Positions 1 to 64,000 of a DNA stretch of 64,000 bases are shown in pieces. Below the pieces are notes generated by a model. The model saw only the letters and a list, made by a program, of their open reading frames with translations. It had not been told where the DNA came from and made no database searches. The stretch is from Chloroflexota bacterium (GTDB taxonomy: Bacteria > Chloroflexota > Anaerolineae > Aggregatilineales > Phototrophicaceae): assembly GCA_028875245.1 (NCBI GenBank), contig JAPPEU010000057.1:37489-101488 (forward strand). The letters are read 5' to 3'. The first letter of the stretch is position 1, and each line of letters starts with the position of its first letter. The position numbers and the translations under genes are program-made.

Positions 1-141
1 GACGCTATGAAGGCGCGTGTCCGAAAAGAGTATGAAGCCTATCGCGAGCGACTTATGCTGGAAGAGAAGCTTTCCGAAGAAGAATTCGCCCGCCGTCTGC
101 AAGACGCGGGAGACAAGATGCTGCCGCCGGGCGATACGTAG
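1..141 (+). CDS. C-terminal fragment of an unidentified protein (5' end outside window)
   Basis: Frame 1 is open from the first base to a TAG at 139-141, giving 46 residues rich in Glu, Arg and Lys, with segments such as 'EEKLSEEEFARRL' that look like a charged alpha helix. The start lies upstream of the window, so the family cannot be named. It is on the same strand as the next gene and is followed by about 100 bp of non-coding sequence. A short internal ATG at base 7 exists but has no convincing ribosome binding site. I cannot assign a function. Confidence 0.5.
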   Translation, partial: DAMKARVRKEYEAYRERLMLEEKLSEEEFARRLQDAGDKMLPPGDT

Positions 142-240
142 AAGTAGATAGTGAGATAACCCAAGCCAACGTCGCCAGTGATGCGGTCGGGGGCTTGCGG
201 ATAGCCGGTTCGACATTTGAGTTTGTAGGGAGGCAGAATT

Positions 241-729
241 ATGAAACGGCTGTTTTGCTTCATTGCGGCGGCGCTATTCGTCTCGCTGTCGATATCGCTT
301 CAAGCGGAGGCCGCCTGCGACGCCGCCAGGCTGAAGGAAGATATTCAAGCGCGGCTGGAATTGCTTGACGAAGAGCCGGTGCGGGCCATCGCCGAGATTA
401 TTGATTTGGCTCTGGGCGGATTGCATGACTGCTCGGACGAGCCCCATACCTATGAAGGCTTTGAAGGCGCGCAGCCGGTCTTGGGTCCCGTGCCTGTATC
501 CGAAGGCCTGCATATTATTACGATGACCACCGAGGGCAGCGCCAGAATCGACGGCGTCGCGTTAGAGGGATGCGGCAAAGAATTGGACGGCCTCATTCAC
601 AATATCTCCGCCGGGCAAGGCATTCGCGGGGCGGCGAATCTCGTCGCGGTGGAAAGCGACTGCATATTTTATCTCGAGCTCAGCAAGATTACGGCGCCCT
701 GGACGCTGACGATCGCGAAAGCGCCATGA
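241..729 (+). CDS. Small secreted protein of unknown function
   Basis: The 162-residue protein starts at an ATG preceded by GGGAGG at a good spacing. Residues 1-24 form a signal peptide (KR, then a hydrophobic core, then 'LQAEA'), so the mature protein of about 138 residues should be exported. Four Cys residues in the mature part (in 'ACDAA', 'HDCSD', 'EGCGK', 'SDCIF') could form two disulfides. The C-terminal half looks beta-rich. I do not recognise the family. Its stop overlaps the methyltransferase start (ATGA), suggesting translational coupling, although the two products have no obvious shared role. Confidence 0.75.
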   Translation: MKRLFCFIAAALFVSLSISLQAEAACDAARLKEDIQARLELLDEEPVRAIAEIIDLALGGLHDCSDEPHTYEGFEGAQPVLGPVPVSEGLHIITMTTEGSARIDGVALEGCGKELDGLIHNISAGQGIRGAANLVAVESDCIFYLELSKITAPWTLTIAKAP

Positions 730-2147
730 CCGAAGCCAACTTCGCCAGCGGCACAGTCTGGACGGGCGACAACCTGCCCGTCATGCGCGGCATCAACAGC
801 GGCTGCGTCGACCTCATCTACCTCGACCCGCCCTTCAATTCCAACGAAGATTACGCCGCGCCCATCGGCAGTCAAGCGGCCGGCGCCGCCTTCAAAGACA
901 CCTGGGCGCTCTCTGATATCGACGTCTACGAACATGGCGAACTGGCGGAGCGCAGCCCAGCCGCCTATGCCGTCATCGACGCCGCGCGGCAGACGCACGG
1001 TAAAAACATGATGAGCTATCTGATTATGATGGCGGTGCGTCTGATCGAGATGCGGCGCATATTAAAAGCGACTGGCTCGATTTATCTGCATTGCGATGAC
1101 ACGGCGAGCCATTATCTCAAACTGCTACTGGATGCGATCTTTGAACGGGACAACTTTCGAAACGAGATTATCTGGAAGCGGACTAGCTCTCACAACGACC
1201 CAAACAGGTATGGTCGCATTAATGACACGATCCTGTACTACGCTAAGTCAAGCGAAATCACATGGAATACTCAGTACACACCATATTCTGAGGAGTATCT
1301 TAATCAATTCTACAGGCATCAAGATGAACGCGGGCGATACAGAATATCTGACTTAACCGGCCCAAGGATTAGCTCTGGAGATTCAGGTTCCACCTGGCGT
1401 GGTTTCAATCCGTCGAGCAGAGGCCGTTCCTGGAGTGTGCCAAAGAAGATTGTGGAGGAGCTAGCCGGCAAGGAAGCTCTCAAATGGAGCGTAAGCGACC
1501 GGCTCGATTTACTAGACTCGCATGGATATATTCATTGGCCGCCAACTGCCAATGTGCCGGGATTCAAACGATATCTCCACACTATGCCTGGTGTGCCACT
1601 TCAAAGTAATTGGTCAGACATAAAACCCATAGGCGCGCGCGCTAAAGAACGTGTAGGCTACCCCACGCAGAAACCGATCGCCTTGCTCGACCGCATCATC
1701 GAAGCCAGCAGCAACGAAGGCGACCTCGTCTTCGACCCCTTCTGCGGCTGCGCGACGACGCTGGTCGCGGCTGACCGGCTCAACCGACAATGGGCCGGCA
1801 TTGACCTGTCGCCCCTGGCGGTCAAGCTGGTCGACCGGCGCATCCGCGACGACCGCGGCGCGCTCTGGGGCGGCGCTATCGTATTGGACAAGCCGCCGCT
1901 GCGCAGTGACTTCGGGGCGCTGCCCAATTATCGCACGCACCGCCACCGCCTCTATGGCGAGCAGGAGGGCGTCTGCGCCGGCTGCGATACGCATTTCCCC
2001 TTCAAGGTCATGGAAGTCGATCATATCTTGCCGCGCAGCAAAGGCGGCAGCGATCATTACGAGAATTTGCAACTGCTCTGTACGCACTGCAATAAGAGCA
2101 AAGGCAGCAAGACTATGGCGGAATGGCGAGCCGCGCAAGCCGGCTAG
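726..2147 (+). CDS. Beta-class DNA N6-adenine/N4-cytosine methyltransferase fused to a C-terminal HNH nuclease
   Basis: The 473-residue protein carries motif IV 'DPPF' near residue 34, followed by a long variable target-recognition region and then the AdoMet-binding motif I 'DPFCGCATT' near residue 337. That is the order of beta-class amino-methyltransferases. The last 65 or so residues add an HNH domain with a CxxC pair, 'VDHILPRSKGG', 'ENLQLLC' and a second CxxC. The start was set at ATG 726, which overlaps the previous stop; the longer ORF only adds shadow sequence. The middle third (about 1140-1650) is visibly AT-richer than both ends. Site-specific modification is expected from the family; whether the HNH part cuts DNA or helps recognition is unknown. 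Confidence 0.85.
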   Translation: MTEANFASGTVWTGDNLPVMRGINSGCVDLIYLDPPFNSNEDYAAPIGSQAAGAAFKDTWALSDIDVYEHGELAERSPAAYAVIDAARQTHGKNMMSYLIMMAVRLIEMRRILKATGSIYLHCDDTASHYLKLLLDAIFERDNFRNEIIWKRTSSHNDPNRYGRINDTILYYAKSSEITWNTQYTPYSEEYLNQFYRHQDERGRYRISDLTGPRISSGDSGSTWRGFNPSSRGRSWSVPKKIVEELAGKEALKWSVSDRLDLLDSHGYIHWPPTANVPGFKRYLHTMPGVPLQSNWSDIKPIGARAKERVGYPTQKPIALLDRIIEASSNEGDLVFDPFCGCATTLVAADRLNRQWAGIDLSPLAVKLVDRRIRDDRGALWGGAIVLDKPPLRSDFGALPNYRTHRHRLYGEQEGVCAGCDTHFPFKVMEVDHILPRSKGGSDHYENLQLLCTHCNKSKGSKTMAEWRAAQAG

Positions 2148-2156
2148 ACATTGTGG

Positions 2157-2162
2157 TATAGT
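2157..2162 (+). promoter_or_regulatory. Possible extended -10 promoter (TGGTATAGT)
   Basis: Ten bases after the methyltransferase stop the sequence reads TGGTATAGT, an extended -10 element, about 30 bp before the first Uma2 start codon. No good -35 is visible, which extended -10 promoters can tolerate. It could give the Uma2 genes their own transcript. Seen by eye only. Confidence 0.3.
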
Positions 2163-2193
2163 CAAACAAACTGGGATTGTCCGCGAGGTCAAG

Positions 2194-2760
2194 ATGGAAA
2201 TCCAGCAGCGTCTCTACGATATTGACGATCTGTGGCGCATGGTCTGCGAGGCGGACGATGACAAGCGCTATGAGCTTATCGAGGGAGAGATTATTGAGAT
2301 GGCGCCTGTGGGAGAAGCGCATGGTTTCTTGGCAGGTAAAATATTCCACTATTTTCTGCTCAACGACCCGTTACAGCGGGAGGGTATCCCATCCGTCGAG
2401 ACTGGATTCTATACCCTTGCCGACCGAAGCACCTTGCTCTCGCCCGATGTCGCCTTTCGCTGTATCTCCACGGCAACCGCAAGCCCACAGAAACGTTGGG
2501 TATCCAAAATGCCAGACATAGCTGTCGAAATCAAGTCGCCCAACGATAGCCTGCCCCAACTCCGCCGCAAAGCCGATATCTACTTGCGGCATGGCGCGCG
2601 ACTGGTCTGGATCGTGCTGCCCGATACAGAAAGCGTGGAAGTCCACCGGCTGGGCGCGGACGGCGAGAAGCAGCGCGAAGTCATCGGCATCAAGGGACAG
2701 CTTTCCGGCGAGGACGTCTTGCCTGGCTTCACATTGCCGCTGACGAAGCTCTTCGCCTGA
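2194..2760 (+). CDS. Uma2 family (DUF820) endonuclease-like protein, copy 1
   Basis: The 188-residue protein has the Uma2/DUF820 layout: 'YELIEGEI' near residue 27, 'PDVAF' mid-protein, then 'AVEIKSPND' and 'LVWIVLPD', which match the PD-(D/E)XK nuclease fold core (D, then ExK). The start at ATG 2194 was chosen because the paralogue at 2783 begins with the same residues; the ORF-track start at 1801 is a shadow of the methyltransferase. Biochemical roles for Uma2 proteins are largely unproven. Its first 35 and last 60 residues are almost identical to copy 2 while the centre differs. Confidence 0.8.
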   Translation: MEIQQRLYDIDDLWRMVCEADDDKRYELIEGEIIEMAPVGEAHGFLAGKIFHYFLLNDPLQREGIPSVETGFYTLADRSTLLSPDVAFRCISTATASPQKRWVSKMPDIAVEIKSPNDSLPQLRRKADIYLRHGARLVWIVLPDTESVEVHRLGADGEKQREVIGIKGQLSGEDVLPGFTLPLTKLFA

Positions 2761-2782
2761 GTAGAAAAGGAGCGAGCTCAAG

Positions 2783-3349
2783 ATGGAAATCCAGCAGCGC
2801 CTCTACGACATAGACGACCTGTGGCGCATGGTCTGCGAGGCGGACGATGACAAGCGCTATGAGCTTATCGAGGGAGAGATTGTTGAGATGGCGCCAACAG
2901 GAATATGGCATGGGCGGCTGGTGATCCGCTTGGGAGGCTATCTGGACCGCTTTGTCGAAGCCAATCAGTTGGGCATCGTCACTGGTGATACCGGCTATTA
3001 TCAGCCCGCCGATCGGCATAATTTGTTGGGTCCAGATATCGCCTTTGCCAGCATTGACCGGATAAAACAGCCGAAATCTCAAGAATTTGCGCCCCTGATG
3101 CCTGACCTGGCGGTGGAAATCAAATCGCCGAGCAACTCGCTGGCTGAGATCCGCCGCAAAGCCGCCATCTATCTCGAACGTGGCACACAGTTGGTCTGGA
3201 TCGTCCTGCCCGATACAGAAAGCGTTGAAGTCCACCGGCTGGGCGCGGATGGCGAAAAACAGCGCGAAGTCATCGGCCCTGACGGCCAGCTGTCAGGCGA
3301 GGACGTCTTGCCTGACTTTAGCCTCGCGCTTTCGACACTCTATGCATGA
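2783..3349 (+). CDS. Uma2 family (DUF820) endonuclease-like protein, copy 2
   Basis: The protein is the same length as copy 1 (188 residues) with the same 'YELIEGEI', 'GPDIAF' and 'AVEIKSPSN' motifs of the PD-(D/E)XK fold. It lies 22 bp downstream in the same direction, with AAAGGAG before the ATG. The N- and C-terminal thirds match copy 1 almost base for base while the middle has diverged, a mosaic pattern expected from gene conversion. The function is unknown; a nuclease role is inferred from the fold only. Confidence 0.8.
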   Translation: MEIQQRLYDIDDLWRMVCEADDDKRYELIEGEIVEMAPTGIWHGRLVIRLGGYLDRFVEANQLGIVTGDTGYYQPADRHNLLGPDIAFASIDRIKQPKSQEFAPLMPDLAVEIKSPSNSLAEIRRKAAIYLERGTQLVWIVLPDTESVEVHRLGADGEKQREVIGPDGQLSGEDVLPDFSLALSTLYA

Positions 3350-3423
3350 GGGAATGCGGCAGGCGGCGCCGCGCTCTTTATCGCGCCGAAGCCACCAGGC
3401 TTCAAGGGCAAATGCTGCAGCGT

Positions 3424-3498
3424 CAGCGACAGCTTCCGCGCGACCAATTTAGCAAAACAATGACTGAATGGCGAGCCATGCAATCGGCATCCGCTTGA
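3424..3498 (+). pseudogene. Relic of a second HNH/methyltransferase 3' end
   Basis: Downstream of the second Uma2 gene, one frame reads 'SKTMTEWRAMQSASA' then TGA. The methyltransferase-HNH protein ends in 'SKTMAEWRAAQAG' then a stop. The eleven-residue match in the same relative position at a 3' end suggests a decayed copy of the HNH tail, left by an old duplication of the methyltransferase-Uma2 unit. The surrounding 180 bp holds no other gene. Confidence 0.5.
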
Positions 3499-3530
3499 TG
3501 AATCGAATCGAGACACAAGGAGAACACACA

Positions 3531-5072
3531 ATGAGAATCGGAGTAGATGTCGGCGGGACGAATACCGACGCCGTCCTGATGGATGGCATGACGGTCGTCA
3601 GCTCGACCAAGACGCCGACCACGGCGGAGGTATCGGAGGGCATTGCGAAGGCGCTCCGCACCGTGATCGAAGATTCCGGCATCGACCGGGCGGCGATCGA
3701 CGGCGTGATGATCGGCACGACGCATTTCACCAACGCCGTCGTCGAGCGCAAGCATCTGACGCCCACCGCTTGCATCCGCCTGGGCTTGCCAGCGACTGTC
3801 TGCCTGCCGCCGATGGTCGATTGGCCCGATGATTTGCGAGATATGGTCGGCGGCAACTCGCACCTCGCGCACGGCGGCCACGAATTCGACGGGCGCGAAA
3901 TCTCCGAGTTTCAGCCGGAGGAAGTCCGCGCTATCGCCGAGCAGATCCGCGGCGCCGGCCTGGACGCCATCGCCATCTCGTCGGTGTTTTCACCGGTCAA
4001 TGCGGCATTTGAAGAGCAAAGCGCCGAGATCGTCCGTTCGGTCATCCCCGATGCCAATATCACGCTCTCGAGCGAGATCGGGCGCATTGGACTGCTCGAG
4101 CGGGAGAACGCCGCCATCATGAACTCCTGTTTGCGGCAGTTGGCGGCGCGCACGATTGATGGCTTCAAAGCGGCGCTGAATGAACTCCGAATTACGGCGC
4201 CTTTCTACATCAGCCAAAACGACGGCACGCTGATGAACGCTGACTTCGCCAAGGAATATCCGGTGCTCACTTTTGCTTCGGGGCCGACCAACAGCATGCG
4301 CGGCGCGGCCTTCCTCAGCGGCTTGCGCGATGCCATCGTGGTGGATGTCGGCGGCACGACAACCGACATCGGCGTCTTGCAGCACGGCTTCCCGCGCGTG
4401 GCGGCTCTGGCGGTGGATATCGGCGGCGTGCGCACCAACTTCCGCATGCCCGATACCTATTCGATTGGCTTGGGCGGCGGGAGCTTGATCGCGTCCAATC
4501 CATTGAAAGTCGGCCCCCGCAGCGTCGGCTATGAATTGACGGAGAAGGCGCTGGTCTTCGGCGGCGATGTCTTGACGGCGACCGATGTGATTGTGGCCGC
4601 TGGCGCGGAAGATATTGGCGACGCGAGCGCCGTCAGCCATCTCGATGACAAACTCATTAACGCTGTGCAGGAACGGATCATGGACATGATCGCCATCGCC
4701 GTCGATCGCATGAAGACGAGCGCGACGCCGGTGCCGGTCATCGTTGTCGGCGGCGGCAGCATCCTGGTCACCGGTCAGATCGAAGGCGCTTCCGAGATCA
4801 TCAAGCCCGATCATTTCCCGGTCGCCAATGCCATCGGCGCGGCCATCGCCCAGGTCGGCGGCGAATGTGACCGCATCTTCTCCCTCGCCGAGCTCAGCCG
4901 CGATGAAGCCCTGGATCAAGCCAAAGGCGAAGCGAGCGAGCGCGCGGTCAATGCCGGCGCCGACGCCGAGAGCATCGAGATCGTCGATGTGGAAGAAGTC
5001 CCGCTGGCTTACCTGCCGGGCAACGCCACCCGCATCATGGTCAAAGCCATCGGCGATTTGGTGGAGGCCTAA
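3531..5072 (+). CDS. Hydantoinase/oxoprolinase (HyuA-like) ATPase, short form
   Basis: The 513-residue protein starts with 'MRIGVDVGGTNTDAVLMDG', the ATP-binding phosphate loop of the HyuA/oxoprolinase A family, and has the second ASKHA motif 'DVGGTTTDIG' near residue 270. It is shorter than the roughly 690-residue HyuA at 44701, as in HyuA forms that pair with DUF917 proteins. Start 3531 has AAGGAG upstream; the longer ORF start is unlikely. The expected chemistry is ATP-dependent hydrolysis of a cyclic imide or amide (hydantoin, oxoproline or related). Three DUF917 genes follow on the same strand, which supports a shared pathway. The substrate is unknown. Confidence 0.8.
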   Translation: MRIGVDVGGTNTDAVLMDGMTVVSSTKTPTTAEVSEGIAKALRTVIEDSGIDRAAIDGVMIGTTHFTNAVVERKHLTPTACIRLGLPATVCLPPMVDWPDDLRDMVGGNSHLAHGGHEFDGREISEFQPEEVRAIAEQIRGAGLDAIAISSVFSPVNAAFEEQSAEIVRSVIPDANITLSSEIGRIGLLERENAAIMNSCLRQLAARTIDGFKAALNELRITAPFYISQNDGTLMNADFAKEYPVLTFASGPTNSMRGAAFLSGLRDAIVVDVGGTTTDIGVLQHGFPRVAALAVDIGGVRTNFRMPDTYSIGLGGGSLIASNPLKVGPRSVGYELTEKALVFGGDVLTATDVIVAAGAEDIGDASAVSHLDDKLINAVQERIMDMIAIAVDRMKTSATPVPVIVVGGGSILVTGQIEGASEIIKPDHFPVANAIGAAIAQVGGECDRIFSLAELSRDEALDQAKGEASERAVNAGADAESIEIVDVEEVPLAYLPGNATRIMVKAIGDLVEA

Positions 5073-5105
5073 TCATGCTCGCAGTAAACGCCGACATTAT
5101 CATTT

Positions 5106-5130
5106 GTAGGGGCGAGGCGGTGACTCGCCC
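5106..5130. repeat. GTAGGGGCG palindrome (REP-like) between hyuA-like gene and DUF917
   Basis: The 25-bp element GTAGGGGCGA...TCGCCC forms a stem GGGCGA/TCGCCC. It belongs to the dispersed family found in most gaps of this window and lies 22 bp upstream of the next start codon, so it could form a hairpin in the intercistronic mRNA. Confidence 0.75.
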
Positions 5131-5151
5131 GCAGCTCGTCGGAGGCTCGAC

Positions 5152-6231
5152 ATGCGCATAATCGATGAATCGGTCCTCGAAGATCTTGCGCTGGGCGCGG
5201 CCGTCCTCGGCACCGGTGGCGGGGGCGACCCCTACATCGGCAAGCTGATGGCGCGCCAAGCCATCCGCGATTATGGCCCGGTCGAGCTTTACACCCTCGA
5301 TGAGCTCGACGATGAGGACCTGGTCGTGCCGACGGCCATGATGGGCGCGCCGACTGTGATGGTCGAGAAGATGCCCAACGGCGATGACATCGTCAACGCC
5401 TTTCAGTCGGTGGGCAAATACATCGGGGCGCCGGTCAAAGCGACGATGAGCATTGAAGCCGGCGGGCTGAACTCGGTCGTGCCGATTTATTGCGCCGCGC
5501 GCCTGCGTGTGCCGATGGTCGATTGCGATGGCATGGGCCGCGCCTTCCCCGAGTTGCAAATGGTCACGCATACGATTCATGGCATTTCATCGACGCCCTT
5601 CGCCATGTCCGATGAGCGCGGCAACACGGTCTTGATGGAGACGGTCAGCAACCTGTGGACGGAGACATTCGCCCGCAGCGTGACGGTCAACATGGGCGCG
5701 ATGGCGATGATCGCGCTCTATGCCGCCACCGCCGCCCAACTGCGCGAAGCCGCTATCCCAGGCACGATCACCCTGGCGGAAGAAATTGGCAAGGTCGTGC
5801 GCCGCGCCCGCCTGGAAGAAGACGAGCCGGTTGAAACGATACGCGAAGCGGTCGGCGGATACCTGATTTTCAAGGGCAAGATAGGCGATGTCGAGCGGCG
5901 CACCGAAGCCGGCTTCGCCAAGGGTGACGCCCTGATCGACGGCATCGACGAATACGCCGGGCAACAATTGCAATTGAGCTTCCAGAATGAGCATCTCGCC
6001 GCCCGCATCGACGGCGAATTCAAGGTGACGGTACCGGATCTGCTGGCGGTGCTGGATGTGGATACGGGCGAGCCGATCACCACGGAAGGTCTGCGTTATG
6101 GCTTCCGCGTCGCCATCATCGCGATTCCCTGCGCCGATAAATGGCGAACGCCCAAGGGCTTGGAGATCGTCGGTCCCGCTTATTTCGGCTATGACACCGA
6201 ATACGTCCCGGTCGAAGAACGATACGGCTAG
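5152..6231 (+). CDS. DUF917 family protein (S-methyl-thiohydantoin desulfurase-like), copy 1
   Basis: The 359-residue protein has the family hallmarks 'GTGGGGDPY' near residue 20, 'GGLNS', 'VDCDGMGRAFPE' and 'FAMSDERGN'. The start has GGAGG eight bases upstream. DUF917 (Pfam PF06032) includes a thiohydantoin desulfurase and commonly neighbours HyuA-type genes; the reaction here is inferred, not shown. It is very similar to copy 2 at 6692 and less so to copy 3 at 8597. Together with the HyuA-like gene it probably acts on a hydantoin-type ring. Confidence 0.8.
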   Translation: MRIIDESVLEDLALGAAVLGTGGGGDPYIGKLMARQAIRDYGPVELYTLDELDDEDLVVPTAMMGAPTVMVEKMPNGDDIVNAFQSVGKYIGAPVKATMSIEAGGLNSVVPIYCAARLRVPMVDCDGMGRAFPELQMVTHTIHGISSTPFAMSDERGNTVLMETVSNLWTETFARSVTVNMGAMAMIALYAATAAQLREAAIPGTITLAEEIGKVVRRARLEEDEPVETIREAVGGYLIFKGKIGDVERRTEAGFAKGDALIDGIDEYAGQQLQLSFQNEHLAARIDGEFKVTVPDLLAVLDVDTGEPITTEGLRYGFRVAIIAIPCADKWRTPKGLEIVGPAYFGYDTEYVPVEERYG

Positions 6232-6237
6232 GCAATT

Positions 6238-6691
6238 GTAGGGACGATTCTGTGAATCGCCCGCGAAAGATCTATATGTAGGGGCGACCTATCAGAATCT
6301 GTTGAAGAATGTCCTCTGTTGCAGAATTGCACACATTTTCACCACAGAGGAAAGAAGGAAACACAGAGAACACAGAGACAATTTGCTGCGCTTTGTGTCG
6401 GTTTTTATTTAATTTCTCTCGTAGAAGCAGAGTTTTCCGACACCATCGAAACGATTCTATTCAAACAGAAAACTCTGTGCCCTCTGTGAATTCTCGGTGT
6501 ACTCTGTGGTAAAAGCTATACGGTGTCCGCTACAGGGAAAATCTGCGTGATTTTCAACAGACTCTATCAGATCGCCCGTCGCGGAACATGAATGTAGGGA
6601 CGTTTCGCTGAAACGCCCGCAATTGGATAGGAAATGGACGGACGTCTCAACGAGACGCCCCTGCAAGTCCGCAAAGGGCAGGAGATAAGCC
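6238..6691. repeat. Repeat-packed 460-bp gap: four REP palindromes plus a MITE-like insertion
   Basis: No credible gene lies here. The gap holds palindromes at 6238-6262, 6594-6618 and 6641-6664, plus one split by an insertion (halves at 6278-6296 and 6564-6577). The ORF at 6309-6512 ('QRKEGNTENTE') is only the translation of the CACAGAG-type repeat. A ribosome binding site (CAGGAG) for the next DUF917 gene sits at the right edge. Confidence 0.8.
6289..6571. mobile_element. 267-bp MITE-like element with 8-bp target duplication inside a REP palindrome
   Basis: The element 6297-6563 begins ATCTGTTGAAGAAT and ends ATTTTCAACAGACT, imperfect terminal inverted repeats of about 13 bp. It is flanked on both sides by CTATCAGA (6289-6296 and 6564-6571). 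Removing the element and one duplicate restores a normal palindrome, GGGCGACCTATCAGATCGCCC. The interior carries CACAGAG-type motifs in inverted orientation and no gene. A non-autonomous element moved by an unlinked transposase is inferred. Confidence 0.75.
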
Positions 6692-7771
6692 ATGCGCCTA
6701 TTGCACGAACAAGAAATCGAAGACATCGCCCTGGGCGCCGCTGTCTTGGGCACGGGCGGCGGTGGCGACCCCTACGTCGGCAAATTGATGGCGCGGGAAG
6801 CAGTGCGCCAATATGGGCCCGTAGAGCTTTACACCCTCGACGAACTTGATGATGAGGACCTGATCGTGCCATCGGCTGGCATGGGCGCGCCGATCGTCAT
6901 CGTGGAAAAGCTGCCGGCCGGCGATGACATGATCCGCGCCTTTGAAGCGCTGGGCCGCTATTCCGGGCGTAAACCGCGAGGCACGATGAGCATCGAAGCC
7001 GGCGGTCTCAATTCGATCATGCCAATTTATGTCGCCGCCCGCCTGCGCATCCCCATGGTCGATTGCGACGGCATGGGCCGCGCCTTCCCCGAGATACAGA
7101 TGACGATTTTCACCGCGCATGGCATCACCGCCAGCCCCTTCGCCATGTCCGACGAGCGCGGCAACGTGTTGCTGATGGACACGGTCAGCAACAAGTGGGT
7201 GGAGACATTTGCCCGCTCCTGCGTTGTGCACATGGGCGCCGAAGGCATGATCGCGCTCTATTCGGCGACGGTGAAGCAATTGAAAGAAGCGGCCATTCAC
7301 GGCACGATCACGCTGGCGGAAAAGATCGGGGTGACGGTTCGCACTGCTCGCCGTGAGGAAGCCAATCCGGTCGACGCCGTGCGCGAGGCGGTCGGCGGCT
7401 TTCTCGTCTTTCGCGGCAAGATCACCGATGTCGATCGGCGGATCGAAGGCGGCTGGAATCGCGGCGACGCCAAGATGGCCGGCACGGGTGACTTCAGCGG
7501 GCGGGAGCTGCTGCTTGAATTTCAGAACGAGCACTTGGCCGTGCGGGTCGATGGTGAATTCGCCGCCACCGTGCCCGATTTGATCGCCGTGCTCGATAGC
7601 GAAACGGGCGAGCCGATCACGACCGAGGCGCTGCGTTATGGCATGCGCGTGGCGGTGATCGCCTTCCCCTGCGCGCCGCAATGGCGGGAGCCGGCCGCGC
7701 TGGAGCTCGCTCACCCGCGTTACTTCGGCTACGATGTCGACTACGTGCCGGTCGAGGAGCGCTTTGGGTAA
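6692..7771 (+). CDS. DUF917 family protein, copy 2
   Basis: The 359-residue protein is the same length as copy 1 and highly similar along its whole length ('GTGGGGDPYVGKLMARE', 'VDCDGMGRAFPE', 'FAMSDERGN', 'FQNEHLAVR'). CAGGAG lies upstream of the ATG. It probably arose by tandem duplication, with repeats later accumulating in the gap. The family link to thiohydantoin/hydantoin chemistry is known only for some members; substrate differences between the copies cannot be read from sequence. The stop is followed at once by the left inverted repeat of the pentapeptide cassette. Confidence 0.8.
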   Translation: MRLLHEQEIEDIALGAAVLGTGGGGDPYVGKLMAREAVRQYGPVELYTLDELDDEDLIVPSAGMGAPIVIVEKLPAGDDMIRAFEALGRYSGRKPRGTMSIEAGGLNSIMPIYVAARLRIPMVDCDGMGRAFPEIQMTIFTAHGITASPFAMSDERGNVLLMDTVSNKWVETFARSCVVHMGAEGMIALYSATVKQLKEAAIHGTITLAEKIGVTVRTARREEANPVDAVREAVGGFLVFRGKITDVDRRIEGGWNRGDAKMAGTGDFSGRELLLEFQNEHLAVRVDGEFAATVPDLIAVLDSETGEPITTEALRYGMRVAVIAFPCAPQWREPAALELAHPRYFGYDVDYVPVEERFG

Positions 7772-8592
7772 TTCACCACAGAGGCACAGAGAAAATACTA
7801 GAGGCTACGAAATGGCTACGAATGAGCCGATTCGCGGATTGGATTTGTCAGGTGAAGATTTGCGGGGTTGGGACTTGTCGGATATGGATTTGTCTGGTGC
7901 GAATATGTCTGACACGGATCTTAGAGATGTGGACTTAACATATACCAATCTGTCAGAAGCAAATTTGTCTGGCGCGAACTTGTCGAGAGCAATAGCCTAT
8001 AACGCAATATTGAATGGAGCGATATTGCATGGAGTGGATTTATCAGGGGCGACTTTTGCTGGGGCGACCTTGAAATTCGTGGACTTTACTGGCGCGAAAT
8101 TGTCCTGCACAAGATTCCGTGACGCAATCATGCACGGCGCAGATTTGTCTGGAGTGAGCTTTTCCGGTACGCGATTGTTTGGCGCGAAATTGCATGGCGC
8201 CGACTTGACCAGCGCGGATATGTCTGAAGAGGACCTGACCGGTGTGGATATGTTCAAGGCGAATTTAGCTGAAGCAGATTTGTACGATTCGGACCTGTAT
8301 GGAGTGAACTTGACGCAGGCTAATTTGCACAAAGCGATCATGTCTGGTGCAAAATTTACAAATGCAAACCTGACTGGTTCAGTTTTGCGCTACGCAATCC
8401 TGTCATTCGCAGATTTGACAAGCGCGGAATTAACCTGTGCTGACATGACCGGCGCAAATTTATATTGTGCTGAATTCAGCAGTGGGACCACCCTCCCCGA
8501 CGGCAGCAAGTGGACACCTGAAACAGACATGACCCAATTCACCGATCCTTCAGATTAACCAATCTCTGCGCCCTCTGTGCCTCTGTGGTGAA
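7772..8592. mobile_element. Pentapeptide-gene cassette bounded by 20-bp perfect inverted repeats
   Basis: TTCACCACAGAGGCACAGAG at 7772-7791 is repeated exactly in inverted orientation at 8573-8592. Between them is one AT-richer gene, the pentapeptide protein. The pair splits two DUF917 genes that are otherwise neighbours. The same CACAGAG-type motif occurs inside the elements at 6297 and 20940. I see no target duplication and no transposase, so mobility is inferred only. Confidence 0.5.
7812..8558 (+). CDS. Pentapeptide-repeat protein
   Basis: The 248-residue protein consists almost entirely of A(D/N)LXX repeats ('DLSGANMSDTDL', 'NLSEANLSGANLS' and so on) from about residue 9 to 230, predicting a right-handed quadrilateral beta helix. 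There is no signal peptide or other domain, so it is likely cytoplasmic. Start ATG 7812 was chosen; the longer ORF translates repeat DNA. Codon use and base composition are clearly AT-richer than in the DUF917 neighbours, and the gene sits between inverted repeats, suggesting acquisition. Some pentapeptide proteins mimic DNA and protect gyrase, but nothing here points to a specific target. Confidence 0.85.
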   Translation: MATNEPIRGLDLSGEDLRGWDLSDMDLSGANMSDTDLRDVDLTYTNLSEANLSGANLSRAIAYNAILNGAILHGVDLSGATFAGATLKFVDFTGAKLSCTRFRDAIMHGADLSGVSFSGTRLFGAKLHGADLTSADMSEEDLTGVDMFKANLAEADLYDSDLYGVNLTQANLHKAIMSGAKFTNANLTGSVLRYAILSFADLTSAELTCADMTGANLYCAEFSSGTTLPDGSKWTPETDMTQFTDPSD

Positions 8593-8596
8593 GCCC

Positions 8597-9742
8597 ATGA
8601 ACCAAGTCACCCTCGACAACACCCTCCCCATCGCCATCGGCGCCGGGATCCTCGGCACGGGCGGCGGCGGCAGCACCTATCTCAACCGCCTCCGACTGAA
8701 CAACGAACTGAAGCAACGGGGCGGACCGGTCGCCATCATCCAGGCGGACGATGTGCCTGACGACGCGCTGGTCTGCGCCGTTGGCGGCATGGGCGCGCCG
8801 ACCGTCAGCAACGAAAAGCTGCAAGAAGGGCAGGAGATCAAGCGAGCCATCCGCGCCCTGGAGGAGCACCTGCGGCGGAAAATCTACGCCATCGTCATCG
8901 GCGAGATCGGCGGCGGCAACGCTCTCGGTCCCATGATCACAGCGCTGCAGTGCGATTTGCCGGTCGTGGATGGCGATGGCATGGGGCGCGCCTTTCCCGA
9001 GCTGGATATGGATACCTTCATGATCTATGGCGTGGCGCCGGCGCCTTTTGCCCTGGCCGATTCGCACGGCAATGTCGCTATTTTCCAGCGCATTGACTCG
9101 GCGAGGCAGGCGGAAGCCTTCGCGCGCAGCTTGACCATCGAGATGGGCGGCTCGGCGGCGCTCGTCATGCCGGTGATGACCGGCGTCGAATTGAAAGCGA
9201 CGCTCATCCGCGACACGCTCAGCCTGGCCAAGCGCATCGGCGACGCCGTCTTAAAATGTCGGGCGCGCAGCATGGAGCCGGCTGAAACCGTGGCGGCGCT
9301 CTGCAATGGAAAAGTCCTCTTCAGCGGCAAGATCATCGATGTCGAGCGGCGGACGGTGCAGGGTTTTGCCCGCGGCAAGCTCATCATCAGCGCGTTTACC
9401 TCGCAGCATCCCCCCAATGCATTGGGGATTCCGCCCTCCGTGAGGCGGGGGGACCGAGGGGGGAACTCGAGGGGGGTTCTCGAAATCGAGTTTCAAAACG
9501 AGAATCTGATAGCGCGGCGCAACGGGGCGATCGTCTGCGCGGTCCCCGACTTGATCACGCTGGTTACGCTCGATGAGGGCGAGCCGATCGGCACGGAGTC
9601 GCTGCGTTATGGCTTGCGCGTGGCGGTGCTGGCGCTGCCGGCGCCGAAAGAGCTGAAGACGCCGGCAGCGCTGGCGGTCGTCGGTCCGCGCGCCTTTGGC
9701 TATGATGTGGATTATGCGCCGCTGCCGGGGGATTTGTTGTAG
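8597..9742 (+). CDS. DUF917 family protein, copy 3, with an in-frame repeat insertion
   Basis: The roughly 381-residue protein shares 'GTGGGGSTYLN', 'VDGDGMGRAFPE' and 'FQNEN' with the other two copies but is more diverged. It has about 20 extra residues ('PPNALGIPPSVRRGDRGG') encoded by a C-rich/G-rich palindromic repeat at about 9408-9467. The ATG at 8597 is preferred because the upstream GTG (8585) lies inside the inverted repeat of the cassette. The extra loop precedes the conserved 'FQNE' strand, so the fold may survive. The stop codon lies in GTAGGGCGCC, resembling a REP edge. Confidence 0.75.
   Translation: MNQVTLDNTLPIAIGAGILGTGGGGSTYLNRLRLNNELKQRGGPVAIIQADDVPDDALVCAVGGMGAPTVSNEKLQEGQEIKRAIRALEEHLRRKIYAIVIGEIGGGNALGPMITALQCDLPVVDGDGMGRAFPELDMDTFMIYGVAPAPFALADSHGNVAIFQRIDSARQAEAFARSLTIEMGGSAALVMPVMTGVELKATLIRDTLSLAKRIGDAVLKCRARSMEPAETVAALCNGKVLFSGKIIDVERRTVQGFARGKLIISAFTSQHPPNALGIPPSVRRGDRGGNSRGVLEIEFQNENLIARRNGAIVCAVPDLITLVTLDEGEPIGTESLRYGLRVAVLALPAPKELKTPAALAVVGPRAFGYDVDYAPLPGDLL
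9408..9467. repeat. Palindromic repeat inserted in frame within DUF917 copy 3
   Basis: The segment contains the perfect palindrome CCCCAATGCATTGGGG followed by CCGCCCTCCGTGAGGCGGGG and a run of G-rich sequence. Copies 1 and 2 lack it, with 23 residues rather than 43 between 'GF' and 'FQNE'. About 60 bp were added with no frameshift or stop. Exact borders are uncertain by several bases. Confidence 0.65.
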
Positions 9743-9764
9743 GGCGCCTGCTGTTGCGGTTTGC

Positions 9765-9793
9765 TTGACAGCCGGTCTATACCCATATACGAT
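9765..9793 (+). promoter_or_regulatory. Sigma-70-type promoter for the toxin-antitoxin pair
   Basis: TTGACA (9765-9770) is followed after 17 bp by TACGAT (9788-9793). Transcription would start near 9800, which argues for an ATG start (9818 or 9833) over the TTG at 9809 for the next gene. Confidence 0.6.
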
Positions 9794-9817
9794 TGTGGCG
9801 AGTGACCATTGTTCGAA

Positions 9818-10453
9818 ATGAGACTGAAAGCTATGTCTGAGCAGCTCTCTACGTGGCAACTTGCGCGTGAGTTATTGGATACCATTGCCGTAAAGCGGCA
9901 GGAGTATTTGACGCGCCTGGCAGAATTCATGGCAACACAGCAAAGCATGGACGCGTCAGCAACCAGACAGCAGCTTGCGCACAAATTGCCCAACGTCGCC
10001 GATGTTTCGCGGGATAGGGAATTGGCGTCCGCGCTAAGCAAAGTTATTGGCGAAAGTGTGATACAAGCACTGACATATGCCCTTCTGTCGGAGTTGAACA
10101 GTGCGCTGGCACAGACAGATTTGACACAACTTCCTGCGGAGCGCTTGGAAGAGATCGCCCTGGATGTGGATAGACCCGGCGGCATTTCGGCGTCCTTCTA
10201 CCAGTTGCTAAAGGAAGGCGTTCATGGCTGCGCCGGACCCGCGCTTGTGCACGGAAACAAGATCTCGCACGCAGAATCGACTCATGACATCTATAGGCAG
10301 TTGGCAGCGAAACTCGTTCGCGAAATTGAATTGGAAAGCTTCCGAACGATGCCACATGACCAGTTTGTTGACCTGACATTTGGCAGTTTGCCGGATCTGA
10401 CTCTAGACATGGTGCGGGATAGACGTGCCGAGACTGCCCAATCCCTGGAATGA
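9818..10453 (+). CDS. Unknown protein, candidate large antitoxin partner of the VapC-like toxin
   Basis: The 211-residue protein has no domain I recognise. The N-terminal half is helical and charged, and the C-terminal part ends with 'EIELESFRTMPHDQFVDL'. Its stop overlaps the toxin start (ATGA), the coupling typical of toxin-antitoxin pairs. Usual VapB antitoxins are about 70-90 residues, so this partner is more than twice as long. The start could also be ATG 9833; neither has a strong ribosome binding site. It shows no obvious ribbon-helix-helix or AbrB motif by eye. An antitoxin role is inferred only from position. Confidence 0.6.
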   Translation: MRLKAMSEQLSTWQLARELLDTIAVKRQEYLTRLAEFMATQQSMDASATRQQLAHKLPNVADVSRDRELASALSKVIGESVIQALTYALLSELNSALAQTDLTQLPAERLEEIALDVDRPGGISASFYQLLKEGVHGCAGPALVHGNKISHAESTHDIYRQLAAKLVREIELESFRTMPHDQFVDLTFGSLPDLTLDMVRDRRAETAQSLE

Positions 10454-10854
10454 AGTATTTGCTGGACACTGACATCTGTATCTATTGCTTGAATGGCAGG
10501 CGGCCGCTAGTTACGCGTCGGGTGAATGTGATTCCTCGCCACGAAATCGCGGTCAGCACGGTGACAAAAGGCGAGTTGTTCGCCGGCTCCGCGAATAGTA
10601 CGCAACGCCAACGAACCAGAGAGAGGCAGGAAGCGTTCCTGGTACGCTATACAAGCCTGCCCTTCGACGATGCCGCCGCCGATGAATACGGACGAATTGA
10701 CGGTTTGCTAAGGAGACGCGGAATGCGTATCGATCCGCTCGATACGCAAATCGCCGCTATTGCTCTCGTCCACAATCTGACGCTCGTAACGCACAACACT
10801 CGCCACTTCAGGCGGGTGCCGAATCTCACCATTGAAGATTGGACGAACGCCTAA
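10450..10854 (+). CDS. vapC: PIN-domain ribonuclease toxin, VapC type
   Basis: The 134-residue protein begins 'MKYLLDTDICIY' with the first catalytic Asp. It contains 'TKGELFAG' (conserved Glu), 'DPLDTQIAAIA' (Asp pair) and 'LVTHNTRHF', all expected of VapC PIN domains that cleave RNA with Mg2+. The length is normal for the family. It overlaps the upstream gene by 4 bp, so the two are probably translated together. The target RNA cannot be told from sequence. Confidence 0.85.
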   Translation: MKYLLDTDICIYCLNGRRPLVTRRVNVIPRHEIAVSTVTKGELFAGSANSTQRQRTRERQEAFLVRYTSLPFDDAAADEYGRIDGLLRRRGMRIDPLDTQIAAIALVHNLTLVTHNTRHFRRVPNLTIEDWTNA

Positions 10855-10882
10855 ACGCGTTTATTTTCAAAGGATAGCCGCC

Positions 10883-12346
10883 ATGCCCAAACGTCCCCAC
10901 ATCATCATCTTCAACCCCGACCAATGGCGCGGCGATGTCATGGGCCACCTGGGTAATCCGGCCGCTGTCACGCCGTCTCTCGATCAGATCATTGAGAACG
11001 ACGCCGTCTCCTTTCGTTACGCCTTCTGCCAGAATCCCGTCTGCACGCCGAGCCGCTGTTCCTTCATGACCGGCTGGTATCCGCACGTCCGCGGCCACCG
11101 CACCATGTTCCACATGCTGCAACCCGACGAGCCTGTCCTGCTCAAGATCCTCAAAGACAACGGCTACTTCGTCTGGTGGGGCGGCAAAAACGACCTCGTG
11201 CCGCGGCAGAATGGATTCGCCGAATACTGCGATGTCAAATACGAAGCGCCGCGCGAATTGCGGCCGAACCTGCATCGCGCTGACGATTGGCGTGGCGACC
11301 CCGCCGGCGACAACTATTATTCCTTCTACGCTGGCCATCTTGACACCGCTCCCGGCGAAGTCTATTACGATAACGATTGGGCGATGGTCAATGGCGCGGT
11401 CGATCTGATTCGCAACGCGCCGGACGATCAACCGCTCTGCATTTACCTGCCGCTGGGCTATCCGCATCCGCCCTACGGCGTGGAAGATCCCTGGTACAGC
11501 TGCATCGACCGGGCCGCGATTCCCGAACGCATTCCCGCGCCGGATTGGGAGAAGAAGCCCAAGCTCGTCGCTGGCATCTACGAGCGGCAGCGCTTGCAGG
11601 GCTGGAGCGAGGAGCGTTTCACCGAATTGCGCGCGACGTATTATGGCATGTGCGCCCGCGTCGACGCGCAGTTCGGCAAGTTGGTCGCCGCCTTGAAGGA
11701 GCAAGGCATCTACGACGAGAGCGCGATCTTCTTCTTCTCCGACCATGGCGATTTCACTGGCGATTACGGACTGGTGGAGAAGACGCAGAATACCTTCGAA
11801 GACTGCCTGACCCGTGTGCCACTTATTGTCAAGCCGCCGGCGCAAACGCCGATCCAGCCGGGCATCCGCGAGCAAATGGTGGAGTTGATTGACTTCACGG
11901 CGACCGCCTACGAATGGGCGGGCATCAAGCCGGGATACGATCACTTTGGGCGCTCGCTTTCGGGGCTGATCGCTGGCGCGGAGTGTGAAGGCCGGGATGC
12001 CGTCTTCTGCGAGGGCGGCCGGCGCCATGGCGAAGAACAGGCGATGGAGAAAGACAGTCCGTCCTTCTATGATCCGAGCGGGCTCTACTGGCCGCGCGTT
12101 CAACTGCAAGGGAGCGAAGCCGGCGAGCACAGCAAAGCGGCGATGTGCCGGACGCGTGATTTCAAGTATGTCCGCCGGCTGTATGAGAGCGATGAGTTAT
12201 ACGATCTCCGGCGCGACCCCGGCGAGGAACAGAATCGAATCGATGACCCGGCCTACGCGGCGGTTCTGGCCGAGCTGCGCGAGCGGATGTTGACCTGGTA
12301 TCAAGAGACCTGCGATGTCGTGCCTTACAAGACGGATGTGCGCTAG
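10883..12346 (+). CDS. Type I sulfatase
   Basis: The 487-residue alkaline-phosphatase-superfamily sulfatase has 'FNPDQWRGD' (metal-binding Asp) near the N-terminus. Its formylglycine signature is 'CTPSR' with Cys near residue 54, and 'FFSDHGDF' supplies further metal ligands. ATG 10883 was chosen because AAAGGA precedes it. No signal peptide is visible, so it may act in the cytoplasm on imported sulfated compounds. Maturation needs a formylglycine-generating enzyme or anaerobic maturase, neither of which is in this window. Sulfated sugars are likely substrates; the exact one is unknown. Confidence 0.85.
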   Translation: MPKRPHIIIFNPDQWRGDVMGHLGNPAAVTPSLDQIIENDAVSFRYAFCQNPVCTPSRCSFMTGWYPHVRGHRTMFHMLQPDEPVLLKILKDNGYFVWWGGKNDLVPRQNGFAEYCDVKYEAPRELRPNLHRADDWRGDPAGDNYYSFYAGHLDTAPGEVYYDNDWAMVNGAVDLIRNAPDDQPLCIYLPLGYPHPPYGVEDPWYSCIDRAAIPERIPAPDWEKKPKLVAGIYERQRLQGWSEERFTELRATYYGMCARVDAQFGKLVAALKEQGIYDESAIFFFSDHGDFTGDYGLVEKTQNTFEDCLTRVPLIVKPPAQTPIQPGIREQMVELIDFTATAYEWAGIKPGYDHFGRSLSGLIAGAECEGRDAVFCEGGRRHGEEQAMEKDSPSFYDPSGLYWPRVQLQGSEAGEHSKAAMCRTRDFKYVRRLYESDELYDLRRDPGEEQNRIDDPAYAAVLAELRERMLTWYQETCDVVPYKTDVR

Positions 12347-12416
12347 GCGTTTCTCTATGCTCTCAGTAAAACCAAGTTCGTCATGTGAAAACTGACAAGC
12401 AATCTATAGACAAAGT

Positions 12417-12441
12417 GGGCGAGCCACCGTCTCGCCCCTAC
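12417..12441. repeat. REP-like palindrome ending CGCCCCTAC
   Basis: GGGCGAGCCACCGTCTCGCCCCTAC lies in the 185-bp gap between the convergent sulfatase and FG-GAP genes. The rest of the gap holds nothing I can name; the ORF at 12385-12645 runs across this repeat and into the antisense of the next gene and is not credible. Confidence 0.7.
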
Positions 12442-12531
12442 AACCTTTCGATTGTTATGGCAATTTCCGTTTGTTCTGCGATCATTCTCATTACTTTCTT
12501 GGAACTACTTCTGCGCCTCGGTGGTGAAAGC

Positions 12532-14196
12532 CTAGCCACAGCCGGCGGTAACTTTGTACTGAATCCGCAGGCGCTGGTTGGCCGGCAGGCCGCTGAAACG
12601 GCATTCGTCGCCGTTGCTCCAAACGATGCGCAAATCGGCGCTTGAAGCGGCGCCCAAGCCAAAGTGCAATTCGAGTTGATTGTTGCCGCCCAGTCCAGCG
12701 CCGATGCGGACGGCCTGCATCTGCGTGTCACCGTCCGGGGTGCTCAGGTAGACCTGTGTGCCAACGGCGTCGCGATTCACTAGGGAAGCGCCTGCCGGAT
12801 AATAGCGCGAGGGGTTCAAGGATGGGTCGTCGCCGCGCAGGTCCAGGGACAGCCAGCGATTGCCGCCGCTCTGATTCTGATAGAGGCGGTAGCCGCTGTT
12901 CCAATTGCCCGTCACCAGATCGAGATCGCCATCGCGGTCGTAATCGGCATAAGCGACGCCCAAGGTCGGCAACGCTTCGTCGATGCCGCTGCGCGCGCTG
13001 ACATCGTTGAAGCCGGCGCGTCCGTTGTTGTGGAAGAGGGCGTCGGCGCGCGGATTCATAAAAGTGGTCTCCAGCTCGGGGAAGGACTGGAAGTATTCAG
13101 TTGAGGCGACATAGAGGTCTTGCCAGCCGTCATTGTCGAAATCGAAGAAGGCGGCCCCCCAGCCGACGCCGGCGTCGGGCCCCAGATTGATGGCGACGCC
13201 GGCCGAATGAGCGCGGCTGCGGAAGGCGCCGCCGTCGTTCCGCAGCAGATACATCGTGTAGACCATATCGGTGATGTAAAGATCGAGATCGCCATCGTTG
13301 TCATAATCGCCGGCGTCAAAGCCCATGCCGTTGATCAGCAGGTCGGCATTGCTTTCGCTTGACGCATTCGTCCAGCACCAATGCCCGCAGCCGGCGCCGT
13401 CGTTCCGCCAGAGCACATTGCCGATTGCGTTCTGCAGCTTGTCGTTGACGACGTAGATATCCTGGTCGCCATCGCCGTCATAATCGAGAAAGGCGGGCGC
13501 GAAACCGGCGCCCAGCGTGAAGGCGTAGTCGAGCGTCAGCGTGACATCGGTGAAGCTGCCATCGCCGTTGTTGTGATAGAGCCGGTCCCCCTGCGCGCCG
13601 AAATCGACCGGGTCGCATTCGGGGTAGCAGGACCAGTTGGTCAGGTAGAGGTCAAGCCGGCCGTCGTTGTCATAATCGCCCCAGGCGGCCGATGTTCCCT
13701 TGCCGATATCGCCGACGCCGGCCAGGGTGGTGACATCGCTGAAGCCCGCGCCGCCGTCGTTGTGGAACAGGCGGTTCGCGCCGTCGTTGACGATGTAGAG
13801 ATCGAGCCAGCCGTCGTTGTCGTAGTCGGCCCAGGTGGCGCCGCCGCTCGGCACATCCGGCAGGCTGAGCGGCCCCGAGTGCGGCGAGACCGCAAAGGTC
13901 CCATCGCCTTCATTTCGGTAGAGCAAGTTGGGGGCCAGATTGCCAGTTACGAAGAGATCAAGCCAGCCATCGCGATCATAATCGCCCCAGGCCTGCCCGA
14001 TGGCGAGGTAGCCCTGCATCGCCTCCTCGTCGTCCCAAATGGCGCGGTGGGTCGCGCTGATGCCGGCTTCGGCGCTGACATCACGGAAGATGGGCTGGTC
14101 GGCCTGGGCGACTGCGACCGTGACAGACGGCAAAGTGATAACCAACCCAATTATCGCAAAGAGCATCAGTCCCAAGCACCGCGCCCAAGAAATCAT
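12532..14196 (-). CDS. Secreted FG-GAP/VCBS repeat protein with C-terminal ASPIC/UnbV domain (CRTAC1-like)
   Basis: From ATG 14196 the protein has 554 residues: a signal peptide ('GLMLFAIIGLVITL', cleavage near 'AVAQA'), then at least seven calcium-type DxDxDG repeats such as 'DYDRDGWLDLF'. It ends with an ASPIC/UnbV region ('NRWLSLDLRG', 'RIGAGLGGNNQLELHFGLG', 'DLRIVWSNG'). These features predict an extracellular seven-bladed beta-propeller that binds Ca2+. A TTG start further upstream (near 14243, after GGAGG, or 14265) would extend it through a REP sequence, so the start is uncertain. The role is unknown; adhesion or polysaccharide binding fits the family. Confidence 0.8.
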   Translation of the reverse strand: MISWARCLGLMLFAIIGLVITLPSVTVAVAQADQPIFRDVSAEAGISATHRAIWDDEEAMQGYLAIGQAWGDYDRDGWLDLFVTGNLAPNLLYRNEGDGTFAVSPHSGPLSLPDVPSGGATWADYDNDGWLDLYIVNDGANRLFHNDGGAGFSDVTTLAGVGDIGKGTSAAWGDYDNDGRLDLYLTNWSCYPECDPVDFGAQGDRLYHNNGDGSFTDVTLTLDYAFTLGAGFAPAFLDYDGDGDQDIYVVNDKLQNAIGNVLWRNDGAGCGHWCWTNASSESNADLLINGMGFDAGDYDNDGDLDLYITDMVYTMYLLRNDGGAFRSRAHSAGVAINLGPDAGVGWGAAFFDFDNDGWQDLYVASTEYFQSFPELETTFMNPRADALFHNNGRAGFNDVSARSGIDEALPTLGVAYADYDRDGDLDLVTGNWNSGYRLYQNQSGGNRWLSLDLRGDDPSLNPSRYYPAGASLVNRDAVGTQVYLSTPDGDTQMQAVRIGAGLGGNNQLELHFGLGAASSADLRIVWSNGDECRFSGLPANQRLRIQYKVTAGCG

Positions 14197-14198
14197 CT

Positions 14199-14328
14199 GC
14201 AGGGGCGACTTGCTGAGCCGCCCGCGATGAGGCCTTTTCAACTGTCCTCCCTGATCAAGAGTCAAGGTCCTTTCCTGAGCATTGTTGTTCTGTTTCGCCG
14301 ATAGGACGAGTCACCGCCTCGCCCCTAC
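14199..14328. repeat. Two REP-like palindromes upstream of the FG-GAP gene
   Basis: The elements 14199-14223 (GCAGGGGCGACTTGCTGAGCCGCCC, imperfect stem) and 14304-14328 (GGACGAGTCACCGCCTCGCCCCTAC) lie in opposite orientation in the gap between the two leftward genes. The first overlaps any N-terminally extended reading of the FG-GAP gene. Confidence 0.65.
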
Positions 14329-14340
14329 AAGTCGCGTCTG

Positions 14341-15948
14341 TCATCTTGCCGTCGTCCGCGCATAGGGCGGCCAATCCAGCGGCACGCCCAGATCATCTTT
14401 CAGCAGGCACTGGAAATCGCGCAGGTGGCTCTTGCTGTTGCGGACCTGGCGCGGGCTCAGGGCCTTGTCCAGGCAATAGGCGGCCAAGGCGCCGGCCGAT
14501 TCGCCGATATTCCACTCCACCGGATGCAGGCGATAGCAGCCGTTGGTGATATGGGTGACGCCGAGGTTCTTGCAGGCGGGCAGCAGGTTCTCGACGCGCT
14601 GGGGGATCAGCGAACCGAGCGGGATCTGAAATGGATAGCAACTGATGTCGATGTAATTGCGCAAGCCGGTGCTGGGATGCAGGTCGATGCGATAACTGCC
14701 GATGCCAACGCTGTCATCGAATTGCTCGGCCGAGTCGAAGCCTTCGCGCTGCTCTACGCCGACGTGTTCCTCAAGCACGGTAAACTCGGCCAGGATGCGG
14801 CGCGCTTCCCGGACATAGACGTATTTCGCCATGCCATCGCTCGTGCCGACGACATCGGGGCGCAGCCGCAAGCCAGGATAGCCACAGCCGCCGTCTGAGC
14901 GCGGCGCCTCGGTTTGCATCCAATAAAGGAAGGCGAAGCTCAGCTGCTTGCATTCGCGCAGGGCCGCCTGCTTGACGTCTTCTGAAACGCCGAGCAGGGG
15001 CTTCAGCCAATAATCGATCATCGGCCAATTGACCAAGGTGATATCGCTGGGGAAGGCGCCCTCAGGATAATGGCCCTTATAGAGGATGCGGCGGAAATGC
15101 CAGAGGTCGCCCGGCCCGCCGGTGTAGCGATGGCGGAAATCGGCGTGGAAGATCTGGCGATGGACCGGCTCCAGCGTTTGCGGGCTGGAATAAACCCAGC
15201 TCAATTGCTTGTCGGGCCAGAAATCGGCTTTGTACTCGCGCCAGAAGTCATAATCTTCCGGTTTGTCGATTCTGTGGTCTTCGCCTTCAAGATGGTCAAC
15301 CGCGAAGCACCAGGAGATCGACTGCTGATCGAGCGGCAGCGGATCGCCTTCGACGGCGTGCAGCTCGCCGGTCTGCGCCTGGCTCTCGGCGCCGATGATG
15401 GATTCGACATCCGCCAGCTCCAGCAGGTCGCCCAGCTCGGTGGCGTCGAGAATGTAGGGCGCGGATATCACAACCTGGTCGCCGCTGCGCGTATCTTCCA
15501 GGGTGATGGCCAGGACGCGGTCGCCATCCGTCTCAGCCGCGACGGGAACATGATAGAGCAGGACATCAAGCTGCCTGCTGGAGCGGTAGCGCGCGAGCAT
15601 CGCTTCAATGACGGCCAGGCTGATGCGCGGCTCGTGGCAGAGGCGGCTGACGTTGCCCTGGCCCGGGTTCCAATTCATAGTGTTGCGCGCTTTTTCCGTC
15701 AGCGGATAGTTGCGGCGGTAATAATCGCGCACACCATCGGAAAAGCGCATATAAGTCGCGGTCGCGCCGCATTGATCGACCCAGGGATTCTCGTCAGGAG
15801 GGACGGCCTGGGCGGTCAGCTGGCCGCCGATCCAGTCGGTTTCCTCGCTCATAATGACGGACTTGCCCATGCGCAAAGCGGCGAGCGCCGCCCCAATCGC
15901 GCCCGTGCCGCCGCCGACGATGAGAATGTCGCAGGTTCGTTCTTTCAT
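14341..15948 (-). CDS. FAD-dependent oxidoreductase (FAD_oxidored family), type A
   Basis: The 535-residue protein begins 'DILIVGGGTGAIGAALAALRMGKSV', a Rossmann GxGxxG FAD motif, then 'WIGGQLTAQAVPPDE', a pattern seen in the FAD_oxidored family (Pfam PF12831). 'ILDATELGDLLELA' is another typical segment. No signal peptide is visible, so it is probably cytoplasmic. GTGAG lies upstream of the ATG, and the gene is divergent from the 16046 gene. The substrate is unknown; neighbouring PhyH and sulfatase genes suggest catabolism of an organic or carbohydrate compound. Confidence 0.8.
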   Translation of the reverse strand: MKERTCDILIVGGGTGAIGAALAALRMGKSVIMSEETDWIGGQLTAQAVPPDENPWVDQCGATATYMRFSDGVRDYYRRNYPLTEKARNTMNWNPGQGNVSRLCHEPRISLAVIEAMLARYRSSRQLDVLLYHVPVAAETDGDRVLAITLEDTRSGDQVVISAPYILDATELGDLLELADVESIIGAESQAQTGELHAVEGDPLPLDQQSISWCFAVDHLEGEDHRIDKPEDYDFWREYKADFWPDKQLSWVYSSPQTLEPVHRQIFHADFRHRYTGGPGDLWHFRRILYKGHYPEGAFPSDITLVNWPMIDYWLKPLLGVSEDVKQAALRECKQLSFAFLYWMQTEAPRSDGGCGYPGLRLRPDVVGTSDGMAKYVYVREARRILAEFTVLEEHVGVEQREGFDSAEQFDDSVGIGSYRIDLHPSTGLRNYIDISCYPFQIPLGSLIPQRVENLLPACKNLGVTHITNGCYRLHPVEWNIGESAGALAAYCLDKALSPRQVRNSKSHLRDFQCLLKDDLGVPLDWPPYARTTAR

Positions 15949-15975
15949 GTGCTGTTTCTCACTTGCGGTCTACAT

Positions 15976-16005
15976 TTGACAGGTCAAGCCAGAGTCTAAT
16001 ATAAT
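15976..16005 (+). promoter_or_regulatory. Strong sigma-70-type promoter
   Basis: TTGACA (15976-15981) and TATAAT (16000-16005) are both perfect consensus, with an 18-bp spacer. They lie about 40 bp upstream of the ATG at 16046, supporting that small gene as real. The promoter sits in the divergent gap with the FAD oxidoreductase. Confidence 0.75.
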
Positions 16006-16045
16006 CAGCGGACGAAAGGCAAGTTTTCCGCCGGAGGCTTGGCGC

Positions 16046-16390
16046 ATGGACCAATTGTTCATTTCTGCAGGCTTGGAGCAACTCTTGCAGTTTGCTATTT
16101 TGCTGTTCGTTGTGGTTGGTTTCTTCCGCCAATTCGCCACGCAAAGGGACATCAAAAAACTGGACGACAGATTGGTCAAACTCGAAACTGGTCAAACCGA
16201 ATTGAAAGCCGGGCAGACCGCGCTCGAAGGCCGATTTGAAATCCTCGACTCCAATGTACGCGAAAATGGCAAAAAAACCGACGCCTCGCTGGATCTGCAC
16301 AATGCTGTCCGAACGGACATACAGGTCCTGCAAGCATCGGTCAACCGCCTGGACAGCTATTTCGAAACTCCCAAGCTGAAGTCATCCTGA
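16046..16390 (+). CDS. Small membrane-anchored coiled-coil protein
   Basis: The 114-residue protein has one hydrophobic segment at about residues 12-27 ('LQFAILLFVVVGFF'). A heptad-like, Lys/Glu/Leu-rich stretch of about 55 residues with tandem 'LETGQTELKAGQTALEGRFE' repeats then predicts a coiled coil. It is likely an inner-membrane protein with the coil in the cytoplasm. No family could be named. It has its own consensus promoter and is transcribed against both neighbours. Small proteins of this shape are sometimes chaperones or scaffolds, but nothing here decides that. Confidence 0.7.
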   Translation: MDQLFISAGLEQLLQFAILLFVVVGFFRQFATQRDIKKLDDRLVKLETGQTELKAGQTALEGRFEILDSNVRENGKKTDASLDLHNAVRTDIQVLQASVNRLDSYFETPKLKSS

Positions 16391-16429
16391 TTTCAGCGCT
16401 GCGTTCTTTCATTTGATTATTTTGCACAG

Positions 16430-17326
16430 TTACATGCCGGGCTTGCTCGGTTCGCCAGCGGCGATGACGTGCCCCACCCCCTGCTTGGGCGCGTGATGAT
16501 AGCCATTTTCGACGCACCACTCGGCGATCGGGTTGTAGCCACCGGTGAAATCAAAATTCGGATTGTCATCAACCGGTTCGCCGACCAGATAGCGTTCCAT
16601 CGGCGATAATTTCTCCACCATTTCCGGCGCCTGCTGGCGATAATCGGTGGGCGTGATCCAATCGTAGGAATAGCCGATCATGACGGCCTTGCGAATGCGA
16701 TCGCTCAGATTGGCGGCGCCGGCGTGCCAGGTGCGGTTCTCGAAGAAGACGGCGTCGCCCGGGTTCAGGCTGGGCTCAACCTTGCTCGCGGGATCAACCT
16801 GGCCTTCGGGAATCTCGATGGGCGCCTTAAGCTGGTTGCTGCCCGCCGCCATCATGGTGACGCCGGTGTTGGGTTCGCTCAGGTCGGTCAAATAATAGGC
16901 GACTTTGAGCGAGTGCCTGGGAATATGTTGATCACCCAGGTCGCGCATGGACATGTAATGATCGCGGTGCCAGCCCGGGATGCGTCCGGTATCGGGCGAG
17001 CCGGGTGGATCAGGCGCGCGATAAATCAGGTGGCTGGTCAAGAGCGACAAATGCGGGCTGAGCAGCTGCGCCACGATAGCGAAGACCTTGGGGTTGGTGA
17101 TCAGCGGCAGGAAGGCGTCGTCCATCGATACGCAGTTGCGGAAACCATCATACAAGCCACCAGGGCGGCGCTGGCGATTGATCTCGCGGTCGGAGGCGAT
17201 CAACCGGTCGCCGGCTTCGATCAGGGCGGCGACGGTCTCGCCGTCGATCGCCTCGCGCATGATCAGATAACCTTCTTCATCAAATTGCCGCTTTTGTTCG
17301 GCTGTGATGCTTACAAAATCCATCAT
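16430..17326 (-). CDS. Phytanoyl-CoA dioxygenase (PhyH) family Fe(II)/2-oxoglutarate oxygenase
   Basis: The 298-residue protein keeps the iron triad: 'WHRDHY' (His120, Asp122) and a distal His in 'NRTWHAGAANLSDR' near residue 201. An Arg about ten residues later would bind 2-oxoglutarate. It begins directly after the stop of the FAD oxidoreductase at 17327, so the two form one transcript. PhyH-family enzymes hydroxylate varied small molecules; the true substrate is unknown. It is one of five intact PhyH genes in the window. Confidence 0.85.
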   Translation of the reverse strand: MMDFVSITAEQKRQFDEEGYLIMREAIDGETVAALIEAGDRLIASDREINRQRRPGGLYDGFRNCVSMDDAFLPLITNPKVFAIVAQLLSPHLSLLTSHLIYRAPDPPGSPDTGRIPGWHRDHYMSMRDLGDQHIPRHSLKVAYYLTDLSEPNTGVTMMAAGSNQLKAPIEIPEGQVDPASKVEPSLNPGDAVFFENRTWHAGAANLSDRIRKAVMIGYSYDWITPTDYRQQAPEMVEKLSPMERYLVGEPVDDNPNFDFTGGYNPIAEWCVENGYHHAPKQGVGHVIAAGEPSKPGM

Positions 17327-19117
17327 TTATTCCTCCGCTATTGCATAAAGCGCGGTCTGTTCCGCATCCGTTCGTTTCCCCACTTCAGAATAGATTCTAT
17401 CCAAAAGTTGACCGCGCGACCCGCTGAAACTCGCCAACGCCGGCGTATTCGCCCACGATGTCCAGTTGCTGCGGTCGCCGGCCGAGACAGGCTGGTTGAG
17501 ATTGGCTTGGTAGCCATCTCCCAGGAAGCCGCGCAAAGCGAAGAACTGCAAAGCCTCATAGTGGTCATCGCCGGGCGCCGCGTCCTCATAGTAGGTCAGC
17601 ACCGCGCCGGCCGCAAGAAGACGGCGCTGCATCTCGATGACATTGGCCTCGCGCACCGATGTGCCGTCATCAAGGCTGACGTTGATGGCGATGCCGGCCG
17701 CCTCGCCCAGCGCCATCCAGCAGGGTTCCATGCGCAGCGTGCTGAAGCCGATGTGCGTGCCCGATGCCGGCGCCGGTATCAACAGGTTCTCGACGTCCAG
17801 CGGCACGATGACGCCGTAGGGGACGCAGTAGGGAGTGGTGGGGTAGGTGAAGATGCCGTCCGTATGCGGGCGCCCTTCTTCACGTTTCAAGCAGGCGTGT
17901 GAATCCAGGGCGTAGTGGCTGGCGGTGATGCTGGTTATGTGCGCGCGCGCCCCCCGTTTGGAGAGGGCGTCGTGGGCGGTGAAGAGATACTCGCCGCGGA
18001 TGCGCCGCCCCTCGCGCACGTAGATCTGACGCGGGAAGTTGTCGTTGTCGCTGAATTCGTCGCGCGCCAGCCCCCAGCGATTGCAGCGCTCGCGAAAATC
18101 AGCCGGCAGCTCGGGATCGTTCTGCGCGAAGTAAAACAGGCCCAGGATGTAATCGCGCAGGCGCTGGGCGAAGCGATCGCGCCAATCCCAACTGGCAGTG
18201 GGGTAGGGCCAATTCTCTTCCGGCAGATCGGTCGAGATGAAGGCGGCGTGCTGATTGTTGCCGTCGACTTTGTCATTGGGCAGGCGCGCCATATTGGTGA
18301 TGGCGCCGATGCCATCGAACTCCAGCGGCTTTGGCGGGCCGGCAAAGCGATTCAGGCGCACATCATCAATCAGCGAGACGAACTCCTCGCGATGGTAGGT
18401 CGGCGGCTTCTGGATCCGCCTCAAGTTCGCCGGGTTGTCGGTAAGCGCCAGGCGGTAATTGTAAGACTGCACGGCGTTGTCGCCTTGCCCGGTGGAGTGG
18501 TATTCGTCGACCGGCGCGTCCCAGCGCTGGTAAAATTTGCCGGCGCATGGCTCGCCGTATTCGTTCGCCCCTTCGCGGCCCAGCATGTATGGCGCGCCCG
18601 CCGCCGCCGCCAGGTCGCCTTCGTAAGTGGCGTCGACGAAGACCTTCGCCCGATAGATTTCTTCGGCGCCGCTTTCGCGGTTGATGATTTTGATCGCGCT
18701 TAAGGCAGCGCCGTCTTTGATCGCGTTGCTCGGCTCGTGGTTGAATTGCCGCATCGTGCGGACTTCGAGCAAGTCGCCTTGTTCGGCGATCATTTGATGC
18801 AGGATCATCTCGGCGACATGGGGCTCGAAGCGGTAGCCGTCGCTGCAATCGATCACTTGCTGCGAATCCGCGCCATATTTGTCGCTGTAATGCTGCTTGA
18901 CGCGCCCGATAAATTCCAGAAAGAGACCGCCGGTGGCGCCGCGGGTGTGGATGTCGGTGGCGCCGAGTCCATTGGCGGGCAAACCGCCGATATACGCGCT
19001 CCGCTCGAGGATGACCGCCCGCCGCCCCGCTTTGGCGACGCTGATGCCGGTCATGATGCCGGCCGGCGTGCCGCCGACGATGACGGCTTCAAATTCGAAT
19101 GATGGGGGAGGCGTCAT
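17327..19117 (-). CDS. FAD-dependent oxidoreductase (FAD_oxidored family), type B
   Basis: The 596-residue protein starts with a Rossmann motif 'AVIVGGTPAGIMTGISVAKAG', then 'ERSAYIGGLPANGLGATDI' as in FAD_oxidored proteins, 'KVFVDATYEGDLAAAAG' and a C-terminal 'HIGFSTLRMEPCWMALGEAAG'. It is related to but longer than the protein at 14341. There is no export signal. Zero-gap linkage with the PhyH gene suggests the two act on the same compound, perhaps by successive oxidation steps. The substrate is not determinable from sequence. Confidence 0.8.
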   Translation of the reverse strand: MTPPPSFEFEAVIVGGTPAGIMTGISVAKAGRRAVILERSAYIGGLPANGLGATDIHTRGATGGLFLEFIGRVKQHYSDKYGADSQQVIDCSDGYRFEPHVAEMILHQMIAEQGDLLEVRTMRQFNHEPSNAIKDGAALSAIKIINRESGAEEIYRAKVFVDATYEGDLAAAAGAPYMLGREGANEYGEPCAGKFYQRWDAPVDEYHSTGQGDNAVQSYNYRLALTDNPANLRRIQKPPTYHREEFVSLIDDVRLNRFAGPPKPLEFDGIGAITNMARLPNDKVDGNNQHAAFISTDLPEENWPYPTASWDWRDRFAQRLRDYILGLFYFAQNDPELPADFRERCNRWGLARDEFSDNDNFPRQIYVREGRRIRGEYLFTAHDALSKRGARAHITSITASHYALDSHACLKREEGRPHTDGIFTYPTTPYCVPYGVIVPLDVENLLIPAPASGTHIGFSTLRMEPCWMALGEAAGIAINVSLDDGTSVREANVIEMQRRLLAAGAVLTYYEDAAPGDDHYEALQFFALRGFLGDGYQANLNQPVSAGDRSNWTSWANTPALASFSGSRGQLLDRIYSEVGKRTDAEQTALYAIAEE

Positions 19118-19146
19118 GCAATAGACCTTCCGTTTGATTGTACGAC

Positions 19147-19250
19147 GGGCGACCCAATGGATCGCCCCTACATTTACCAGAATGGCGGGCGACCCAATGG
19201 CTCGCCCCTACGGATTCGCGATTGGAGGGCGCGTCACCGCCTCGCCCCTA
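19147..19250. repeat. Array of three REP-like palindromes in the same orientation
   Basis: The units 19147-19171, 19187-19211 and 19227-19250 all end in CGCCCCTA. The first two share the inner sequence GACCCAATGG. They fill most of the gap upstream of the FAD oxidoreductase and downstream of the 112-residue gene, where they could act as mRNA-stabilising or terminating hairpins for the leftward genes. Confidence 0.75.
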
Positions 19251-19278
19251 GAGATTTGCGTTTTGCGGGCTTGGCCAT

Positions 19279-19617
19279 TTATTCCTTCAATGCCAGCGAA
19301 ACCAGCACTGTAATTGATGTCCCGTCCTTTAGGGAGCCGCGCAGCCGCAGCCAGCCGCCGAAGTGCGTCACCCGGCCGAATGTGACCGCATCCACCGTCG
19401 TCGGCAGGTCAAAAACTGTACCCTCGTCGGCCCAATGGATGCCGTCCGCGGAGATCTGAACGCGGGCGATGCCGCTGAAATCCGGCGAGACATCCAGCGC
19501 GCGCACGAAGAAGATCGCCTCGCTGGCCCAAGCCGACTCGTAGGGCTCGCTCGCGAACTCACCCTGCCAGATGACATTCCGTTCAACAGTCGCGGTATAG
19601 CTTCGTCTGAGCGCCAT
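19279..19617 (-). CDS. Unknown small protein, partner of the 284-residue protein upstream
   Basis: The 112-residue, beta-rich protein alternates hydrophobic strands ('AIFFVRALDVS', 'ARVQISADGIHW', 'GWLRLRGSL') and has no signal peptide. Its start is separated from the upstream gene's stop by only two bases, so the pair is cotranscribed. I do not recognise a family with certainty. The 'ISADGIHWADEG' turn resembles segments in carbohydrate-associated beta-sandwich proteins, a weak hint only. Confidence 0.6.
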   Translation of the reverse strand: MALRRSYTATVERNVIWQGEFASEPYESAWASEAIFFVRALDVSPDFSGIARVQISADGIHWADEGTVFDLPTTVDAVTFGRVTHFGGWLRLRGSLKDGTSITVLVSLALKE

Positions 19618-19619
19618 GA

Positions 19620-20474
19620 TTAAAACTCCCCGCTGAGCAGCACAGAATCGAGATAGAGGAAGGCGCGCTTGTCACGATTGGTCTGCACCCAGAAGGCGGC
19701 GTTGAGCATGCAGTTCAGGTTGGGCATGGCCGGGATAGTGATGTATTTCAGCGCCGCGCCGTCGTAGACTAGGTCATTGCACTGAAAGCCGAGGAAGCGC
19801 CGTTCAGCGAGGTCAAAGTTCACACGCAGATAGTGCCAGTTCATCTTGGTGGCTATTTCGTTGTAGCAGAGCTCTTGCGCCGGCGCGTCGACAAATTCCC
19901 AGAATTCGGGTCCGAGATGCGGGGTCGAGACCGTCTCGCCTCTATCGCCGATCTTCTGGAAGGCAGGCGTCTCGCCTTTGACTTGCCAGCGATTAATCAT
20001 GTCGCCGCCTTGCGCGTTGAGATAACGTAAATGCGGCATCCAGCGGATGTCTGGGTTCATGCCGTCTTGCAAGTCAAAGAGCACGCCAAAGGCGCGCACA
20101 TCATTGGACGACAGGCGCAATTCGGAAGCTTCCGGCTTGAAACAGAAATAAGCTTCCAGTTGAACGGGTCCCGGCTTGCGAAACGTCACCCGCTTGATGC
20201 TGGTTGCCAGTGACCCTTCACGCGCTCGACTGGCAAGCTTTAGGGCATAGGTGCCTTCCATTGAACCCGCCGTGCCGGTATCCCACATCGTCAAATTGCT
20301 GATCATCGGCGGCCGATAATCGGCGGAGAGCGGTATGATCGAGTCCAGCGTATGCTCATAATTGCCGATCAATTCGGACCAGCCGTTCACGCCTTCGTCG
20401 AAGTCATCATAGAAGATGATTCGCTTCAGGGGATCGAAGCGGCTAAGGCGTGGATCGACCGAGTAGATGCTCAA
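19620..20474 (-). CDS. Unknown beta-sandwich-like protein
   Basis: The 284-residue protein contains 'IIFYDDFDEGVNGWSEL' near the N-terminus and 'EGTYALKLASRAREGS' mid-protein. These are typical of concanavalin-like or carbohydrate-binding jelly rolls, where a '...DDF...GW...' opening is common. It has no signal peptide and no obvious catalytic acids. It pairs with the 112-residue gene downstream. I infer a sugar-binding or structural role with low confidence; the family name is not known to me. Confidence 0.6.
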   Translation of the reverse strand: MSIYSVDPRLSRFDPLKRIIFYDDFDEGVNGWSELIGNYEHTLDSIIPLSADYRPPMISNLTMWDTGTAGSMEGTYALKLASRAREGSLATSIKRVTFRKPGPVQLEAYFCFKPEASELRLSSNDVRAFGVLFDLQDGMNPDIRWMPHLRYLNAQGGDMINRWQVKGETPAFQKIGDRGETVSTPHLGPEFWEFVDAPAQELCYNEIATKMNWHYLRVNFDLAERRFLGFQCNDLVYDGAALKYITIPAMPNLNCMLNAAFWVQTNRDKRAFLYLDSVLLSGEF

Positions 20475-20517
20475 GATGTTTGCCTCCTAATGATTCCTGC
20501 CCTTAGTTAGAAAATGT

Positions 20518-20802
20518 CTACGACTCCATTAGTGACGGCAGCACATACCACTCATCTTCACCGGGGGAATCATATTTCATCCAATCCGTATCGGGAGACG
20601 TCAAGATGTCGACCAACAACTCCATTACGCCGCCCCGCCTAATGCTCGCGACTTCTACTGTATTGGCGCCGTTGATATCGTCCATTTCCTTTAATTCCGC
20701 GCGGAGCCACTCCTGATAATCACCGCGGCCGAATCGTTCCAGTTTCACCGCGTTAGCGTATTTCAGAATATTCAGGACACCTGGATTTTCCATCGCAACC
20801 AC
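20518..20802 (-). CDS. Small unknown acidic protein
   Basis: The 94-residue protein begins at GTG 20802 with AGGAG four bases upstream; an ATG three codons later is the alternative. The sequence has 'GRGDYQEWLRAELKEMDDING' and a C-terminal 'DWMKYDSPGEDEWYVLPSLMES', with no motif I can assign. It is 43 bp upstream of the 284-residue gene on the same strand, so it may share its transcript. Confidence 0.5.
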   Translation of the reverse strand: MVAMENPGVLNILKYANAVKLERFGRGDYQEWLRAELKEMDDINGANTVEVASIRRGGVMELLVDILTSPDTDWMKYDSPGEDEWYVLPSLMES

Positions 20803-20832
20803 CCTACTCCTGTCTGCTGCTTCTGCCGTTTT

Positions 20833-20861
20833 TTGACATCTCGCCCGCTACAGGGTACACT
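20833..20861 (+). promoter_or_regulatory. Sigma-70-type promoter for the sugar ABC operon
   Basis: TTGACA (20833-20838), a 17-bp spacer and TACACT (20856-20861) face the ABC operon at 21154. The long leader of about 285 nt contains a MITE-like insertion (20940-21076), so the promoter-to-gene distance has grown by about 145 bp. Confidence 0.55.
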
Positions 20862-20931
20862 ACCATCGTCTAAACAATGTGGGTAGCAATTCGTCCAAGT
20901 ATAGCCAGCGTGCGGCAAACTGCAAATCAAC

Positions 20932-21084
20932 ATGCCGTGGGTAGTGTATCGAAGTCGGTGGAAATTCATTTTCACCACAAAGGAAAGAAGGACACAAAGA
21001 AATTGCATATAGCCTACGTTTCTCGGTGTCCTCGGTGGTAAAGTTTTTTTGTTTCCACCGAAAGGGATACACTTCCATGCCGTG
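20932..21084. mobile_element. 137-bp MITE-like element with 8-bp target duplication
   Basis: The element 20940-21076 has ends GGTAGTGTATC and GATACACTTCC, with inverted similarity continuing through TCGGTGGAAA/TTTCCACCGA for about 30 bp. It is flanked by ATGCCGTG on both sides (20932-20939 and 21077-21084). The inside holds the CACAAAG-type motif inverted around a short AT-rich centre. It has no coding capacity. It shares its ends with the element at 26454. The rest of this 351-bp gap holds a promoter and a small hairpin TGGCGGAAACGCCA at 21104-21117. Confidence 0.8.
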
Positions 21085-21153
21085 CAATCGAGTTGTGTAG
21101 CAATGGCGGAAACGCCAATTGATTCGCCCATTATATTTCGATAGGAGGATACC

Positions 21154-22533
21154 ATGAAAGTCTCACGTTTATTTGGCTTGGCAATCGCTGTAATGATGCT
21201 CTTTTCGCTCGGCTTAGTACCGACGCTCGCGCAATGCGACGGCGAGGTCATCGAGCTCGAGTTCATGAATTGGTGGGGCGCCGCCCGCGAAGCGCTGATG
21301 GATACGCTCATTGGCCACTTCGAAGCGGAGAATCCCTGCGTCAGGGTCATCAACCAGGTACAGCCCTGGGATAACCGCGCCGAACTGCTCGCCACCGCCG
21401 CCGCCAGCAGCAACCCGCCCGGCATCATCATGTCGACGCGGCCGGAGACCTATCAGTTTGCCATCAGCGGCTTGATCATCCCGATCGATTCTTTCGTGGA
21501 GGCGCATGGCACTGACCTCAGTGTCTTCTATGATGGCGAGATTGGTCTGCAATACTGGAACGGCGAACTTTATGGCTTGCCGATGCCGACCGCCGGCGGA
21601 TTGACCAGCTTGTACATATACAACAAAGACATGCTGCGCGATGCCGGTTTTGACCCGGAAGCTCCGCCGAAAACCTGGCAAGAGTTGGAAGAGATGTCTG
21701 CGGCGATTACCGTTGCCGATCCGATGGGTGTTGATGTTATGGGCACTCAAGTAATCGGAATAACCGGAGAAGATGCGTCATTTGTCTCCTGGCTGTATAC
21801 GAACAATGGCAGGTATTCCTCGGATGATGGTCGCACCTTGCTCTTCAACAGCCCGGAAGGCATAGAAACGCTTGAGTGGATGGTCAACTTCACCAACAAC
21901 ATAAACGGCGGCGTGGAAAATGTGGCAGACTTCTTCCAGGACACCGCCTTTGCCCAAGGCGATCATCCATGGTACGACAATCAACTTGCCTTCCTCCGTA
22001 TCAACACTTCCTTCTATGGTCACTACAACGTGAACGATCCGGAGGGTTATGCCGATACGAGCCATTGGGGCACGATGCTGCGGCCCTACAACGGAGACAA
22101 TCCAGACGCGACCCATGCCGGCACAACAGGATACAATTACAGCGGCGCCTGGGCTTACACGATTCCAGCAGTGCATTCGCCCGAGAAACAAGAAGCTGCC
22201 TTCAAGTTCGCCGAATTCATCGGTGTCCATCCCTTGGGAGGCTGCGCCTTCCTGTTCGCGCAGAGCCGGCCCTCGCCAGTGCGGGAATGCAACGAGAATC
22301 CGGCTTACTACGAAGTCAACCCCACGTGGTCCGTGGTGCTTGAAGGCTTGGCTACCGATGTGGCCGTATCGATCACACCGGTTCAAGGACAGCTGGCTGA
22401 GATCCTTGCCAACGCTATCGAAGAAGCTCTGTTCGGCGTGAAGTCGCCGGCTGACGCGCTCAACGACGCGCATGCCGAGATGCAGGCGCTGCTGGATGAA
22501 TTCTGGGCGGAATTCGACGCCGACAATATGTAG
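21154..22533 (+). CDS. Sugar ABC transporter substrate-binding protein
   Basis: The 459-residue protein of the extracellular solute-binding family 1 type begins with a signal peptide (residues 1 to about 26, 'LFGLAIAVMMLFSLGL') and 'FMNWWGAAREALMD', the usual first strand. The '-LAQC-' near the cleavage site is not a good lipobox, so it may be free or weakly anchored outside the membrane. AGGAGG sits seven bases before the ATG. It is followed by two permease genes and a sulfatase, suggesting that it delivers a sulfated or complex sugar. No ATPase gene is nearby. Confidence 0.85.
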   Translation: MKVSRLFGLAIAVMMLFSLGLVPTLAQCDGEVIELEFMNWWGAAREALMDTLIGHFEAENPCVRVINQVQPWDNRAELLATAAASSNPPGIIMSTRPETYQFAISGLIIPIDSFVEAHGTDLSVFYDGEIGLQYWNGELYGLPMPTAGGLTSLYIYNKDMLRDAGFDPEAPPKTWQELEEMSAAITVADPMGVDVMGTQVIGITGEDASFVSWLYTNNGRYSSDDGRTLLFNSPEGIETLEWMVNFTNNINGGVENVADFFQDTAFAQGDHPWYDNQLAFLRINTSFYGHYNVNDPEGYADTSHWGTMLRPYNGDNPDATHAGTTGYNYSGAWAYTIPAVHSPEKQEAAFKFAEFIGVHPLGGCAFLFAQSRPSPVRECNENPAYYEVNPTWSVVLEGLATDVAVSITPVQGQLAEILANAIEEALFGVKSPADALNDAHAEMQALLDEFWAEFDADNM

Positions 22534-22538
22534 GCGCC

Positions 22539-22650
22539 GCCCCCCAATCCCCCGACCTCTTCCCCCACAAGGAGGGAAGGGGAGAACTACTGTAATCGGG
22601 TGAAGATGGTAAGTCCCTCCCTCTTTATGGGGGAGGGATTTAGGGTAGGG
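22539..22650. repeat. G/C-tract palindromes between binding-protein and permease genes
   Basis: CCCCCCAATCCCCC...GGAGGGAAGGGG and TCCCTCCCTCTTTATGGGGGAGGGA can form hairpins in the intercistronic mRNA. Translating this repeat is what gives the ORF-track permease its extra N-terminus. The second sugar importer (57743) and the peptide importer (43595) carry a hairpin at the same position. Confidence 0.65.
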
Positions 22651-22665
22651 GTTTCGGAGAAAACC

Positions 22666-23637
22666 GTGCAAGCCTCTTTGAAATCAAAACATGTTCAACA
22701 CGACGCCACCCGGAAGCTGCGGCTGCAGGAGTGGTGGTTCCGCAACCGCGCCTTGATCGGCTTCGCGTTTATCTTCCCCTGGTTTGCCGGCTTCATCATC
22801 TTTGACGCCTTGCCCTTCATCTACAATTTGTACCTGAGCTTCACCGATTATCAGATCGGCACAAGGGGTATACCGCCCTGGATAGGCTTTGAAAACTACA
22901 TCGACATCTTCACCGATGACAAGCTCTTCGGCAAGAGCATGTATAACACGGTGTATTATCTGGGATTCAGCGTACCCTTGCGTCTGGTCTTCGCCTTCTT
23001 GATTGCGCTGATTTTGAATTTGCGCGTGCGAGGGATGGAACTCTATCGCACCTTGTTCTACGTGCCATCGGTGGTGCCATTGGTCGCCGCGACGGTGATA
23101 TTCGCCGGTTTCCTCAACACGCGCTATGGATTTCTCAATCAGTTTCTCGTGCTCATTGGCGCCACGCCGGTGCGCTGGCTGTCGTCGCCGGACGCGATAA
23201 AACCGTCGCTGATCTTGCTCAGCCTCTGGGGCTTCGGCGGGCAGATGATCATCTTCCTGGCCGGCTTGCAGAGCATTCCGGAAGATCTGTATGAGGCGGC
23301 GGCGATTGACGGCGGGACCGGCTGGCATCGCCTCGTCTATATCACCGTCCCGCTGATGACGCCGACGATATTCTTCAATTTGCTCTTGGGTTTGATCGGC
23401 GGCTTTCAGATATTTGAACAGGTCTTCATTCTCATCGGGACCAATGGGGGACCCTTGCAAGCGGGACTTGTTTACATGCTACATGTTTACAATAAAGCCT
23501 TTCGAGATTTCGAGTTTGGCTATTCGGCCGCGCTGTCCGTGATTTTGTTCCTTATCATCTTTGTTTTGACTATCATGCTCGTCTACACCTCGAATCGCTG
23601 GGTGTTTTACGGGGATGCGCAAGATGATGAGACCTAA
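22666..23637 (+). CDS. Sugar ABC transporter permease (MalF/UgpA-like)
   Basis: The 323-residue integral membrane protein has about six hydrophobic segments beginning 'ALIGFAFIFPWFAGF' and the permease EAA loop 'YEAAAIDGGTGWHRLVYITVP' in the second half, which docks the ATPase. GTG 22666 was chosen because GGAG lies six bases upstream; the ORF-track ATG at 22600 would translate the palindromic repeat. It is the second gene of the importer, after the binding protein and before permease 2. Confidence 0.85.
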   Translation: MQASLKSKHVQHDATRKLRLQEWWFRNRALIGFAFIFPWFAGFIIFDALPFIYNLYLSFTDYQIGTRGIPPWIGFENYIDIFTDDKLFGKSMYNTVYYLGFSVPLRLVFAFLIALILNLRVRGMELYRTLFYVPSVVPLVAATVIFAGFLNTRYGFLNQFLVLIGATPVRWLSSPDAIKPSLILLSLWGFGGQMIIFLAGLQSIPEDLYEAAAIDGGTGWHRLVYITVPLMTPTIFFNLLLGLIGGFQIFEQVFILIGTNGGPLQAGLVYMLHVYNKAFRDFEFGYSAALSVILFLIIFVLTIMLVYTSNRWVFYGDAQDDET

Positions 23638-23660
23638 GCTGGGGACCCTAGGGTGCAGGC

Positions 23661-24515
23661 ATGATTGAAGATCCCAGAGCAAAAATGGTTCGTTACATCA
23701 TGATCTATACGATTTTGAGCTTGGGCGCGATTGTGATGATGGTGCCGCTGCTATGGACTGTCTCGACGTCGCTGAAAACCCGCGACAAGATCACGATTCG
23801 CCGGCTGGAGCTCATCCCGGATCCAGTCGCCTTTGAGAATTATCCTTACCTCTTCGAGGCGCGCCCGATCCTGCAATACACGCGCAACACGATGGTCATC
23901 GTGGTCGCCTCGCTGTTTGGCGCCTGGGTGCCCTGTACGCTGGCCGGTTACGCTTTCGCGCGGATTCCTTTCCCGGGGCGGAATATATTCTTCGGCATCT
24001 TGCTGGCGACGATGATGTTGCCTTATGTGGTGCGATTAATTCCCTTATTCCTGTTTTTCGACGAGATCGGCTGGACGCGCACCTTCGGACCGCTGATCTT
24101 GCCGCGCGTCCTCGGGCATAATGCCTTCTATATCTTTTTGTATCGGCAATTTTTCCGTGGCATACCGGAAGACATTTACGACTCGGCTCGCATTGACGGC
24201 TGTTCCGAATTCGGCGTTTGGTGGCGCATATTCATGCCCATGTCGCGGCCGGTGCTGGCGGCGGTATCGATCTTCGCCTTCTCCTTCGCTTGGAACGACT
24301 TCCTCAATCCGCTGATATACCTGGGTTCGAACAAGGAACTCTGGACACTTGCGCTGGGCTTGAACGCCTTGCAGGGTTTTGAAGGCGAGGACAACAGCCT
24401 CAACTTGATCATGGTCTTCTCGATGCTGATGATCATACCGATGCTGATCGTCTTCTACTTCGGGCAGAAGCATTTGATCACAGGCGTGACGGCATCGGGC
24501 AGCCTCAAGGGATAG
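23661..24515 (+). CDS. Sugar ABC transporter permease (MalG/UgpE-like)
   Basis: The 284-residue membrane protein has 'LSLGAIVMMVPLLWTVSTSLKT' as its first segment, the usual MalG-type opening. The EAA loop is 'DSARIDGCSEFGVWWRIFMP', where Asp-Ser replaces the common Glu-Ala. It sits 23 bp after permease 1 and 5 bp before the sulfatase, so a four-gene operon is likely. It forms the channel dimer with the preceding permease; the energising ATPase must be encoded elsewhere. Confidence 0.85.
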   Translation: MIEDPRAKMVRYIMIYTILSLGAIVMMVPLLWTVSTSLKTRDKITIRRLELIPDPVAFENYPYLFEARPILQYTRNTMVIVVASLFGAWVPCTLAGYAFARIPFPGRNIFFGILLATMMLPYVVRLIPLFLFFDEIGWTRTFGPLILPRVLGHNAFYIFLYRQFFRGIPEDIYDSARIDGCSEFGVWWRIFMPMSRPVLAAVSIFAFSFAWNDFLNPLIYLGSNKELWTLALGLNALQGFEGEDNSLNLIMVFSMLMIIPMLIVFYFGQKHLITGVTASGSLKG

Positions 24516-24520
24516 ACCCC

Positions 24521-25999
24521 TTGGATTCCTCCGCCGCCGAAAAACCCAACATCGTTTACATCGTGCTGGATCAGTGGCGCGGCGATTGCCTGGGCGTCGC
24601 GGACAGCGCGCATCCGGTGATGACGCCGCATTTCGATCAGATCGCCTATGAGGGCATCTGGTACCGGCGCGCCTATGCCGACTGTCCGATCTGCATGCCC
24701 CAACGCGCGACCATGCTCACAGGCTTCAGCGCCAGCCAGCACGGCATGCCCTACAACAACATGAGCGGACCGCGCAGTCCAATCGTAATGGAGCAGAGCC
24801 TGCCTTTCCGCCTGACGCGCGAAGCGGGGTATCAGACCAAGGCGGTCGGCAAGATGCACTTTTGGCCCGAGCGCGCCCGCTTTGGCTTTGAAGATATCAG
24901 CTTGCATCCGAACGATTATGTCAACTTTCTCGAGGAGCAAGGTTACGGCGGCGCCTACCGCGGGCATGGCTTGGGCGGCAACGAGGTGTATCCGGCGGTC
25001 AGCGCTGTCCCGGAGCGGCTGACGCATACACATTGGATCGTCGATGAAGGCATCCGTTTTTTGGGCCGCCGCGATCCTGATTGCCCGTTCATGCTCTGGC
25101 TGGTCTTTGAGGCGCCGCACAGCCCATTCGATCCGCCAGCGCCTTATGATCGCATGTATGATGACTTCGTTATTCCGGAAGCGGTCATTGGCGATTGGGT
25201 GGGCACAGATGACGAGCCGCCGTCGCTAACTGCGGATCGCATCGCGAGGAATGCCGATCGCATAAGTCCACAGATACTGAAGCGGGCGCGGCGCCACTAC
25301 TACGGGCAAATCACGCATATTGATTATCAGCTGGGGCGCCTCTTCGGCGAGCTCAAGCGCCGGGGCCTCTACGACAACACCGTCATCGTCATCACCTCGG
25401 ATCATGGCGAGCATCTGGGCGATCATCGCCTCTTCGCCAAGGTCAGCTTTTTGGAATCTTCGGCGCGCGTGCCGATCATCCTGCGTCTGCCGCGGGCGCA
25501 TGACCGCAAAACCCCTCTCGGCCCTCTCGATGCATCAGGAGGAAGGCTGTACAATCGACGGGTAAATAGCCCGGCACTGACCGCCGATATCGTACCGACA
25601 TTGCTTCAGCTGGCGGGTTTGCAGCCGGCGGCGGAAATGGATGGCGTCTCGCTGCTGCAGCTTTCTGATGAACGCGTTGTCTGCGGTGAAACACAGCAGT
25701 CGGTCTTCGTCACCGACGGCCGCTACAAGTTCATCCATTATTTTGCAAACGGCGTTGAGCAGCTCTTTGACCTGTCGACCGACAGCGATGATCTGTTCAA
25801 TCTCGCCGCCGTCGATGCCTGCGCCGATGTGAAAGCAGCGTTGAAGTCCCGGCTGGTCGCCTATTTGACCGAGCGGGCGCGACCCGCGGCGGTCGACGGC
25901 GAACTGCTGACAGAGCCATCGTCGTTGGATGTCGACGAACTTAGGGCGCGGAACACGGCCGCCTGGCGCGGGCCGCTGCGTTATGGGGATGGATACTAG
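24521..25999 (+). CDS. Sulfatase in a sugar ABC operon
   Basis: The 492-residue sulfatase starts at TTG 24521 with AAGGGA upstream, 5 bp after permease 2. It has 'IVLDQWRGD' with a metal-binding Asp, the signature 'CMPQR' with Cys near residue 58 (Gln where Ser is usual), and 'ITSDHGEHLGDH'. No signal peptide is seen, so it probably desulfates substrate after import by the adjacent transporter. It is distant from the sulfatase at 10883. The Gln in the signature is less common but fits the C-x-P-x-R rule. Confidence 0.85.
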   Translation: MDSSAAEKPNIVYIVLDQWRGDCLGVADSAHPVMTPHFDQIAYEGIWYRRAYADCPICMPQRATMLTGFSASQHGMPYNNMSGPRSPIVMEQSLPFRLTREAGYQTKAVGKMHFWPERARFGFEDISLHPNDYVNFLEEQGYGGAYRGHGLGGNEVYPAVSAVPERLTHTHWIVDEGIRFLGRRDPDCPFMLWLVFEAPHSPFDPPAPYDRMYDDFVIPEAVIGDWVGTDDEPPSLTADRIARNADRISPQILKRARRHYYGQITHIDYQLGRLFGELKRRGLYDNTVIVITSDHGEHLGDHRLFAKVSFLESSARVPIILRLPRAHDRKTPLGPLDASGGRLYNRRVNSPALTADIVPTLLQLAGLQPAAEMDGVSLLQLSDERVVCGETQQSVFVTDGRYKFIHYFANGVEQLFDLSTDSDDLFNLAAVDACADVKAALKSRLVAYLTERARPAAVDGELLTEPSSLDVDELRARNTAAWRGPLRYGDGY

Positions 26000-26017
26000 C
26001 GGGCCAGGAGCGCGGGC

Positions 26018-26401
26018 TTACTGCAGCGCCAGGTAGTCGCCGACAATGGTGGTGAATTTGATGCGGTTGCCGAAGGGATCGCAGCAGAAGAAGCGCGGGC
26101 GGCCCGGGATAACCTCCCCATCGTAAGGCGAATAACCGGCCGCGACCAGTTTCTGCCGCATGCCGGGCACGTCATCCACCACCAGGCAGAAATGTCGATT
26201 GGATGTATCGCCCAGCGGCTCTTCGCGGAAGCAATGCAATTCGGCGTCTTCACCCAATTTGAACCAGATGACCTCGGCCGCCTGGATGCTGTTTGGCGCG
26301 GCGATCTCCGGCAAACCCAGCAGCTCGCCATAGAAGGCGCGCGTCAGGGCCTCGCTGCCGGGCGGGCGCGGAATGCTGACATGCTGTAGACGAACGCTCA
26401 T
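26018..26401 (-). CDS. VOC (glyoxalase/bleomycin-resistance) family protein
   Basis: The 127-residue single-module VOC protein contains 'LQHVSIPRP' (first metal-side His), 'FYGELLGLPEI', 'HFCLVVDDVPGMRQKL' and 'RFFCCDPFGNRIKF', the usual beta-alpha-beta-beta-beta order. ATG 26401 was chosen because the homology begins there; the ORF-track extension is shadow. The gene is convergent with the sulfatase operon. VOC proteins may be lyases, isomerases, dioxygenases or binding proteins; this one cannot be assigned further. Confidence 0.75.
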   Translation of the reverse strand: MSVRLQHVSIPRPPGSEALTRAFYGELLGLPEIAAPNSIQAAEVIWFKLGEDAELHCFREEPLGDTSNRHFCLVVDDVPGMRQKLVAAGYSPYDGEVIPGRPRFFCCDPFGNRIKFTTIVGDYLALQ

Positions 26402-26445
26402 CGCTGACCCTCGCAGTCTCTCTGACGAATAAGTCAATTTTACCA

Positions 26446-26657
26446 GAACTGGCGGCAGTGTATCGAATTCGGTTGAAAATCTTTGAGCCAGTCCTCGAAT
26501 TTTTTCATCAACCCCCAATACCTAAGATTTTGTAGGGGCGACTCTTGAGTCGCCCACTGTCAAACCGCCGACGGGTGAGCCTTGGCTCGCCCCTACAGAC
26601 TGCTAGATGGATGCAATTTACCTATTTCAACCGAAAAGGGTACACTACCGAACTGGC
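26446..26657. mobile_element. 196-bp MITE-like element with 8-bp target duplication, carrying two REP palindromes
   Basis: The element 26454-26649 has ends GGCAGTGTATC and GGTACACTACC, extended by TTCGGTTGAAAA/TTTCAACCGAA. It is flanked by GAACTGGC at 26446-26453 and 26650-26657. The ends match the element at 20940, but the interior is different: two GTAGGGGCG-type palindromes in opposite orientation (26532-26555 and 26573-26596). It makes up most of the 340-bp gap before the E2 gene. Confidence 0.8.
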
Positions 26658-26664
26658 CTCTGTC

Positions 26665-26693
26665 TTGACACAATCCCGCTGCCAGGCTAAACT
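26665..26693 (+). promoter_or_regulatory. Sigma-70-type promoter for the dehydrogenase operon
   Basis: TTGACA (26665-26670), a 17-bp spacer and TAAACT (26688-26693) lie 48 bp upstream of the E2 start and just outside the right target duplication of the MITE-like element. Confidence 0.65.
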
Positions 26694-26741
26694 GTGTGAA
26701 AATGTGCGGAGTATGTGCAAATGCACAACAGCGACTGACCG

Positions 26742-28061
26742 ATGGCGGAAGTCATCGTCATGCCCAAATTGGGAAACACAGTCGAGAGCGCTATTATCCT
26801 CGCCTGGCGCGTGGAGCTTGGCGCTCCCGTCCGCGTTGGCGATGTCCTTTGCGAAATTGAAACGGACAAGGCGACGCTCGAAGTCGAAGCGACGGCGGCG
26901 GGCCTGCTTTTGGCGCGCCTTTACCGCGAGGGCGAAGAAGCGCCGATCTTGAGTGAGATCGCTGTCGTGGGCGAAGAAGGCGAGTCGGTGGCTGGATTCA
27001 GCCCCGGGGCCGGGTCCGCAGCACAAGGGCAGGGGCGCCCGGCGGCAAAGGCGGAGGCGGTTGCCACTCGGCAGGAGCGGCAGGCGAGTGATGACCCGCC
27101 CGGCAAAGTCGACGATTCCGCGGTCAAGATCTCCCCACGGGCGCGGCATTTGGCGCGGCGCAAAGGCATCGACGCGGCAAATTTGAGCGGAAGCGGGCCT
27201 GAGGGACGCATCATCGAGCGTGATATTGAAGCGGCCATCGGAGCGCGAGTCTCGGTTACGCCGGTCGCGCAGGCGATGCTGGACAGCGGCGAATTCAGGC
27301 TTGCCCGCAAACCATCGGCGGGGCGCGTCGGCAAGCTGGATCTGGCGCCGGCTGATGACCGCGGCGATGTCACTGAGATTCCGCTCAAAGGCCTCAGAAA
27401 GACGATCGCCCGGCGCCTGCTCGAATCCAGCCAAAAGACCGCGCAGTTGACTTTGAATGCCTCGTCCGACGCAAGCGCGCTGCAAGCATTCCGCCGGCGG
27501 CTCAAGGAGAGCGAAGCATCGCTCGGCCTGCGCGCTGTGAGCATCAACGATCTGCTCATGTTCGCCGTCGCGCGCACGTTGCCGTTATTTTCCGATCTGA
27601 ACGCGCGCTTCGAGAATGACATCATCTACCAGCAGGCCAGCGTCCACCTGGGCATGGCGGTGAATACCGAACGCGGGCTGCTTGTTCCCGTCATTCGCAG
27701 GGCCGAAGCGCTAAGCTTGAGCCAGCTTTCCGCTGAGGCGCGCCGGCTGGCGGGCGCCTGTCGAGCGGGGGACATTCAGCCGGATGAGTTGAGCGGCGGC
27801 AGCTTCACCCTGAGCAACCTCGGCGCATTGGGCGTCGAGAGCTTCACGCCGCTGCTGAATCCGCCGCAAGTCGCTATCCTCGGCGTCGGGGGGATCAGCC
27901 TGAAGCCGGTGCAGGCGGGGGACGGCGTGGAATTCCGGCCGCATATCGGGCTCTCGCTGACGATAGATCACCAGGTCGTCGATGGGGCGCCGGCCGCCCG
28001 CTTCCTGGCCCAGCTCGGCGCGAATCTGGCGCAAATTGATCTGCTGGCAATATGCATGTAG
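26742..28061 (+). CDS. Dihydrolipoamide acyltransferase, E2 component of a 2-oxo-acid dehydrogenase
   Basis: The 439-residue protein has an N-terminal lipoyl domain with 'ETDKATLEVEA' (lipoylated Lys43). A peripheral-subunit-binding domain follows ('ISPRARHLARRKGID...GPEGRIIERDI', about residues 128-165), then the acyltransferase core ending in 'DHQVVDG' with catalytic His410 and Asp414. It forms the core of a multi-enzyme complex that passes an acyl group to CoA. E1 is the next gene; no E3 is present here. The stop codon is the TAG of a REP element. The substrate may be pyruvate, acetoin or a branched 2-oxo acid. Confidence 0.85.
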   Translation: MAEVIVMPKLGNTVESAIILAWRVELGAPVRVGDVLCEIETDKATLEVEATAAGLLLARLYREGEEAPILSEIAVVGEEGESVAGFSPGAGSAAQGQGRPAAKAEAVATRQERQASDDPPGKVDDSAVKISPRARHLARRKGIDAANLSGSGPEGRIIERDIEAAIGARVSVTPVAQAMLDSGEFRLARKPSAGRVGKLDLAPADDRGDVTEIPLKGLRKTIARRLLESSQKTAQLTLNASSDASALQAFRRRLKESEASLGLRAVSINDLLMFAVARTLPLFSDLNARFENDIIYQQASVHLGMAVNTERGLLVPVIRRAEALSLSQLSAEARRLAGACRAGDIQPDELSGGSFTLSNLGALGVESFTPLLNPPQVAILGVGGISLKPVQAGDGVEFRPHIGLSLTIDHQVVDGAPAARFLAQLGANLAQIDLLAICM

Positions 28062-28082
28062 GGGCGAGCCATTGGGTCGCCC
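28058..28082. repeat. REP-like palindrome overlapping the E2 stop codon
   Basis: GTAGGGGCGAGCCATTGGGTCGCCC starts at the last base of the final sense codon and supplies the E2 stop TAG. Downstream (28108 on) a degenerate CTCTGTG motif occurs before the E1 start. Confidence 0.7.
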
Positions 28083-28167
28083 GCGCGTGATCGAAATCAA
28101 GATAACTCTGCGTCCTCTGTGTTCAAAAAAATAGCAGTCGGATGCGCGTACAGAAAGGGACAGCAGC

Positions 28168-30639
28168 TTGCCCAAATCACTGACGATCGACCCGGCTGAG
28201 CAGCGCCGCCGTTCCGCCATCCGCGCGCCGGAGATCCCGGTCAACGCTTATGTCTCCGATCCTGCCGCCGAAGCCGCTTGTTATTCACGCGAGCAGCTGG
28301 TGGGCATTTATCATGACATGCTTTTGATCCGCGAATTCGAGACGGCGCTGGACGGCTTCAAGAAGCAAGGCCATTATCGCGGCATCCAGCACAATCACGC
28401 GGGGCCGGCCCACCTGTCGATAGGGCAGGAAGCGGCCGCCGTCGGGCAGTGCGTCCAGCTTGACCCGCAGGATTTCATTCTCGGCTCCCACCGCAGCCAC
28501 GGCGAGATCCTGGCCAAGGGACTTTCCGCCATTCGGGCGCTGGAAGAACAGCGCCTGCTGGATGTTATGAAAGGCTTCCATAATGGCGCCGCGCTGCGCC
28601 TGGTCGAATCGCTTAAAGATTTCGCCGATATCCGCGCGCTGGCGAAAGTGTGGCTGATATACACCACCTGCGCCGAGATCTTCGCGCGCGAGTATGGCTT
28701 TAACAAGGGCATGGGCGGCTCGATGCATGCCTTCTTCCCGCCATTTGGCATCATGCCCAACAACGCCATCGTCGGCGGCTCGGCCGATATCGCCCTCGGC
28801 ATGGCGCTCTTCAAACGCATCAACCGGAAGAGCGGCATCGTCATCGCCAATATCGGTGACTCCTCCGTCGCCAGCGGGCCGGTCTGGGAGGCGATGAACT
28901 TCGCGGCGATGGATCAGTACCGAACGCTTTGGGATGCAAATTTGGGCGGCGCGCCCCCGATCCTGTTCAATTTCATCAACAACTTTTACGGCATGGGCGG
29001 GCAGCCGCAGGGCGAGACCCTCGGGCAGGGCATGCTGGCGCGGGTCGGGCTGGGCGTCAATGCCGACGCCATGCACAGCGAACGGGTCGACGGCTATGAT
29101 CCGCTGGCGGTCGCCGATGCCACCCGGCGGGCAAAAGCGCTGCTTCTCGCCGGGCGCGGTCCGGCCATGCTGGATGTGATCACCTATCGCTACAGCGGTC
29201 ATTCGCCCAGCGACGCCTCCTCCTATCGCGGCCGCGACGAAATCAATCTGTGGCGCCGGCAGGACTCGATCCGCAGCTACCGCGCATACCTGCGCGCGAA
29301 CGGCCACGCGCCTGAAGCCGAGTTGGAGGAAATTCAAAGCTCCATCGTTGAAATGACAAGGCTGGCAATCGCCGCCGCGGTTGACCTCGATCTGTCGCCG
29401 CGGCTTGACCCGGCCAAAGACGCCATCGGGTCGTTGATGTTTTCCGGCGACAGCGTTGACGCTATGGAATCAACAGCATCGCGGGAAGCGGAAGTTCTGC
29501 AATCGATGTCGGATTCTCGCCTAAAAGTCACGGCGGGCAAGCATCGTTACGCCTTTGACGAGGGGGGCGAGCGGCATCCGAAGCTCAAGACGCTGACCTA
29601 CGCCGAAGCCATTTTCGAGGCGATGATTCACCGCTTTTACAGCGACCCGACGATGATCGCCTTCGGCGAAGAGAACCGTGACTGGGGCGGCGCATTCGGC
29701 GCTTACCGCGGCTTGACCGAAGCGATTCCCTATCACCGTCTCTTTAACACGCCGATATCGGAAGCGGCGATCGTGGGCGCGGGCGTCGGTTATGCCCTGG
29801 CCGGCGGACGGGCCGTGCCGGAACTCATGTACTGCGACTTTATGGGCCGCGCCGGCGACGAGATCTTCAATCAAATGGCGAAGTGGCAGGCGATGTCGGG
29901 GGAGCTGCTGCGCATGCCCCTGGTGCTGCGCGCCTCCGTCGGCATGAAATACGGCGCCCAGCACTCGCAGGACTGGAGCTCGATCGTCGCCCATATCCCG
30001 GGCTTGAAAGTTTATTTCCCGGCCACGCCCTATGACGCCAAAGGCATGCTCAACCGGGCTCTGCGCGGCAGCGATCCGGTTGTATTCTTTGAGAGCCAGC
30101 GCCTTTACAATCAGCCGGAAACGCTATTCGAGGGCGGCGTGCCGATCGAGTATTACGAAGTCGATGAGGGCGAGCCCTATGTGCATCGGACCGGCAGTGA
30201 CGTCACCATCATAACGATCGGGGCGGCCTTGTATCGCGCCTTGGAAGCGGCCGACGTACTGGCGCGCGAGCACGATATCAGCGCCGAAGTCATTGACGCG
30301 CGCTTTCTCAATCCGCTCAATTACGCCCCGATTATCGAGTCGGTCAAAAAGACCGGGCGCGTCCTGCTGGCGTCGGACGCGAGCGAGCGCGGTTCTTTCC
30401 TGCATACGATGGCCTCGAATATCTCTCAGCTCGCCTTTGATTATCTCGATGGGCCGGTCGCCGTGCTGGGCGCGCGCAACTGGATCACGCCGCCGGCCGA
30501 GCTCGACGAAAGCTTCTTTCCCGGCGTCGACTGGATGATCGATATCATTCATCAGCGCCTGCTGCCGCTGCCCGGTTATCAGCCGCGCAGCGCGCAGGGA
30601 AGCCAGGAAATCATCAAGCGCAATCGAGCCGGGGTCTAG
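28168..30639 (+). CDS. 2-oxo-acid dehydrogenase E1, fused alpha and beta subunits
   Basis: In this 823-residue protein the alpha part (to about residue 430) has '[13 protein letters not shown]', '[19 protein letters not shown]' and '[11 protein letters not shown]', a thiamine-diphosphate motif with Ser for the usual Gly after GD. The beta part (from about residue 470) has '[10 protein letters not shown]', '[20 protein letters not shown]' and a transketolase C-terminal domain. TTG 28168 has AAAGGGA upstream. Fused E1 forms are known but less common than separate subunits. It decarboxylates a 2-oxo acid and acylates the E2 lipoyl group. A regulator gene follows after 2 bp. Confidence 0.85.
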
Positions 30640-30641
30640 CG

Positions 30642-31595
30642 ATGATCGATAGCGCGCATCATGAGCTGCTGGCGAAGGTCGCCGCCATGTACTATGAAGA
30701 CGAGATGACGCAGAATGACATCGCGGCGGCCTTGGACCTGTCCCGCGTGAAGATATACCGATTGCTGAAAGAAGCGCGCGAGACGCAAGTGGCGCGCGTC
30801 TTGATCGACTGGCCGATGAAGCGCGCGCGCGATCTTGAAAGCCAATTGATTGACCGATTCGACCTGGAACGGGCATTGGTCCTGCAAACGGGCATGACGG
30901 ACTCGGCATTGCTGCTGCGGCAGATCGCGCAGTTGGCGGCGCGTTATCTTGAGGGAGCGCTGGTCGAAAACTCGGCCCTGTCGATCTGTTTCGGCAGCAC
31001 GACTTATGAGGTCATCAACGCCATCCGCGCGGATTTCCAGGCGAATGTCAAAGTCATGCAGGCGACCGGCAGCCTGTCCCACGCCATGAAGGAATTCGAC
31101 AGCTCGGCGCTCACGCGTCAATTGGCGCAGAAGCTGGGCGGCGAGGCGCTCTACCTGTCGTCGCCGCTGCTGGCCGATGATGCGCAAGCCGCGGAAGTGA
31201 TCCGCGAGCAGGCCGTCGTCGCTCAGGCGATGGCGCAAGTGCGGCGCGCCGAAATCGCTCTGGTCGGCATCGGCGACCTGGACCCGGCGACTTCGGGTTT
31301 CGTTCGCGCCGGCGTGGCGGGCTCGGCGCAGCTGCGGTCCTACCGGGAGCGCGGGGCGATTGGCGACATGGCCTGGCAGATCTTTGACAGCGCCGGGCAG
31401 CTCTTCCCATGCGAACTGAATCAGCGCATCATTGGCTTGACGCTGGATGAGTTGCGCGCCGTGCCGCAGACGCTGGCCGTGGCTGTAGGGCTGAACAAGG
31501 CGGCCGCAATCCTCGGCGCGCTGCGGACGGGCGCGGTCAACACGCTTTGCACAGACGAAGAGACAGCGGCGCGCGTCTTGGAAACGCAAACCTAG
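30642..31595 (+). CDS. SorC/DeoR-type sugar-responsive transcription regulator
   Basis: The 317-residue protein has an N-terminal helix-turn-helix 'MTQNDIAAALDLSRVKIYRLLKEAR' (about residues 17-42), followed by a sugar-phosphate-binding domain of SorC type ('SICFGSTTYEVINAI', 'LVGIGDLDP', 'GDMAWQIFDSAGQ'). It starts 2 bp after the E1 stop and is therefore likely cotranscribed. It probably controls this dehydrogenase and the following sugar genes in response to a phosphorylated sugar. The stop codon is the TAG that opens the next REP. Confidence 0.85.
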   Translation: MIDSAHHELLAKVAAMYYEDEMTQNDIAAALDLSRVKIYRLLKEARETQVARVLIDWPMKRARDLESQLIDRFDLERALVLQTGMTDSALLLRQIAQLAARYLEGALVENSALSICFGSTTYEVINAIRADFQANVKVMQATGSLSHAMKEFDSSALTRQLAQKLGGEALYLSSPLLADDAQAAEVIREQAVVAQAMAQVRRAEIALVGIGDLDPATSGFVRAGVAGSAQLRSYRERGAIGDMAWQIFDSAGQLFPCELNQRIIGLTLDELRAVPQTLAVAVGLNKAAAILGALRTGAVNTLCTDEETAARVLETQT

Positions 31596-31653
31596 GGGCG
31601 GCTTATCAAATCGCCCACGACGGAAATTGTAGGGGCGACTCGGTGAGTCGCCC
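31592..31653. repeat. Two REP-like palindromes, the first overlapping the regulator stop
   Basis: The unit 31592-31616 (CTAGGGGCGGCTTATCAAATCGCCC) supplies the SorC gene's TAG. The unit 31629-31653 (GTAGGGGCGACTCGGTGAGTCGCCC) has a perfect 9-bp stem with a 3-base loop. They precede the epimerase-like gene by 23 bp. Confidence 0.75.
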
Positions 31654-31675
31654 ACTCAAACCAAGGAGAACGCCC

Positions 31676-32470
31676 ATGCCAATCGGAGAAGTGACGCAGC
31701 AGGTGAAAATCGCCGCTGGCTTGTTCTGGGCGGATTACGCCGTGCTGGGCGCGCAAGTGCGGGAGTTGGAAGCGGCCGGCGTCGACTGGCTTCACATCGA
31801 AGTCCGCGATGGCAAGTATATGGATTTCGCCATGCCGCGCGGCGGATACGATATCATCGAAGCGACTTGCAAGAGCACAAACCTGGAGGTGGAAGCGCAG
31901 TTGCAGATCTGGCGCCCCAATTTCAGCGTCTTCGATCAACTGGCCGATCTCGGCGTCAGTCTGATCAGCCTGCCGCTGGAAACGACGAACGAAATGATCT
32001 TCCAGAATATCACCTACATCAAAGAGAAGCTGGGGCTGAAGGTGGGCGTCTGGGCTTGGCAGGGCGTCCCCGCCGGCGCCTTCGAACAATTCATTCACCC
32101 GCATGTCGATATCATCGAATACGAGAGCCGCGCGCCATTTTGGAAGGCGACGACCGCCGGCGCGAGCCCGCATACGATCGACCCGATCGTCGTCGAGACG
32201 CTGCGCAAATTGCATCGGATGATCGCCGACGCCGGCATGCAAGACCGCATTGAATTGATGGAAGATGGCGGCTTGAACGCTGGCAATGTGGCTGATTTCA
32301 TCGCGGCCGGCATGACCGTCGGCGAGTTTTCATCGCCGCTGCTGAAGGGGCCCGCCGGCAAATTGCAGCCGGGCACGGGCGAGATCAGCGCCGCCGTAAG
32401 CAACCTGCGCGCTGTCATGCGCCGGGCCAGCGACAAGTATCGAAATGACATTGGCCTGAAGATTCCTTAG
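31676..32470 (+). CDS. Ribulose-phosphate 3-epimerase-like TIM-barrel protein
   Basis: The 264-residue protein resembles sugar-phosphate 3-epimerases: 'GVDWLHIEVRDGKYM' corresponds to the 'HxDxMDG' metal strand, and 'IELMEDGGLNAGNVADFIAAG' to the phosphate-binding end. Two expected metal ligands look altered (Glu for Asp in H-x-D; 'LQIWRP' where a His is usual). It may therefore act on another sugar phosphate or by a different mechanism. AAGGAG precedes the ATG. It is placed between the regulator and a Gfo/Idh oxidoreductase. Confidence 0.65.
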   Translation: MPIGEVTQQVKIAAGLFWADYAVLGAQVRELEAAGVDWLHIEVRDGKYMDFAMPRGGYDIIEATCKSTNLEVEAQLQIWRPNFSVFDQLADLGVSLISLPLETTNEMIFQNITYIKEKLGLKVGVWAWQGVPAGAFEQFIHPHVDIIEYESRAPFWKATTAGASPHTIDPIVVETLRKLHRMIADAGMQDRIELMEDGGLNAGNVADFIAAGMTVGEFSSPLLKGPAGKLQPGTGEISAAVSNLRAVMRRASDKYRNDIGLKIP

Positions 32471-32483
32471 CTGTGCGAGGCAT

Positions 32484-32530
32484 AAAGCCCCCTCCTTGAT
32501 GCTTCGGGGAGGGGGTTTGGGGGTGGGGTA
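32484..32530. repeat. G/C-tract palindrome between epimerase-like and Gfo/Idh genes
   Basis: CCCCCTCC...GGAGGGGG with the short centre TTGATGCTTCGG forms a strong hairpin in the intercistronic region, followed by TTTGGGGGTGGGG. It belongs to the same class as 22539, 57743 and the in-gene insertions at 9408 and 37201. Confidence 0.6.
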
Positions 32531-32546
32531 GACACGAGGAGGAAAA

Positions 32547-33686
32547 ATGCCAAAAATCAGAATCGGACTTATCGGCTACGGCGGCATTGGCCGGGTGCAC
32601 GCGGCCGCGTATCGCGCGATTCCCTTCCACTACGGCCTGCCGGCTGACAGCATCGAAATCGCCGGCGTCGCCACGACGAGCCGCGAAACCGCAAAGCGCG
32701 CCGCGCAAGAGATCGGCTGCGGGTTTTTTACTGACGACTACCGCGAGCTGCTGACGCGCGGGGACATTGACGCGGTCGATATCTGCACGCCCAACAATTC
32801 TCATCATGACATCGCGCTGGCGGCGGCGGCGGGGGGGATGCACATCTATTGCGAGAAACCGCTGGCGATGAACGCGACCGAAGCGGCGAGCATGGCGCGG
32901 GCCCTGCGCGCTGCCGGCGTCAAGAGCCAGGTGACATTCAACTTCCGCTTCTTCCCGGCGGTGATGCGCGCCAGGCAGCTGATGGAATCCGGCTTTTTGG
33001 GCCGCCTTTTCTCCTTCCGCGGGCGCTACCACCGCGCCAGCTATATTGATAGCGACAAGCCGATGTCCTGGCGGCTCCAGCGCGCGGTCACCGGTGGCGG
33101 CGCGTTATTTGATCTCGGCTCGCATATTCTCGATCTGCTGTATTTTGTCCTGGGCGAGTTCGATTCAGTCAGCGGGACGCTCGACACGTTGATCAAGCAG
33201 CGGCCAGTCGCCAAAGGCAGCGCGGAGACGGCGCCCGTCGATGTCGATGATATCGCGCTCCTCCATGCGCGTACGCTGGACGGAACGCTGGGCACGGTGG
33301 AGATCTCACGAATGGGCACGGGCGCCACCAACGATCTGAGCTTTGAGATTTTTGGCCAAGAGGGCGCGATCCGCTTTGACCTCAATGAACCGGCCTGGTT
33401 AAGCGTATACGACGCGCGCGACGGGGCGGGACCCCTGGGCGGGCAGCGCGGCTTTCGCAAGATTGAAGCGGTCAGCCGCTACGATGGGCAGCGCGCGCCC
33501 GATTGGACGATGAGTCCCGATTTCATGCGCAGCCACGCCGAATGCCAGTATCGCTTTATCCGGGCTGTCTGGGACGATACGGCGACATCGCCTTCCTTTG
33601 ACGATGGCCTGCATGTGCAGAAGATCATGGCCGCGGCTGAACGCTCGTCTGAAACGGGGACTTGGGTCAAGCTGGCTGAAATGTAG
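32547..33686 (+). CDS. Gfo/Idh/MocA family oxidoreductase
   Basis: The 379-residue NAD(P)-dependent dehydrogenase has 'IGLIGYGGIGRVHAAAYRAIP' (Rossmann nucleotide site, residues 4-24), 'CEKPLAMNATEA' with the catalytic Lys, and a C-terminal beta-sheet domain with 'GGGALFDLGSHILDLLYFVLG' (catalytic His). GAGGAGG lies upstream. The family oxidises or epimerises sugars and polyols such as glucose, inositol or their derivatives. The context with GMC oxidoreductases and kinases supports polyol or sugar catabolism. It ends at the TAG of a REP. Confidence 0.85.
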   Translation: MPKIRIGLIGYGGIGRVHAAAYRAIPFHYGLPADSIEIAGVATTSRETAKRAAQEIGCGFFTDDYRELLTRGDIDAVDICTPNNSHHDIALAAAAGGMHIYCEKPLAMNATEAASMARALRAAGVKSQVTFNFRFFPAVMRARQLMESGFLGRLFSFRGRYHRASYIDSDKPMSWRLQRAVTGGGALFDLGSHILDLLYFVLGEFDSVSGTLDTLIKQRPVAKGSAETAPVDVDDIALLHARTLDGTLGTVEISRMGTGATNDLSFEIFGQEGAIRFDLNEPAWLSVYDARDGAGPLGGQRGFRKIEAVSRYDGQRAPDWTMSPDFMRSHAECQYRFIRAVWDDTATSPSFDDGLHVQKIMAAAERSSETGTWVKLAEM

Positions 33687-33757
33687 GGGCGACATATTAT
33701 GTCGCCCGTTGTAGATTCCGTTTCTACCCGTTGGGCGACCTGGCAGGTTGCCCCTAC
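33683..33757. repeat. Two REP-like palindromes flanking a 25-bp spacer
   Basis: The unit 33683-33707 (GTAGGGGCGACATATTATGTCGCCC, perfect stem) supplies the Gfo/Idh stop codon. The unit 33733-33757 (GGGCGACCTGGCAGGTTGCCCCTAC) is in inverted orientation. The GMC ORF called at 33731 reads through the second one, which is why a later start was chosen. Confidence 0.75.
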
Positions 33758-33802
33758 ACACTTGGCAGTGGTCCTAGCAAGCAACGTGTGAAGGCTCTGC
33801 GA

Positions 33803-35338
33803 TTGAAGCGAAACCACTACGACTTCATCATCATCGGCACGGGCATGGGCGGCGGCACGCTGGCCTATGGCTTGCGCGACAGCGGCGCCCGCATTCTTCT
33901 GCTCGAACGGGGCGACTTCTTGCCGCAAGAGCCGCAGAATTGGCAGGTTGACGCGGTCTTCAAAGAGAATCGCTACAAGCCGGCCGAGAACTGGTTTGAC
34001 GCGTCGGACGGCAGCGCCTTCAAACCCGGCGTCCACTATTATGTCGGCGGCAACACCAAAGTCTACGGGGCCGCCCTGCCGCGTTTGCGTTTGCAAGACT
34101 TTGGCGCGCTCGAGCACGAAGGCGGCACAGCGCCCGCCTGGCCGATTGACTACCGCGATCTCGAACCCTACTATAACCTGGCCGAGGAGTTATTCTTCGT
34201 ACATGGGCGCGCCGGCGACGACCCCGGCGAACCGCCGCGAACGCAGCCTTTTCCCTACCCCGAAGTGCCGCACGAGCCCTATATCGCCGCGCTCATAGAA
34301 AAACTGCGCCGGCAAGGCTTGCAGCCATATTGCCTGCCGATGGCGGTCGACCTGCGCGAAGACGGGCGCTGCATCCGCTGCCAGACCTGCGATGGCTTCC
34401 CTTGCAAGCTGCATGCCAAAGGCGATGCCGAAATCTGCTGCGTGACACCCGCATTGGCGTCGCGGGATATCGAACTCTGGACCCGTTCAAAGGCGCGCCG
34501 CATCCTAACGGACGACAGTGGCAAGCGCGCTGTCGCCGTCGAGGTGGAACGCATGGGGGAAAGGCTTACCGTCTCGGCCGACCGCGTCATCGTCTCTTGC
34601 GGCGCGGTGAATTCGGCCATTCTTCTGCTGCGCTCGCGCAACAGCCGGCATCCGCAGGGCCTTGCTAACTCATCCGGCCAGCTCGGGCGGAATTACATGA
34701 TGCACAACAATACGGCGCTCACCGCCGTCGCGCCGCTGAAAATCAATCCGACCGTCTTCCAAAAGACGATGGCGGTCAACGATTATTATTTCGGCGATGA
34801 TGACTTCCGCTGGCCGATGGGCAATATCCAGGCGCTGGGCAAGCTGCAGGCGGGCATGCTCTCGGCTGCCAAACCCTACTTGCCCAAGCGGCTGCTGACG
34901 GCGATGGCCAATCGCAGCATGGACTGGTGGGTGATGTCGGAAGATTTGCCCGATCCCGAGAATCGCGTCTTCCTCGGCGCCGGCGGCGCGGTGCAGGTGC
35001 AGTGGAGGCCGAACAACCGCGTCGCCCATCAGCAGCTTATCGACCGCGCGATACGCATGATGCGGCGTGCCGGTTACGCCTTCGTCTTCAGCGAGACGCT
35101 CGGCATCGAAACCAATTCGCATCAATGCGGCACGGCCCGCTTCGGCAGGGACCCGGCCGATTCCGTGCTGGATCCCTTCTGCCGGAGCCACGATATCGAG
35201 AATCTTTATGTCGTCGATTCTTCTTTCTTCCCGTCGTCGACGGCGATGAACCCGGCGCTGACGATATGCGCGCAGGCCCTGCGCGTGGCTGATCACTTGC
35301 GCGGCATAGCGCCGCTGGAATCGGCTTTACGCGCATGA
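33803..35338 (+). CDS. GMC-family FAD oxidoreductase with Cys-rich motif, copy 1
   Basis: From TTG 33803 (GAAGG eight bases upstream) the protein has 511 residues; GTG 33788 is an alternative. It opens 'HYDFIIIGTGMGGGTLAYGL', the GMC ADP-binding motif, and ends 'VDSSFFPSSTAMNPALTICAQALRVADHL', as in choline dehydrogenase and gluconate dehydrogenase relatives. A segment 'CIRCQTCDGFPCKLHAK' near residue 193 holds four Cys and occurs in a GMC subgroup. It oxidises an alcohol or sugar hydroxyl, with an unknown acceptor. The stop overlaps the ROK start (ATGA). Confidence 0.8.
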   Translation: MKRNHYDFIIIGTGMGGGTLAYGLRDSGARILLLERGDFLPQEPQNWQVDAVFKENRYKPAENWFDASDGSAFKPGVHYYVGGNTKVYGAALPRLRLQDFGALEHEGGTAPAWPIDYRDLEPYYNLAEELFFVHGRAGDDPGEPPRTQPFPYPEVPHEPYIAALIEKLRRQGLQPYCLPMAVDLREDGRCIRCQTCDGFPCKLHAKGDAEICCVTPALASRDIELWTRSKARRILTDDSGKRAVAVEVERMGERLTVSADRVIVSCGAVNSAILLLRSRNSRHPQGLANSSGQLGRNYMMHNNTALTAVAPLKINPTVFQKTMAVNDYYFGDDDFRWPMGNIQALGKLQAGMLSAAKPYLPKRLLTAMANRSMDWWVMSEDLPDPENRVFLGAGGAVQVQWRPNNRVAHQQLIDRAIRMMRRAGYAFVFSETLGIETNSHQCGTARFGRDPADSVLDPFCRSHDIENLYVVDSSFFPSSTAMNPALTICAQALRVADHLRGIAPLESALRA

Positions 35339-36258
35339 GCCAGGTCATCGGCATTGATCTCGGCGGCAGCAAGATCGCGCTCGGCCTGGTGGATCCACGC
35401 GGCGAGATCCGCGCGCGCCGCCGCATCGACACCAATTCCGAGGCTGGCAGCAAGGCCGTCGTCGAGCGCATCGCCGCCGAAGTCGAGGTGTTGAAGGCGA
35501 CGCTGCCGCCCGAAGAAGCGCTTGCCGCCGTCGGTGTTGGCGCGCCGGGCCCGGTCAATCATGTCAGCGGCGACCTGCTCACCCTGGTCAACCTGCCCGG
35601 CATATCCAACAGCCCCTTCCGCCGCTTGTTGCAAGAGCGCCTGTCTTTGCCCGTCGCGCTGGATCATGACGCCAAAGCAGCCGCCCTCGGCGAATTCCAT
35701 TATGGCGCCGGCCGCGACGGCGACAGCATGATCTACATCGTCATCGGCACCGGCGTCGGCGCCGCCATCATCTATCAGGGCAAGCTGATCTATGGCGAAG
35801 GCAATAGCGCCGGCGAGTCCGGCCACATGACCGTCGACCCCAAGGGGCATCCATGTCACTGCGGCTCGCGCGGCTGCCTCGAGACCTATACCAGCGGGCC
35901 CGCCCTGGCCAAACATTATGCCGCCGCCAGCGGCCAGACCGTCACCGGCGCCGAGGTCAGCGCTCGCGCCCTGGCTGGCGACGAGGTTGCGCTGGAAGTG
36001 TTGGCATCGGCCGGGCGCGCGCTCGGGATCGCCATCGCGTCGCTGGCGATGACACTCAACATTGAGCGATTCGTGATCGGGGGCAGCGTCGCGCTTGCGG
36101 GCGACCTGCTCTTGAATGCGGCGCGTGAATCGCTGACGCTTTATTCGTTCAAGACCGTTTCGGCGAAGGTCAACGTCCGCGCAACATCGCTGGGCGAAGA
36201 TGCGCCGATCCTGGGCGCGGCCTGGCTGGCGCGGCAACGTGCTTGCGGACCGGGGTAG
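35335..36258 (+). CDS. ROK-family sugar kinase
   Basis: The 307-residue protein has 'IGIDLGGSKIALGLVD' (phosphate loop), 'LDHDAKAAALGEFHYGAG' with the catalytic Asp and 'IGTGVGAAIIYQGKL'. 'GHMTVDP...CHCGSRGCLE' is the ROK zinc-binding CxCGxxGCxE motif. It phosphorylates a hexose such as glucose, fructose or an amino sugar with ATP. The 4-bp overlap with the upstream GMC gene and 9-bp gap to the next indicate one operon. With GH32 and phosphohexuloisomerase nearby, a fructokinase role is plausible but unproven. Confidence 0.85.
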   Translation: MSQVIGIDLGGSKIALGLVDPRGEIRARRRIDTNSEAGSKAVVERIAAEVEVLKATLPPEEALAAVGVGAPGPVNHVSGDLLTLVNLPGISNSPFRRLLQERLSLPVALDHDAKAAALGEFHYGAGRDGDSMIYIVIGTGVGAAIIYQGKLIYGEGNSAGESGHMTVDPKGHPCHCGSRGCLETYTSGPALAKHYAAASGQTVTGAEVSARALAGDEVALEVLASAGRALGIAIASLAMTLNIERFVIGGSVALAGDLLLNAARESLTLYSFKTVSAKVNVRATSLGEDAPILGAAWLARQRACGPG

Positions 36259-36267
36259 GGCAGGGCG

Positions 36268-37878
36268 ATGTACCAACACGCGGAGCTGCTGCCGGAAGGC
36301 GCGATACTCCAAGGCTATGATATCTGCATCGTCGGGGCGGGCGCGGCCGGCATCGCCATGGCGCAGCGTCTGGCGCATAGCTCGCTGAAAACGCTCTTGC
36401 TGGTCAGCGGAGCGCCGGGCGATCGCGGCGTGCCGGGCGAGGCGCGTCAATCGCTGTATGGCGGCACGGTCGGTGACTTTCTGGGCCGGGTTGACCCCGA
36501 CTTCCTGCAGCGCTCGCGGCTGAATATGTATGGCGGCACGACCAATCATTTCGGCTTTTGGGCGCGCCCGCTGGATGCTGCCGATATGATGCCGCGCCCG
36601 GGCTATCGCGACGCTGGCTGGCCCATCGACCAAGCGGAATTGCGGCCTTATTATGTCGCCGCCCACGAATTTGGACGCTTTGGTCCTTTCAATTATGACG
36701 ACATGAATTTCTGGGAGCGGGTGCTCTACGCCCGCTGCTTCGCGCCATTGCCCGGCGATAAGATGACGGGCGCGATTATGCGCGCGCAATACGAAGAGAA
36801 CCTGCATGACTTCCAGGTGCAATTCCGCAGGGAGCTGGAAGGGGCGGCCAATCTCACCGTGCTCTTCAACGCCCACCTGCTCTCAATCGAAACTGACGAG
36901 AATCGGCGGCGCGTCAGCGAATTGAACTGCGCCACAATTGTCACGGATGCGGGGGGCCGGGGCGCGGCCGGTAAAACTTTCCGCGTGCGGGCGCGGACCT
37001 GCGTCCTCGCTTGCGGCGGCATCGAAAATGTGCGCCTGCTGCAGCTCTCCGGCGAGCTCGGCAACAACCGGCGCGACATGCTCGGGCGTGGCTTCATGGT
37101 GCATCCGCTCTTGACCAACGCGGCTCGAGTGCATTTTGAGCAGCCGGCGCCGACGGAGGTTCGCAATTTCTTCCGCGAGCAGCAAATCCGGCTGAAACCT
37201 CCCCCCAACTTATTGGGGGGAACGAGGGAGGTGGGCGCGGGCGAATACCGCCACATGGTCGAGCCGCTGGTCAATCCGGAGTTGGTCAATGAATACTTGA
37301 TGTTCAATGCCTGGGGCGTGCTCGCTCCAACACATCAGACCCTGCTTGGCGAACAAATCGGCAACTTCCGCATCATCCTCTACTTCCGCGACGAAGGCTC
37401 CTCGGCGGTCGTCAATTTGAATTGGGAGCAGACGCCGGACGAGAACAGCCGCATCACGCTGGATAGGGGGCGGGTTGATCCCATTTTCGGCCAGCCGGTC
37501 GCCCATGTCGATTGGCGGCTCAACGACATCGACAAAGCAAGCGCCGTCCGCGCGCTGGAGATTGCGCTGGACTACCTGGGGCGGCGAGGAATTCGCAAGC
37601 AGGAGATGATCACGGATGTGAGCGGCGGCGCCGACTGTTGGACCTTCCCGCCGCATGAAGGCGCGCTGGAGACCGGCGATCATCACATGGGCGCGCTGCG
37701 CATGTCCGCTTCGGCCGATGACGGCATCGTCGATATCCATTCACGTTTGCACAGCGTCGACAACCTCTACATCGCCGGCTCGGCGGTGTTTCCGTCCGGC
37801 GGCTACGCCAATCCGACGCTCACGATTGTGGCGCTGGCGCTGCGCCTGGCCGATCATTTGAAGCGAATCCTAAGTTGA
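36268..37878 (+). CDS. GMC-family FAD oxidoreductase, copy 2, with an in-frame repeat insertion
   Basis: The 536-residue protein has 'YDICIVGAGAAGIAMAQRLA' (FAD site), 'MYGGTTNHFGFWARPL' and a C-terminal 'HHMGALRMSASADDG...NLYIAGSAVFPSGGYANPTLTIVALALRLADH' with the GMC active-site His/Asn region. It resembles copy 1 in layout but lacks the Cys cluster. Around residue 311 the residues 'PPPNLLGGTREVG' are encoded by a CCCCCCAA...TTGGGGGG palindrome, apparently inserted without breaking the frame. It may work with copy 1 on successive oxidations. Confidence 0.8.
   Translation: MYQHAELLPEGAILQGYDICIVGAGAAGIAMAQRLAHSSLKTLLLVSGAPGDRGVPGEARQSLYGGTVGDFLGRVDPDFLQRSRLNMYGGTTNHFGFWARPLDAADMMPRPGYRDAGWPIDQAELRPYYVAAHEFGRFGPFNYDDMNFWERVLYARCFAPLPGDKMTGAIMRAQYEENLHDFQVQFRRELEGAANLTVLFNAHLLSIETDENRRRVSELNCATIVTDAGGRGAAGKTFRVRARTCVLACGGIENVRLLQLSGELGNNRRDMLGRGFMVHPLLTNAARVHFEQPAPTEVRNFFREQQIRLKPPPNLLGGTREVGAGEYRHMVEPLVNPELVNEYLMFNAWGVLAPTHQTLLGEQIGNFRIILYFRDEGSSAVVNLNWEQTPDENSRITLDRGRVDPIFGQPVAHVDWRLNDIDKASAVRALEIALDYLGRRGIRKQEMITDVSGGADCWTFPPHEGALETGDHHMGALRMSASADDGIVDIHSRLHSVDNLYIAGSAVFPSGGYANPTLTIVALALRLADHLKRILS
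37201..37236. repeat. Palindromic repeat inserted in frame within GMC copy 2
   Basis: CCCCCCAA (37201-37208) pairs with TTGGGGGG (37213-37220) around a CTTA loop, followed by AACGAGGGAGGTGG. This matches the style of the repeat inside DUF917 copy 3 (CCCCAATGCATTGGGG then a G-rich tail). Right border approximate. Confidence 0.6.
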
Positions 37879-37879
37879 C

Positions 37880-37993
37880 GGGTGAGCGCTCATGTCGCTC
37901 GTCCCAATCCCACTTGTAAATTGTAAGGGCGTCTCGCCGAGACGCCCGTCGTATGACAATTTGAATGTTGACGGGCGCTTCAGCGAAAGGCCC
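37880..37993. repeat. Cluster of REP-like palindromes, one intact and two degenerate
   Basis: The intact unit is GTAAGGGCGTCTCGCCGAGACGCCC (37923-37947, perfect 9-bp stem). Degenerate units lie at 37880-37905 and 37972-37993. They occupy most of the gap between the convergent GMC and ribokinase genes, where they could end transcription from both sides; I see no classical U-run terminator. Confidence 0.65.
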
Positions 37994-38067
37994 CGACAGA
38001 TTATATTTTCGTGACAACTGTGATATGTCGTTTGGCGGTCTGTGCCCGGGCGACCCTTCTTCGCTAA

Positions 38068-38982
38068 CTACTGTGCCCCAAAGTAAAGCGCGTCGACATC
38101 GGCGCGGCAGGGGGCGCTATCGGCCGCGCCCGGCTTGGTCACGCAGAGGGCGGCCGCCGCGTTGGCGAAACGCACCGCATCGCCCAGGGCCATGCCTTCC
38201 GCCAAGCCGACTGCCAGCGCCGCGTTGAAGCTGTCGCCGGCGCCAGTCGTATCGACTGCCTCAACCGCGAAGGTCGGCGTCAGGCTCGTTTCTTCCTGCG
38301 TCACAATTCGCGCGCCTTGGGCGCCAAGCGTCACGACTGCCGTCTGATCGGCCCGGCTTAGCAAAGCGCGCGCCGCCGACGCCACATCATCAAACGCGCC
38401 GCCGCTCAAGGTCTCCAGCTCGATTTCATTCGGCGTCAGGATATCCGCCAGTTGGATCGATTCGGGCGAGGCGCCGTCGGCGGGCGCCGGATTCAATATC
38501 GTCCTGACGCCGAGTTCCTTGGCCGTCCGCAAGGCGTAGGGCACGATAGCGAGATTGATCTCTCGTTGGATGACGAGCATGTCGGCTTCCGCGATCCGCT
38601 CTCGCGCCGCGTCGATGTCGCGCTGCCGCAAACGCAGGTTCGCCCCCAAGACCACGACAATCATGTTCTCGCCGCTGCTATCCACCAGAATCGGCGCGAC
38701 GCCGGTGGCGACCTCCTCATCGCGACTGACAAAATCGTGGTTGACGCCCTCCGCGTCCCAGATTTCATAAGCCAGGTTGGCGAAGACATCGCCGCCCAGC
38801 CGCCCGATGAAACTGATATCGGCGCCAAGGCGGGCCGCCGCCACCGCTTGATTCGAGCCTTTGCCGCCCGCGCCGGTGGCGAAGCGCTTCCCATGGACCG
38901 TCTCGCCGGGCCGTGGCATCCGCTCCATGTACGAAACCAGATCGGCGTTGAAGCTGCCGACCACCACAATCTTCGCTGTCAT
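38068..38982 (-). CDS. rbsK: Ribokinase (PfkB family)
   Basis: The 304-residue protein has 'VVGSFNADLVSYMERMPRPGETV', 'GAGGKGSNQAVAAARLGA' (sugar-binding GG switch) and 'DTTGAGDSFNAALAVGLAEG' with the catalytic Asp and anion hole, all classic for ribokinase. AAGGAAG precedes the ATG. It phosphorylates ribose or a similar pentose at O5. It is divergent from the hexulose-phosphate synthase, sharing an 84-bp gap. Together with HPS/PHI it links pentose and hexose phosphates. Exact sugar specificity could differ. Confidence 0.9.
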   Translation of the reverse strand: MTAKIVVVGSFNADLVSYMERMPRPGETVHGKRFATGAGGKGSNQAVAAARLGADISFIGRLGGDVFANLAYEIWDAEGVNHDFVSRDEEVATGVAPILVDSSGENMIVVVLGANLRLRQRDIDAARERIAEADMLVIQREINLAIVPYALRTAKELGVRTILNPAPADGASPESIQLADILTPNEIELETLSGGAFDDVASAARALLSRADQTAVVTLGAQGARIVTQEETSLTPTFAVEAVDTTGAGDSFNAALAVGLAEGMALGDAVRFANAAAALCVTKPGAADSAPCRADVDALYFGAQ

Positions 38983-38994
38983 GACCGCTTCCTT

Positions 38995-39021
38995 TTGCCT
39001 GGGGCGACGATTTACTATACT
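38995..39021 (+). promoter_or_regulatory. Possible promoter in the ribokinase-HPS divergent gap
   Basis: TTGCCT (38995-39000), a 15-bp spacer and TATACT (39016-39021) face the HPS gene 46 bp downstream. The -35 is weak and the spacer short, so confidence is low. The -10 is AT-rich against a GC-rich background. Confidence 0.35.
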
Positions 39022-39066
39022 GTATTGTGTTCGATTTTCGCCTATCCGACTAGCGATTGGCCGACG

Positions 39067-39717
39067 ATGACAAAATTGCAGCTTGCCCTGGACGCTGACC
39101 TGCCGAGCGCCTTGCGCATTTTATCCGATGCGCATGCGCATATCGACATCGCTGAGATTGGCACGCCGCTTGTCTTTCGCGAGGGCATGCGCGCCCTGCG
39201 CCGCATTCGCGAGGCATTTCCGCAACTGACGCTGATGGCGGACCTGAAGATCATGGATGCCGGCCGCGCCGAAGCTGATATCGCATTCAGCGCCGGGGCC
39301 GACCTCGTCACCGTGATGGCCGCCGCGGCGGACGCGACCATCGCTGGCGCCCTTGAGAGCGCCCGCAGTCATGAAAAACGGGTTATGGTCGATATGATGC
39401 AGATCGCGCATCCGCGGGCGCGGGCGTTGGAGTTGGTGGAGTTGGGCTGTGACCTGCTCTGTTTGCATACCGCTCACGATCAGCAGGCGTCGCAGGCGTC
39501 GCCCTTTGCCCAACTGGCGGATTTACGCGGGGCGCTGCCGGCGGCTGGGCTGGCGATTGCCGGCGGTGTCAAGCTGGCCGACCTGGACCGCATCCTCCCC
39601 TTGAGGCCGCAGGTGATCATAGTCGGCTCAGCCATCACCGGGGCAGCTGATCCGCAAGCGAGCGCCGAACAATTTTTTCAGAGGATAAGAGAATATGGAC
39701 ACACCGGAACTGATTGA
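39067..39717 (+). CDS. hxlA: 3-hexulose-6-phosphate synthase
   Basis: The 216-residue orotidine-decarboxylase-superfamily TIM barrel opens 'LQLALDADLPSAL', has 'IAEIGTPL' and the hallmark 'LMADLKIMDAG' with catalytic Asp-Lys-Asp, and 'GGVKLADLDRI' near the C-terminus. It condenses ribulose 5-phosphate with formaldehyde, or runs in reverse to make pentose phosphate. ATG 39067 was chosen because the family begins here; the ORF-track start lies antisense to ribokinase. The next gene encodes the isomerase and overlaps by 23 bp, so the two are tightly coupled. Confidence 0.85.
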   Translation: MTKLQLALDADLPSALRILSDAHAHIDIAEIGTPLVFREGMRALRRIREAFPQLTLMADLKIMDAGRAEADIAFSAGADLVTVMAAAADATIAGALESARSHEKRVMVDMMQIAHPRARALELVELGCDLLCLHTAHDQQASQASPFAQLADLRGALPAAGLAIAGGVKLADLDRILPLRPQVIIVGSAITGAADPQASAEQFFQRIREYGHTGTD

Positions 39718-40255
39718 CGCCATCCTCGCCGACATTGGCGCTACGCTGGGTCAAGTCGATCCGGCGGCGATCGACGCCATGGGAGACTTGATCCTGGCGG
39801 CGGATCGCGTCTTCATCGCCGGCAAGGGGCGCAGCGGATTGCAGATGAAAGCCTTCGCCATGCGCTTGATGCACCTGGGCGTGACCGTGCATGTCGTGGA
39901 TGACGTGACGACGCCGGCCATCGGCGCCGGTGATCTGCTCTTGCTCGGTTCCGCTTCCGGCCGCACGGGCTCGCTGCTGCGCCATGTCGATACGGCGCAA
40001 CGCGCGGGCGCAAAACTGGCGAGTTTCAGCGGGGATCGCGAGTCGCCGATAGCGCGGGCGGCCGCAACCGTGCTGCACATCCCCGCGAGCAATTTCAAGG
40101 CGAGGCGGCAAACGGGCCAGGAATCGGTTCTGGTGATGGGTTCGCTCTTCGAGCATTGTCTCGGTCTGCTCTGTGACTTGCTCATCATTCGCTTGAAGGC
40201 GGCGCTGGAAGTGGAAGAAGCGGCGATGAACGCGCGGCATGCGAATCTGGAGTGA
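39695..40255 (+). CDS. hxlB: 6-phospho-3-hexuloisomerase
   Basis: The 186-residue SIS-domain protein has 'VFIAGKGRSGLQMKAFAMRLMHLG' and 'LLLGSASGRTGSLLRHV', matching PHI proteins, and 'RQTGQESVLVMGSLFEHC' near the end. It interconverts 3-hexulose 6-phosphate and fructose 6-phosphate, completing the formaldehyde-fixing half of the ribulose monophosphate pathway with HxlA. The 23-bp overlap with hxlA is unusually long. Without a methanol or methylamine oxidase in the window, formaldehyde detoxification or pentose synthesis is more likely than methylotrophy. Confidence 0.85.
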   Translation: MDTPELIDAILADIGATLGQVDPAAIDAMGDLILAADRVFIAGKGRSGLQMKAFAMRLMHLGVTVHVVDDVTTPAIGAGDLLLLGSASGRTGSLLRHVDTAQRAGAKLASFSGDRESPIARAAATVLHIPASNFKARRQTGQESVLVMGSLFEHCLGLLCDLLIIRLKAALEVEEAAMNARHANLE

Positions 40256-40275
40256 ATTTGGGAATGCGAGGCGAT

Positions 40276-41829
40276 ATGAAGCAAACTTACGCGCAAATCC
40301 TGGCGGAGGCCGATCGGGCTGTCGCTGATGCAGCCGGCAAGCTCGCTGGCGATCCCCACCGCCCCAGCTTCCACCTGATGACGGCCGCCAATTGGATCAA
40401 TGACCCGAATGGACCGGTCTATCACGATGGCTATTGGCACATGTTCTTCCAGCACAATCCCTACATCGCCGACTTCGGCCCGATGGGATGGGGGCATGTC
40501 CGCAGCCCGGACCTGGTGAACTGGGAACACTGCCCGATTGCGATCATGCCCACGCCGGGCGGCTATGATGGCGCCGGCTGTTGGTCAGGCAGCGTGGTGA
40601 TTCATGACGGGGCGCCCCACATGATGTATTCCGCCGTCGCCGATATGACGCTCTGGAGCATCAATGACGACATCCCGCCCTCGGACCGCCAGCGCATCCC
40701 GCAGGGCTACTATGACGAATTCCTGCTGGAGATCGATCAAGAGACGCAGTGCATCGCCACAAGCGGGGACGGGATGCTGACCTGGGACAAGCATCCGGCC
40801 AACCCCGTGATTCCGGCGATACCGGCGGGCCTGGATCTGATCGGCTTTCGTGATCCCTTCCTCTGGAAAGAGGAGGACGGACCTTGGCAGATGCTGCTCG
40901 GCTCCGGCATCAAGGGGGCAGGCGGCGTGGCGCTTTTATATCGATCGCCCGATCTTATCGAATGGGAATACCTGAACCCGCTCTACATTGGTGATCCGGC
41001 GGAGAGCGGCATCAACTGGGAATGCCCCAACTTTTTGGATTTGGGCGCGCGGCACATGCTGGTCGTGTCGCCTCATGGGCGGCCGATTTACTGGCTGGGG
41101 GCATACGCTGGGCGAACGTTCCGGCCGGCCGGGGCGGCCCGGCGTCTCGATTGGGGCGATGTCTTCTACGCGCCGAACAGCCTGCGCGATCCGGACGGCC
41201 GCTGGCTGATGTGGGGCTGGGTGCGGGAGGCGCGCCCGCGCGATCAGTACGCGGCGGCCGGTTGGGCCTCCTGCTTGACGCTGCCCCGTGAAATCTCGCT
41301 GGATGCTGTGGGCGGCCTGCGGGTCAAACCGGCGGCGGAGCTGAAGCAGCTGCGCGGCGCCGCGCTGTTTGATGATGCTGTGGATCTTGCGGCCGGCGCT
41401 TCCGATTCGCTCGGCGGGGCAAGTGGAGACCGCTTGGAGATATCCTGTCAGGTCGTAGCGGCGGGTTGCGAGCGGCTCCGCATTCAGTTCCGGCGGACGC
41501 CCGATGGCGGGCAGTTGACCGAGCTGGTCTACGATTTCAGCGCCGGGGCATTGCGTTTGCTGCGAGACAAGTCTACCGATGCGGCCGAGGTTGCGGTGGA
41601 GCCCTGCGAATGCCGGCTGGAGCTATCCGAAAACGAGGCCTTGGATCTGACAATTTATTTGGACAACTCCGTCGTCGAGGTCTACGCCAATGACAAGCTG
41701 ACGCTGACCAGCCGCATCTATCCGACGCGCGCTGAGGCCCAGGGATTGTCGATCGGCTGCGATGACGGCTCCGCGCGGGCGCAGGTGGCAATTTGGCCAA
41801 TGAGTAGCATTTGGAGCGACACAAGTTAA
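40276..41829 (+). CDS. Glycoside hydrolase family 32 (fructan/sucrose hydrolase)
   Basis: The 517-residue protein has 'WINDPNG' with the nucleophile Asp43, 'FRDP' (Asp193, transition-state stabiliser) and 'WECPNF' with the acid/base Glu249. These give the five-bladed propeller active site of GH32, followed by a C-terminal beta sandwich ('LDNSVVEVYAND'). No signal peptide is seen, so it probably cleaves imported sucrose or fructo-oligosaccharide. Alternative starts are GTG 40252 (4-bp overlap with hxlB) and ATG 40264. Fructose released could feed the ROK kinase and PHI. Confidence 0.85.
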   Translation: MKQTYAQILAEADRAVADAAGKLAGDPHRPSFHLMTAANWINDPNGPVYHDGYWHMFFQHNPYIADFGPMGWGHVRSPDLVNWEHCPIAIMPTPGGYDGAGCWSGSVVIHDGAPHMMYSAVADMTLWSINDDIPPSDRQRIPQGYYDEFLLEIDQETQCIATSGDGMLTWDKHPANPVIPAIPAGLDLIGFRDPFLWKEEDGPWQMLLGSGIKGAGGVALLYRSPDLIEWEYLNPLYIGDPAESGINWECPNFLDLGARHMLVVSPHGRPIYWLGAYAGRTFRPAGAARRLDWGDVFYAPNSLRDPDGRWLMWGWVREARPRDQYAAAGWASCLTLPREISLDAVGGLRVKPAAELKQLRGAALFDDAVDLAAGASDSLGGASGDRLEISCQVVAAGCERLRIQFRRTPDGGQLTELVYDFSAGALRLLRDKSTDAAEVAVEPCECRLELSENEALDLTIYLDNSVVEVYANDKLTLTSRIYPTRAEAQGLSIGCDDGSARAQVAIWPMSSIWSDTS

Positions 41830-41871
41830 ACTAATCCCTGTCGATAATCTCCTTTCGGAAAGGACTATGAA

Positions 41872-43431
41872 ATGAAGACATGTCTGAAGATCGTTCTGAT
41901 GCTTGCCGTTCTGCTGATGGCCTTCGCGCCGGCCAGCGCCGATGTCACCTGGACGGGCGCCTTTGTGCTGGGCAGCTGCTGCGAGCCGAACTCGCTGGAC
42001 CCGGCCGCGATGGGTATCTCGCAGACCGAGGGCTATGTCATCACCGCGATGTACGAAGGGCTGACGCAGTATTCGCGCGCCGGGGAGATTGCGCCGCGGT
42101 TGGCGACCGGTTGGGAGATCTCCGATGACGCGCTGACCTATACACTGACGCTGCGCGAAGGCGTTCATTTCCACGACGGCTCACACCTGGATTCAGAAGA
42201 TGTCGTGGTATCGCTGGAACGCCACAAGGCGCTTGGCTTGGGCAATCTGGGTTTCATCCTGGCGCCGGTGGCGAGCGTCAACGCGCTGGATGACATGACC
42301 GTCCAGATTCAATTGAGCGCGGCCGATTTCCAATTCTGGGCCGGCTTGCCACATATCAAGATCCTCAGCGCCGACGCGATCGCCGCCAACGACATGGATG
42401 GCGACATGGCCGCTGAATTCTTCCGCGAGAACGCCGTCGGGACCGGGCCTTATCAACTGACGCGCTGGGACCCCGGCCGCCAAACGGAAATGTCCGCCTT
42501 CGCCGATTATTGGGGCGGCTGGGAAGGCCCGCATGTCGATACTTTCATCGCGCGCTACGGCCTTGATTTCTCGACGCGCCTGCTGCTGATGGAGGATGGC
42601 GAATTACATCTGATTGACTGGGCCGGCTTGTCCGATATCCGCCGCGCCGAAACTTCCGATGCCATCAACTACAACCTGGGCAATCCGCTGCAAGGCTTCT
42701 ACCACTTCATGAAGCAGGATGGCCCCCTGGCCGATAAGAAAGTACGCCAGGCGCTGATGCAGGCTTATCCCTACGAAGCGATGATTGAGGTGATGCAGGG
42801 GGTCGCCCTGCCACTGAGCTCGCCCGCGCTGAGCGGCACCGTCGGTCATTGCGATGTCTTCGAGCCGGCGCAGGATATGGACGCGGCGCGCGCCCTGCTG
42901 GCGGAATCGGATTACGCCGACGGCTTCTCACTGCGCCAGGCTTATCGCCATGCCAACGAACCTCGCCGATTCGCCGCCGTGCTCTTCCAGGAAGCGCTGG
43001 CCGAATTAAACATCGAGGTCGTATTGGACGACATCCCCTGGGGCACCTTCATCGACGCCCAGCGCAACTTCGATACCGCCTATGACATGACCAGCCACTG
43101 GCTCAACATCCCGATTCCCTATTCGGGCGAGATGCTCTTCCGGCTCAACCACTCGTCGCTGATCGATACCGGCACCGGCAACTGGGCTTGGTACAACAAT
43201 CCCGAGTTTGACGCCTTGCTGGAAGAAGCGCCGACGCTGGCGCCCGGCGATCCACGGATTGGCGAACTGCTCTGCCAGGCGCAGCAGATCCTCATCGATG
43301 ACGCCGTGGTCATTCCGGTGATGCTCTCGCAATACATCGATTTGACGCACGCGTCGGTCAGGGGATACCAGTACGATCCCTACGGCTTCCCGGGCGATCT
43401 GCACGTGCATGATATCTGGCTGGAAAATTAG
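41872..43431 (+). CDS. Peptide/nickel-type ABC transporter substrate-binding protein (family 5)
   Basis: The 519-residue protein has a signal peptide (residues 1 to about 23, ending 'APASA'), then 'SCCEPNSLDPAAMG' and 'YEGLTQYSRAGEIAPRLATGWEISDD', the signature region of SBP_bac_5 proteins that bind peptides, opines or glycosides. GGAAAGGA lies upstream of the ATG. It starts the transporter-hydantoinase gene group; its permeases are at 43668 and 49346. No lipobox is seen, so anchoring is uncertain. Confidence 0.85.
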   Translation: MKTCLKIVLMLAVLLMAFAPASADVTWTGAFVLGSCCEPNSLDPAAMGISQTEGYVITAMYEGLTQYSRAGEIAPRLATGWEISDDALTYTLTLREGVHFHDGSHLDSEDVVVSLERHKALGLGNLGFILAPVASVNALDDMTVQIQLSAADFQFWAGLPHIKILSADAIAANDMDGDMAAEFFRENAVGTGPYQLTRWDPGRQTEMSAFADYWGGWEGPHVDTFIARYGLDFSTRLLLMEDGELHLIDWAGLSDIRRAETSDAINYNLGNPLQGFYHFMKQDGPLADKKVRQALMQAYPYEAMIEVMQGVALPLSSPALSGTVGHCDVFEPAQDMDAARALLAESDYADGFSLRQAYRHANEPRRFAAVLFQEALAELNIEVVLDDIPWGTFIDAQRNFDTAYDMTSHWLNIPIPYSGEMLFRLNHSSLIDTGTGNWAWYNNPEFDALLEEAPTLAPGDPRIGELLCQAQQILIDDAVVIPVMLSQYIDLTHASVRGYQYDPYGFPGDLHVHDIWLEN

Positions 43432-43594
43432 CGCGGGCGCCAAACACAAAAGCGGAGCGCTTTAGCCCAGGCGCCTTGCGTTCCGCGTATCTAAGCAAGC
43501 GCATGTACGCTATGCAAATGAAAGCTGTATGGGCGTTTGACCTGCTGTGTCTACGCGCGGCGCCGAAACGCCCACAACATGTCACCGAATGAGC

Positions 43595-43619
43595 GGGCGT
43601 CTCAGCGAGACGCCCCTAC
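43595..43619. repeat. REP-like palindrome between the peptide-binding protein and its permease
   Basis: GGGCGTCTC-AGC-GAGACGCCC followed by CTAC: perfect 9-bp stem, 3-base loop. A looser GGGCGTTT...AAACGCCC pair lies just upstream (about 43530-43572). The 236-bp gap holds no gene. Confidence 0.75.
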
Positions 43620-43667
43620 AATGTTCCATATTTGTTGCGTTTCTTTGTCGGAGCTACTTATTTCTCG

Positions 43668-44675
43668 ATGGGCAAGCTACTCCTGGAACGCCTTCTGACG
43701 CTGGTTCTCAAGCTGTTCGGCATGGCGGTGATCCTGTTCGTGGTCACGCAAGTGTTGCCTGCCGATCCGGCAGCGGTGGCGGCCGGCACCGATGCCCGCC
43801 CGGAACAGATCGAGAGAATCCGGCAGGAGCTCGGCCTGGATCGTCCATTTCACGAGCAGTTCATCACTTATATTTCGGGCCTGCTGCGCGGTGATTTGGG
43901 CAAGTCGCTCTTGACGCGGCGCTCCGTCAGCGATGACCTGCGGCTGCGCTTCCCCGCGACTTTGGAACTGGCGATTCTGTCGGGCGTCGTCATCGTCATC
44001 TTCGGCGTCGGGCTGGGCATCATCGCGGCGGTCAACGCCGGCAATCCGCTGGACTTTTTGATTCGCGCCTTTGTCGTCGTCAGCATGGGGATACCGCCTT
44101 TTGTGCTGGCGCTGTTCTTGCAGCTGATCTTTGCCAAGTGGCTGGATATGTTTCCGCTCGAAGGGCGCCTGCACACGTTGATGGCGCCGCCTCCCTACAC
44201 GACCGGCCTGTATACCATCGACAGCCTGCTCGCCGGTCAGTGGGATATCTTCTGCTCGAGCCTGCGGCATCTGGCGTTGCCGGTGGCGGCTTTGGCTTTG
44301 GGGCGCCTGGCGGTTGGCGCGCGCTTCACACGGAGCGGCATGCTGGAAACCTTGTCGCAGCCTTATGTGCGGACGGCGCGGGCCAAAGGCTTGCGGGAGC
44401 GGCGCGTGATCTTGCGCCATGCCTTCCGCAACGCCCTGATACCGGTGGTGACGATGCTGGGCATTCAAATCGGCTTTCTGTTGAGCGGGGCTGTGCTGGT
44501 TGAGGTGGTTTTCACCTGGCCCGGGCTGGGGCGATACGCGGTGGATTCGGTCCTCTCTTTCGACTTTTACGCCGTGATCGGCGCCGCCCTCGTGATCGCG
44601 GTGATTTTTGTCGTTTCCAATACCGTCGTCGATCTGCTCTATGTGCAGCTGGATCCACGCATCAAACACAAATGA
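43668..44675 (+). CDS. Peptide-type ABC transporter permease (DppB-like)
   Basis: The 335-residue membrane protein begins 'LLLERLLTLVLKLFGMAVILFVVTQVLPADPAA', the DppB-type first helix. 'PFHEQFITYISGLLRGDLGKSL' and the permease loop 'ARAKGLRERRVILRHAFRNALIPVVTMLG' follow. ATG 43668 was chosen since homology starts here; the binding site GGAG is somewhat far. The partner permease DppC is not next to it but 4.7 kb downstream, after hyuA, racemase and hyuB. Confidence 0.8.
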   Translation: MGKLLLERLLTLVLKLFGMAVILFVVTQVLPADPAAVAAGTDARPEQIERIRQELGLDRPFHEQFITYISGLLRGDLGKSLLTRRSVSDDLRLRFPATLELAILSGVVIVIFGVGLGIIAAVNAGNPLDFLIRAFVVVSMGIPPFVLALFLQLIFAKWLDMFPLEGRLHTLMAPPPYTTGLYTIDSLLAGQWDIFCSSLRHLALPVAALALGRLAVGARFTRSGMLETLSQPYVRTARAKGLRERRVILRHAFRNALIPVVTMLGIQIGFLLSGAVLVEVVFTWPGLGRYAVDSVLSFDFYAVIGAALVIAVIFVVSNTVVDLLYVQLDPRIKHK

Positions 44676-44700
44676 CCGGACGGACGGGAAATCGCAACGC

Positions 44701-46782
44701 ATGAGTTTTGAGCTTGGCTTCGATATTGGCGGCACCTTCACCGATTTTGCGCTCGTGAACACTGAGAGCGGCGAACTTGCGGTTTTCAAAGCGTTGACCA
44801 CGCCGGAGCAGCCTGAGCTTGGCGCGCTGGACGGCCTGGCCGCCTTACTTTCCCAACGCGGATTAAGCCATCATCAATTGCTCAACATCTTCCATGGCAC
44901 GACATTAGTCGCCAACACGCTCATCGAGCATAAAGGCGCGCTGGTGGGCCTGCTGACCACGGCCGGTTTTCGCGATATCCTGGAGATGCGCAGCGAGCAG
45001 CGTTACGCCATATACGATCTCTTTCTGCAGTATCCGCCGCCGCTGAGCCCGCGCTACCTCCGGCGCGGAATCAAAGAGCGGGTCGACCGCGATGGCAACA
45101 TCCTCGAAGCTGTGTCTGAAGCGGATGTACGGCGAGCTGTGGCCGATTTTCAGCGGCAAGGCGTTGAGGCAATCGCCGTCGCCTGCCTGCATTCTTATCG
45201 CAATCCCGCCAACGAGCGGCGCATCGCCGAGCTGGTTCGGGCGCTGTGGCCCGCTGTCCCGGTGACCCTGTCCAGCGAAATCGCGCCGGAGATACGCGAA
45301 TACGAACGGAGCTCGACGACGGTCGCCAACGCTTACGCCTTGCCGCTGATGTCCTGTTATTTGCGGACGCTTGAAGAGCAACTGGCGTCGGCCGGTTTCG
45401 GCGGCAACTTCTATCTGATGCTATCATCGGGCAGTTCGGCGCTGGCGTCTGCGGCTCGCTCGCAGCCCATCCGACTGGTGGAATCGGGGCCCGCGGCCGG
45501 GGCGCTGGCCGCCGCTTATTTTGGCGGGTTGGCCGGCCATAAGGACCTGGTTTCATTTGACATGGGCGGGACGACGGCGAAAGTGGCGCTCGTCCACGAT
45601 GGACAGCCGGCGCGGGCATCCCAACTGGAAGTCGCCCGTGTGCATCGCTTCACAAAGGGCAGCGGCTATCCCTTGCAGTTTCCCACCGTCGATATTCTGG
45701 AGAGCGGCGCCGGTGGCGGCAGCATCGCCTGGGTGGACAAGCTCGGCTTGCTCAAGGTCGGGCCACAGAGCGCCGGCTCAGCCCCCGGCCCGGCCTGTTA
45801 TGGCTTCGGCGGCGCGCAGCCAACGGTGACCGATGCCGACCTGGTGCTGGGTTATTTGAACCCGGATTACTTCCTGGGCGGCGCGATGACGCTGGATATG
45901 GCCGCGTCCGAGCGGGCTTTGGCGCCAGTGGCCGAGGCCTTCGGCTGGACGATCGTCCAAACGGCCGCTGCCATTCATCAATTGGTGAATGAGAACATGG
46001 CGGCTGCCGCCCGCATTCACATCCTGGAAGCGGGGCGCGATCCGCGCAATTACGCCATGCTCTGCTTTGGCGGCGCTGGCCCGGCCCATGCCGCCGGCGT
46101 CGCGGAGATTCTGGGGCTCGCCGAAGTGATCGTCGCCCCTGGCGCGGGCGTCGCCTCCGCTATCGGCCTGCTCATCGCGCCGATCGCCTTCGATTTTTCG
46201 CATTCATACCCGACGCTGCTGGCGGCGGCCGATTGGCGCGCCGTCGCTGATCTCTTCGCCGAGATGGAAACGCGGGGGCGGGAGATGCTGCGGCCGGCCG
46301 GCATTGCCGAATCGGAGACCAGTATCGAACGCGGCGTTGACGGGCGCTTTCAAGGACAGCTGCACGAGATTCAAGTGCCGCTGCCGGCTGCGCTCAGCGC
46401 GATGGACGCCGAGGAATTCATCAGCCGGTTCAAAGCCCGCTATCGCGAACTTTATCATTACGTGCCGGCGCACACGCCCATCGAATTGCTGACCTGGCGC
46501 GTTCGTGTATCCGGCGCGCGAAGGCCCGTGAAACCGGCGCGACTGCCGGAAACCGACGCCGACCCGGGCCCGGCTTGCAAAGGCGAGCGCCGCGTTTATT
46601 TTCCCGAGCGCGCCGACTTCGTCATGGCGTCGGTCTTTGATCGCTACCGCCTCTGCGCCGGCATGAGTTTTCAGGGCCCGGCGGTCGTCGAAGAGCGCGA
46701 ATCGACGATCGTCCTGCCGCCGGGAATGCGGGCGACGGTGGATGCCTACGGCAATGTGCACTTGATTCGCGCGCGCGTTTAG
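44701..46782 (+). CDS. hyuA: Hydantoinase/5-oxoprolinase subunit A (HyuA), full length
   Basis: The 693-residue protein has 'ELGFDIGGTFTDFALVN' (ATP-binding loop), 'FHGTTLVANTLIEHKGA', 'SFDMGGTTAKVALV' and 'GPACYGFGGAQPTVTDADLVLGYLNP', all typical of HyuA of N-methylhydantoinase, 5-oxoprolinase or acetophenone carboxylase. It works with HyuB to open a lactam ring using ATP. ATG 44701 was chosen since the ORF-track start overlaps the permease. It is 25 bp after dppB-like and 21 bp before the racemase, so all are likely one operon. Which ring is opened is not known. Confidence 0.85.
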   Translation: MSFELGFDIGGTFTDFALVNTESGELAVFKALTTPEQPELGALDGLAALLSQRGLSHHQLLNIFHGTTLVANTLIEHKGALVGLLTTAGFRDILEMRSEQRYAIYDLFLQYPPPLSPRYLRRGIKERVDRDGNILEAVSEADVRRAVADFQRQGVEAIAVACLHSYRNPANERRIAELVRALWPAVPVTLSSEIAPEIREYERSSTTVANAYALPLMSCYLRTLEEQLASAGFGGNFYLMLSSGSSALASAARSQPIRLVESGPAAGALAAAYFGGLAGHKDLVSFDMGGTTAKVALVHDGQPARASQLEVARVHRFTKGSGYPLQFPTVDILESGAGGGSIAWVDKLGLLKVGPQSAGSAPGPACYGFGGAQPTVTDADLVLGYLNPDYFLGGAMTLDMAASERALAPVAEAFGWTIVQTAAAIHQLVNENMAAAARIHILEAGRDPRNYAMLCFGGAGPAHAAGVAEILGLAEVIVAPGAGVASAIGLLIAPIAFDFSHSYPTLLAAADWRAVADLFAEMETRGREMLRPAGIAESETSIERGVDGRFQGQLHEIQVPLPAALSAMDAEEFISRFKARYRELYHYVPAHTPIELLTWRVRVSGARRPVKPARLPETDADPGPACKGERRVYFPERADFVMASVFDRYRLCAGMSFQGPAVVEERESTIVLPPGMRATVDAYGNVHLIRARV

Positions 46783-46803
46783 ACCAAGTGGGAGACTGGC
46801 GAC

Positions 46804-47571
46804 ATGCGCATCTTGTGGATAGACCCCATCGTGGAGGACAAGCCCTATGTGAGCGCCTTGCGCGCCGCTCTGGGCGCTGCCCGGCGGCCGGAGACGGATG
46901 TGGAAATCAGCTCGCTGCCGGCGGGTCCAGCGCCGCGGCACCTGCGTTATCATGCCTATGAGGCGCTGGTCGTCGGCGAGATCGTCAAGACGGTCTATCG
47001 CCTGGCAGCGGATTATGACGCCTTTGTCATCGGCTGCTTTTATGACTTGGCCCTGCGAGAAGCGCGCGAGGTCTCCGGCAGAGCCATCGTCACCGCCCCC
47101 TGCGAAGCATCGATTGCGATAGCCAGCCAGTTGGGGAACAGCTTTTCGGTCCTGGTCGGCGCGAGCAAAGCGATCCCCAAAATGCGCGAGAATATCCGCG
47201 CTTACGGCTTCGAGCATCGCCTGAGGTCCATGCGACCGCTGGATATGGAGGTCTTGGAGTTTCAGTCGCAGGCGGAGCGCGCGCTGGAAGCGATGCTGCG
47301 CGAAGGAAAGAAAGCGGTGGAAGAGGATCAGGCCGAGGTCATCGTGCTCGGCTGCAGCGCTGAAGTCGGCTTTCATCGGACGCTGCAGGATGCGCTCGGC
47401 GTCCCCGTCATTGACTCGGCGCTGGCGCCCTTCAAATACGCCGAATTCCTGGCGGAGACGGCGAATCGCTTTGGCTGGCATCCGAGCCGCCGCTGGGGCA
47501 GCGAGCCGCCGCCGAAGCGTGAAATCGACGGTTGGCGTCTCTTCTCGGGGAAAGAATGCGATGATGGCTGA
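46804..47571 (+). CDS. Aspartate/glutamate/hydantoin racemase family protein
   Basis: The 255-residue protein has two catalytic Cys regions, 'FVIGCFYDLALREAR' and 'IVLGCSAEVGFHRTL', in the positions used by hydantoin and Asp/Glu racemases. The N-terminus 'RILWIDPIVEDKPY' also fits this family. It would interconvert D and L forms so that a stereospecific HyuA/HyuB can use both. It overlaps hyuB by 11 bp and lies directly after hyuA, which strongly supports a hydantoin- or oxoproline-type pathway. Confidence 0.8.
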   Translation: MRILWIDPIVEDKPYVSALRAALGAARRPETDVEISSLPAGPAPRHLRYHAYEALVVGEIVKTVYRLAADYDAFVIGCFYDLALREAREVSGRAIVTAPCEASIAIASQLGNSFSVLVGASKAIPKMRENIRAYGFEHRLRSMRPLDMEVLEFQSQAERALEAMLREGKKAVEEDQAEVIVLGCSAEVGFHRTLQDALGVPVIDSALAPFKYAEFLAETANRFGWHPSRRWGSEPPPKREIDGWRLFSGKECDDG

Positions 47572-49291
47572 AAATGCTCTGGACCCGCTCACATTGGAAA
47601 TCTTGTGGCAGCGGCTGATCACCGTCGCTGATCAAATGTCGACGACGCTGGCGCGGACGGCATTCTCCACCACCATCACCGCGTCGAACGACTACGGCTG
47701 CGTGCTGATTGACGCCGACGCCCAATGCGTCGCCCATGCGCATCGCAGCCTGCCGATCTTCAACCGCACCATGCCATACACGACCGCCATCGTCCTGGAG
47801 AAATTCGGCCGCGAGAATATCCGGCCCGGCGATGTCTTCATATCGAATGATCCCTGGGAGAACGCCGGCCACAACCCGGACATCACGGTGATCACGCCCT
47901 TTTTCAAAGCCGGCCTGCTGGTGGGTTTCGCCGCCAGCATCGCCCACCACGCCGATGTTGGTGGCGCGGTCGATACGAATCAAGTGCGCGACAGCTATGA
48001 AGAAGGGCTTCTCATACCGCTGGTTCAGCTTTATCGCGCCGGCGAGATCAACCAAACCGCGCTCGACTTTGTCGCCGCCAATGTGCGCCTGCCAACTGCG
48101 GTCATCGGCGATATTCATGCCCAGGTCGCCGCCAACCAGACCGGCGCGGAACGCTGCCTGGCGCTGCTGGATGAATACGGCCTGGACGATCTGCGGGCCA
48201 TCGCGGCGGAGATTCACAGTCGTTCGGAGAGGGCGATGCGCGCGGCAATCGCAGCCCTGCCCGATGGCGTCTATCGCTCCCGGGTCGTGGTCGATGAGTT
48301 GGACCAGCCATTGCAATTGCGTTGCCGGCTGGAAGTGCGCGCGGACGAGCTGTTTATCGACTTCAGCGGGACATCCCCCCAGCAGCCGCGCGGCGCGATC
48401 AACGTTACCTTCACCTTTACGCATGGTCAGATTTGCTACGCCTTAAAAGCGACCCTGCTGCCGGATGTGCCGGGCAATGATGGCTGCTACCGCCCGATCC
48501 AGGCCAGCGCCCCGCCGGGCTGCATCTTGAATGCGCAGCGCCCCGCCTCCGTCAGCCAGCGGCATCGCATCGGCGCGCATATCTTCGGCGCTGTGATTCA
48601 GGCCTTGGCGGAGGTGCTGCCGGACCGGGTGATCGCCGGCTCCGGCTTTCTCGTCAGTACGCGCGTCTTCGCCAATGCCTCCGCTGACGATGGCATCAGT
48701 CACTCGTATCTGTTCAGCGCGGGCGGCATGGGCGCCAGCTCGCGGAATAACGGGATCTCGACAGTGCAGGTGCCTGCTTTGGCGGGCGCGGTGCCGGTCG
48801 AGCTCTTCGAGATCGGCGTGCCAATCCTGACCCGCTGTCGCGAATTTGTGCCTGACACCGGCGGCGCCGGTCGGCAGCGCGGCGGTCTCGCCCAGCGCAT
48901 GGAGCTGGGCCTGCTGCCGGGGTTTGAGGGGCGGGCGACCGTGTCCGTGCATGCGGCCGGGCAGAATGTGCCGCCCTTCGGCTTATTTGGCGGGGAAGGC
49001 GGGTCGCCGGCCGAAATCCTGCGCGATGGCGCCGTCTTGAGCCGCGCCGAGAAAGTCCGTCATGCCAGCGCGCTGCCACTCGCCGATGCCGCTGCCACCG
49101 TCGGCTTCCAGACGGCAGCGGGCGGCGGCTATGGACCGCCAAGGGAACGGGCGCCGGAAACTGTGCAAGCGGACGCGCGCGACGGTCTGGTCTCGCTGGA
49201 GCGAGCGGCAGCGCTCTATGGCGTCGTGCTCGATCCGGAAACCTTGGAAATCGACCGGAACGCGACCGACGCCAAACGCAGAAGACTGTAG
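47561..49291 (+). CDS. hyuB: Hydantoinase/5-oxoprolinase subunit B (HyuB)
   Basis: The 576-residue protein has 'DPLTLEILWQRLITVADQMSTTLARTAFSTTI' at the start, 'ISNDPWENAGHNPDITVITPFF', 'HHADVGG' and 'YLFSAGGMGASS', which are conserved in HyuB. ATG 47561 (or 47564) follows GGGGAAAG. It is the partner of HyuA for ATP-dependent ring opening. Its stop TAG is part of the next REP element. Length and motifs are normal for the family. Confidence 0.85.
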   Translation: MMAENALDPLTLEILWQRLITVADQMSTTLARTAFSTTITASNDYGCVLIDADAQCVAHAHRSLPIFNRTMPYTTAIVLEKFGRENIRPGDVFISNDPWENAGHNPDITVITPFFKAGLLVGFAASIAHHADVGGAVDTNQVRDSYEEGLLIPLVQLYRAGEINQTALDFVAANVRLPTAVIGDIHAQVAANQTGAERCLALLDEYGLDDLRAIAAEIHSRSERAMRAAIAALPDGVYRSRVVVDELDQPLQLRCRLEVRADELFIDFSGTSPQQPRGAINVTFTFTHGQICYALKATLLPDVPGNDGCYRPIQASAPPGCILNAQRPASVSQRHRIGAHIFGAVIQALAEVLPDRVIAGSGFLVSTRVFANASADDGISHSYLFSAGGMGASSRNNGISTVQVPALAGAVPVELFEIGVPILTRCREFVPDTGGAGRQRGGLAQRMELGLLPGFEGRATVSVHAAGQNVPPFGLFGGEGGSPAEILRDGAVLSRAEKVRHASALPLADAAATVGFQTAAGGGYGPPRERAPETVQADARDGLVSLERAAALYGVVLDPETLEIDRNATDAKRRRL

Positions 49292-49312
49292 GGGCGCCTC
49301 GCTGAGACGCCC
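49288..49312. repeat. REP-like palindrome overlapping the hyuB stop codon
   Basis: GTAGGGGCGCCTCGCTGAGACGCCC supplies the hyuB TAG and separates hyuB from the second permease gene. Confidence 0.7.
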
Positions 49313-49345
49313 GCTTTGCCAACCACACTTACGAGCGGAGAAGCG

Positions 49346-50188
49346 GTGCATAGCGGTGCAAGCGGGATAAAGATATGGTACACACTGGGCCGGCGGAATC
49401 CCGGGCTGCTCGCCGGCTTCCTGCTGCTTTTGCCTTTCCTGCTATTTGCTGCCTTGCCGTCGCTGTTCTCCACGCATGATCCCATCAAGACATCGATTCG
49501 CGAGTTGTACCGCCCGCCCAGCCCGGACCACTTCTTCGGCACCGATGAATTGGGGCGGGATGTTTATAGCCGCGTGGTGTATGGCGCGCGCATTTCACTC
49601 GCTTCGGCCGCGCTGATTATCGGCATCGCCTGTTTGATTGGCATGCTGCTCGGGACCATTGCCGGTTACTGGGGCGGCTGGAGCGACCGGATCATCATGA
49701 CGCTGGTGGACCTGGTGCTGGCTTTCCCCAGCTTGATATTGGCGCTGGCGGTGAGCGCGGCGTTGGGGCCCGGGCTGCGCAGCGCCATCATCGCGGCGGC
49801 GGCCGTCTGGTGGCCGGTTTACGCGCGGCTGCTGCGCGGCATCACGCTGCAATTGGCGGAGATGGAATATGTCACCGCGGCGCGGGCGATGGGGGCGTCG
49901 GCGCCGGTGATCATTCGGCGGCATATCTTGCCCAACGCCGTCTACGCTATCATCGTGCGCATCAGCATTGACCTGGGTTTGGCGGTGCTGCTGCTGGCCA
50001 GCCTCAGTTTCATCGGCCTGGGCGCCAGCGCGCCAACGCCGGAGTGGGGGGCCATGGTGGCTTGGGGGCGGCTCTATTTCCTGACTGAGTGGTGGATCGG
50101 CGGCTTCCCGGCGCTCGCGGTCACGCTGGTGGTCGTGGGCATCACCATGCTGGGCGATGGCTTGAATGATCTGCGCGCGGTACGCTAG
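49346..50188 (+). CDS. Peptide-type ABC transporter permease (DppC-like)
   Basis: The 280-residue membrane protein has 'HFFGTDELGRDVYSRVVYGARISL', the strict DppC signature, and the loop 'TAARAMGASAPVIIRRHILPNA'. GTG 49346 was chosen with GGAG upstream; the ORF-track TTG at 49316 lies in repeat-adjacent sequence. It pairs with the DppB-like permease at 43668 and the binding protein at 41872. No DppD/DppF ATPases follow; the next gene is a peptidase. Confidence 0.85.
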   Translation: MHSGASGIKIWYTLGRRNPGLLAGFLLLLPFLLFAALPSLFSTHDPIKTSIRELYRPPSPDHFFGTDELGRDVYSRVVYGARISLASAALIIGIACLIGMLLGTIAGYWGGWSDRIIMTLVDLVLAFPSLILALAVSAALGPGLRSAIIAAAAVWWPVYARLLRGITLQLAEMEYVTAARAMGASAPVIIRRHILPNAVYAIIVRISIDLGLAVLLLASLSFIGLGASAPTPEWGAMVAWGRLYFLTEWWIGGFPALAVTLVVVGITMLGDGLNDLRAVR

Positions 50189-50201
50189 TTTGGCGGATAG
50201 A

Positions 50202-50261
50202 GGGCGAGCGACCGTCTCGCCCTTACGAAATCTTGGCGCTGAGAATAATAGCGAATAGGAT
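50202..50261. promoter_or_regulatory. REP-like palindrome and possible promoter before the M24 peptidase
   Basis: A palindrome at 50202-50226 is followed by TTGGCG (50233-50238), a 17-bp spacer and TAGGAT (50256-50261), which may drive the peptidase gene. Both boxes are imperfect. Confidence 0.3.
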
Positions 50262-50273
50262 TGACTTAACGAG

Positions 50274-51380
50274 ATGGACGCAAACGCTCGATATGACAAA
50301 TTGTACGCGCTAATGCGGGCGGCGGGGCTGGACGTGATCGCGCTGATACCGGGACCCAACCACCGCTATCTCACCGGCGCGGTTCACTACGTGTTGGAAC
50401 GCCCCATCGTCACCTTTTATACGCTCGGCCAGCCTCCGATCGCGGTCATTCCCGAGCTGGAAATCCCCCTGTTCGAGCGGCATGCGACGCCGGCGGAGTT
50501 GATTGCCTACAGCGACGCGGAGGGGTATGCCAGCGCCTTTCGTTCCGCGCTGGACCGGCTCGGCGCGCGCGGGAAGACCATCGGCGTCGAAGGCTTGCAC
50601 ATGCGCTTTTTCGAAGGCGAGATCATTCGGGCGAGCGCTCCCGAGGCAAAACTTGTCGATGCGACGGAACCCTTGGCGGAATTGCGAATCATCAAGGACG
50701 CCGGCGAGATCGCCTTGCTGCGGCGGGCAATCGACATTTCGGAGCGGGCTTTGCAGGCGATGTTCGACCAAGTGAAAGTCGGCATGAGCGAGATAGAAGC
50801 GGCGGCGATTTTGGAGGATCACATCAAGGGACTCGGCGGCGACGGGCTTTCCTTCGGCACGATACTCCATGCCGGCGACAATACGGCGCTGCCGCATTCA
50901 GGTCCGCTGGATTATCGCATTCAACATGGCGATCCGCTCATCGTCGATTTCGGCGCGACCTACAAGGGATACTGCGCCGATATCACGCGCACGGTTTTCA
51001 TCGGCGCGGTAAGCGATGAGCAGCGGGCTTTCTACGCCGTCGTGCAAGAGGCGAACGAAGCGGGCAGACGGGCGGCGCGCCCGGGCGTCAGCTGCGAGTC
51101 GGTGGATGTGGCGGCGCGGCAAGTCTTCATCGACGCCGGCTATGAACATCTGATTCGGCATCGAACGGGGCACGGCTTGGGCATGGAAGCGCACGAAGCG
51201 CCTTATATCGTGATTGGCAATAAGCAGATTCTGGAGCCGGGCATGGTCTTCACTATCGAGCCGGGCATCTATCGCATGGGTGAAATCGGCGTGCGCATCG
51301 AGGATAATATGCTGATAAGCGAAGACGGTGCTGAGAGCCTGACGACTTTCCCCCGCGACTTGCTTATCATTGAAGCCTGA
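50274..51380 (+). CDS. M24-family metallopeptidase (Xaa-Pro dipeptidase/aminopeptidase P-like)
   Basis: The 368-residue protein has an N-terminal creatinase-like domain (residues 1 to about 130) and a pita-bread catalytic domain. The metal ligands are in 'DFGATYKGYCADITRT' (two Asp), 'TGHGLGMEAHEAP' (His), 'TIEPGIY' (Glu) and 'GVRIEDN' (Glu). It removes N-terminal residues next to proline or splits creatine-like amidines. Its position after the peptide transporter and hyuAB genes suggests it processes an imported peptide or the ring-opening product. It is probably cytoplasmic. Confidence 0.85.
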   Translation: MDANARYDKLYALMRAAGLDVIALIPGPNHRYLTGAVHYVLERPIVTFYTLGQPPIAVIPELEIPLFERHATPAELIAYSDAEGYASAFRSALDRLGARGKTIGVEGLHMRFFEGEIIRASAPEAKLVDATEPLAELRIIKDAGEIALLRRAIDISERALQAMFDQVKVGMSEIEAAAILEDHIKGLGGDGLSFGTILHAGDNTALPHSGPLDYRIQHGDPLIVDFGATYKGYCADITRTVFIGAVSDEQRAFYAVVQEANEAGRRAARPGVSCESVDVAARQVFIDAGYEHLIRHRTGHGLGMEAHEAPYIVIGNKQILEPGMVFTIEPGIYRMGEIGVRIEDNMLISEDGAESLTTFPRDLLIIEA

Positions 51381-51457
51381 GACAGGCCAACTCGTACCGC
51401 CGCCGACCACGTGATAAACTGACCGAAGCGAAGAGTGATTAGAGGAGATTCTGTAGG

Positions 51458-52282
51458 ATGAACACCGACTTAACAAAGGAACAGATCAATTTTTATCAAG
51501 AGAATGGCTACATCATCATTGAAAACTTTTTGTCGCCGGAAGAACTGGAGACTTGGCGGCAGCGCGTTGACGATGCGGTGGAGCGGCGCGGAAACCGCAA
51601 GCTGGCTGATAGGAGCGAAGTGGACGACGAGAGCGAAGAAGGCAAATATCGCCGCCTGCGCTTTGTACAGCGTCTCAATCTGTGGACCGACCACGCGGGC
51701 ATGCGCGAACTGATGCTTGACCCGCGTTTGGGCAAAATGGCGAGCGAGCTGGCGGGCGTCGATGGCATGCGCATCTGGCACGATCAAGCCTTGAACAAGC
51801 AGCCTTGGGCCAACCCGACCGGCTGGCACCTGGATAATCCCCTCTGGTCTTATTCCTCGCGCGACGCCCTCAGTATTTGGGTGGCGCTGGACGACGCCAC
51901 GCTGCAAAACGGCTGCCTATACTTCCTCCCCGGCGCGCACAAAACCGCCACATTCGACACTTCGAATATTGGCCCCAATATCAGCGATCTCTTCGATCTC
52001 TATCCACAGTGGGCGGAATTGGAGTCCGCCCCGGCGCCGATGAAGGCCGGGTCCTGCTCCTTCCACAACGGTCTGATGCCGCATGGAGCGGGCGCAAATA
52101 TGACGCCGGGCTGGCGGCGGGCGATGACCTGCGGCTATATGCCTGATGGCTCAACTTTTAATGGCATTCAGAATATCCTGCCGCAGGATGTTTTCGAGTC
52201 GCTGGAAATCGGTGATGTATTTGATGATGACAGCAGGAATCCGCTGATTTGGCATAAGACGAAGCCCTACGTGACCGCATGA
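51458..52282 (+). CDS. PhyH-family Fe(II)/2-oxoglutarate oxygenase
   Basis: The 274-residue protein has 'TKEQINFYQENGYIIIENFLSPEEL' at the start, 'TGWHLDNPLWSY' with the His-x-Asp pair, and a distal His in 'LMPHGAGANMTPGWRRAM' with following Arg. The iron and 2-oxoglutarate ligands are complete. It is on the same strand as, and 108 bp before, another PhyH gene. The substrate is unknown. Confidence 0.85.
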   Translation: MNTDLTKEQINFYQENGYIIIENFLSPEELETWRQRVDDAVERRGNRKLADRSEVDDESEEGKYRRLRFVQRLNLWTDHAGMRELMLDPRLGKMASELAGVDGMRIWHDQALNKQPWANPTGWHLDNPLWSYSSRDALSIWVALDDATLQNGCLYFLPGAHKTATFDTSNIGPNISDLFDLYPQWAELESAPAPMKAGSCSFHNGLMPHGAGANMTPGWRRAMTCGYMPDGSTFNGIQNILPQDVFESLEIGDVFDDDSRNPLIWHKTKPYVTA

Positions 52283-52322
52283 TCGCCAGACGAACACGCG
52301 AGCGACTGAGAGTCGACGGTAA

Positions 52323-52351
52323 TTCGCAATCTTCATAAAACGCGCTAAAAT
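52323..52351 (+). promoter_or_regulatory. Possible promoter before the second PhyH gene
   Basis: TTCGCA (52323-52328), a 17-bp spacer and TAAAAT (52346-52351) lie 38 bp before ATG 52390. The -10 is good and the -35 weak. Confidence 0.4.
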
Positions 52352-52389
52352 GTCCGCACAGACAAATTGTATTGAGTGAGAAACAGAAA

Positions 52390-53427
52390 ATGTCAGAATT
52401 GAAAGAACTGCGCGTCTCTAACGACGCTATGAACGAGCCGGAAGAGTTGCAGCGCCGGCTAGACGATGAGGGCTATCTCTTCTTCAAGCGGCTGGTGGCA
52501 CCCGACAAACTCTGGGAGCTGCGCCGTGAGATGATGAGCATGATCCAGCAGGTCGGCTGGCTGGTCGCGGGGACAGACCCGATGGACGGCATCGCCGATA
52601 TCAATATGCGCTATACCGAAGGCGACAACGAATACAGCGCCGGTTATGCCGAGGTTTACAAAATCGAGAACTTTCACCGTTCGGCGCACTGGCCGGAGTT
52701 TCTTGAGATTATCGAGAAAATGGTTGGGCAGCCGATCATGGCGCATCCGCAGAAGATCGCCCGTATATGGTTCCCCAAATACACCGAGCATACGACGCCC
52801 AAACATCAGGACTTCGTTCACTTCCAGGGCAGCTTCGACAATATCACCTGTTGGGCGCCGATCGGCGATTGCCCGGTTGAGCTGGGCGGCCTGGCGGTGA
52901 TTCCGAAATCACACAAGGTCAATCGCGTGCTTGACCATCACTTTTCGCTGGGCGCCGGCGGGCTGATTGTTCACGAAGACGAGCACGAAGAAATTAATCC
53001 CGTTTGGCACAGCACAAATTACGAAGCGGGCGACGCGCTCTTCTTCCCGGCGTTGACGATCCACCAGGCCCTGCCGAACTACACCGAAGACAAACTGCGC
53101 CTCTCGCTGGACAACCGTTATATGCTCGTGGGCGACAAAGTCGCGGAGCACATGCTGAAGCCGCATGATCCCAGCCAACTCACCTGGGACGACATTTACC
53201 CGCATTGGCAGCATGACGACCTGAAGTATTACTGGAAGCATTACGAAAATCCGGTTGTCGAGCGCGACCTGAGCTTTGGCGACAAGGCGCGAGTGGAAGT
53301 GATTGAATTGGCGCGCGAAGGCAACGAGCAGGCCATCTATGCCTTGACGCGCGGCGCCAAGAACAGTCCCGATACCGTAACGTCGGAAGTGTGGGCTGTT
53401 TTGGACGAGCTCGGCGTCGAGGTTTAG
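52390..53427 (+). CDS. PhyH-family Fe(II)/2-oxoglutarate oxygenase, longer form
   Basis: From ATG 52390 (TTG 52372 possible) the protein has 345 residues. It contains 'DEGYLFFKRLVAPDKLWELRREM', 'TPKHQDFVHFQG' with His-x-Asp, and a distal His in 'LTIHQALPNYTEDKLRLSLDNRY' with Arg nearby. A longer C-terminal tail, after about residue 280, is not common to the other copies. It is followed 44 bp downstream by two desaturase genes and may modify a related lipid, but this is inference from position. Confidence 0.8.
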   Translation: MSELKELRVSNDAMNEPEELQRRLDDEGYLFFKRLVAPDKLWELRREMMSMIQQVGWLVAGTDPMDGIADINMRYTEGDNEYSAGYAEVYKIENFHRSAHWPEFLEIIEKMVGQPIMAHPQKIARIWFPKYTEHTTPKHQDFVHFQGSFDNITCWAPIGDCPVELGGLAVIPKSHKVNRVLDHHFSLGAGGLIVHEDEHEEINPVWHSTNYEAGDALFFPALTIHQALPNYTEDKLRLSLDNRYMLVGDKVAEHMLKPHDPSQLTWDDIYPHWQHDDLKYYWKHYENPVVERDLSFGDKARVEVIELAREGNEQAIYALTRGAKNSPDTVTSEVWAVLDELGVEV

Positions 53428-53471
53428 TTAAGGCGCTCTTCCGGTCGGCAGATAATAGTGGGAGGGTCCCG

Positions 53472-54617
53472 ATGACGTACCCGGAATTGTCTGAAGTGCG
53501 CAAGACGCTGCGCGTCGATTGGTACCGCTGCAAGACGCGTCCCGGGTTGCTGCGTGAAATGTCTCGGCGCAGCGACGCGCAAGGTTGGTTTCAAGCCGGC
53601 GGGCACCTGGCGCTTTTCATCTTCACTGGCGCGCTTGTTTTCTACTTTTGGTCGCATGAACTCTGGCTGGCGATGCTGCTCGCGCTGTTTTGTCACGGCA
53701 CAGTGACCTCGTTCTTCCGCGGTATAGCGCCGCATGAGCTAGGGCATGGCACTGTTTTCAAGACGAAATGGCTCAACAAGGCTTTTTTGTACCTGTTCAG
53801 CTTGATCGGCTGGTGGGACCACTTTGATTACGCCAGCAGCCATACCTATCACCATCGCTACACCTTGCATCCGGAGGGAGACCGCGAGGTGCTGCTGCCG
53901 ATAGAGCCGTCGCTGGCTTCGACATTCATGCTGCAGATGTTCACTATCAATCTCTTGACGCCGCCCGGGCGCAGCATCCACCGCGGCGGATTGATCTCCA
54001 CGGTGATTATGACGGCGCTTGGCGCGGTCGGCCGCTTGCCACCGGACAAGGAATGGCTGCGGGCGCTTCATCTCGACCAGCCGGAGGAGCGTCAGAACTC
54101 GGTCCTGTGGTCGCGCGCGTTACTGCTTTTCCACGGATCGGTCCTGGTCATCGCTATCATCACCGGCTTGTGGGTTTTGCCGCTGATACTCTCGGTCTCA
54201 GTCTTCATCGGCAACGGGCTGGGCTATTTCGTCGGCTTGCCACAGCATTGCGGCTTGCGCGATCACACCAGCGACTTCCGCAAGAACACGCGCTCGATGA
54301 AGCTGAATCCGCTCTTCGACTTTCTATATTGGCGGATGGGCTGGCATATCGAGCATCACATGTTTGCCGGCGTGCCTTGCTACAACCTGGCGAAGATTCA
54401 TAAGGAAGTCGCCCATGACATGCCGGCGCCGCGCACACTGATCGGCGCCTGGAAAGAAATGCGCGAAACCTGGCGGCGGCAGAAGATTGATCCAGACTAC
54501 CAGTACGATACGCCCCTGCCGGCAACGGCGAAGCATGCCCGCGAAGATAGGCCCGAAAAGCAACTGGAAGGCTCAATCGGGGAGTTGGCGCCGGCTGGCT
54601 TGCAGGAGAGTCCCTAA
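53472..54617 (+). CDS. Membrane fatty-acid desaturase-type di-iron enzyme, copy 1
   Basis: The 381-residue protein has the three His boxes: 'HELGH' (residues 88-92), 'HTYHH' (124-128) and 'HIEHH' (near 292), between hydrophobic membrane segments. This is the pattern of the acyl desaturase/hydroxylase superfamily. GGAGGG lies upstream of ATG 53472. It introduces a double bond or hydroxyl into an acyl chain or other hydrophobic substrate; specificity is unknown. It is followed by a close paralogue. Confidence 0.85.
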   Translation: MTYPELSEVRKTLRVDWYRCKTRPGLLREMSRRSDAQGWFQAGGHLALFIFTGALVFYFWSHELWLAMLLALFCHGTVTSFFRGIAPHELGHGTVFKTKWLNKAFLYLFSLIGWWDHFDYASSHTYHHRYTLHPEGDREVLLPIEPSLASTFMLQMFTINLLTPPGRSIHRGGLISTVIMTALGAVGRLPPDKEWLRALHLDQPEERQNSVLWSRALLLFHGSVLVIAIITGLWVLPLILSVSVFIGNGLGYFVGLPQHCGLRDHTSDFRKNTRSMKLNPLFDFLYWRMGWHIEHHMFAGVPCYNLAKIHKEVAHDMPAPRTLIGAWKEMRETWRRQKIDPDYQYDTPLPATAKHAREDRPEKQLEGSIGELAPAGLQESP

Positions 54618-54743
54618 GGTTTACCGCGGAAGCCGAGTGACGGCAATCAGTTTACGTGTTGTAAGGAATCCGTAACCGGTCACTCGCGCCTTCAATTTGG
54701 CGGTGCTTCCGCGTCCAAATCTTGGAGGAACAGGAGGCGAGCC

Positions 54744-55904
54744 ATGACCTATCAAACACTGTCCGAAGTGCGCAAGACGCTGCGCGTCGATTGGTATCGC
54801 TGTCCGACGCGGCCCGGTTTGCTGCGCGAACTCTCCAGGCGCAGCGACGCCCAGGGCTGGTTCCAGGCGGGCGGCCACCTCGCCCTGATGATCCTCACCG
54901 GTTCCCTCGCCTTCCACTTTTGGTCGCGGGAGCTGTGGCTGGCTTTTCTGCTGGCTTTATTTTGTCACGGCACTGTGACTGCATTCTGCCGGGGCAACAG
55001 CACACATGAACTCGGGCATGGCACGGTCTTCAAGACCAAATGGCTGAACAAGGTCTTTCTCTATCTGTTCAGCTTGATCGGCTGGTGGGATCCTTTCGAT
55101 TACGCCAGCAGCCATACCTACCATCATCGTTATACCCTGCACCCGGAAGGCGACCGGGAGGTGCTGCTGCCCATCGAACCGTCGCTGGCCTCAGCCTTCA
55201 TGCTGCAGCTGTTCACGGTCAACTTGCTGACGCAGCCGGGCCGCATCTTCGGCAAGGGCGGCTTGATTTCCACTGTGCTGCTCACCTTCATGGGCGCATT
55301 CGGGCGTGACCCCGCCGCGGAAAAGGCGCCCGCCAACGAATGGCTGCGGACCTTGCACAGCGACCAGCCGCAAGAGCATCGCAACTCGATTCTTTGGTCG
55401 CGCGTCCTTCTGCTCTTTCATGGCTCGGTCTTGGTCATCGCCATCTTGAGCGGGCTGTGGGTGCTGCCGCTGCTCTTCACCACAGCCGTTTTCAGCGCCA
55501 ATTTGCTGCAGTATCTGGTGAACTTGCCCCAGCATTGCGGCTTGCGCGACCACAGCACTGACTTTCGCAAGAATACGCGCTCGATCAAACTGAACCCGCT
55601 CTTCGATTTTCTATACTGGCGCATGGGCTGGCATATAGAACATCACATGTTCGCCGGTGTGCCCTGCTACAACCTGGCCAAGCTGCATCGAGAAGTTGCC
55701 CATGATATGCCGGAGCCGCGCACGCTGGTCGGCGCCTGGAAGGAAATGCGCGCCGTCTGGCGGCGGCAGAAGGCGGATCCGGATTACCAGTTCGATACCC
55801 CGCTTCCAGCTACAGCCAAGCAAGCCCGTGAAGATGCGCCGGATGATCGGCTTGAAAGCTCCATCGGCGAGTTGGCGCCGGCGGGATTAAAAGAGCGCGC
55901 TTGA
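54744..55904 (+). CDS. Membrane fatty-acid desaturase-type di-iron enzyme, copy 2
   Basis: The 386-residue protein keeps the same His boxes ('HELGH', 'HTYHH', 'HIEHH') and is similar to copy 1 along nearly all its length, with a short insertion after 'MGAFGRDPAAEKAPAN'. GGAGG lies upstream of the ATG. The pair comes from a tandem duplication and probably has related but not necessarily identical substrates. No desaturase electron donor (ferredoxin or its reductase) is nearby. Confidence 0.85.
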   Translation: MTYQTLSEVRKTLRVDWYRCPTRPGLLRELSRRSDAQGWFQAGGHLALMILTGSLAFHFWSRELWLAFLLALFCHGTVTAFCRGNSTHELGHGTVFKTKWLNKVFLYLFSLIGWWDPFDYASSHTYHHRYTLHPEGDREVLLPIEPSLASAFMLQLFTVNLLTQPGRIFGKGGLISTVLLTFMGAFGRDPAAEKAPANEWLRTLHSDQPQEHRNSILWSRVLLLFHGSVLVIAILSGLWVLPLLFTTAVFSANLLQYLVNLPQHCGLRDHSTDFRKNTRSIKLNPLFDFLYWRMGWHIEHHMFAGVPCYNLAKLHREVAHDMPEPRTLVGAWKEMRAVWRRQKADPDYQFDTPLPATAKQAREDAPDDRLESSIGELAPAGLKERA

Positions 55905-55937
55905 GCAATAGGCCGTTGTCGCGCCAAAGACGAATCT

Positions 55938-56058
55938 GTAGGGGCGGCTCGCCCATGTGCCTGGTTTTCCTCGGGCAATTGGAAACTGTAGGGGCGTTTC
56001 GCCGAAACGCCCAAAAGAATGTGATGGAAAGGCGGGCGTCTCAGCGAGACGCCCCTAC
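55938..56058. repeat. Three REP-like palindromes in the 480-bp gap after the desaturases
   Basis: The units are 55938-55954 (short form), 55988-56012 (GTAGGGGCGTTTCGCCGAAACGCCC) and 56034-56058 (GGGCGTCTCAGCGAGACGCCCCTAC, inverted). The rest of the gap holds a doubtful 45-codon ORF and a possible promoter. Confidence 0.75.
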
Positions 56059-56083
56059 ACGTATGCGCGCTCTTAGGAAAGCC

Positions 56084-56221
56084 ATGAACGAGCAAGAGAC
56101 AGCCAAACCTGCATTCACCCGCGAAGCCCTTGAGCGCCTGCGCGCGCTGACGCGCGATTCGACTGGCCCGAGTCCAACCCGGAAGCGGGGCGGCGGCATG
56201 GCTTCGCAACGGAGGGCTTGA
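56084..56221 (+). CDS. Doubtful small ORF, 45 residues
   Basis: An ATG with AGGAAA at good spacing opens a 45-residue reading frame, helical at first ('TREALERLRALTRD') and Arg/Gly-rich at the end. It may be a small protein or a truncated remnant. I recognise no family and give it low confidence. Confidence 0.3.
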   Translation: MNEQETAKPAFTREALERLRALTRDSTGPSPTRKRGGGMASQRRA

Positions 56222-56248
56222 CGCGCGGAGATCTCTTGGAGTCAAGTT

Positions 56249-56276
56249 TTGCGCCGCGACTGATTTAGGTTACACT
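56249..56276 (+). promoter_or_regulatory. Possible promoter of the second sugar ABC operon
   Basis: TTGCGC (56249-56254), a 16-bp spacer and TACACT (56271-56276) lie about 110 bp upstream of the binding-protein gene. The -10 equals that of the first sugar ABC operon. Confidence 0.4.
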
Positions 56277-56384
56277 CTGGCGGAGCAGGCTTGGAACACA
56301 ATTACAGCGCAAGCAGGAAGGAGGCGGACGTCGGCATTCATTTGTTGCTACGATATGTTGGCACATAAGTTATGAAAGGAAAGA

Positions 56385-57722
56385 ATGATGAAACGCCTTA
56401 GTGTATTGATTTTGCTCACTCTGTTCATACTCGTCGGCGCAGTTGGCGCGCAGGACGTCGTCACCGTCACCTGGTGGATGGAGCCGAGCGGCTCCGACGA
56501 TCATGTGCAGGAACTGATCATTGATGCCTTTAACGCCACGCACGACAATATCCAGATCGATTATCAGCCGCAGGAATCGATCAACGACCAACTGCGGCCC
56601 GCCCTGCAAGCGGGCGTTGGTCCCGATATCGTGTGGCTGGCCGGCAACGCGGCCGCCTCGCAATATGTCGCCGGCGGTTTCCTGCTGCCGCTGACGGGTT
56701 ATGCCGACGCCTATGGTTGGGCAGACAAATTGCTGCCCTGGGCTTATGGCGCCGGCATTGTCGCCGGTGAACTGTATTCGATCCCGGTCACATACGAGAG
56801 CATGGTGCTCTTCTACAACAAGACGGTCTTCGAGGAGAATGGCTGGGAAGTGCCGACGACGGCTGACGAACTTTGGAGCCTGGCGCAGCAAACAGCCGAC
56901 ATGGGCTTGGTGCCCTTCCCCTACGGCAACGCCACCTGGCAGCCCTCAAACGAGCATTTGATGGGCATCTACCTCAATAATTACGCTGGACCGGACAATG
57001 TCTACGCGGCGCTCATCGGCGAGAAAGCCTGGACCGACAGCGAATTCGCCGAAGCCACCGACTTGCTGCGCGAGCACATCGCCGACCTGGGTTGGTTCGG
57101 CGGCAGTCTGGAAGACTATTACTCGCTCGGCGGCTGGGACCCGGCAGCGATGCTGGCGTCAGGCGAAGGGACGATGATGATGAGCGGCACCTGGATGTTC
57201 CGCGGTTTGAGTCCCACATTTGCGGAAACGGGCATGGAATGGGATTGGGCGCCTTTGCCGCCCTTCAGCGAAGACGCGGATATGCAGGTCGGCCCCTACT
57301 CTTATGACCTGGCGCTGGGCGGCAATCTGGGTGTGAACGCCGCGACCGAGCACCCGGAAGAAGTTGGCGTTGTATTGGACTTCCTCTTGAGCGACAAGGC
57401 GCGCATCCTCGAGCTGGCTTCGACCACCGGCTTCGGTGAATGGGTGATACCGCTGCGGTATGAGATTGATGATTTCCCTCCCGGCACGGATGAGCGCGTT
57501 CTGCGTTTCCATTCCGATTTCGCCGCGACCACTGGCGCAGGGCGCTATGGCTACACCGCCTGGACATTCTGGCCCGCGCGCGCCAATCAGCAGCTCTGGG
57601 AAGCGATCGAGCTGGTCTGGGCGGGCGAAATGAGCGTGGAGGAGTACCTGGAGAATCACGCGGCCGAATGGGCACAGGATGAAGCCGACGGCCTCGTTCT
57701 TTCGATTTTGCCGCGCGAGTAG
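56385..57722 (+). CDS. Sugar ABC transporter substrate-binding protein, second system
   Basis: The 445-residue protein has a signal peptide ('MMKRLSVLILLTLFILVGAVGAQD', cleavage before QD). 'VTVTWWMEPSGSDDHVQELIIDAFNA' and 'GPDIVWLAGNAAASQYVAGGFLLPL' then follow, the layout of family 1 extracellular sugar-binding proteins. AAAGGAAAG precedes the ATG. Two permease genes follow and then two PhyH genes, without an ATPase. The ligand cannot be told from sequence. Confidence 0.85.
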   Translation: MMKRLSVLILLTLFILVGAVGAQDVVTVTWWMEPSGSDDHVQELIIDAFNATHDNIQIDYQPQESINDQLRPALQAGVGPDIVWLAGNAAASQYVAGGFLLPLTGYADAYGWADKLLPWAYGAGIVAGELYSIPVTYESMVLFYNKTVFEENGWEVPTTADELWSLAQQTADMGLVPFPYGNATWQPSNEHLMGIYLNNYAGPDNVYAALIGEKAWTDSEFAEATDLLREHIADLGWFGGSLEDYYSLGGWDPAAMLASGEGTMMMSGTWMFRGLSPTFAETGMEWDWAPLPPFSEDADMQVGPYSYDLALGGNLGVNAATEHPEEVGVVLDFLLSDKARILELASTTGFGEWVIPLRYEIDDFPPGTDERVLRFHSDFAATTGAGRYGYTAWTFWPARANQQLWEAIELVWAGEMSVEEYLENHAAEWAQDEADGLVLSILPRE

Positions 57723-57742
57723 TACGAATTACCCCCTCTAAA

Positions 57743-57826
57743 TCTCCCCCAGTGAACTGGGGGAGACTTGCAAGCTCCGCGCTAGACTCCCCTTCTCTAG
57801 CTTGCTGGGGAAGGGGCTGGGGGATG
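57743..57826. repeat. Two strong hairpins between binding-protein and permease genes
   Basis: TCTCCCCCAGT-GA-ACTGGGGGAGA (57743-57766) is a perfect 11-bp stem. A second hairpin uses CCCCTT...AAGGGG around TCTAGCTTGCTGG. The position matches that of the repeat at 22539 in the first sugar operon. Confidence 0.75.
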
Positions 57827-57836
57827 GGGTCAATTG

Positions 57837-58748
57837 ATGGCATTCAAGATCGACAGCCGCGTTGGCGTCACGACGGCCTATCGCTGGCGTCAAATCTTAT
57901 CGAACTACGTCTTCCTGGCGCCGGTCGTCGCCTTGAACCTGATCGTCATCGTCATCCCCTCGCTCACAAGCATTTACATTTCTATGACGAAGTGGTCGGG
58001 CTTGAATCAGCCGGAATTCATTGGGCTGGCGAATTTTGACCGGCTGATCAACGACCCGATTTACTGGAAGTCGCTCAGCCATAATGTGATTTGGACGATC
58101 TTCTTCCTGACGATTCCGGTCTTCATGGGATTGATGGGCGCTTTCTTGCTTTCGGGCATCAAGCGCTTTCAGATGCTCTACCGCGTCGCCTTCTTCATCC
58201 CTTATGTCATCGCCAGCGTGGTGAATACGGAATTATGGCGGACGCTGCTGCATCCGCGCCATGGCATCGGCGCCTGGCTGGCCAAGCAGGGCATCGAGGG
58301 CTTCGACATTCGCGTTTTCGGCAGCAAGCATACCGCCTTGTACGGCGTCGCCTTCGTCGATTCCTGGCACTTCTGGGGCTTCCTCGTCATCGTCTACCTG
58401 GCGGCGATGTATCAGGTGCAGCCCGATTTATATGAGGTGGCCATCCTCGAAGGCGCCAGCCGCTTTCAGCGCTTCCGTCATGTGACCGTGCCGGGCATAC
58501 GACCGACGCTTGTCTTCACCTTGCTGATGATCATGATTTGGTCGGTGCCGGCCTTCGATTACATCTACCTGCTGACCGATGGCGGACCCGCCCACGCTTC
58601 CGAAGTGCTGGGCACCTATTTGTACAACATGTCTTTCTTCCGTTTCGAAGTGGGCTATGCCGCGGCCATCGGCGTGACGATGGCGCTGATCACAGCTTGC
58701 ATCGTGGCGATATTCGTCATTCTGCGGCGGAGAGGCTGGGAGATATGA
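57837..58748 (+). CDS. Sugar ABC transporter permease (MalF/UgpA-like), second system
   Basis: The 303-residue membrane protein has 'ILSNYVFLAPVVALNLIVIVIPSLTSIYISM' as its first segment and an EAA loop 'YEVAILEGASRFQRFRHVTVPGIRPTL'. ATG 57837 was chosen. The stop overlaps the next permease start (ATGA). It forms a heterodimeric channel with the next protein. Confidence 0.85.
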   Translation: MAFKIDSRVGVTTAYRWRQILSNYVFLAPVVALNLIVIVIPSLTSIYISMTKWSGLNQPEFIGLANFDRLINDPIYWKSLSHNVIWTIFFLTIPVFMGLMGAFLLSGIKRFQMLYRVAFFIPYVIASVVNTELWRTLLHPRHGIGAWLAKQGIEGFDIRVFGSKHTALYGVAFVDSWHFWGFLVIVYLAAMYQVQPDLYEVAILEGASRFQRFRHVTVPGIRPTLVFTLLMIMIWSVPAFDYIYLLTDGGPAHASEVLGTYLYNMSFFRFEVGYAAAIGVTMALITACIVAIFVILRRRGWEI

Positions 58749-59584
58749 TGCGCTTGCGCTCAGGCCGCACGGAAACAACGGCGTTCAATCACGTCATCCT
58801 CTTCTTGCTGGCGCTCTTCGCCCTGGGTCCGGTGCTCGTTCTCTTCCTGAATTCCGTCAAGACCAGCGAGCAAATCGCGCAGAATCCTTTTTCGATCCCA
58901 GCCGAGCCGCGCTGGGACAATTACACGGTGGCTTATGAGCGCGGCAATTACGCCAACACGGTCAAGAACAGCGCTATCCTGACGGGGGGCACGGTTATCG
59001 GCGTGCTGATCGTCGGTGGCATGGGCGGCTACGCCCTGGCGCATCTGGAGATACGCGGCGCCAACATCATCGCCTTCTATTTCCTGGTCGGCACCGCAAT
59101 TCCGATCCAGCTATATGTGGTGCCGCTGTTCTTTTTGTGGAAGAATTTTGGCCTGCTCAATACCCATCTCGGCCTTATCATCATCTATTGCGCGACCTCG
59201 TCGCCCTTCGCCACCTACCTCATCCGTTCGTATATGGTGGCGCTGCCGAAAGAGTTCATTGAGGCGGCCAAGATCGACGGCGCCAGCAAATTCCAGGTCA
59301 TGACGCAAGTGATCTTGCCGCTGTCCTGGCCCGGCTTTCTCACGACCGGGCTGATCGTCGGTTTGGGCGTCTGGAACGAGTTTTTGATCGCAGTCACCTT
59401 CATGCATCATCCGGATCTCAAGCCGGTAGCGACAAGTCTGCGCGCCTTCCAGGAACGCTTCACGCGCGATTGGGGCTTGACCAACGCCGCCTCGGTCATC
59501 ATGCTGCTGCCGGTGCTGATCCTCTTCCTGTTGATGCAGCGCCGTTTCATCGAAGGCTTGACCCAGGGCGGCATGAAGATGTAG
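58745..59584 (+). CDS. Sugar ABC transporter permease (MalG/UgpE-like), second system
   Basis: The 279-residue membrane protein has 'ILFLLALFALGPVLVLFLNSVKTSEQI' at the start and the EAA loop 'IEAAKIDGASKFQVMTQVILPLSWPGF'. It overlaps the upstream permease by 4 bp; the ORF-track start at 58538 is in the other gene. Two PhyH genes follow after 24 bp and may be in the same transcript, linking uptake with oxidation. Confidence 0.85.
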   Translation: MMRLRSGRTETTAFNHVILFLLALFALGPVLVLFLNSVKTSEQIAQNPFSIPAEPRWDNYTVAYERGNYANTVKNSAILTGGTVIGVLIVGGMGGYALAHLEIRGANIIAFYFLVGTAIPIQLYVVPLFFLWKNFGLLNTHLGLIIIYCATSSPFATYLIRSYMVALPKEFIEAAKIDGASKFQVMTQVILPLSWPGFLTTGLIVGLGVWNEFLIAVTFMHHPDLKPVATSLRAFQERFTRDWGLTNAASVIMLLPVLILFLLMQRRFIEGLTQGGMKM

Positions 59585-59608
59585 CGCTCGCAAGATCGGG
59601 AGGTTGTT

Positions 59609-60466
59609 GTGGAAACGACAGTGTCACTGGAGAAGCTCGCCACGCAGCTGCGGGACGACGGTTTCTGCGTGATTCCGGATATGGCCGACGACGCGCTGCT
59701 GAGCAAGACGCGCGCTTGCGTCGACAAGGCGCTGGCTGATTATGACGCGGAGCGCCGCGAAAACACCAGAGCGCCCGGCAGCCTTATCGATTCCAACTTT
59801 CATCCCGAGCTGGCCGACTTGATTGGCAATCCGCGCGCGCTTGAAGCCCTGACGCAGATGGGACTGGCGGACATCAAATTCTGGAAGGCGGTCATCATCA
59901 GCAAGCCGCCTGGCGGGCCGCGCCTGTATTGGCATCAGGATTGCATCATGTGGGGGGACGCGCGCGCCTACAGCGATCGGGCGCCGATGATCTTCCTCAT
60001 GTACTATCTTGAAGATACGCGGCGGGAGAATGGCTGCCTGCGTCTGCTCGCCGGCAGCCACAAGTTTCGCCATGCCCTGCACGACATGGGCGAGGCGCAT
60101 ACCAAAGACATCAACCGCATGGACAACCCCGATGATCCGCGTTTTCTCGATTATCCCAACGAAGTTGATGTGCCCGTCAAGGCGGGCGATTTGGTAGTGG
60201 GCGACGCGCGCATGTTCCACGCCACCCATAAAAACGCCTCCGACGAGCAGCGTACCGTAATCACGATCTGGTTCCATCCCTTCTTCGCTGACTTGCAGGA
60301 AGAGACGCAGAGCTGGATTCACGTGGCCATGCACCGGCAGCATGAGACCTGGCCCGCCGACGCCCTGTCGAAGATCGCCTCGCTCATTCCCAATTATCAG
60401 GGCGATGTCGAGCCGATGACGCTGACGCGCGCGCCTGACGAACGATTGCAATGGCCTGCCGGCTAG
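59609..60466 (+). CDS. PhyH-family Fe(II)/2-oxoglutarate oxygenase, ABC-linked copy 1
   Basis: The 285-residue protein starts at GTG with GGGAGG upstream. It has 'LRDDGFCVIPDMADDALL', 'YWHQDCIMW' (His-x-Asp) and a distal His in 'ARMFHATHKNASDEQRTVI' with following Arg. The gene lies 24 bp after the permease, suggesting it hydroxylates or demethylates an imported compound. The substrate is unknown. Confidence 0.85.
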   Translation: METTVSLEKLATQLRDDGFCVIPDMADDALLSKTRACVDKALADYDAERRENTRAPGSLIDSNFHPELADLIGNPRALEALTQMGLADIKFWKAVIISKPPGGPRLYWHQDCIMWGDARAYSDRAPMIFLMYYLEDTRRENGCLRLLAGSHKFRHALHDMGEAHTKDINRMDNPDDPRFLDYPNEVDVPVKAGDLVVGDARMFHATHKNASDEQRTVITIWFHPFFADLQEETQSWIHVAMHRQHETWPADALSKIASLIPNYQGDVEPMTLTRAPDERLQWPAG

Positions 60467-60488
60467 CGACGAAATGGAAGGCGGCGAG

Positions 60489-61364
60489 ATGAGCAAACTG
60501 ACAACGGTGAACCAAGATATCGGCCTGACCGACGAACAGATCAGGTCGTTCTGGGTCGACGGCTTCCTGGTGATTGACGATGTTTTCCCGCTGGAGGATG
60601 TCGAATTGCTGCGGGCGGCGGCCGCTGCGCCGGAGGTCCTGCGGGATTGGCGCAAACAGGATGTCGATACGCAAACGGTCCACCTGCTTGAGATTACGGT
60701 CAAGCACCCGCTGATGATGGAGCTGGCGAGGAGCCCGCGCATTCTGGGGCTTATCACGCCGCTGCTCGGCCCGGATATCCAACTTCAGCATTCCAAGCTG
60801 GCGACCAAACCGGCGACGAAAGGCGCGGGCACCTTCCACTGGCATCAGGATTTCGCCTTCTTCCCGCATACCAACAGCGATCTGCTGGCGGTGATGGTGA
60901 TGCTGGATGACGCGACGCCGGAGAACGGCTGTATGCAAATGGTTCGCGGCAGCCACAAACTGGGTTTGCTTGATCACGATGAGAATGGGCTGTTTCACGG
61001 CAATTGCCAGGAGAGCTACCTGTGGGAGGGTGGCTCGCGGGTGGCGAATATCACGCCCAAAACGGGCGGCATCAGCATTCATCACGCGCTGACGCTGCAC
61101 GGCTCGCCGGCGAATATCAGCGGCAAACCGCGGCGCGGCGTGGTTTTCCAATATCGCGCCGACGACGCCTATCAGTTGGCGGATGGCGTCTGGGCTGATA
61201 CCGGTCTGCTGGTCTGCGGACAGCGGCGGGAGCGCGCCCGCTGCGATGCCGGCGTCCTGCGCTTGCCCAAGTCTCGCCGTTATCCGGGTCACCCGCATGG
61301 CCACGCCTGGAATCAAGATGGCGAATTGGCGCGGACGCGGGATTATTTTGCGGATACGACCTGA
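60489..61364 (+). CDS. PhyH-family Fe(II)/2-oxoglutarate oxygenase, ABC-linked copy 2
   Basis: The 291-residue protein (ATG 60489 with GGAAGGCGG upstream; ATG 60474 is alternative) has 'FWVDGFLVIDDVFPLEDVELL', 'FHWHQDFAFFPH' (His-x-Asp) and a distal His in 'LTLHGSPANISGKPRRGVV' plus Arg. It is diverged from copy 1 but has the same ligands. The two may act in sequence or on related substrates imported by the adjacent transporter. Confidence 0.85.
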   Translation: MSKLTTVNQDIGLTDEQIRSFWVDGFLVIDDVFPLEDVELLRAAAAAPEVLRDWRKQDVDTQTVHLLEITVKHPLMMELARSPRILGLITPLLGPDIQLQHSKLATKPATKGAGTFHWHQDFAFFPHTNSDLLAVMVMLDDATPENGCMQMVRGSHKLGLLDHDENGLFHGNCQESYLWEGGSRVANITPKTGGISIHHALTLHGSPANISGKPRRGVVFQYRADDAYQLADGVWADTGLLVCGQRRERARCDAGVLRLPKSRRYPGHPHGHAWNQDGELARTRDYFADTT

Positions 61365-61379
61365 TTGCGATACTATTCT

Positions 61380-61401
61380 GTAGTTGCGCAGGCGCAGCTA
61401 C
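61380..61401 (+). terminator. Hairpin after the PhyH pair
   Basis: GTAGTTGCGC-AG-GCGCAGCTAC forms a 10-bp stem (one G-U pair) shortly after the stop codon. There is no long U run, so it may only stabilise the mRNA end. Confidence 0.4.
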
Positions 61402-61453
61402 TTGTCCGTTTGTTGTAGTCCCCAATACATGTTATGTTTACGGTTGACGCAAG

Positions 61454-61488
61454 TCCGCCGAAGCTAGCATCATTAAGGCGGGTTTTTT
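61454..61488 (+). terminator. Possible intrinsic terminator
   Basis: TCCGCC...GGCGGG followed by TTTTTT, with a 17-base loop. It may end the second sugar operon before the Tat-exported binding protein. The long loop lowers confidence. Confidence 0.45.
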
Positions 61489-61579
61489 CTTAGTTTGCCC
61501 GAAGCAGTAGGAGGTGCCTGCGAAATCAAATTAATTGGAAATACCTCAGATGAGTACTGGCTTTTTTGAAGGAGGAAAA

Positions 61580-63010
61580 ATGAGCGCAGAAAAGAAAATG
61601 AGTCGCCGCGATCTGTTGAAGCTGGCAGGCGCGGGCAGCGCTGGTCTGGTCATGAGTGGCTTGCCGGTCAAGGTGATCGCGCAGGATAAGGTGAAAATCA
61701 AAGTACAGACGGCCGGTCTCGATGACAATACACTGCAACCCGTCGCCGACATCATGGTCGCGCGGCATCCGAATGTAGAAGTCGAGTGGGTCGTGCTGAC
61801 CGGCATCGACCATGAAGAGGTCGCGGCTAAGATTCTGGCGCTGGTCGCAGCTGGCGAAACCATCGACGTTGGCTATGCGGCTACCGAAGCGACGCAGCTT
61901 TTCGCCGGTCAAGGATTGGCTGCGCCGCTGGACGACCTTATCATCAACGATCCCGATCAAGACTTCTGGACCGATTTCTTCTCCGATGTCCATCCGTCAT
62001 TGGTGGAAGCGATGATGTACGAAGGCAGCTTGTATGAACCGCCTCGTGACTTTAACGCCGCCAATATGTACTTGAATACATCGGTGCTTGCGGAAAACGG
62101 CTTTGAAGTCCCGCCGCAAGATTGGACCAAGGACGACTTCGTCGAGATCGCCCGCGGCACGACCAAGAAGGATGACACCGGCAATACCGACGTCTTTGGC
62201 TTTGCCTGGACTAACCGCCTCTGGGGCAGTTGGATGCCCTGGATCTTCGTCGCTGGCGGCAACCTCTATACCGAGGAGCGCGCGCCCGGTGGCGAGTGGT
62301 GTTGGGACGGCTACTACAACGGGGATCCGGCAGCCGATGGGCGTGGCGGCGGCTTCCGCTGGCGTGAGCCGATCGCCAACTCCTCTGAAGTCCAGGAGGC
62401 ATTGGAACTGGTAGTCGGTCTCTGGGAAGAGGGCGTCACCCCGGATGTTGAGATGGGCAGCGGACAGACGCTCACCGGCTTTTATGCTTCCGGCAAGCTC
62501 TGTATGATGCCTGCTGGCGGATTCTTGGCTGGGCGGCTGGGCAATGAAGGCATGGCAAAGGGTGACTTTGACGTGCAATTGTGGCCCGCCTGGCGCAACC
62601 AAAAGCACCAATTTGGCACCGGTGGCCACTGGCTGGCGACGGTATCGACGGCGCCTGATGAAGCTTGGGAATTCATGAAGATCGAGGTCAGCCACGAAGG
62701 TTTCCAGAGCAGCGAATTCTTCAATCCGGTGATCATTACGACGCCGTCGCGTCGCTCGTACAGCCAGAAGGACGCCTTCGAAACGACCGGACCCGCCAAT
62801 AGCGATATCTTTTACGGCACGCTCGATGATCATCCGTCGACCTCGCCGATCCCGGCGCCGCCTTGGTCGAACCCGATGACCACCATCTTCACGACAGCAA
62901 CCAGCAATGCCATGTCCGGCGCGATGAGCCCGAAGGACGCGCTTGATCAAATGCAGAGCGAGTTGGAAGATCTGACCGCACGTCAACCGCAGTATTACGC
63001 GGACAATTGA
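61580..63010 (+). CDS. Tat-exported ABC substrate-binding protein, copy 1
   Basis: The 476-residue protein has a twin-arginine signal peptide ('MSRRDLLKLAGAGSAGLVMSG', cleavage near 'VIA-QD') and a family 1-type binding-protein body with many aromatic residues ('WGSWMPWIFVAGGNLY'). AAGGAGG lies just upstream of ATG 61580. Export in folded form by Tat is inferred from the motif. The next gene is a close paralogue. No permease is visible in the window; they may follow beyond the end. Confidence 0.85.
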   Translation: MSAEKKMSRRDLLKLAGAGSAGLVMSGLPVKVIAQDKVKIKVQTAGLDDNTLQPVADIMVARHPNVEVEWVVLTGIDHEEVAAKILALVAAGETIDVGYAATEATQLFAGQGLAAPLDDLIINDPDQDFWTDFFSDVHPSLVEAMMYEGSLYEPPRDFNAANMYLNTSVLAENGFEVPPQDWTKDDFVEIARGTTKKDDTGNTDVFGFAWTNRLWGSWMPWIFVAGGNLYTEERAPGGEWCWDGYYNGDPAADGRGGGFRWREPIANSSEVQEALELVVGLWEEGVTPDVEMGSGQTLTGFYASGKLCMMPAGGFLAGRLGNEGMAKGDFDVQLWPAWRNQKHQFGTGGHWLATVSTAPDEAWEFMKIEVSHEGFQSSEFFNPVIITTPSRRSYSQKDAFETTGPANSDIFYGTLDDHPSTSPIPAPPWSNPMTTIFTTATSNAMSGAMSPKDALDQMQSELEDLTARQPQYYADN

Positions 63011-63024
63011 GAATGGGTATAAGG

Positions 63025-63061
63025 GGGAGCCAATGCCAGTCGTATTGGCTCTCCTTTTTTT
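63025..63061 (+). terminator. Strong intrinsic terminator
   Basis: GGGAGCCAAT-loop-ATTGGCTCTCC followed by seven T makes an 11-bp stem (one G-U pair) right after the first Tat-exported binding protein. It probably limits read-through to the second copy, favouring high expression of the first. Confidence 0.85.
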
Positions 63062-63102
63062 GAAACACTTCGCTCGTGATTGGTTAAGTTAAAGGAGGAG
63101 AC

Positions 63103-64000
63103 ATGAGTACAGAAAAGAAGATGAGTCGCCGTGATCTGCTGAAACTGGCGGGCGCTGGCAGTGCCGGTCTGGTGATGAGCGGATTGCCGGTCAAGGTGAT
63201 CGCGCAGGATGCGGTAACGATCAAGGTGCAGGCGCACGGTCTCGATGACAACCAATTGCTGCCGATCGCTGATCTTATGGTCGCAAAGCATCCCCACGTG
63301 AATGTTGAGTGGGTCGTGCTGACCGGAATCGACCATGAAGAGGTGGCCGCAAAGATTCTGGCTTTGGTAGCGGCCGGCGAATCGATCGATGTCGGTTATG
63401 CCGCCACCGAAGCGACGCAGCTCTTCGCCGGTCAGGGTTTGGCGGAGCCGCTGGATGATCTCATCACTGGCGATCCGGATCAGGATTTCTGGACCGATTA
63501 CTTCGCGGATGTCCATCCGTCGTTGGTCGAGGCGATGATGTACGAAGGCAGTTTGTACGAGCCGCCGCGCGACTTCAACGCCGCCAATATGTACTTCAAC
63601 ACCAACACTTTGGCTGAGAACGGTTTCGATGTTCCGGGTCCTAATTGGACCAAGGACGACTTCGTCGAGATTGCGCGCGGCATCACCAAGAAGGACGATG
63701 CCGGCAACACCGATGTCTTCGGTTATGCCTGGATCAACCGCCTCTGGGGCAGTTGGATGCCCTGGATCTTTGTCGCCGGCGGCAACCTCTATACGGAGGA
63801 ACGCGCGCCCGGCGGCGACTGGTGCTGGGATGGCTACTACGAAGGCGATCCGGCAGTCGAAGGCCGCGGCGGCGGTTTCCGCTGGCGCACGCCGATCGCC
63901 AACTCGGATGAGGTCGTTGAGGCGCTGCAGCTGGTCGTTGACCTGTGGCAAGAAGGCGTCACCCCGGATATTGAGATGGGCAGCGGCGCAACCCTTACCG
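63103..64000 (+). CDS. Tat-exported ABC substrate-binding protein, copy 2 (3' end outside window)
   Basis: The ORF opens at ATG 63103 after AAAGGAGGAGAC and stays open to the window end (299 full codons); it is absent from the ORF track because no stop is reached. It has the same Tat motif 'MSRRDLLKLAGAGSAG' and aligns with copy 1 without large gaps ('GLDDNQLLPIADLMV', 'WGSWMPWIFVAGGNLY'). A recent tandem duplication is likely. A short spacer with a terminator separates the two. Confidence 0.85.
   Translation, partial: MSTEKKMSRRDLLKLAGAGSAGLVMSGLPVKVIAQDAVTIKVQAHGLDDNQLLPIADLMVAKHPHVNVEWVVLTGIDHEEVAAKILALVAAGESIDVGYAATEATQLFAGQGLAEPLDDLITGDPDQDFWTDYFADVHPSLVEAMMYEGSLYEPPRDFNAANMYFNTNTLAENGFDVPGPNWTKDDFVEIARGITKKDDAGNTDVFGYAWINRLWGSWMPWIFVAGGNLYTEERAPGGDWCWDGYYEGDPAVEGRGGGFRWRTPIANSDEVVEALQLVVDLWQEGVTPDIEMGSGATLT

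What the first reader, a model, noticed from the sequence alone, without database searches (positions are those of the whole stretch)
41872..51380. Peptide-type importer genes interleaved with hydantoinase genes
The order is binding protein, DppB, HyuA, racemase, HyuB, DppC, M24 peptidase. Splitting the two permease genes by an enzyme set is unusual and ties transport to ring-opening. The simplest reading is a dedicated uptake and breakdown route for a cyclic dipeptide-like, hydantoin or oxoproline compound, with racemase for both enantiomers and a peptidase for the opened product.
Basis: partly seen in the sequence, partly recalled or inferred. Interest (0 to 1): 0.65.

Follow-up and report, generated by a model that had tools for sequence, protein, structure and literature searches.

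The report
Cyclic-amide uptake and ring-opening gene cluster
A bacterium, probably a sponge symbiont, carries a conserved block of seven genes that look able to import a small ring-shaped amide, split the ring with ATP and trim the product; similar gene sets occur in distant microbes, so this is an unusual arrangement of a widespread but poorly understood pathway.

Summary
In detail: SBP5 binding protein, DppB, HyuA, racemase, HyuB, DppC and M24 peptidase are intact, co-directional and close-packed. The block is not an accident of one genome. All 34 held genomes of the genus were searched: 19 carry it, always in this order where contigs allow, and the other 15 have neither HyuA nor DppC ortholog. 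It keeps its order in two different flanking contexts. The split of dppB and dppC looks derived: 55 homologous HyuA loci elsewhere in the phylum show none, while canonical dppABCDF-hyuAB operons, some with racemase and M24, do occur. The same functional set also recurs in Alpha- and Betaproteobacteria and Thermus, and partly in Bacillota and haloarchaea. SBP, DppB and DppC each fall with importers encoded beside hyu genes. HyuAB have the motifs of ATP-dependent lactamases, not carboxylases. The binding protein appears to have lost the Asp that holds a dipeptide's amino end, which disfavours linear peptides. The substrate (proline diketopiperazine, 5-substituted hydantoin or lactam acid) remains open. 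A new variant of a known kind.

The parts
41872..43431 (+). SBP family 5 (DppA/OppA-type) extracellular solute-binding protein, 519 aa, signal peptide-like N terminus
   Evidence: Pfam PF00496, 228 bits; AF2 pLDDT 86.7, Foldseek top hits are family 5 SBPs; 80-97% identical in 17 orthologs
43595..43615 (.). dispersed palindrome in the SBP-DppB gap; probably REP-like insertion, not a functional part
   Evidence: about 125 copies in the genome, control 0; position not conserved in orthologs
43668..44675 (+). DppB-type permease, intact EAA coupling loop (RAKGL...HAFRNALIP)
   Evidence: PF00528/PF19300, motif kept in 19 sequences; tree with hyu-linked importers, SH-aLRT 94
44701..46782 (+). HyuA: ATP-binding subunit of an ATP-dependent cyclic amidase, 693 aa
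   Evidence: PF05378, PF01968, PF19278; best NCBIfam CapA 551 bits, below cut-off; DIGGTFTD, DMGGT and GSxPGP motifs kept in 18 sequences
46804..47571 (+). Asp/Glu/hydantoin-type racemase with both catalytic Cys motifs (GCFYD, LGCSAEVG)
   Evidence: PF01177 96 bits; aligned with hydantoin and allantoin racemases of the PDB; Cys kept in 18 sequences
47564..49291 (+). HyuB: metal-binding hydrolytic subunit, 575 aa; ligand set D43, H103, D106, H128
   Evidence: PF02538 479.5 bits; motifs kept in 18 sequences, correspond to CapB D41/H99/D102/H124 (PMC8453981)
49292..49312 (.). second copy of the dispersed palindrome, between HyuB and DppC
   Evidence: not conserved in position
49316..50188 (+). 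DppC-type permease (start TTG 49316 or GTG 49346)
   Evidence: PF00528; tree with hyu-linked importers, SH-aLRT 97; ortholog only in genomes that have the HyuA ortholog
50274..51380 (+). M24 metallopeptidase, Xaa-Pro peptidase-like, all five metal ligands present
   Evidence: PF00557 231 bits; nearest PDB entries are Xaa-Pro peptidases; D, D, H, E, E kept in 17 sequences

Best explanation
The block is a catabolic unit for a small cyclic amide. Inferred steps: the family 5 binding protein captures a ligand that has no free amino terminus; DppB-DppC carry it in, powered by DppD/F-type ATPases shared with other importers of the genome (no ATPase gene is in the unit). The racemase interconverts the enantiomers at the carbon next to the ring carbonyl. 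HyuA activates the ring amide with ATP, and the metal site of HyuB hydrolyses it. The M24 peptidase then cleaves the opened, dipeptide-like product. Shown here: gene content, order, intact catalytic motifs, all-or-none inheritance in the genus, and recurrence of the set elsewhere. Inferred: transport direction, ATPase sharing, order of enzyme steps and substrate. My ranking of substrates: proline-containing cyclic dipeptide and 5-substituted hydantoin about equal, lactam acid such as 5-oxoproline or an opine lactam next.
For: All-or-none presence: HyuA ortholog (74-92%) in 19 of 34 genus genomes, DppC ortholog (82-100%) in 18 of those 19 and in no other, the exception being a contig end inside HyuA. 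Same seven-gene order in two flanking contexts. SBP, DppB and DppC each group with hyu-linked importers, SH-aLRT 95, 94 and 97, apart from more than 20 other importers of the same genome. Catalytic motifs of HyuA, HyuB, racemase and M24 intact in all orthologs. Same set in other orders: Ketogulonicigenium, Thermus, Roseateles, class member L182, and without the racemase L176. In Parageobacillus racemase-HyuAB-M24 runs on into pruA and proline dehydrogenase. Apparent loss of the DppA Asp408 equivalent, Arg355 kept (roles in PMC3295651, and the R383D+D436R mutant entry 8z1z). Many importers of this genome lack linked ATPases.
Against: No substrate evidence of any kind. The Asp408 column shifts in a larger alignment, so that point is weak. 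A kept Arg suggests a carboxylate, which a plain cyclic dipeptide lacks. HyuC-type carbamoylases exist elsewhere in every genus genome, so a hydantoin route without M24 is possible. M24 homologs also occur in importer operons without hyuAB and apart from both. The M24 of this unit is not in the same branch as most other cluster M24s. No single ATPase set could be named: the closest candidate is absent from two carriers.
Confidence: 0.62

Rival explanations
1. A classical hydantoin route: importer, racemase and HyuAB turn 5-substituted hydantoins into N-carbamoyl amino acids, which HyuC-type carbamoylases encoded elsewhere in the genome finish; M24 is incidental or trims peptides.
For: HyuA-HyuB-racemase recalls the hyuABCE set of Pseudomonas sp. 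NS671 (own knowledge). Three HyuC-type genes over the TIGR01879 cut-off in this genome, and such genes in all 34 genus genomes. Racemase resembles hydantoin and allantoin racemases.
Against: HyuC is not in the unit and does not vary with it. M24 recurs next to HyuAB and racemase in several phyla, which an incidental gene would not.
Confidence: 0.22
2. HyuAB here is an ATP-dependent carboxylase of the acetone or acetophenone type, as a sponge-symbiont study labelled hyuA (PMC8941161).
For: Shared fold and motifs; PDB matches include these carboxylases.
Against: The caprolactamase profile beats the acetophenone carboxylase profiles (551 against 340 and 208 bits for HyuA; 225 against 104 for HyuB). 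No further carboxylase subunit gene in the unit. A racemase, a peptidase and a peptide-type importer would not fit a ketone.
Confidence: 0.04
3. The order is a by-product of rearrangement: a linear-peptide importer was broken up by an unrelated enzyme set and kept by drift.
For: The split is unique to this genus among loci examined, and the ATPases are gone, as one might expect of a degrading importer.
Against: All genes intact, binding protein 91% identical per column across the genus, order kept in two contexts, all-or-none inheritance, and pairing of the same importer clade with two HyuAB lineages.
Confidence: 0.08

Closest known systems
ATP-dependent lactamase family (caprolactamase CapAB, 5-oxoprolinase, N-methylhydantoinase, hydantoinase HyuAB)
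   Same: Pfam domains, both ATP phosphate motifs and the adenosine motif in HyuA, metal ligand set in HyuB (PMC8453981)
   Different: Below the curated cut-offs of CapA and CapB; no adjacent Cys pair in HyuB, the feature PMC8453981 reports in CapB and a P. putida lactamase
hyuABCE hydantoin operon of Pseudomonas sp. NS671 (own knowledge)
   Same: HyuA, HyuB and a hydantoin-type racemase together
   Different: No HyuC in the unit; instead an M24 peptidase and a peptide-type importer
Dpp-linked hyu clusters of other bacteria: Ketogulonicigenium L238, Thermus L239/L243, Roseateles L244, Chloroflexota L176, L179, L182, L183
   Same: SBP5, two permeases, HyuA, HyuB, with racemase and/or M24
   Different: Permease genes adjacent and followed by both ATPases; in the window they are split and the ATPases are missing
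Own-genome cluster on contig C88 (L055)
   Same: SBP-DppB-DppC importer of the same clade beside HyuAB
   Different: Canonical order with DppD and DppF, no racemase or M24; HyuAB of another lineage
Agropinic-acid binding protein AgaA (PDB 6hlx) and its opine catabolic operon
   Same: A family 5 binding protein for a lactam opine is among the nearest structures; I recall HyuAB-like genes in that operon (own knowledge, not tested)
   Different: About 24% identity; plasmid not fetched

Membership tests
ATP-dependent lactamase/hydantoinase/oxoprolinase family | HyuA with DxGGTxTD, DxGGT and GxxPGP motifs | tested here: met
   DIGGTFTD, DMGGT, GSxPGP in all 18 sequences; motif definition in PMC8453981
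ATP-dependent lactamase/hydantoinase/oxoprolinase family | HyuB with Asp-His-Asp-His metal ligands | tested here: met
   D43, H103, D106, H128, spacing close to that of CapB
ATP-dependent lactamase/hydantoinase/oxoprolinase family | ATP-dependent hydrolysis of a cyclic amide | not testable with these tools
   needs purified protein
Caprolactamase CapAB (equivalog) | score over the curated cut-off (1000 bits each) | tested here: not met
   551 and 225 bits
Caprolactamase CapAB (equivalog) | adjacent Cys pair in CapB | tested here: not met
   no CC in HyuB
Acetone/acetophenone carboxylase | carboxylase profile over cut-off and further subunit genes | tested here: not met
   340 and 208 bits against cut-offs 1500 and 1250; no other subunit gene in the unit
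Complete peptide/nickel (Dpp/Opp) ABC importer | binding protein and two permeases with EAA loops | tested here: met
Complete peptide/nickel (Dpp/Opp) ABC importer | linked ATPase genes DppD and DppF | tested here: not met
   none in the window or beside orthologs; candidates in trans exist
DppA-type dipeptide-binding protein | Asp408 for the peptide amino end and Arg355 for the carboxylate | tested here: inconclusive
   Asn412 and Arg359 in two alignments, Asp column shifted in a third
Hydantoin/Asp-Glu racemase | two catalytic Cys motifs | tested here: met
   GCFYD and LGCSAEVG in 18 sequences
M24 Xaa-Pro peptidase | five metal ligands D, D, H, E, E | tested here: met
M24 Xaa-Pro peptidase | curated equivalog cut-off of a named peptidase | tested here: not met
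   best 198 bits against 393 (aminopeptidase), 190 against 630 (PepQ)
hyuABCE hydantoin operon | HyuC carbamoylase in the operon | tested here: not met
   absent from the unit; present elsewhere in the genome

The most novel reading that the evidence does not exclude
The module is a widespread, undescribed route for cyclic dipeptides, above all proline diketopiperazines: importer or other carrier, racemase, ATP-dependent ring opening by HyuAB and Xaa-Pro cleavage by M24, feeding proline dehydrogenase. It would be the first ATP-dependent cyclic dipeptidase I know of and would explain part of the unexplained enrichment of hyuAB in sponge symbionts.
Probability: 0.2. Interest if true: 0.62.

Novelty: new variant of a known kind. 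Interest (0 to 1): 0.42.

Why it matters
hyuA and hyuB are reported as enriched in sponge symbionts without a known role (PMC5649159) and hyuA has been labelled an acetone carboxylase subunit in another sponge study (PMC8941161). This unit, in Chloroflexota whose relatives come from MAGs with sponge-like isolate codes, ties one HyuAB lineage to a peptide-type importer, a racemase and a peptidase. It turns a vague annotation into a testable uptake and ring-opening pathway, with cultivated carriers of the same or a similar set (Thermus, Parageobacillus, Ketogulonicigenium) in which to find the substrate.

Tried and rejected
Literature: no open paper found for the combination of hydantoinase, dipeptide ABC transporter, racemase and gene cluster, nor for HyuAB acting on cyclic dipeptides (one search gave only a caprolactam paper); nothing on OpaE or thiohydantoin desulfurase clusters. 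Carboxylase reading rejected on profile scores. PhyH, desaturase and GH32 genes rejected as members because six ortholog loci lack them. Idea that the DppD of C62:33 kb is the dedicated ATPase: rejected as the only source, since carriers G019 and G031 have no ortholog. Idea that the two palindromes mark a cut-and-paste event: rejected, about 125 copies genome-wide and position not conserved. In the M24 tree the rows L249 and L253 have branch lengths over 9, probably mis-read ORFs, and are ignored. The genome-contig scan returned only the close orthologs.

Full report
Observation. Starts were refined with orthologs and codon context: DppB begins at ATG 43668, HyuA at ATG 44701, HyuB at 47564 inside the end of the racemase, DppC at 49316 or 49346. 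Gaps from DppB to M24 run from an 8-base overlap to about 85 bases, so one transcript is likely but not shown; the promoter and terminator scans found about as many sites as shuffled sequence.

Is it more than one genome's accident? The window lies in a 4.2 Mb draft genome. All 34 held genomes of its genus were searched. A HyuA ortholog of 74-92% identity occurs in 19 of them, the window's own included; the next homolog is at 47%. In the 18 other carriers the order SBP-DppB-HyuA-racemase-HyuB-DppC-M24 is identical wherever the contig reaches. A search with DppC gave orthologs of 82-100% in 18 genomes, all of them HyuA carriers; the nineteenth carrier, G020, is cut inside HyuA by a contig end. 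The remaining 15 genomes have neither. Flanks differ: 11 of the 18 ortholog loci have GH32 or sugar-phosphate genes upstream and/or PhyH genes downstream, six have neither, and one is too short to tell. So the seven genes are the inherited unit. Named relatives are Chloroflexota or Anaerolineae MAGs with isolate codes such as COS, RHO and APA; these codes fit the sponges Coscinoderma, Rhopaloeides and Aplysina of PMC8163846, which is my inference.

Enzymes. HyuA and HyuB have all motifs that PMC8453981 lists for ATP-dependent lactamases, in every ortholog. Of the named NCBIfam families the caprolactamase subunits score best, but at about half or less of the cut-off, and clearly above acetophenone carboxylase. 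The racemase keeps both Cys motifs of hydantoin and allantoin racemases. The M24 protein keeps all five metal ligands and is nearest to Xaa-Pro peptidases.

Importer. Binding protein and both permeases are intact, with EAA coupling loops, but there is no ATPase in the whole window or beside any ortholog, apart from an unrelated fragment in L051. In this genome many SBP-DppB-DppC sets lack ATPases, while 36 oligo_HPY matches exist elsewhere, so sharing is likely. Trees of SBP, DppB and DppC place each window gene with importers that lie beside hyu genes, with SH-aLRT 95, 94 and 97. The one other own-genome importer in that group apart from C88 is L192, which lies a few kilobases before a HyuA-like gene and three S-methyl-thiohydantoin-desulfurase-like genes at window 3468-9742. 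HyuA and HyuB trees show that the window pair is nearest to L144/L145, where the HyuAB genes follow a canonical importer or its ATPases, and to three unlinked loci, and far from the HyuAB of L175-L183 and C88. The same importer clade has therefore been paired with at least two HyuAB lineages.

Split order. Among 55 HyuA-homolog loci outside the genus, 12 have DppB or DppC nearby, about eight in same-strand operons, and none is split. The split, and the loss of ATPases, look derived in this genus. The sampling was drawn from the phylum and from plasmids, so other cases may exist.

Other phyla. Plasmid records gave the same set in other orders: Ketogulonicigenium, cupin-HyuA-HyuB-M24-SBP-racemase-permease-permease-ATPase-ATPase; Thermus, racemase-SBP-permeases-ATPases-M24-HyuA-HyuB-HyuB; Roseateles, SBP-permeases-ATPases-GAF-HyuA-HyuB-racemase-M24; the haloarchaeon Natrononativus without M24; Novosphingobium and Parageobacillus with TonB receptor or MFS genes instead of the ABC importer. 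Eight annotated racemase relatives were examined, chosen from the best hits: all eight have a HyuA-type gene nearby, five an M24 gene, four a full peptide-type importer. Starting from M24, only one of six lay beside HyuAB and one inside an importer operon. The M24 of this unit does not group with the other cluster M24s, which suggests repeated recruitment; that tree is weakly resolved.

Substrate. In Parageobacillus the run racemase-MFS-XRE-HyuA-HyuB-cupin-M24 continues into pruA and proline dehydrogenase, which points to a proline-containing product and so to an opened proline diketopiperazine or similar. The binding protein appears to carry Asn for the DppA Asp408 that holds the peptide amino end, with Arg355 kept. 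PMC3295651 reports that relatives with D408R did not bind dipeptides, and PDB 8z1z is a DppA R383D+D436R mutant, the same two residues in precursor numbering. This speaks against linear peptides and for a ligand without a free amine, perhaps with a carboxylate. The alignment is gap-sensitive there. HyuC-type carbamoylases in every genus genome leave a hydantoin route open. I cannot decide between these.

Judgement. It is a lineage-specific arrangement of a gene set that recurs across phyla. I found no description of that set in the open literature searched, but the enzyme and importer families are known, hence a new variant of a known kind.

Noticed in passing
window 3468-9742, and G000:C62:28-35 kb (L192): HyuA-like gene followed by three S-methyl-thiohydantoin-desulfurase-like (DUF917) genes; a full Dpp importer of the hyu-linked clade lies a few kilobases upstream. 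Looks like a second cyclic-amide or thiohydantoin route.
   Followed up: partly
window 43595-43615, 49292-49312, 6640, 37927, 55992, 56034: Dispersed palindrome GGGCGTCTC-NN-CGAGACGCCC, about 125 copies in the genome against 0 for the control; the copies in this unit lie in intergenic gaps, REP-like.
   Followed up: partly
L054 (G000:C65:11800-29700): HyuA and HyuB beside an N-methyl-amino-acid oxidase (N-methyltryptophan oxidase model, over cut-off) and an SDR: possible N-methylhydantoin route.
   Followed up: partly
L055 (G000:C88:6200-24000): Canonical SBP-DppB-DppC-DppD-DppF-HyuA-HyuB cluster in the same genome, also seen in other species of the genus (L061, L062).
   Followed up: partly
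G000, loci L185-L215: Many SBP-DppB-DppC sets without ATPase genes and some stand-alone ATPase pairs: ATPase sharing may be general in this lineage.
   Followed up: partly
window 51458-55904: Two PhyH-family dioxygenases and a tandem pair of fatty-acid desaturases downstream of the unit; PhyH copy number varies among carriers.
   Followed up: no
window 570-2147: DNA methylase domain followed by an HNH endonuclease domain in one reading frame.
   Followed up: no
L261 (Ruegeria plasmid): M24 peptidase gene inserted between the binding protein and permease genes of a Dpp-type operon without hyuAB.
   Followed up: no
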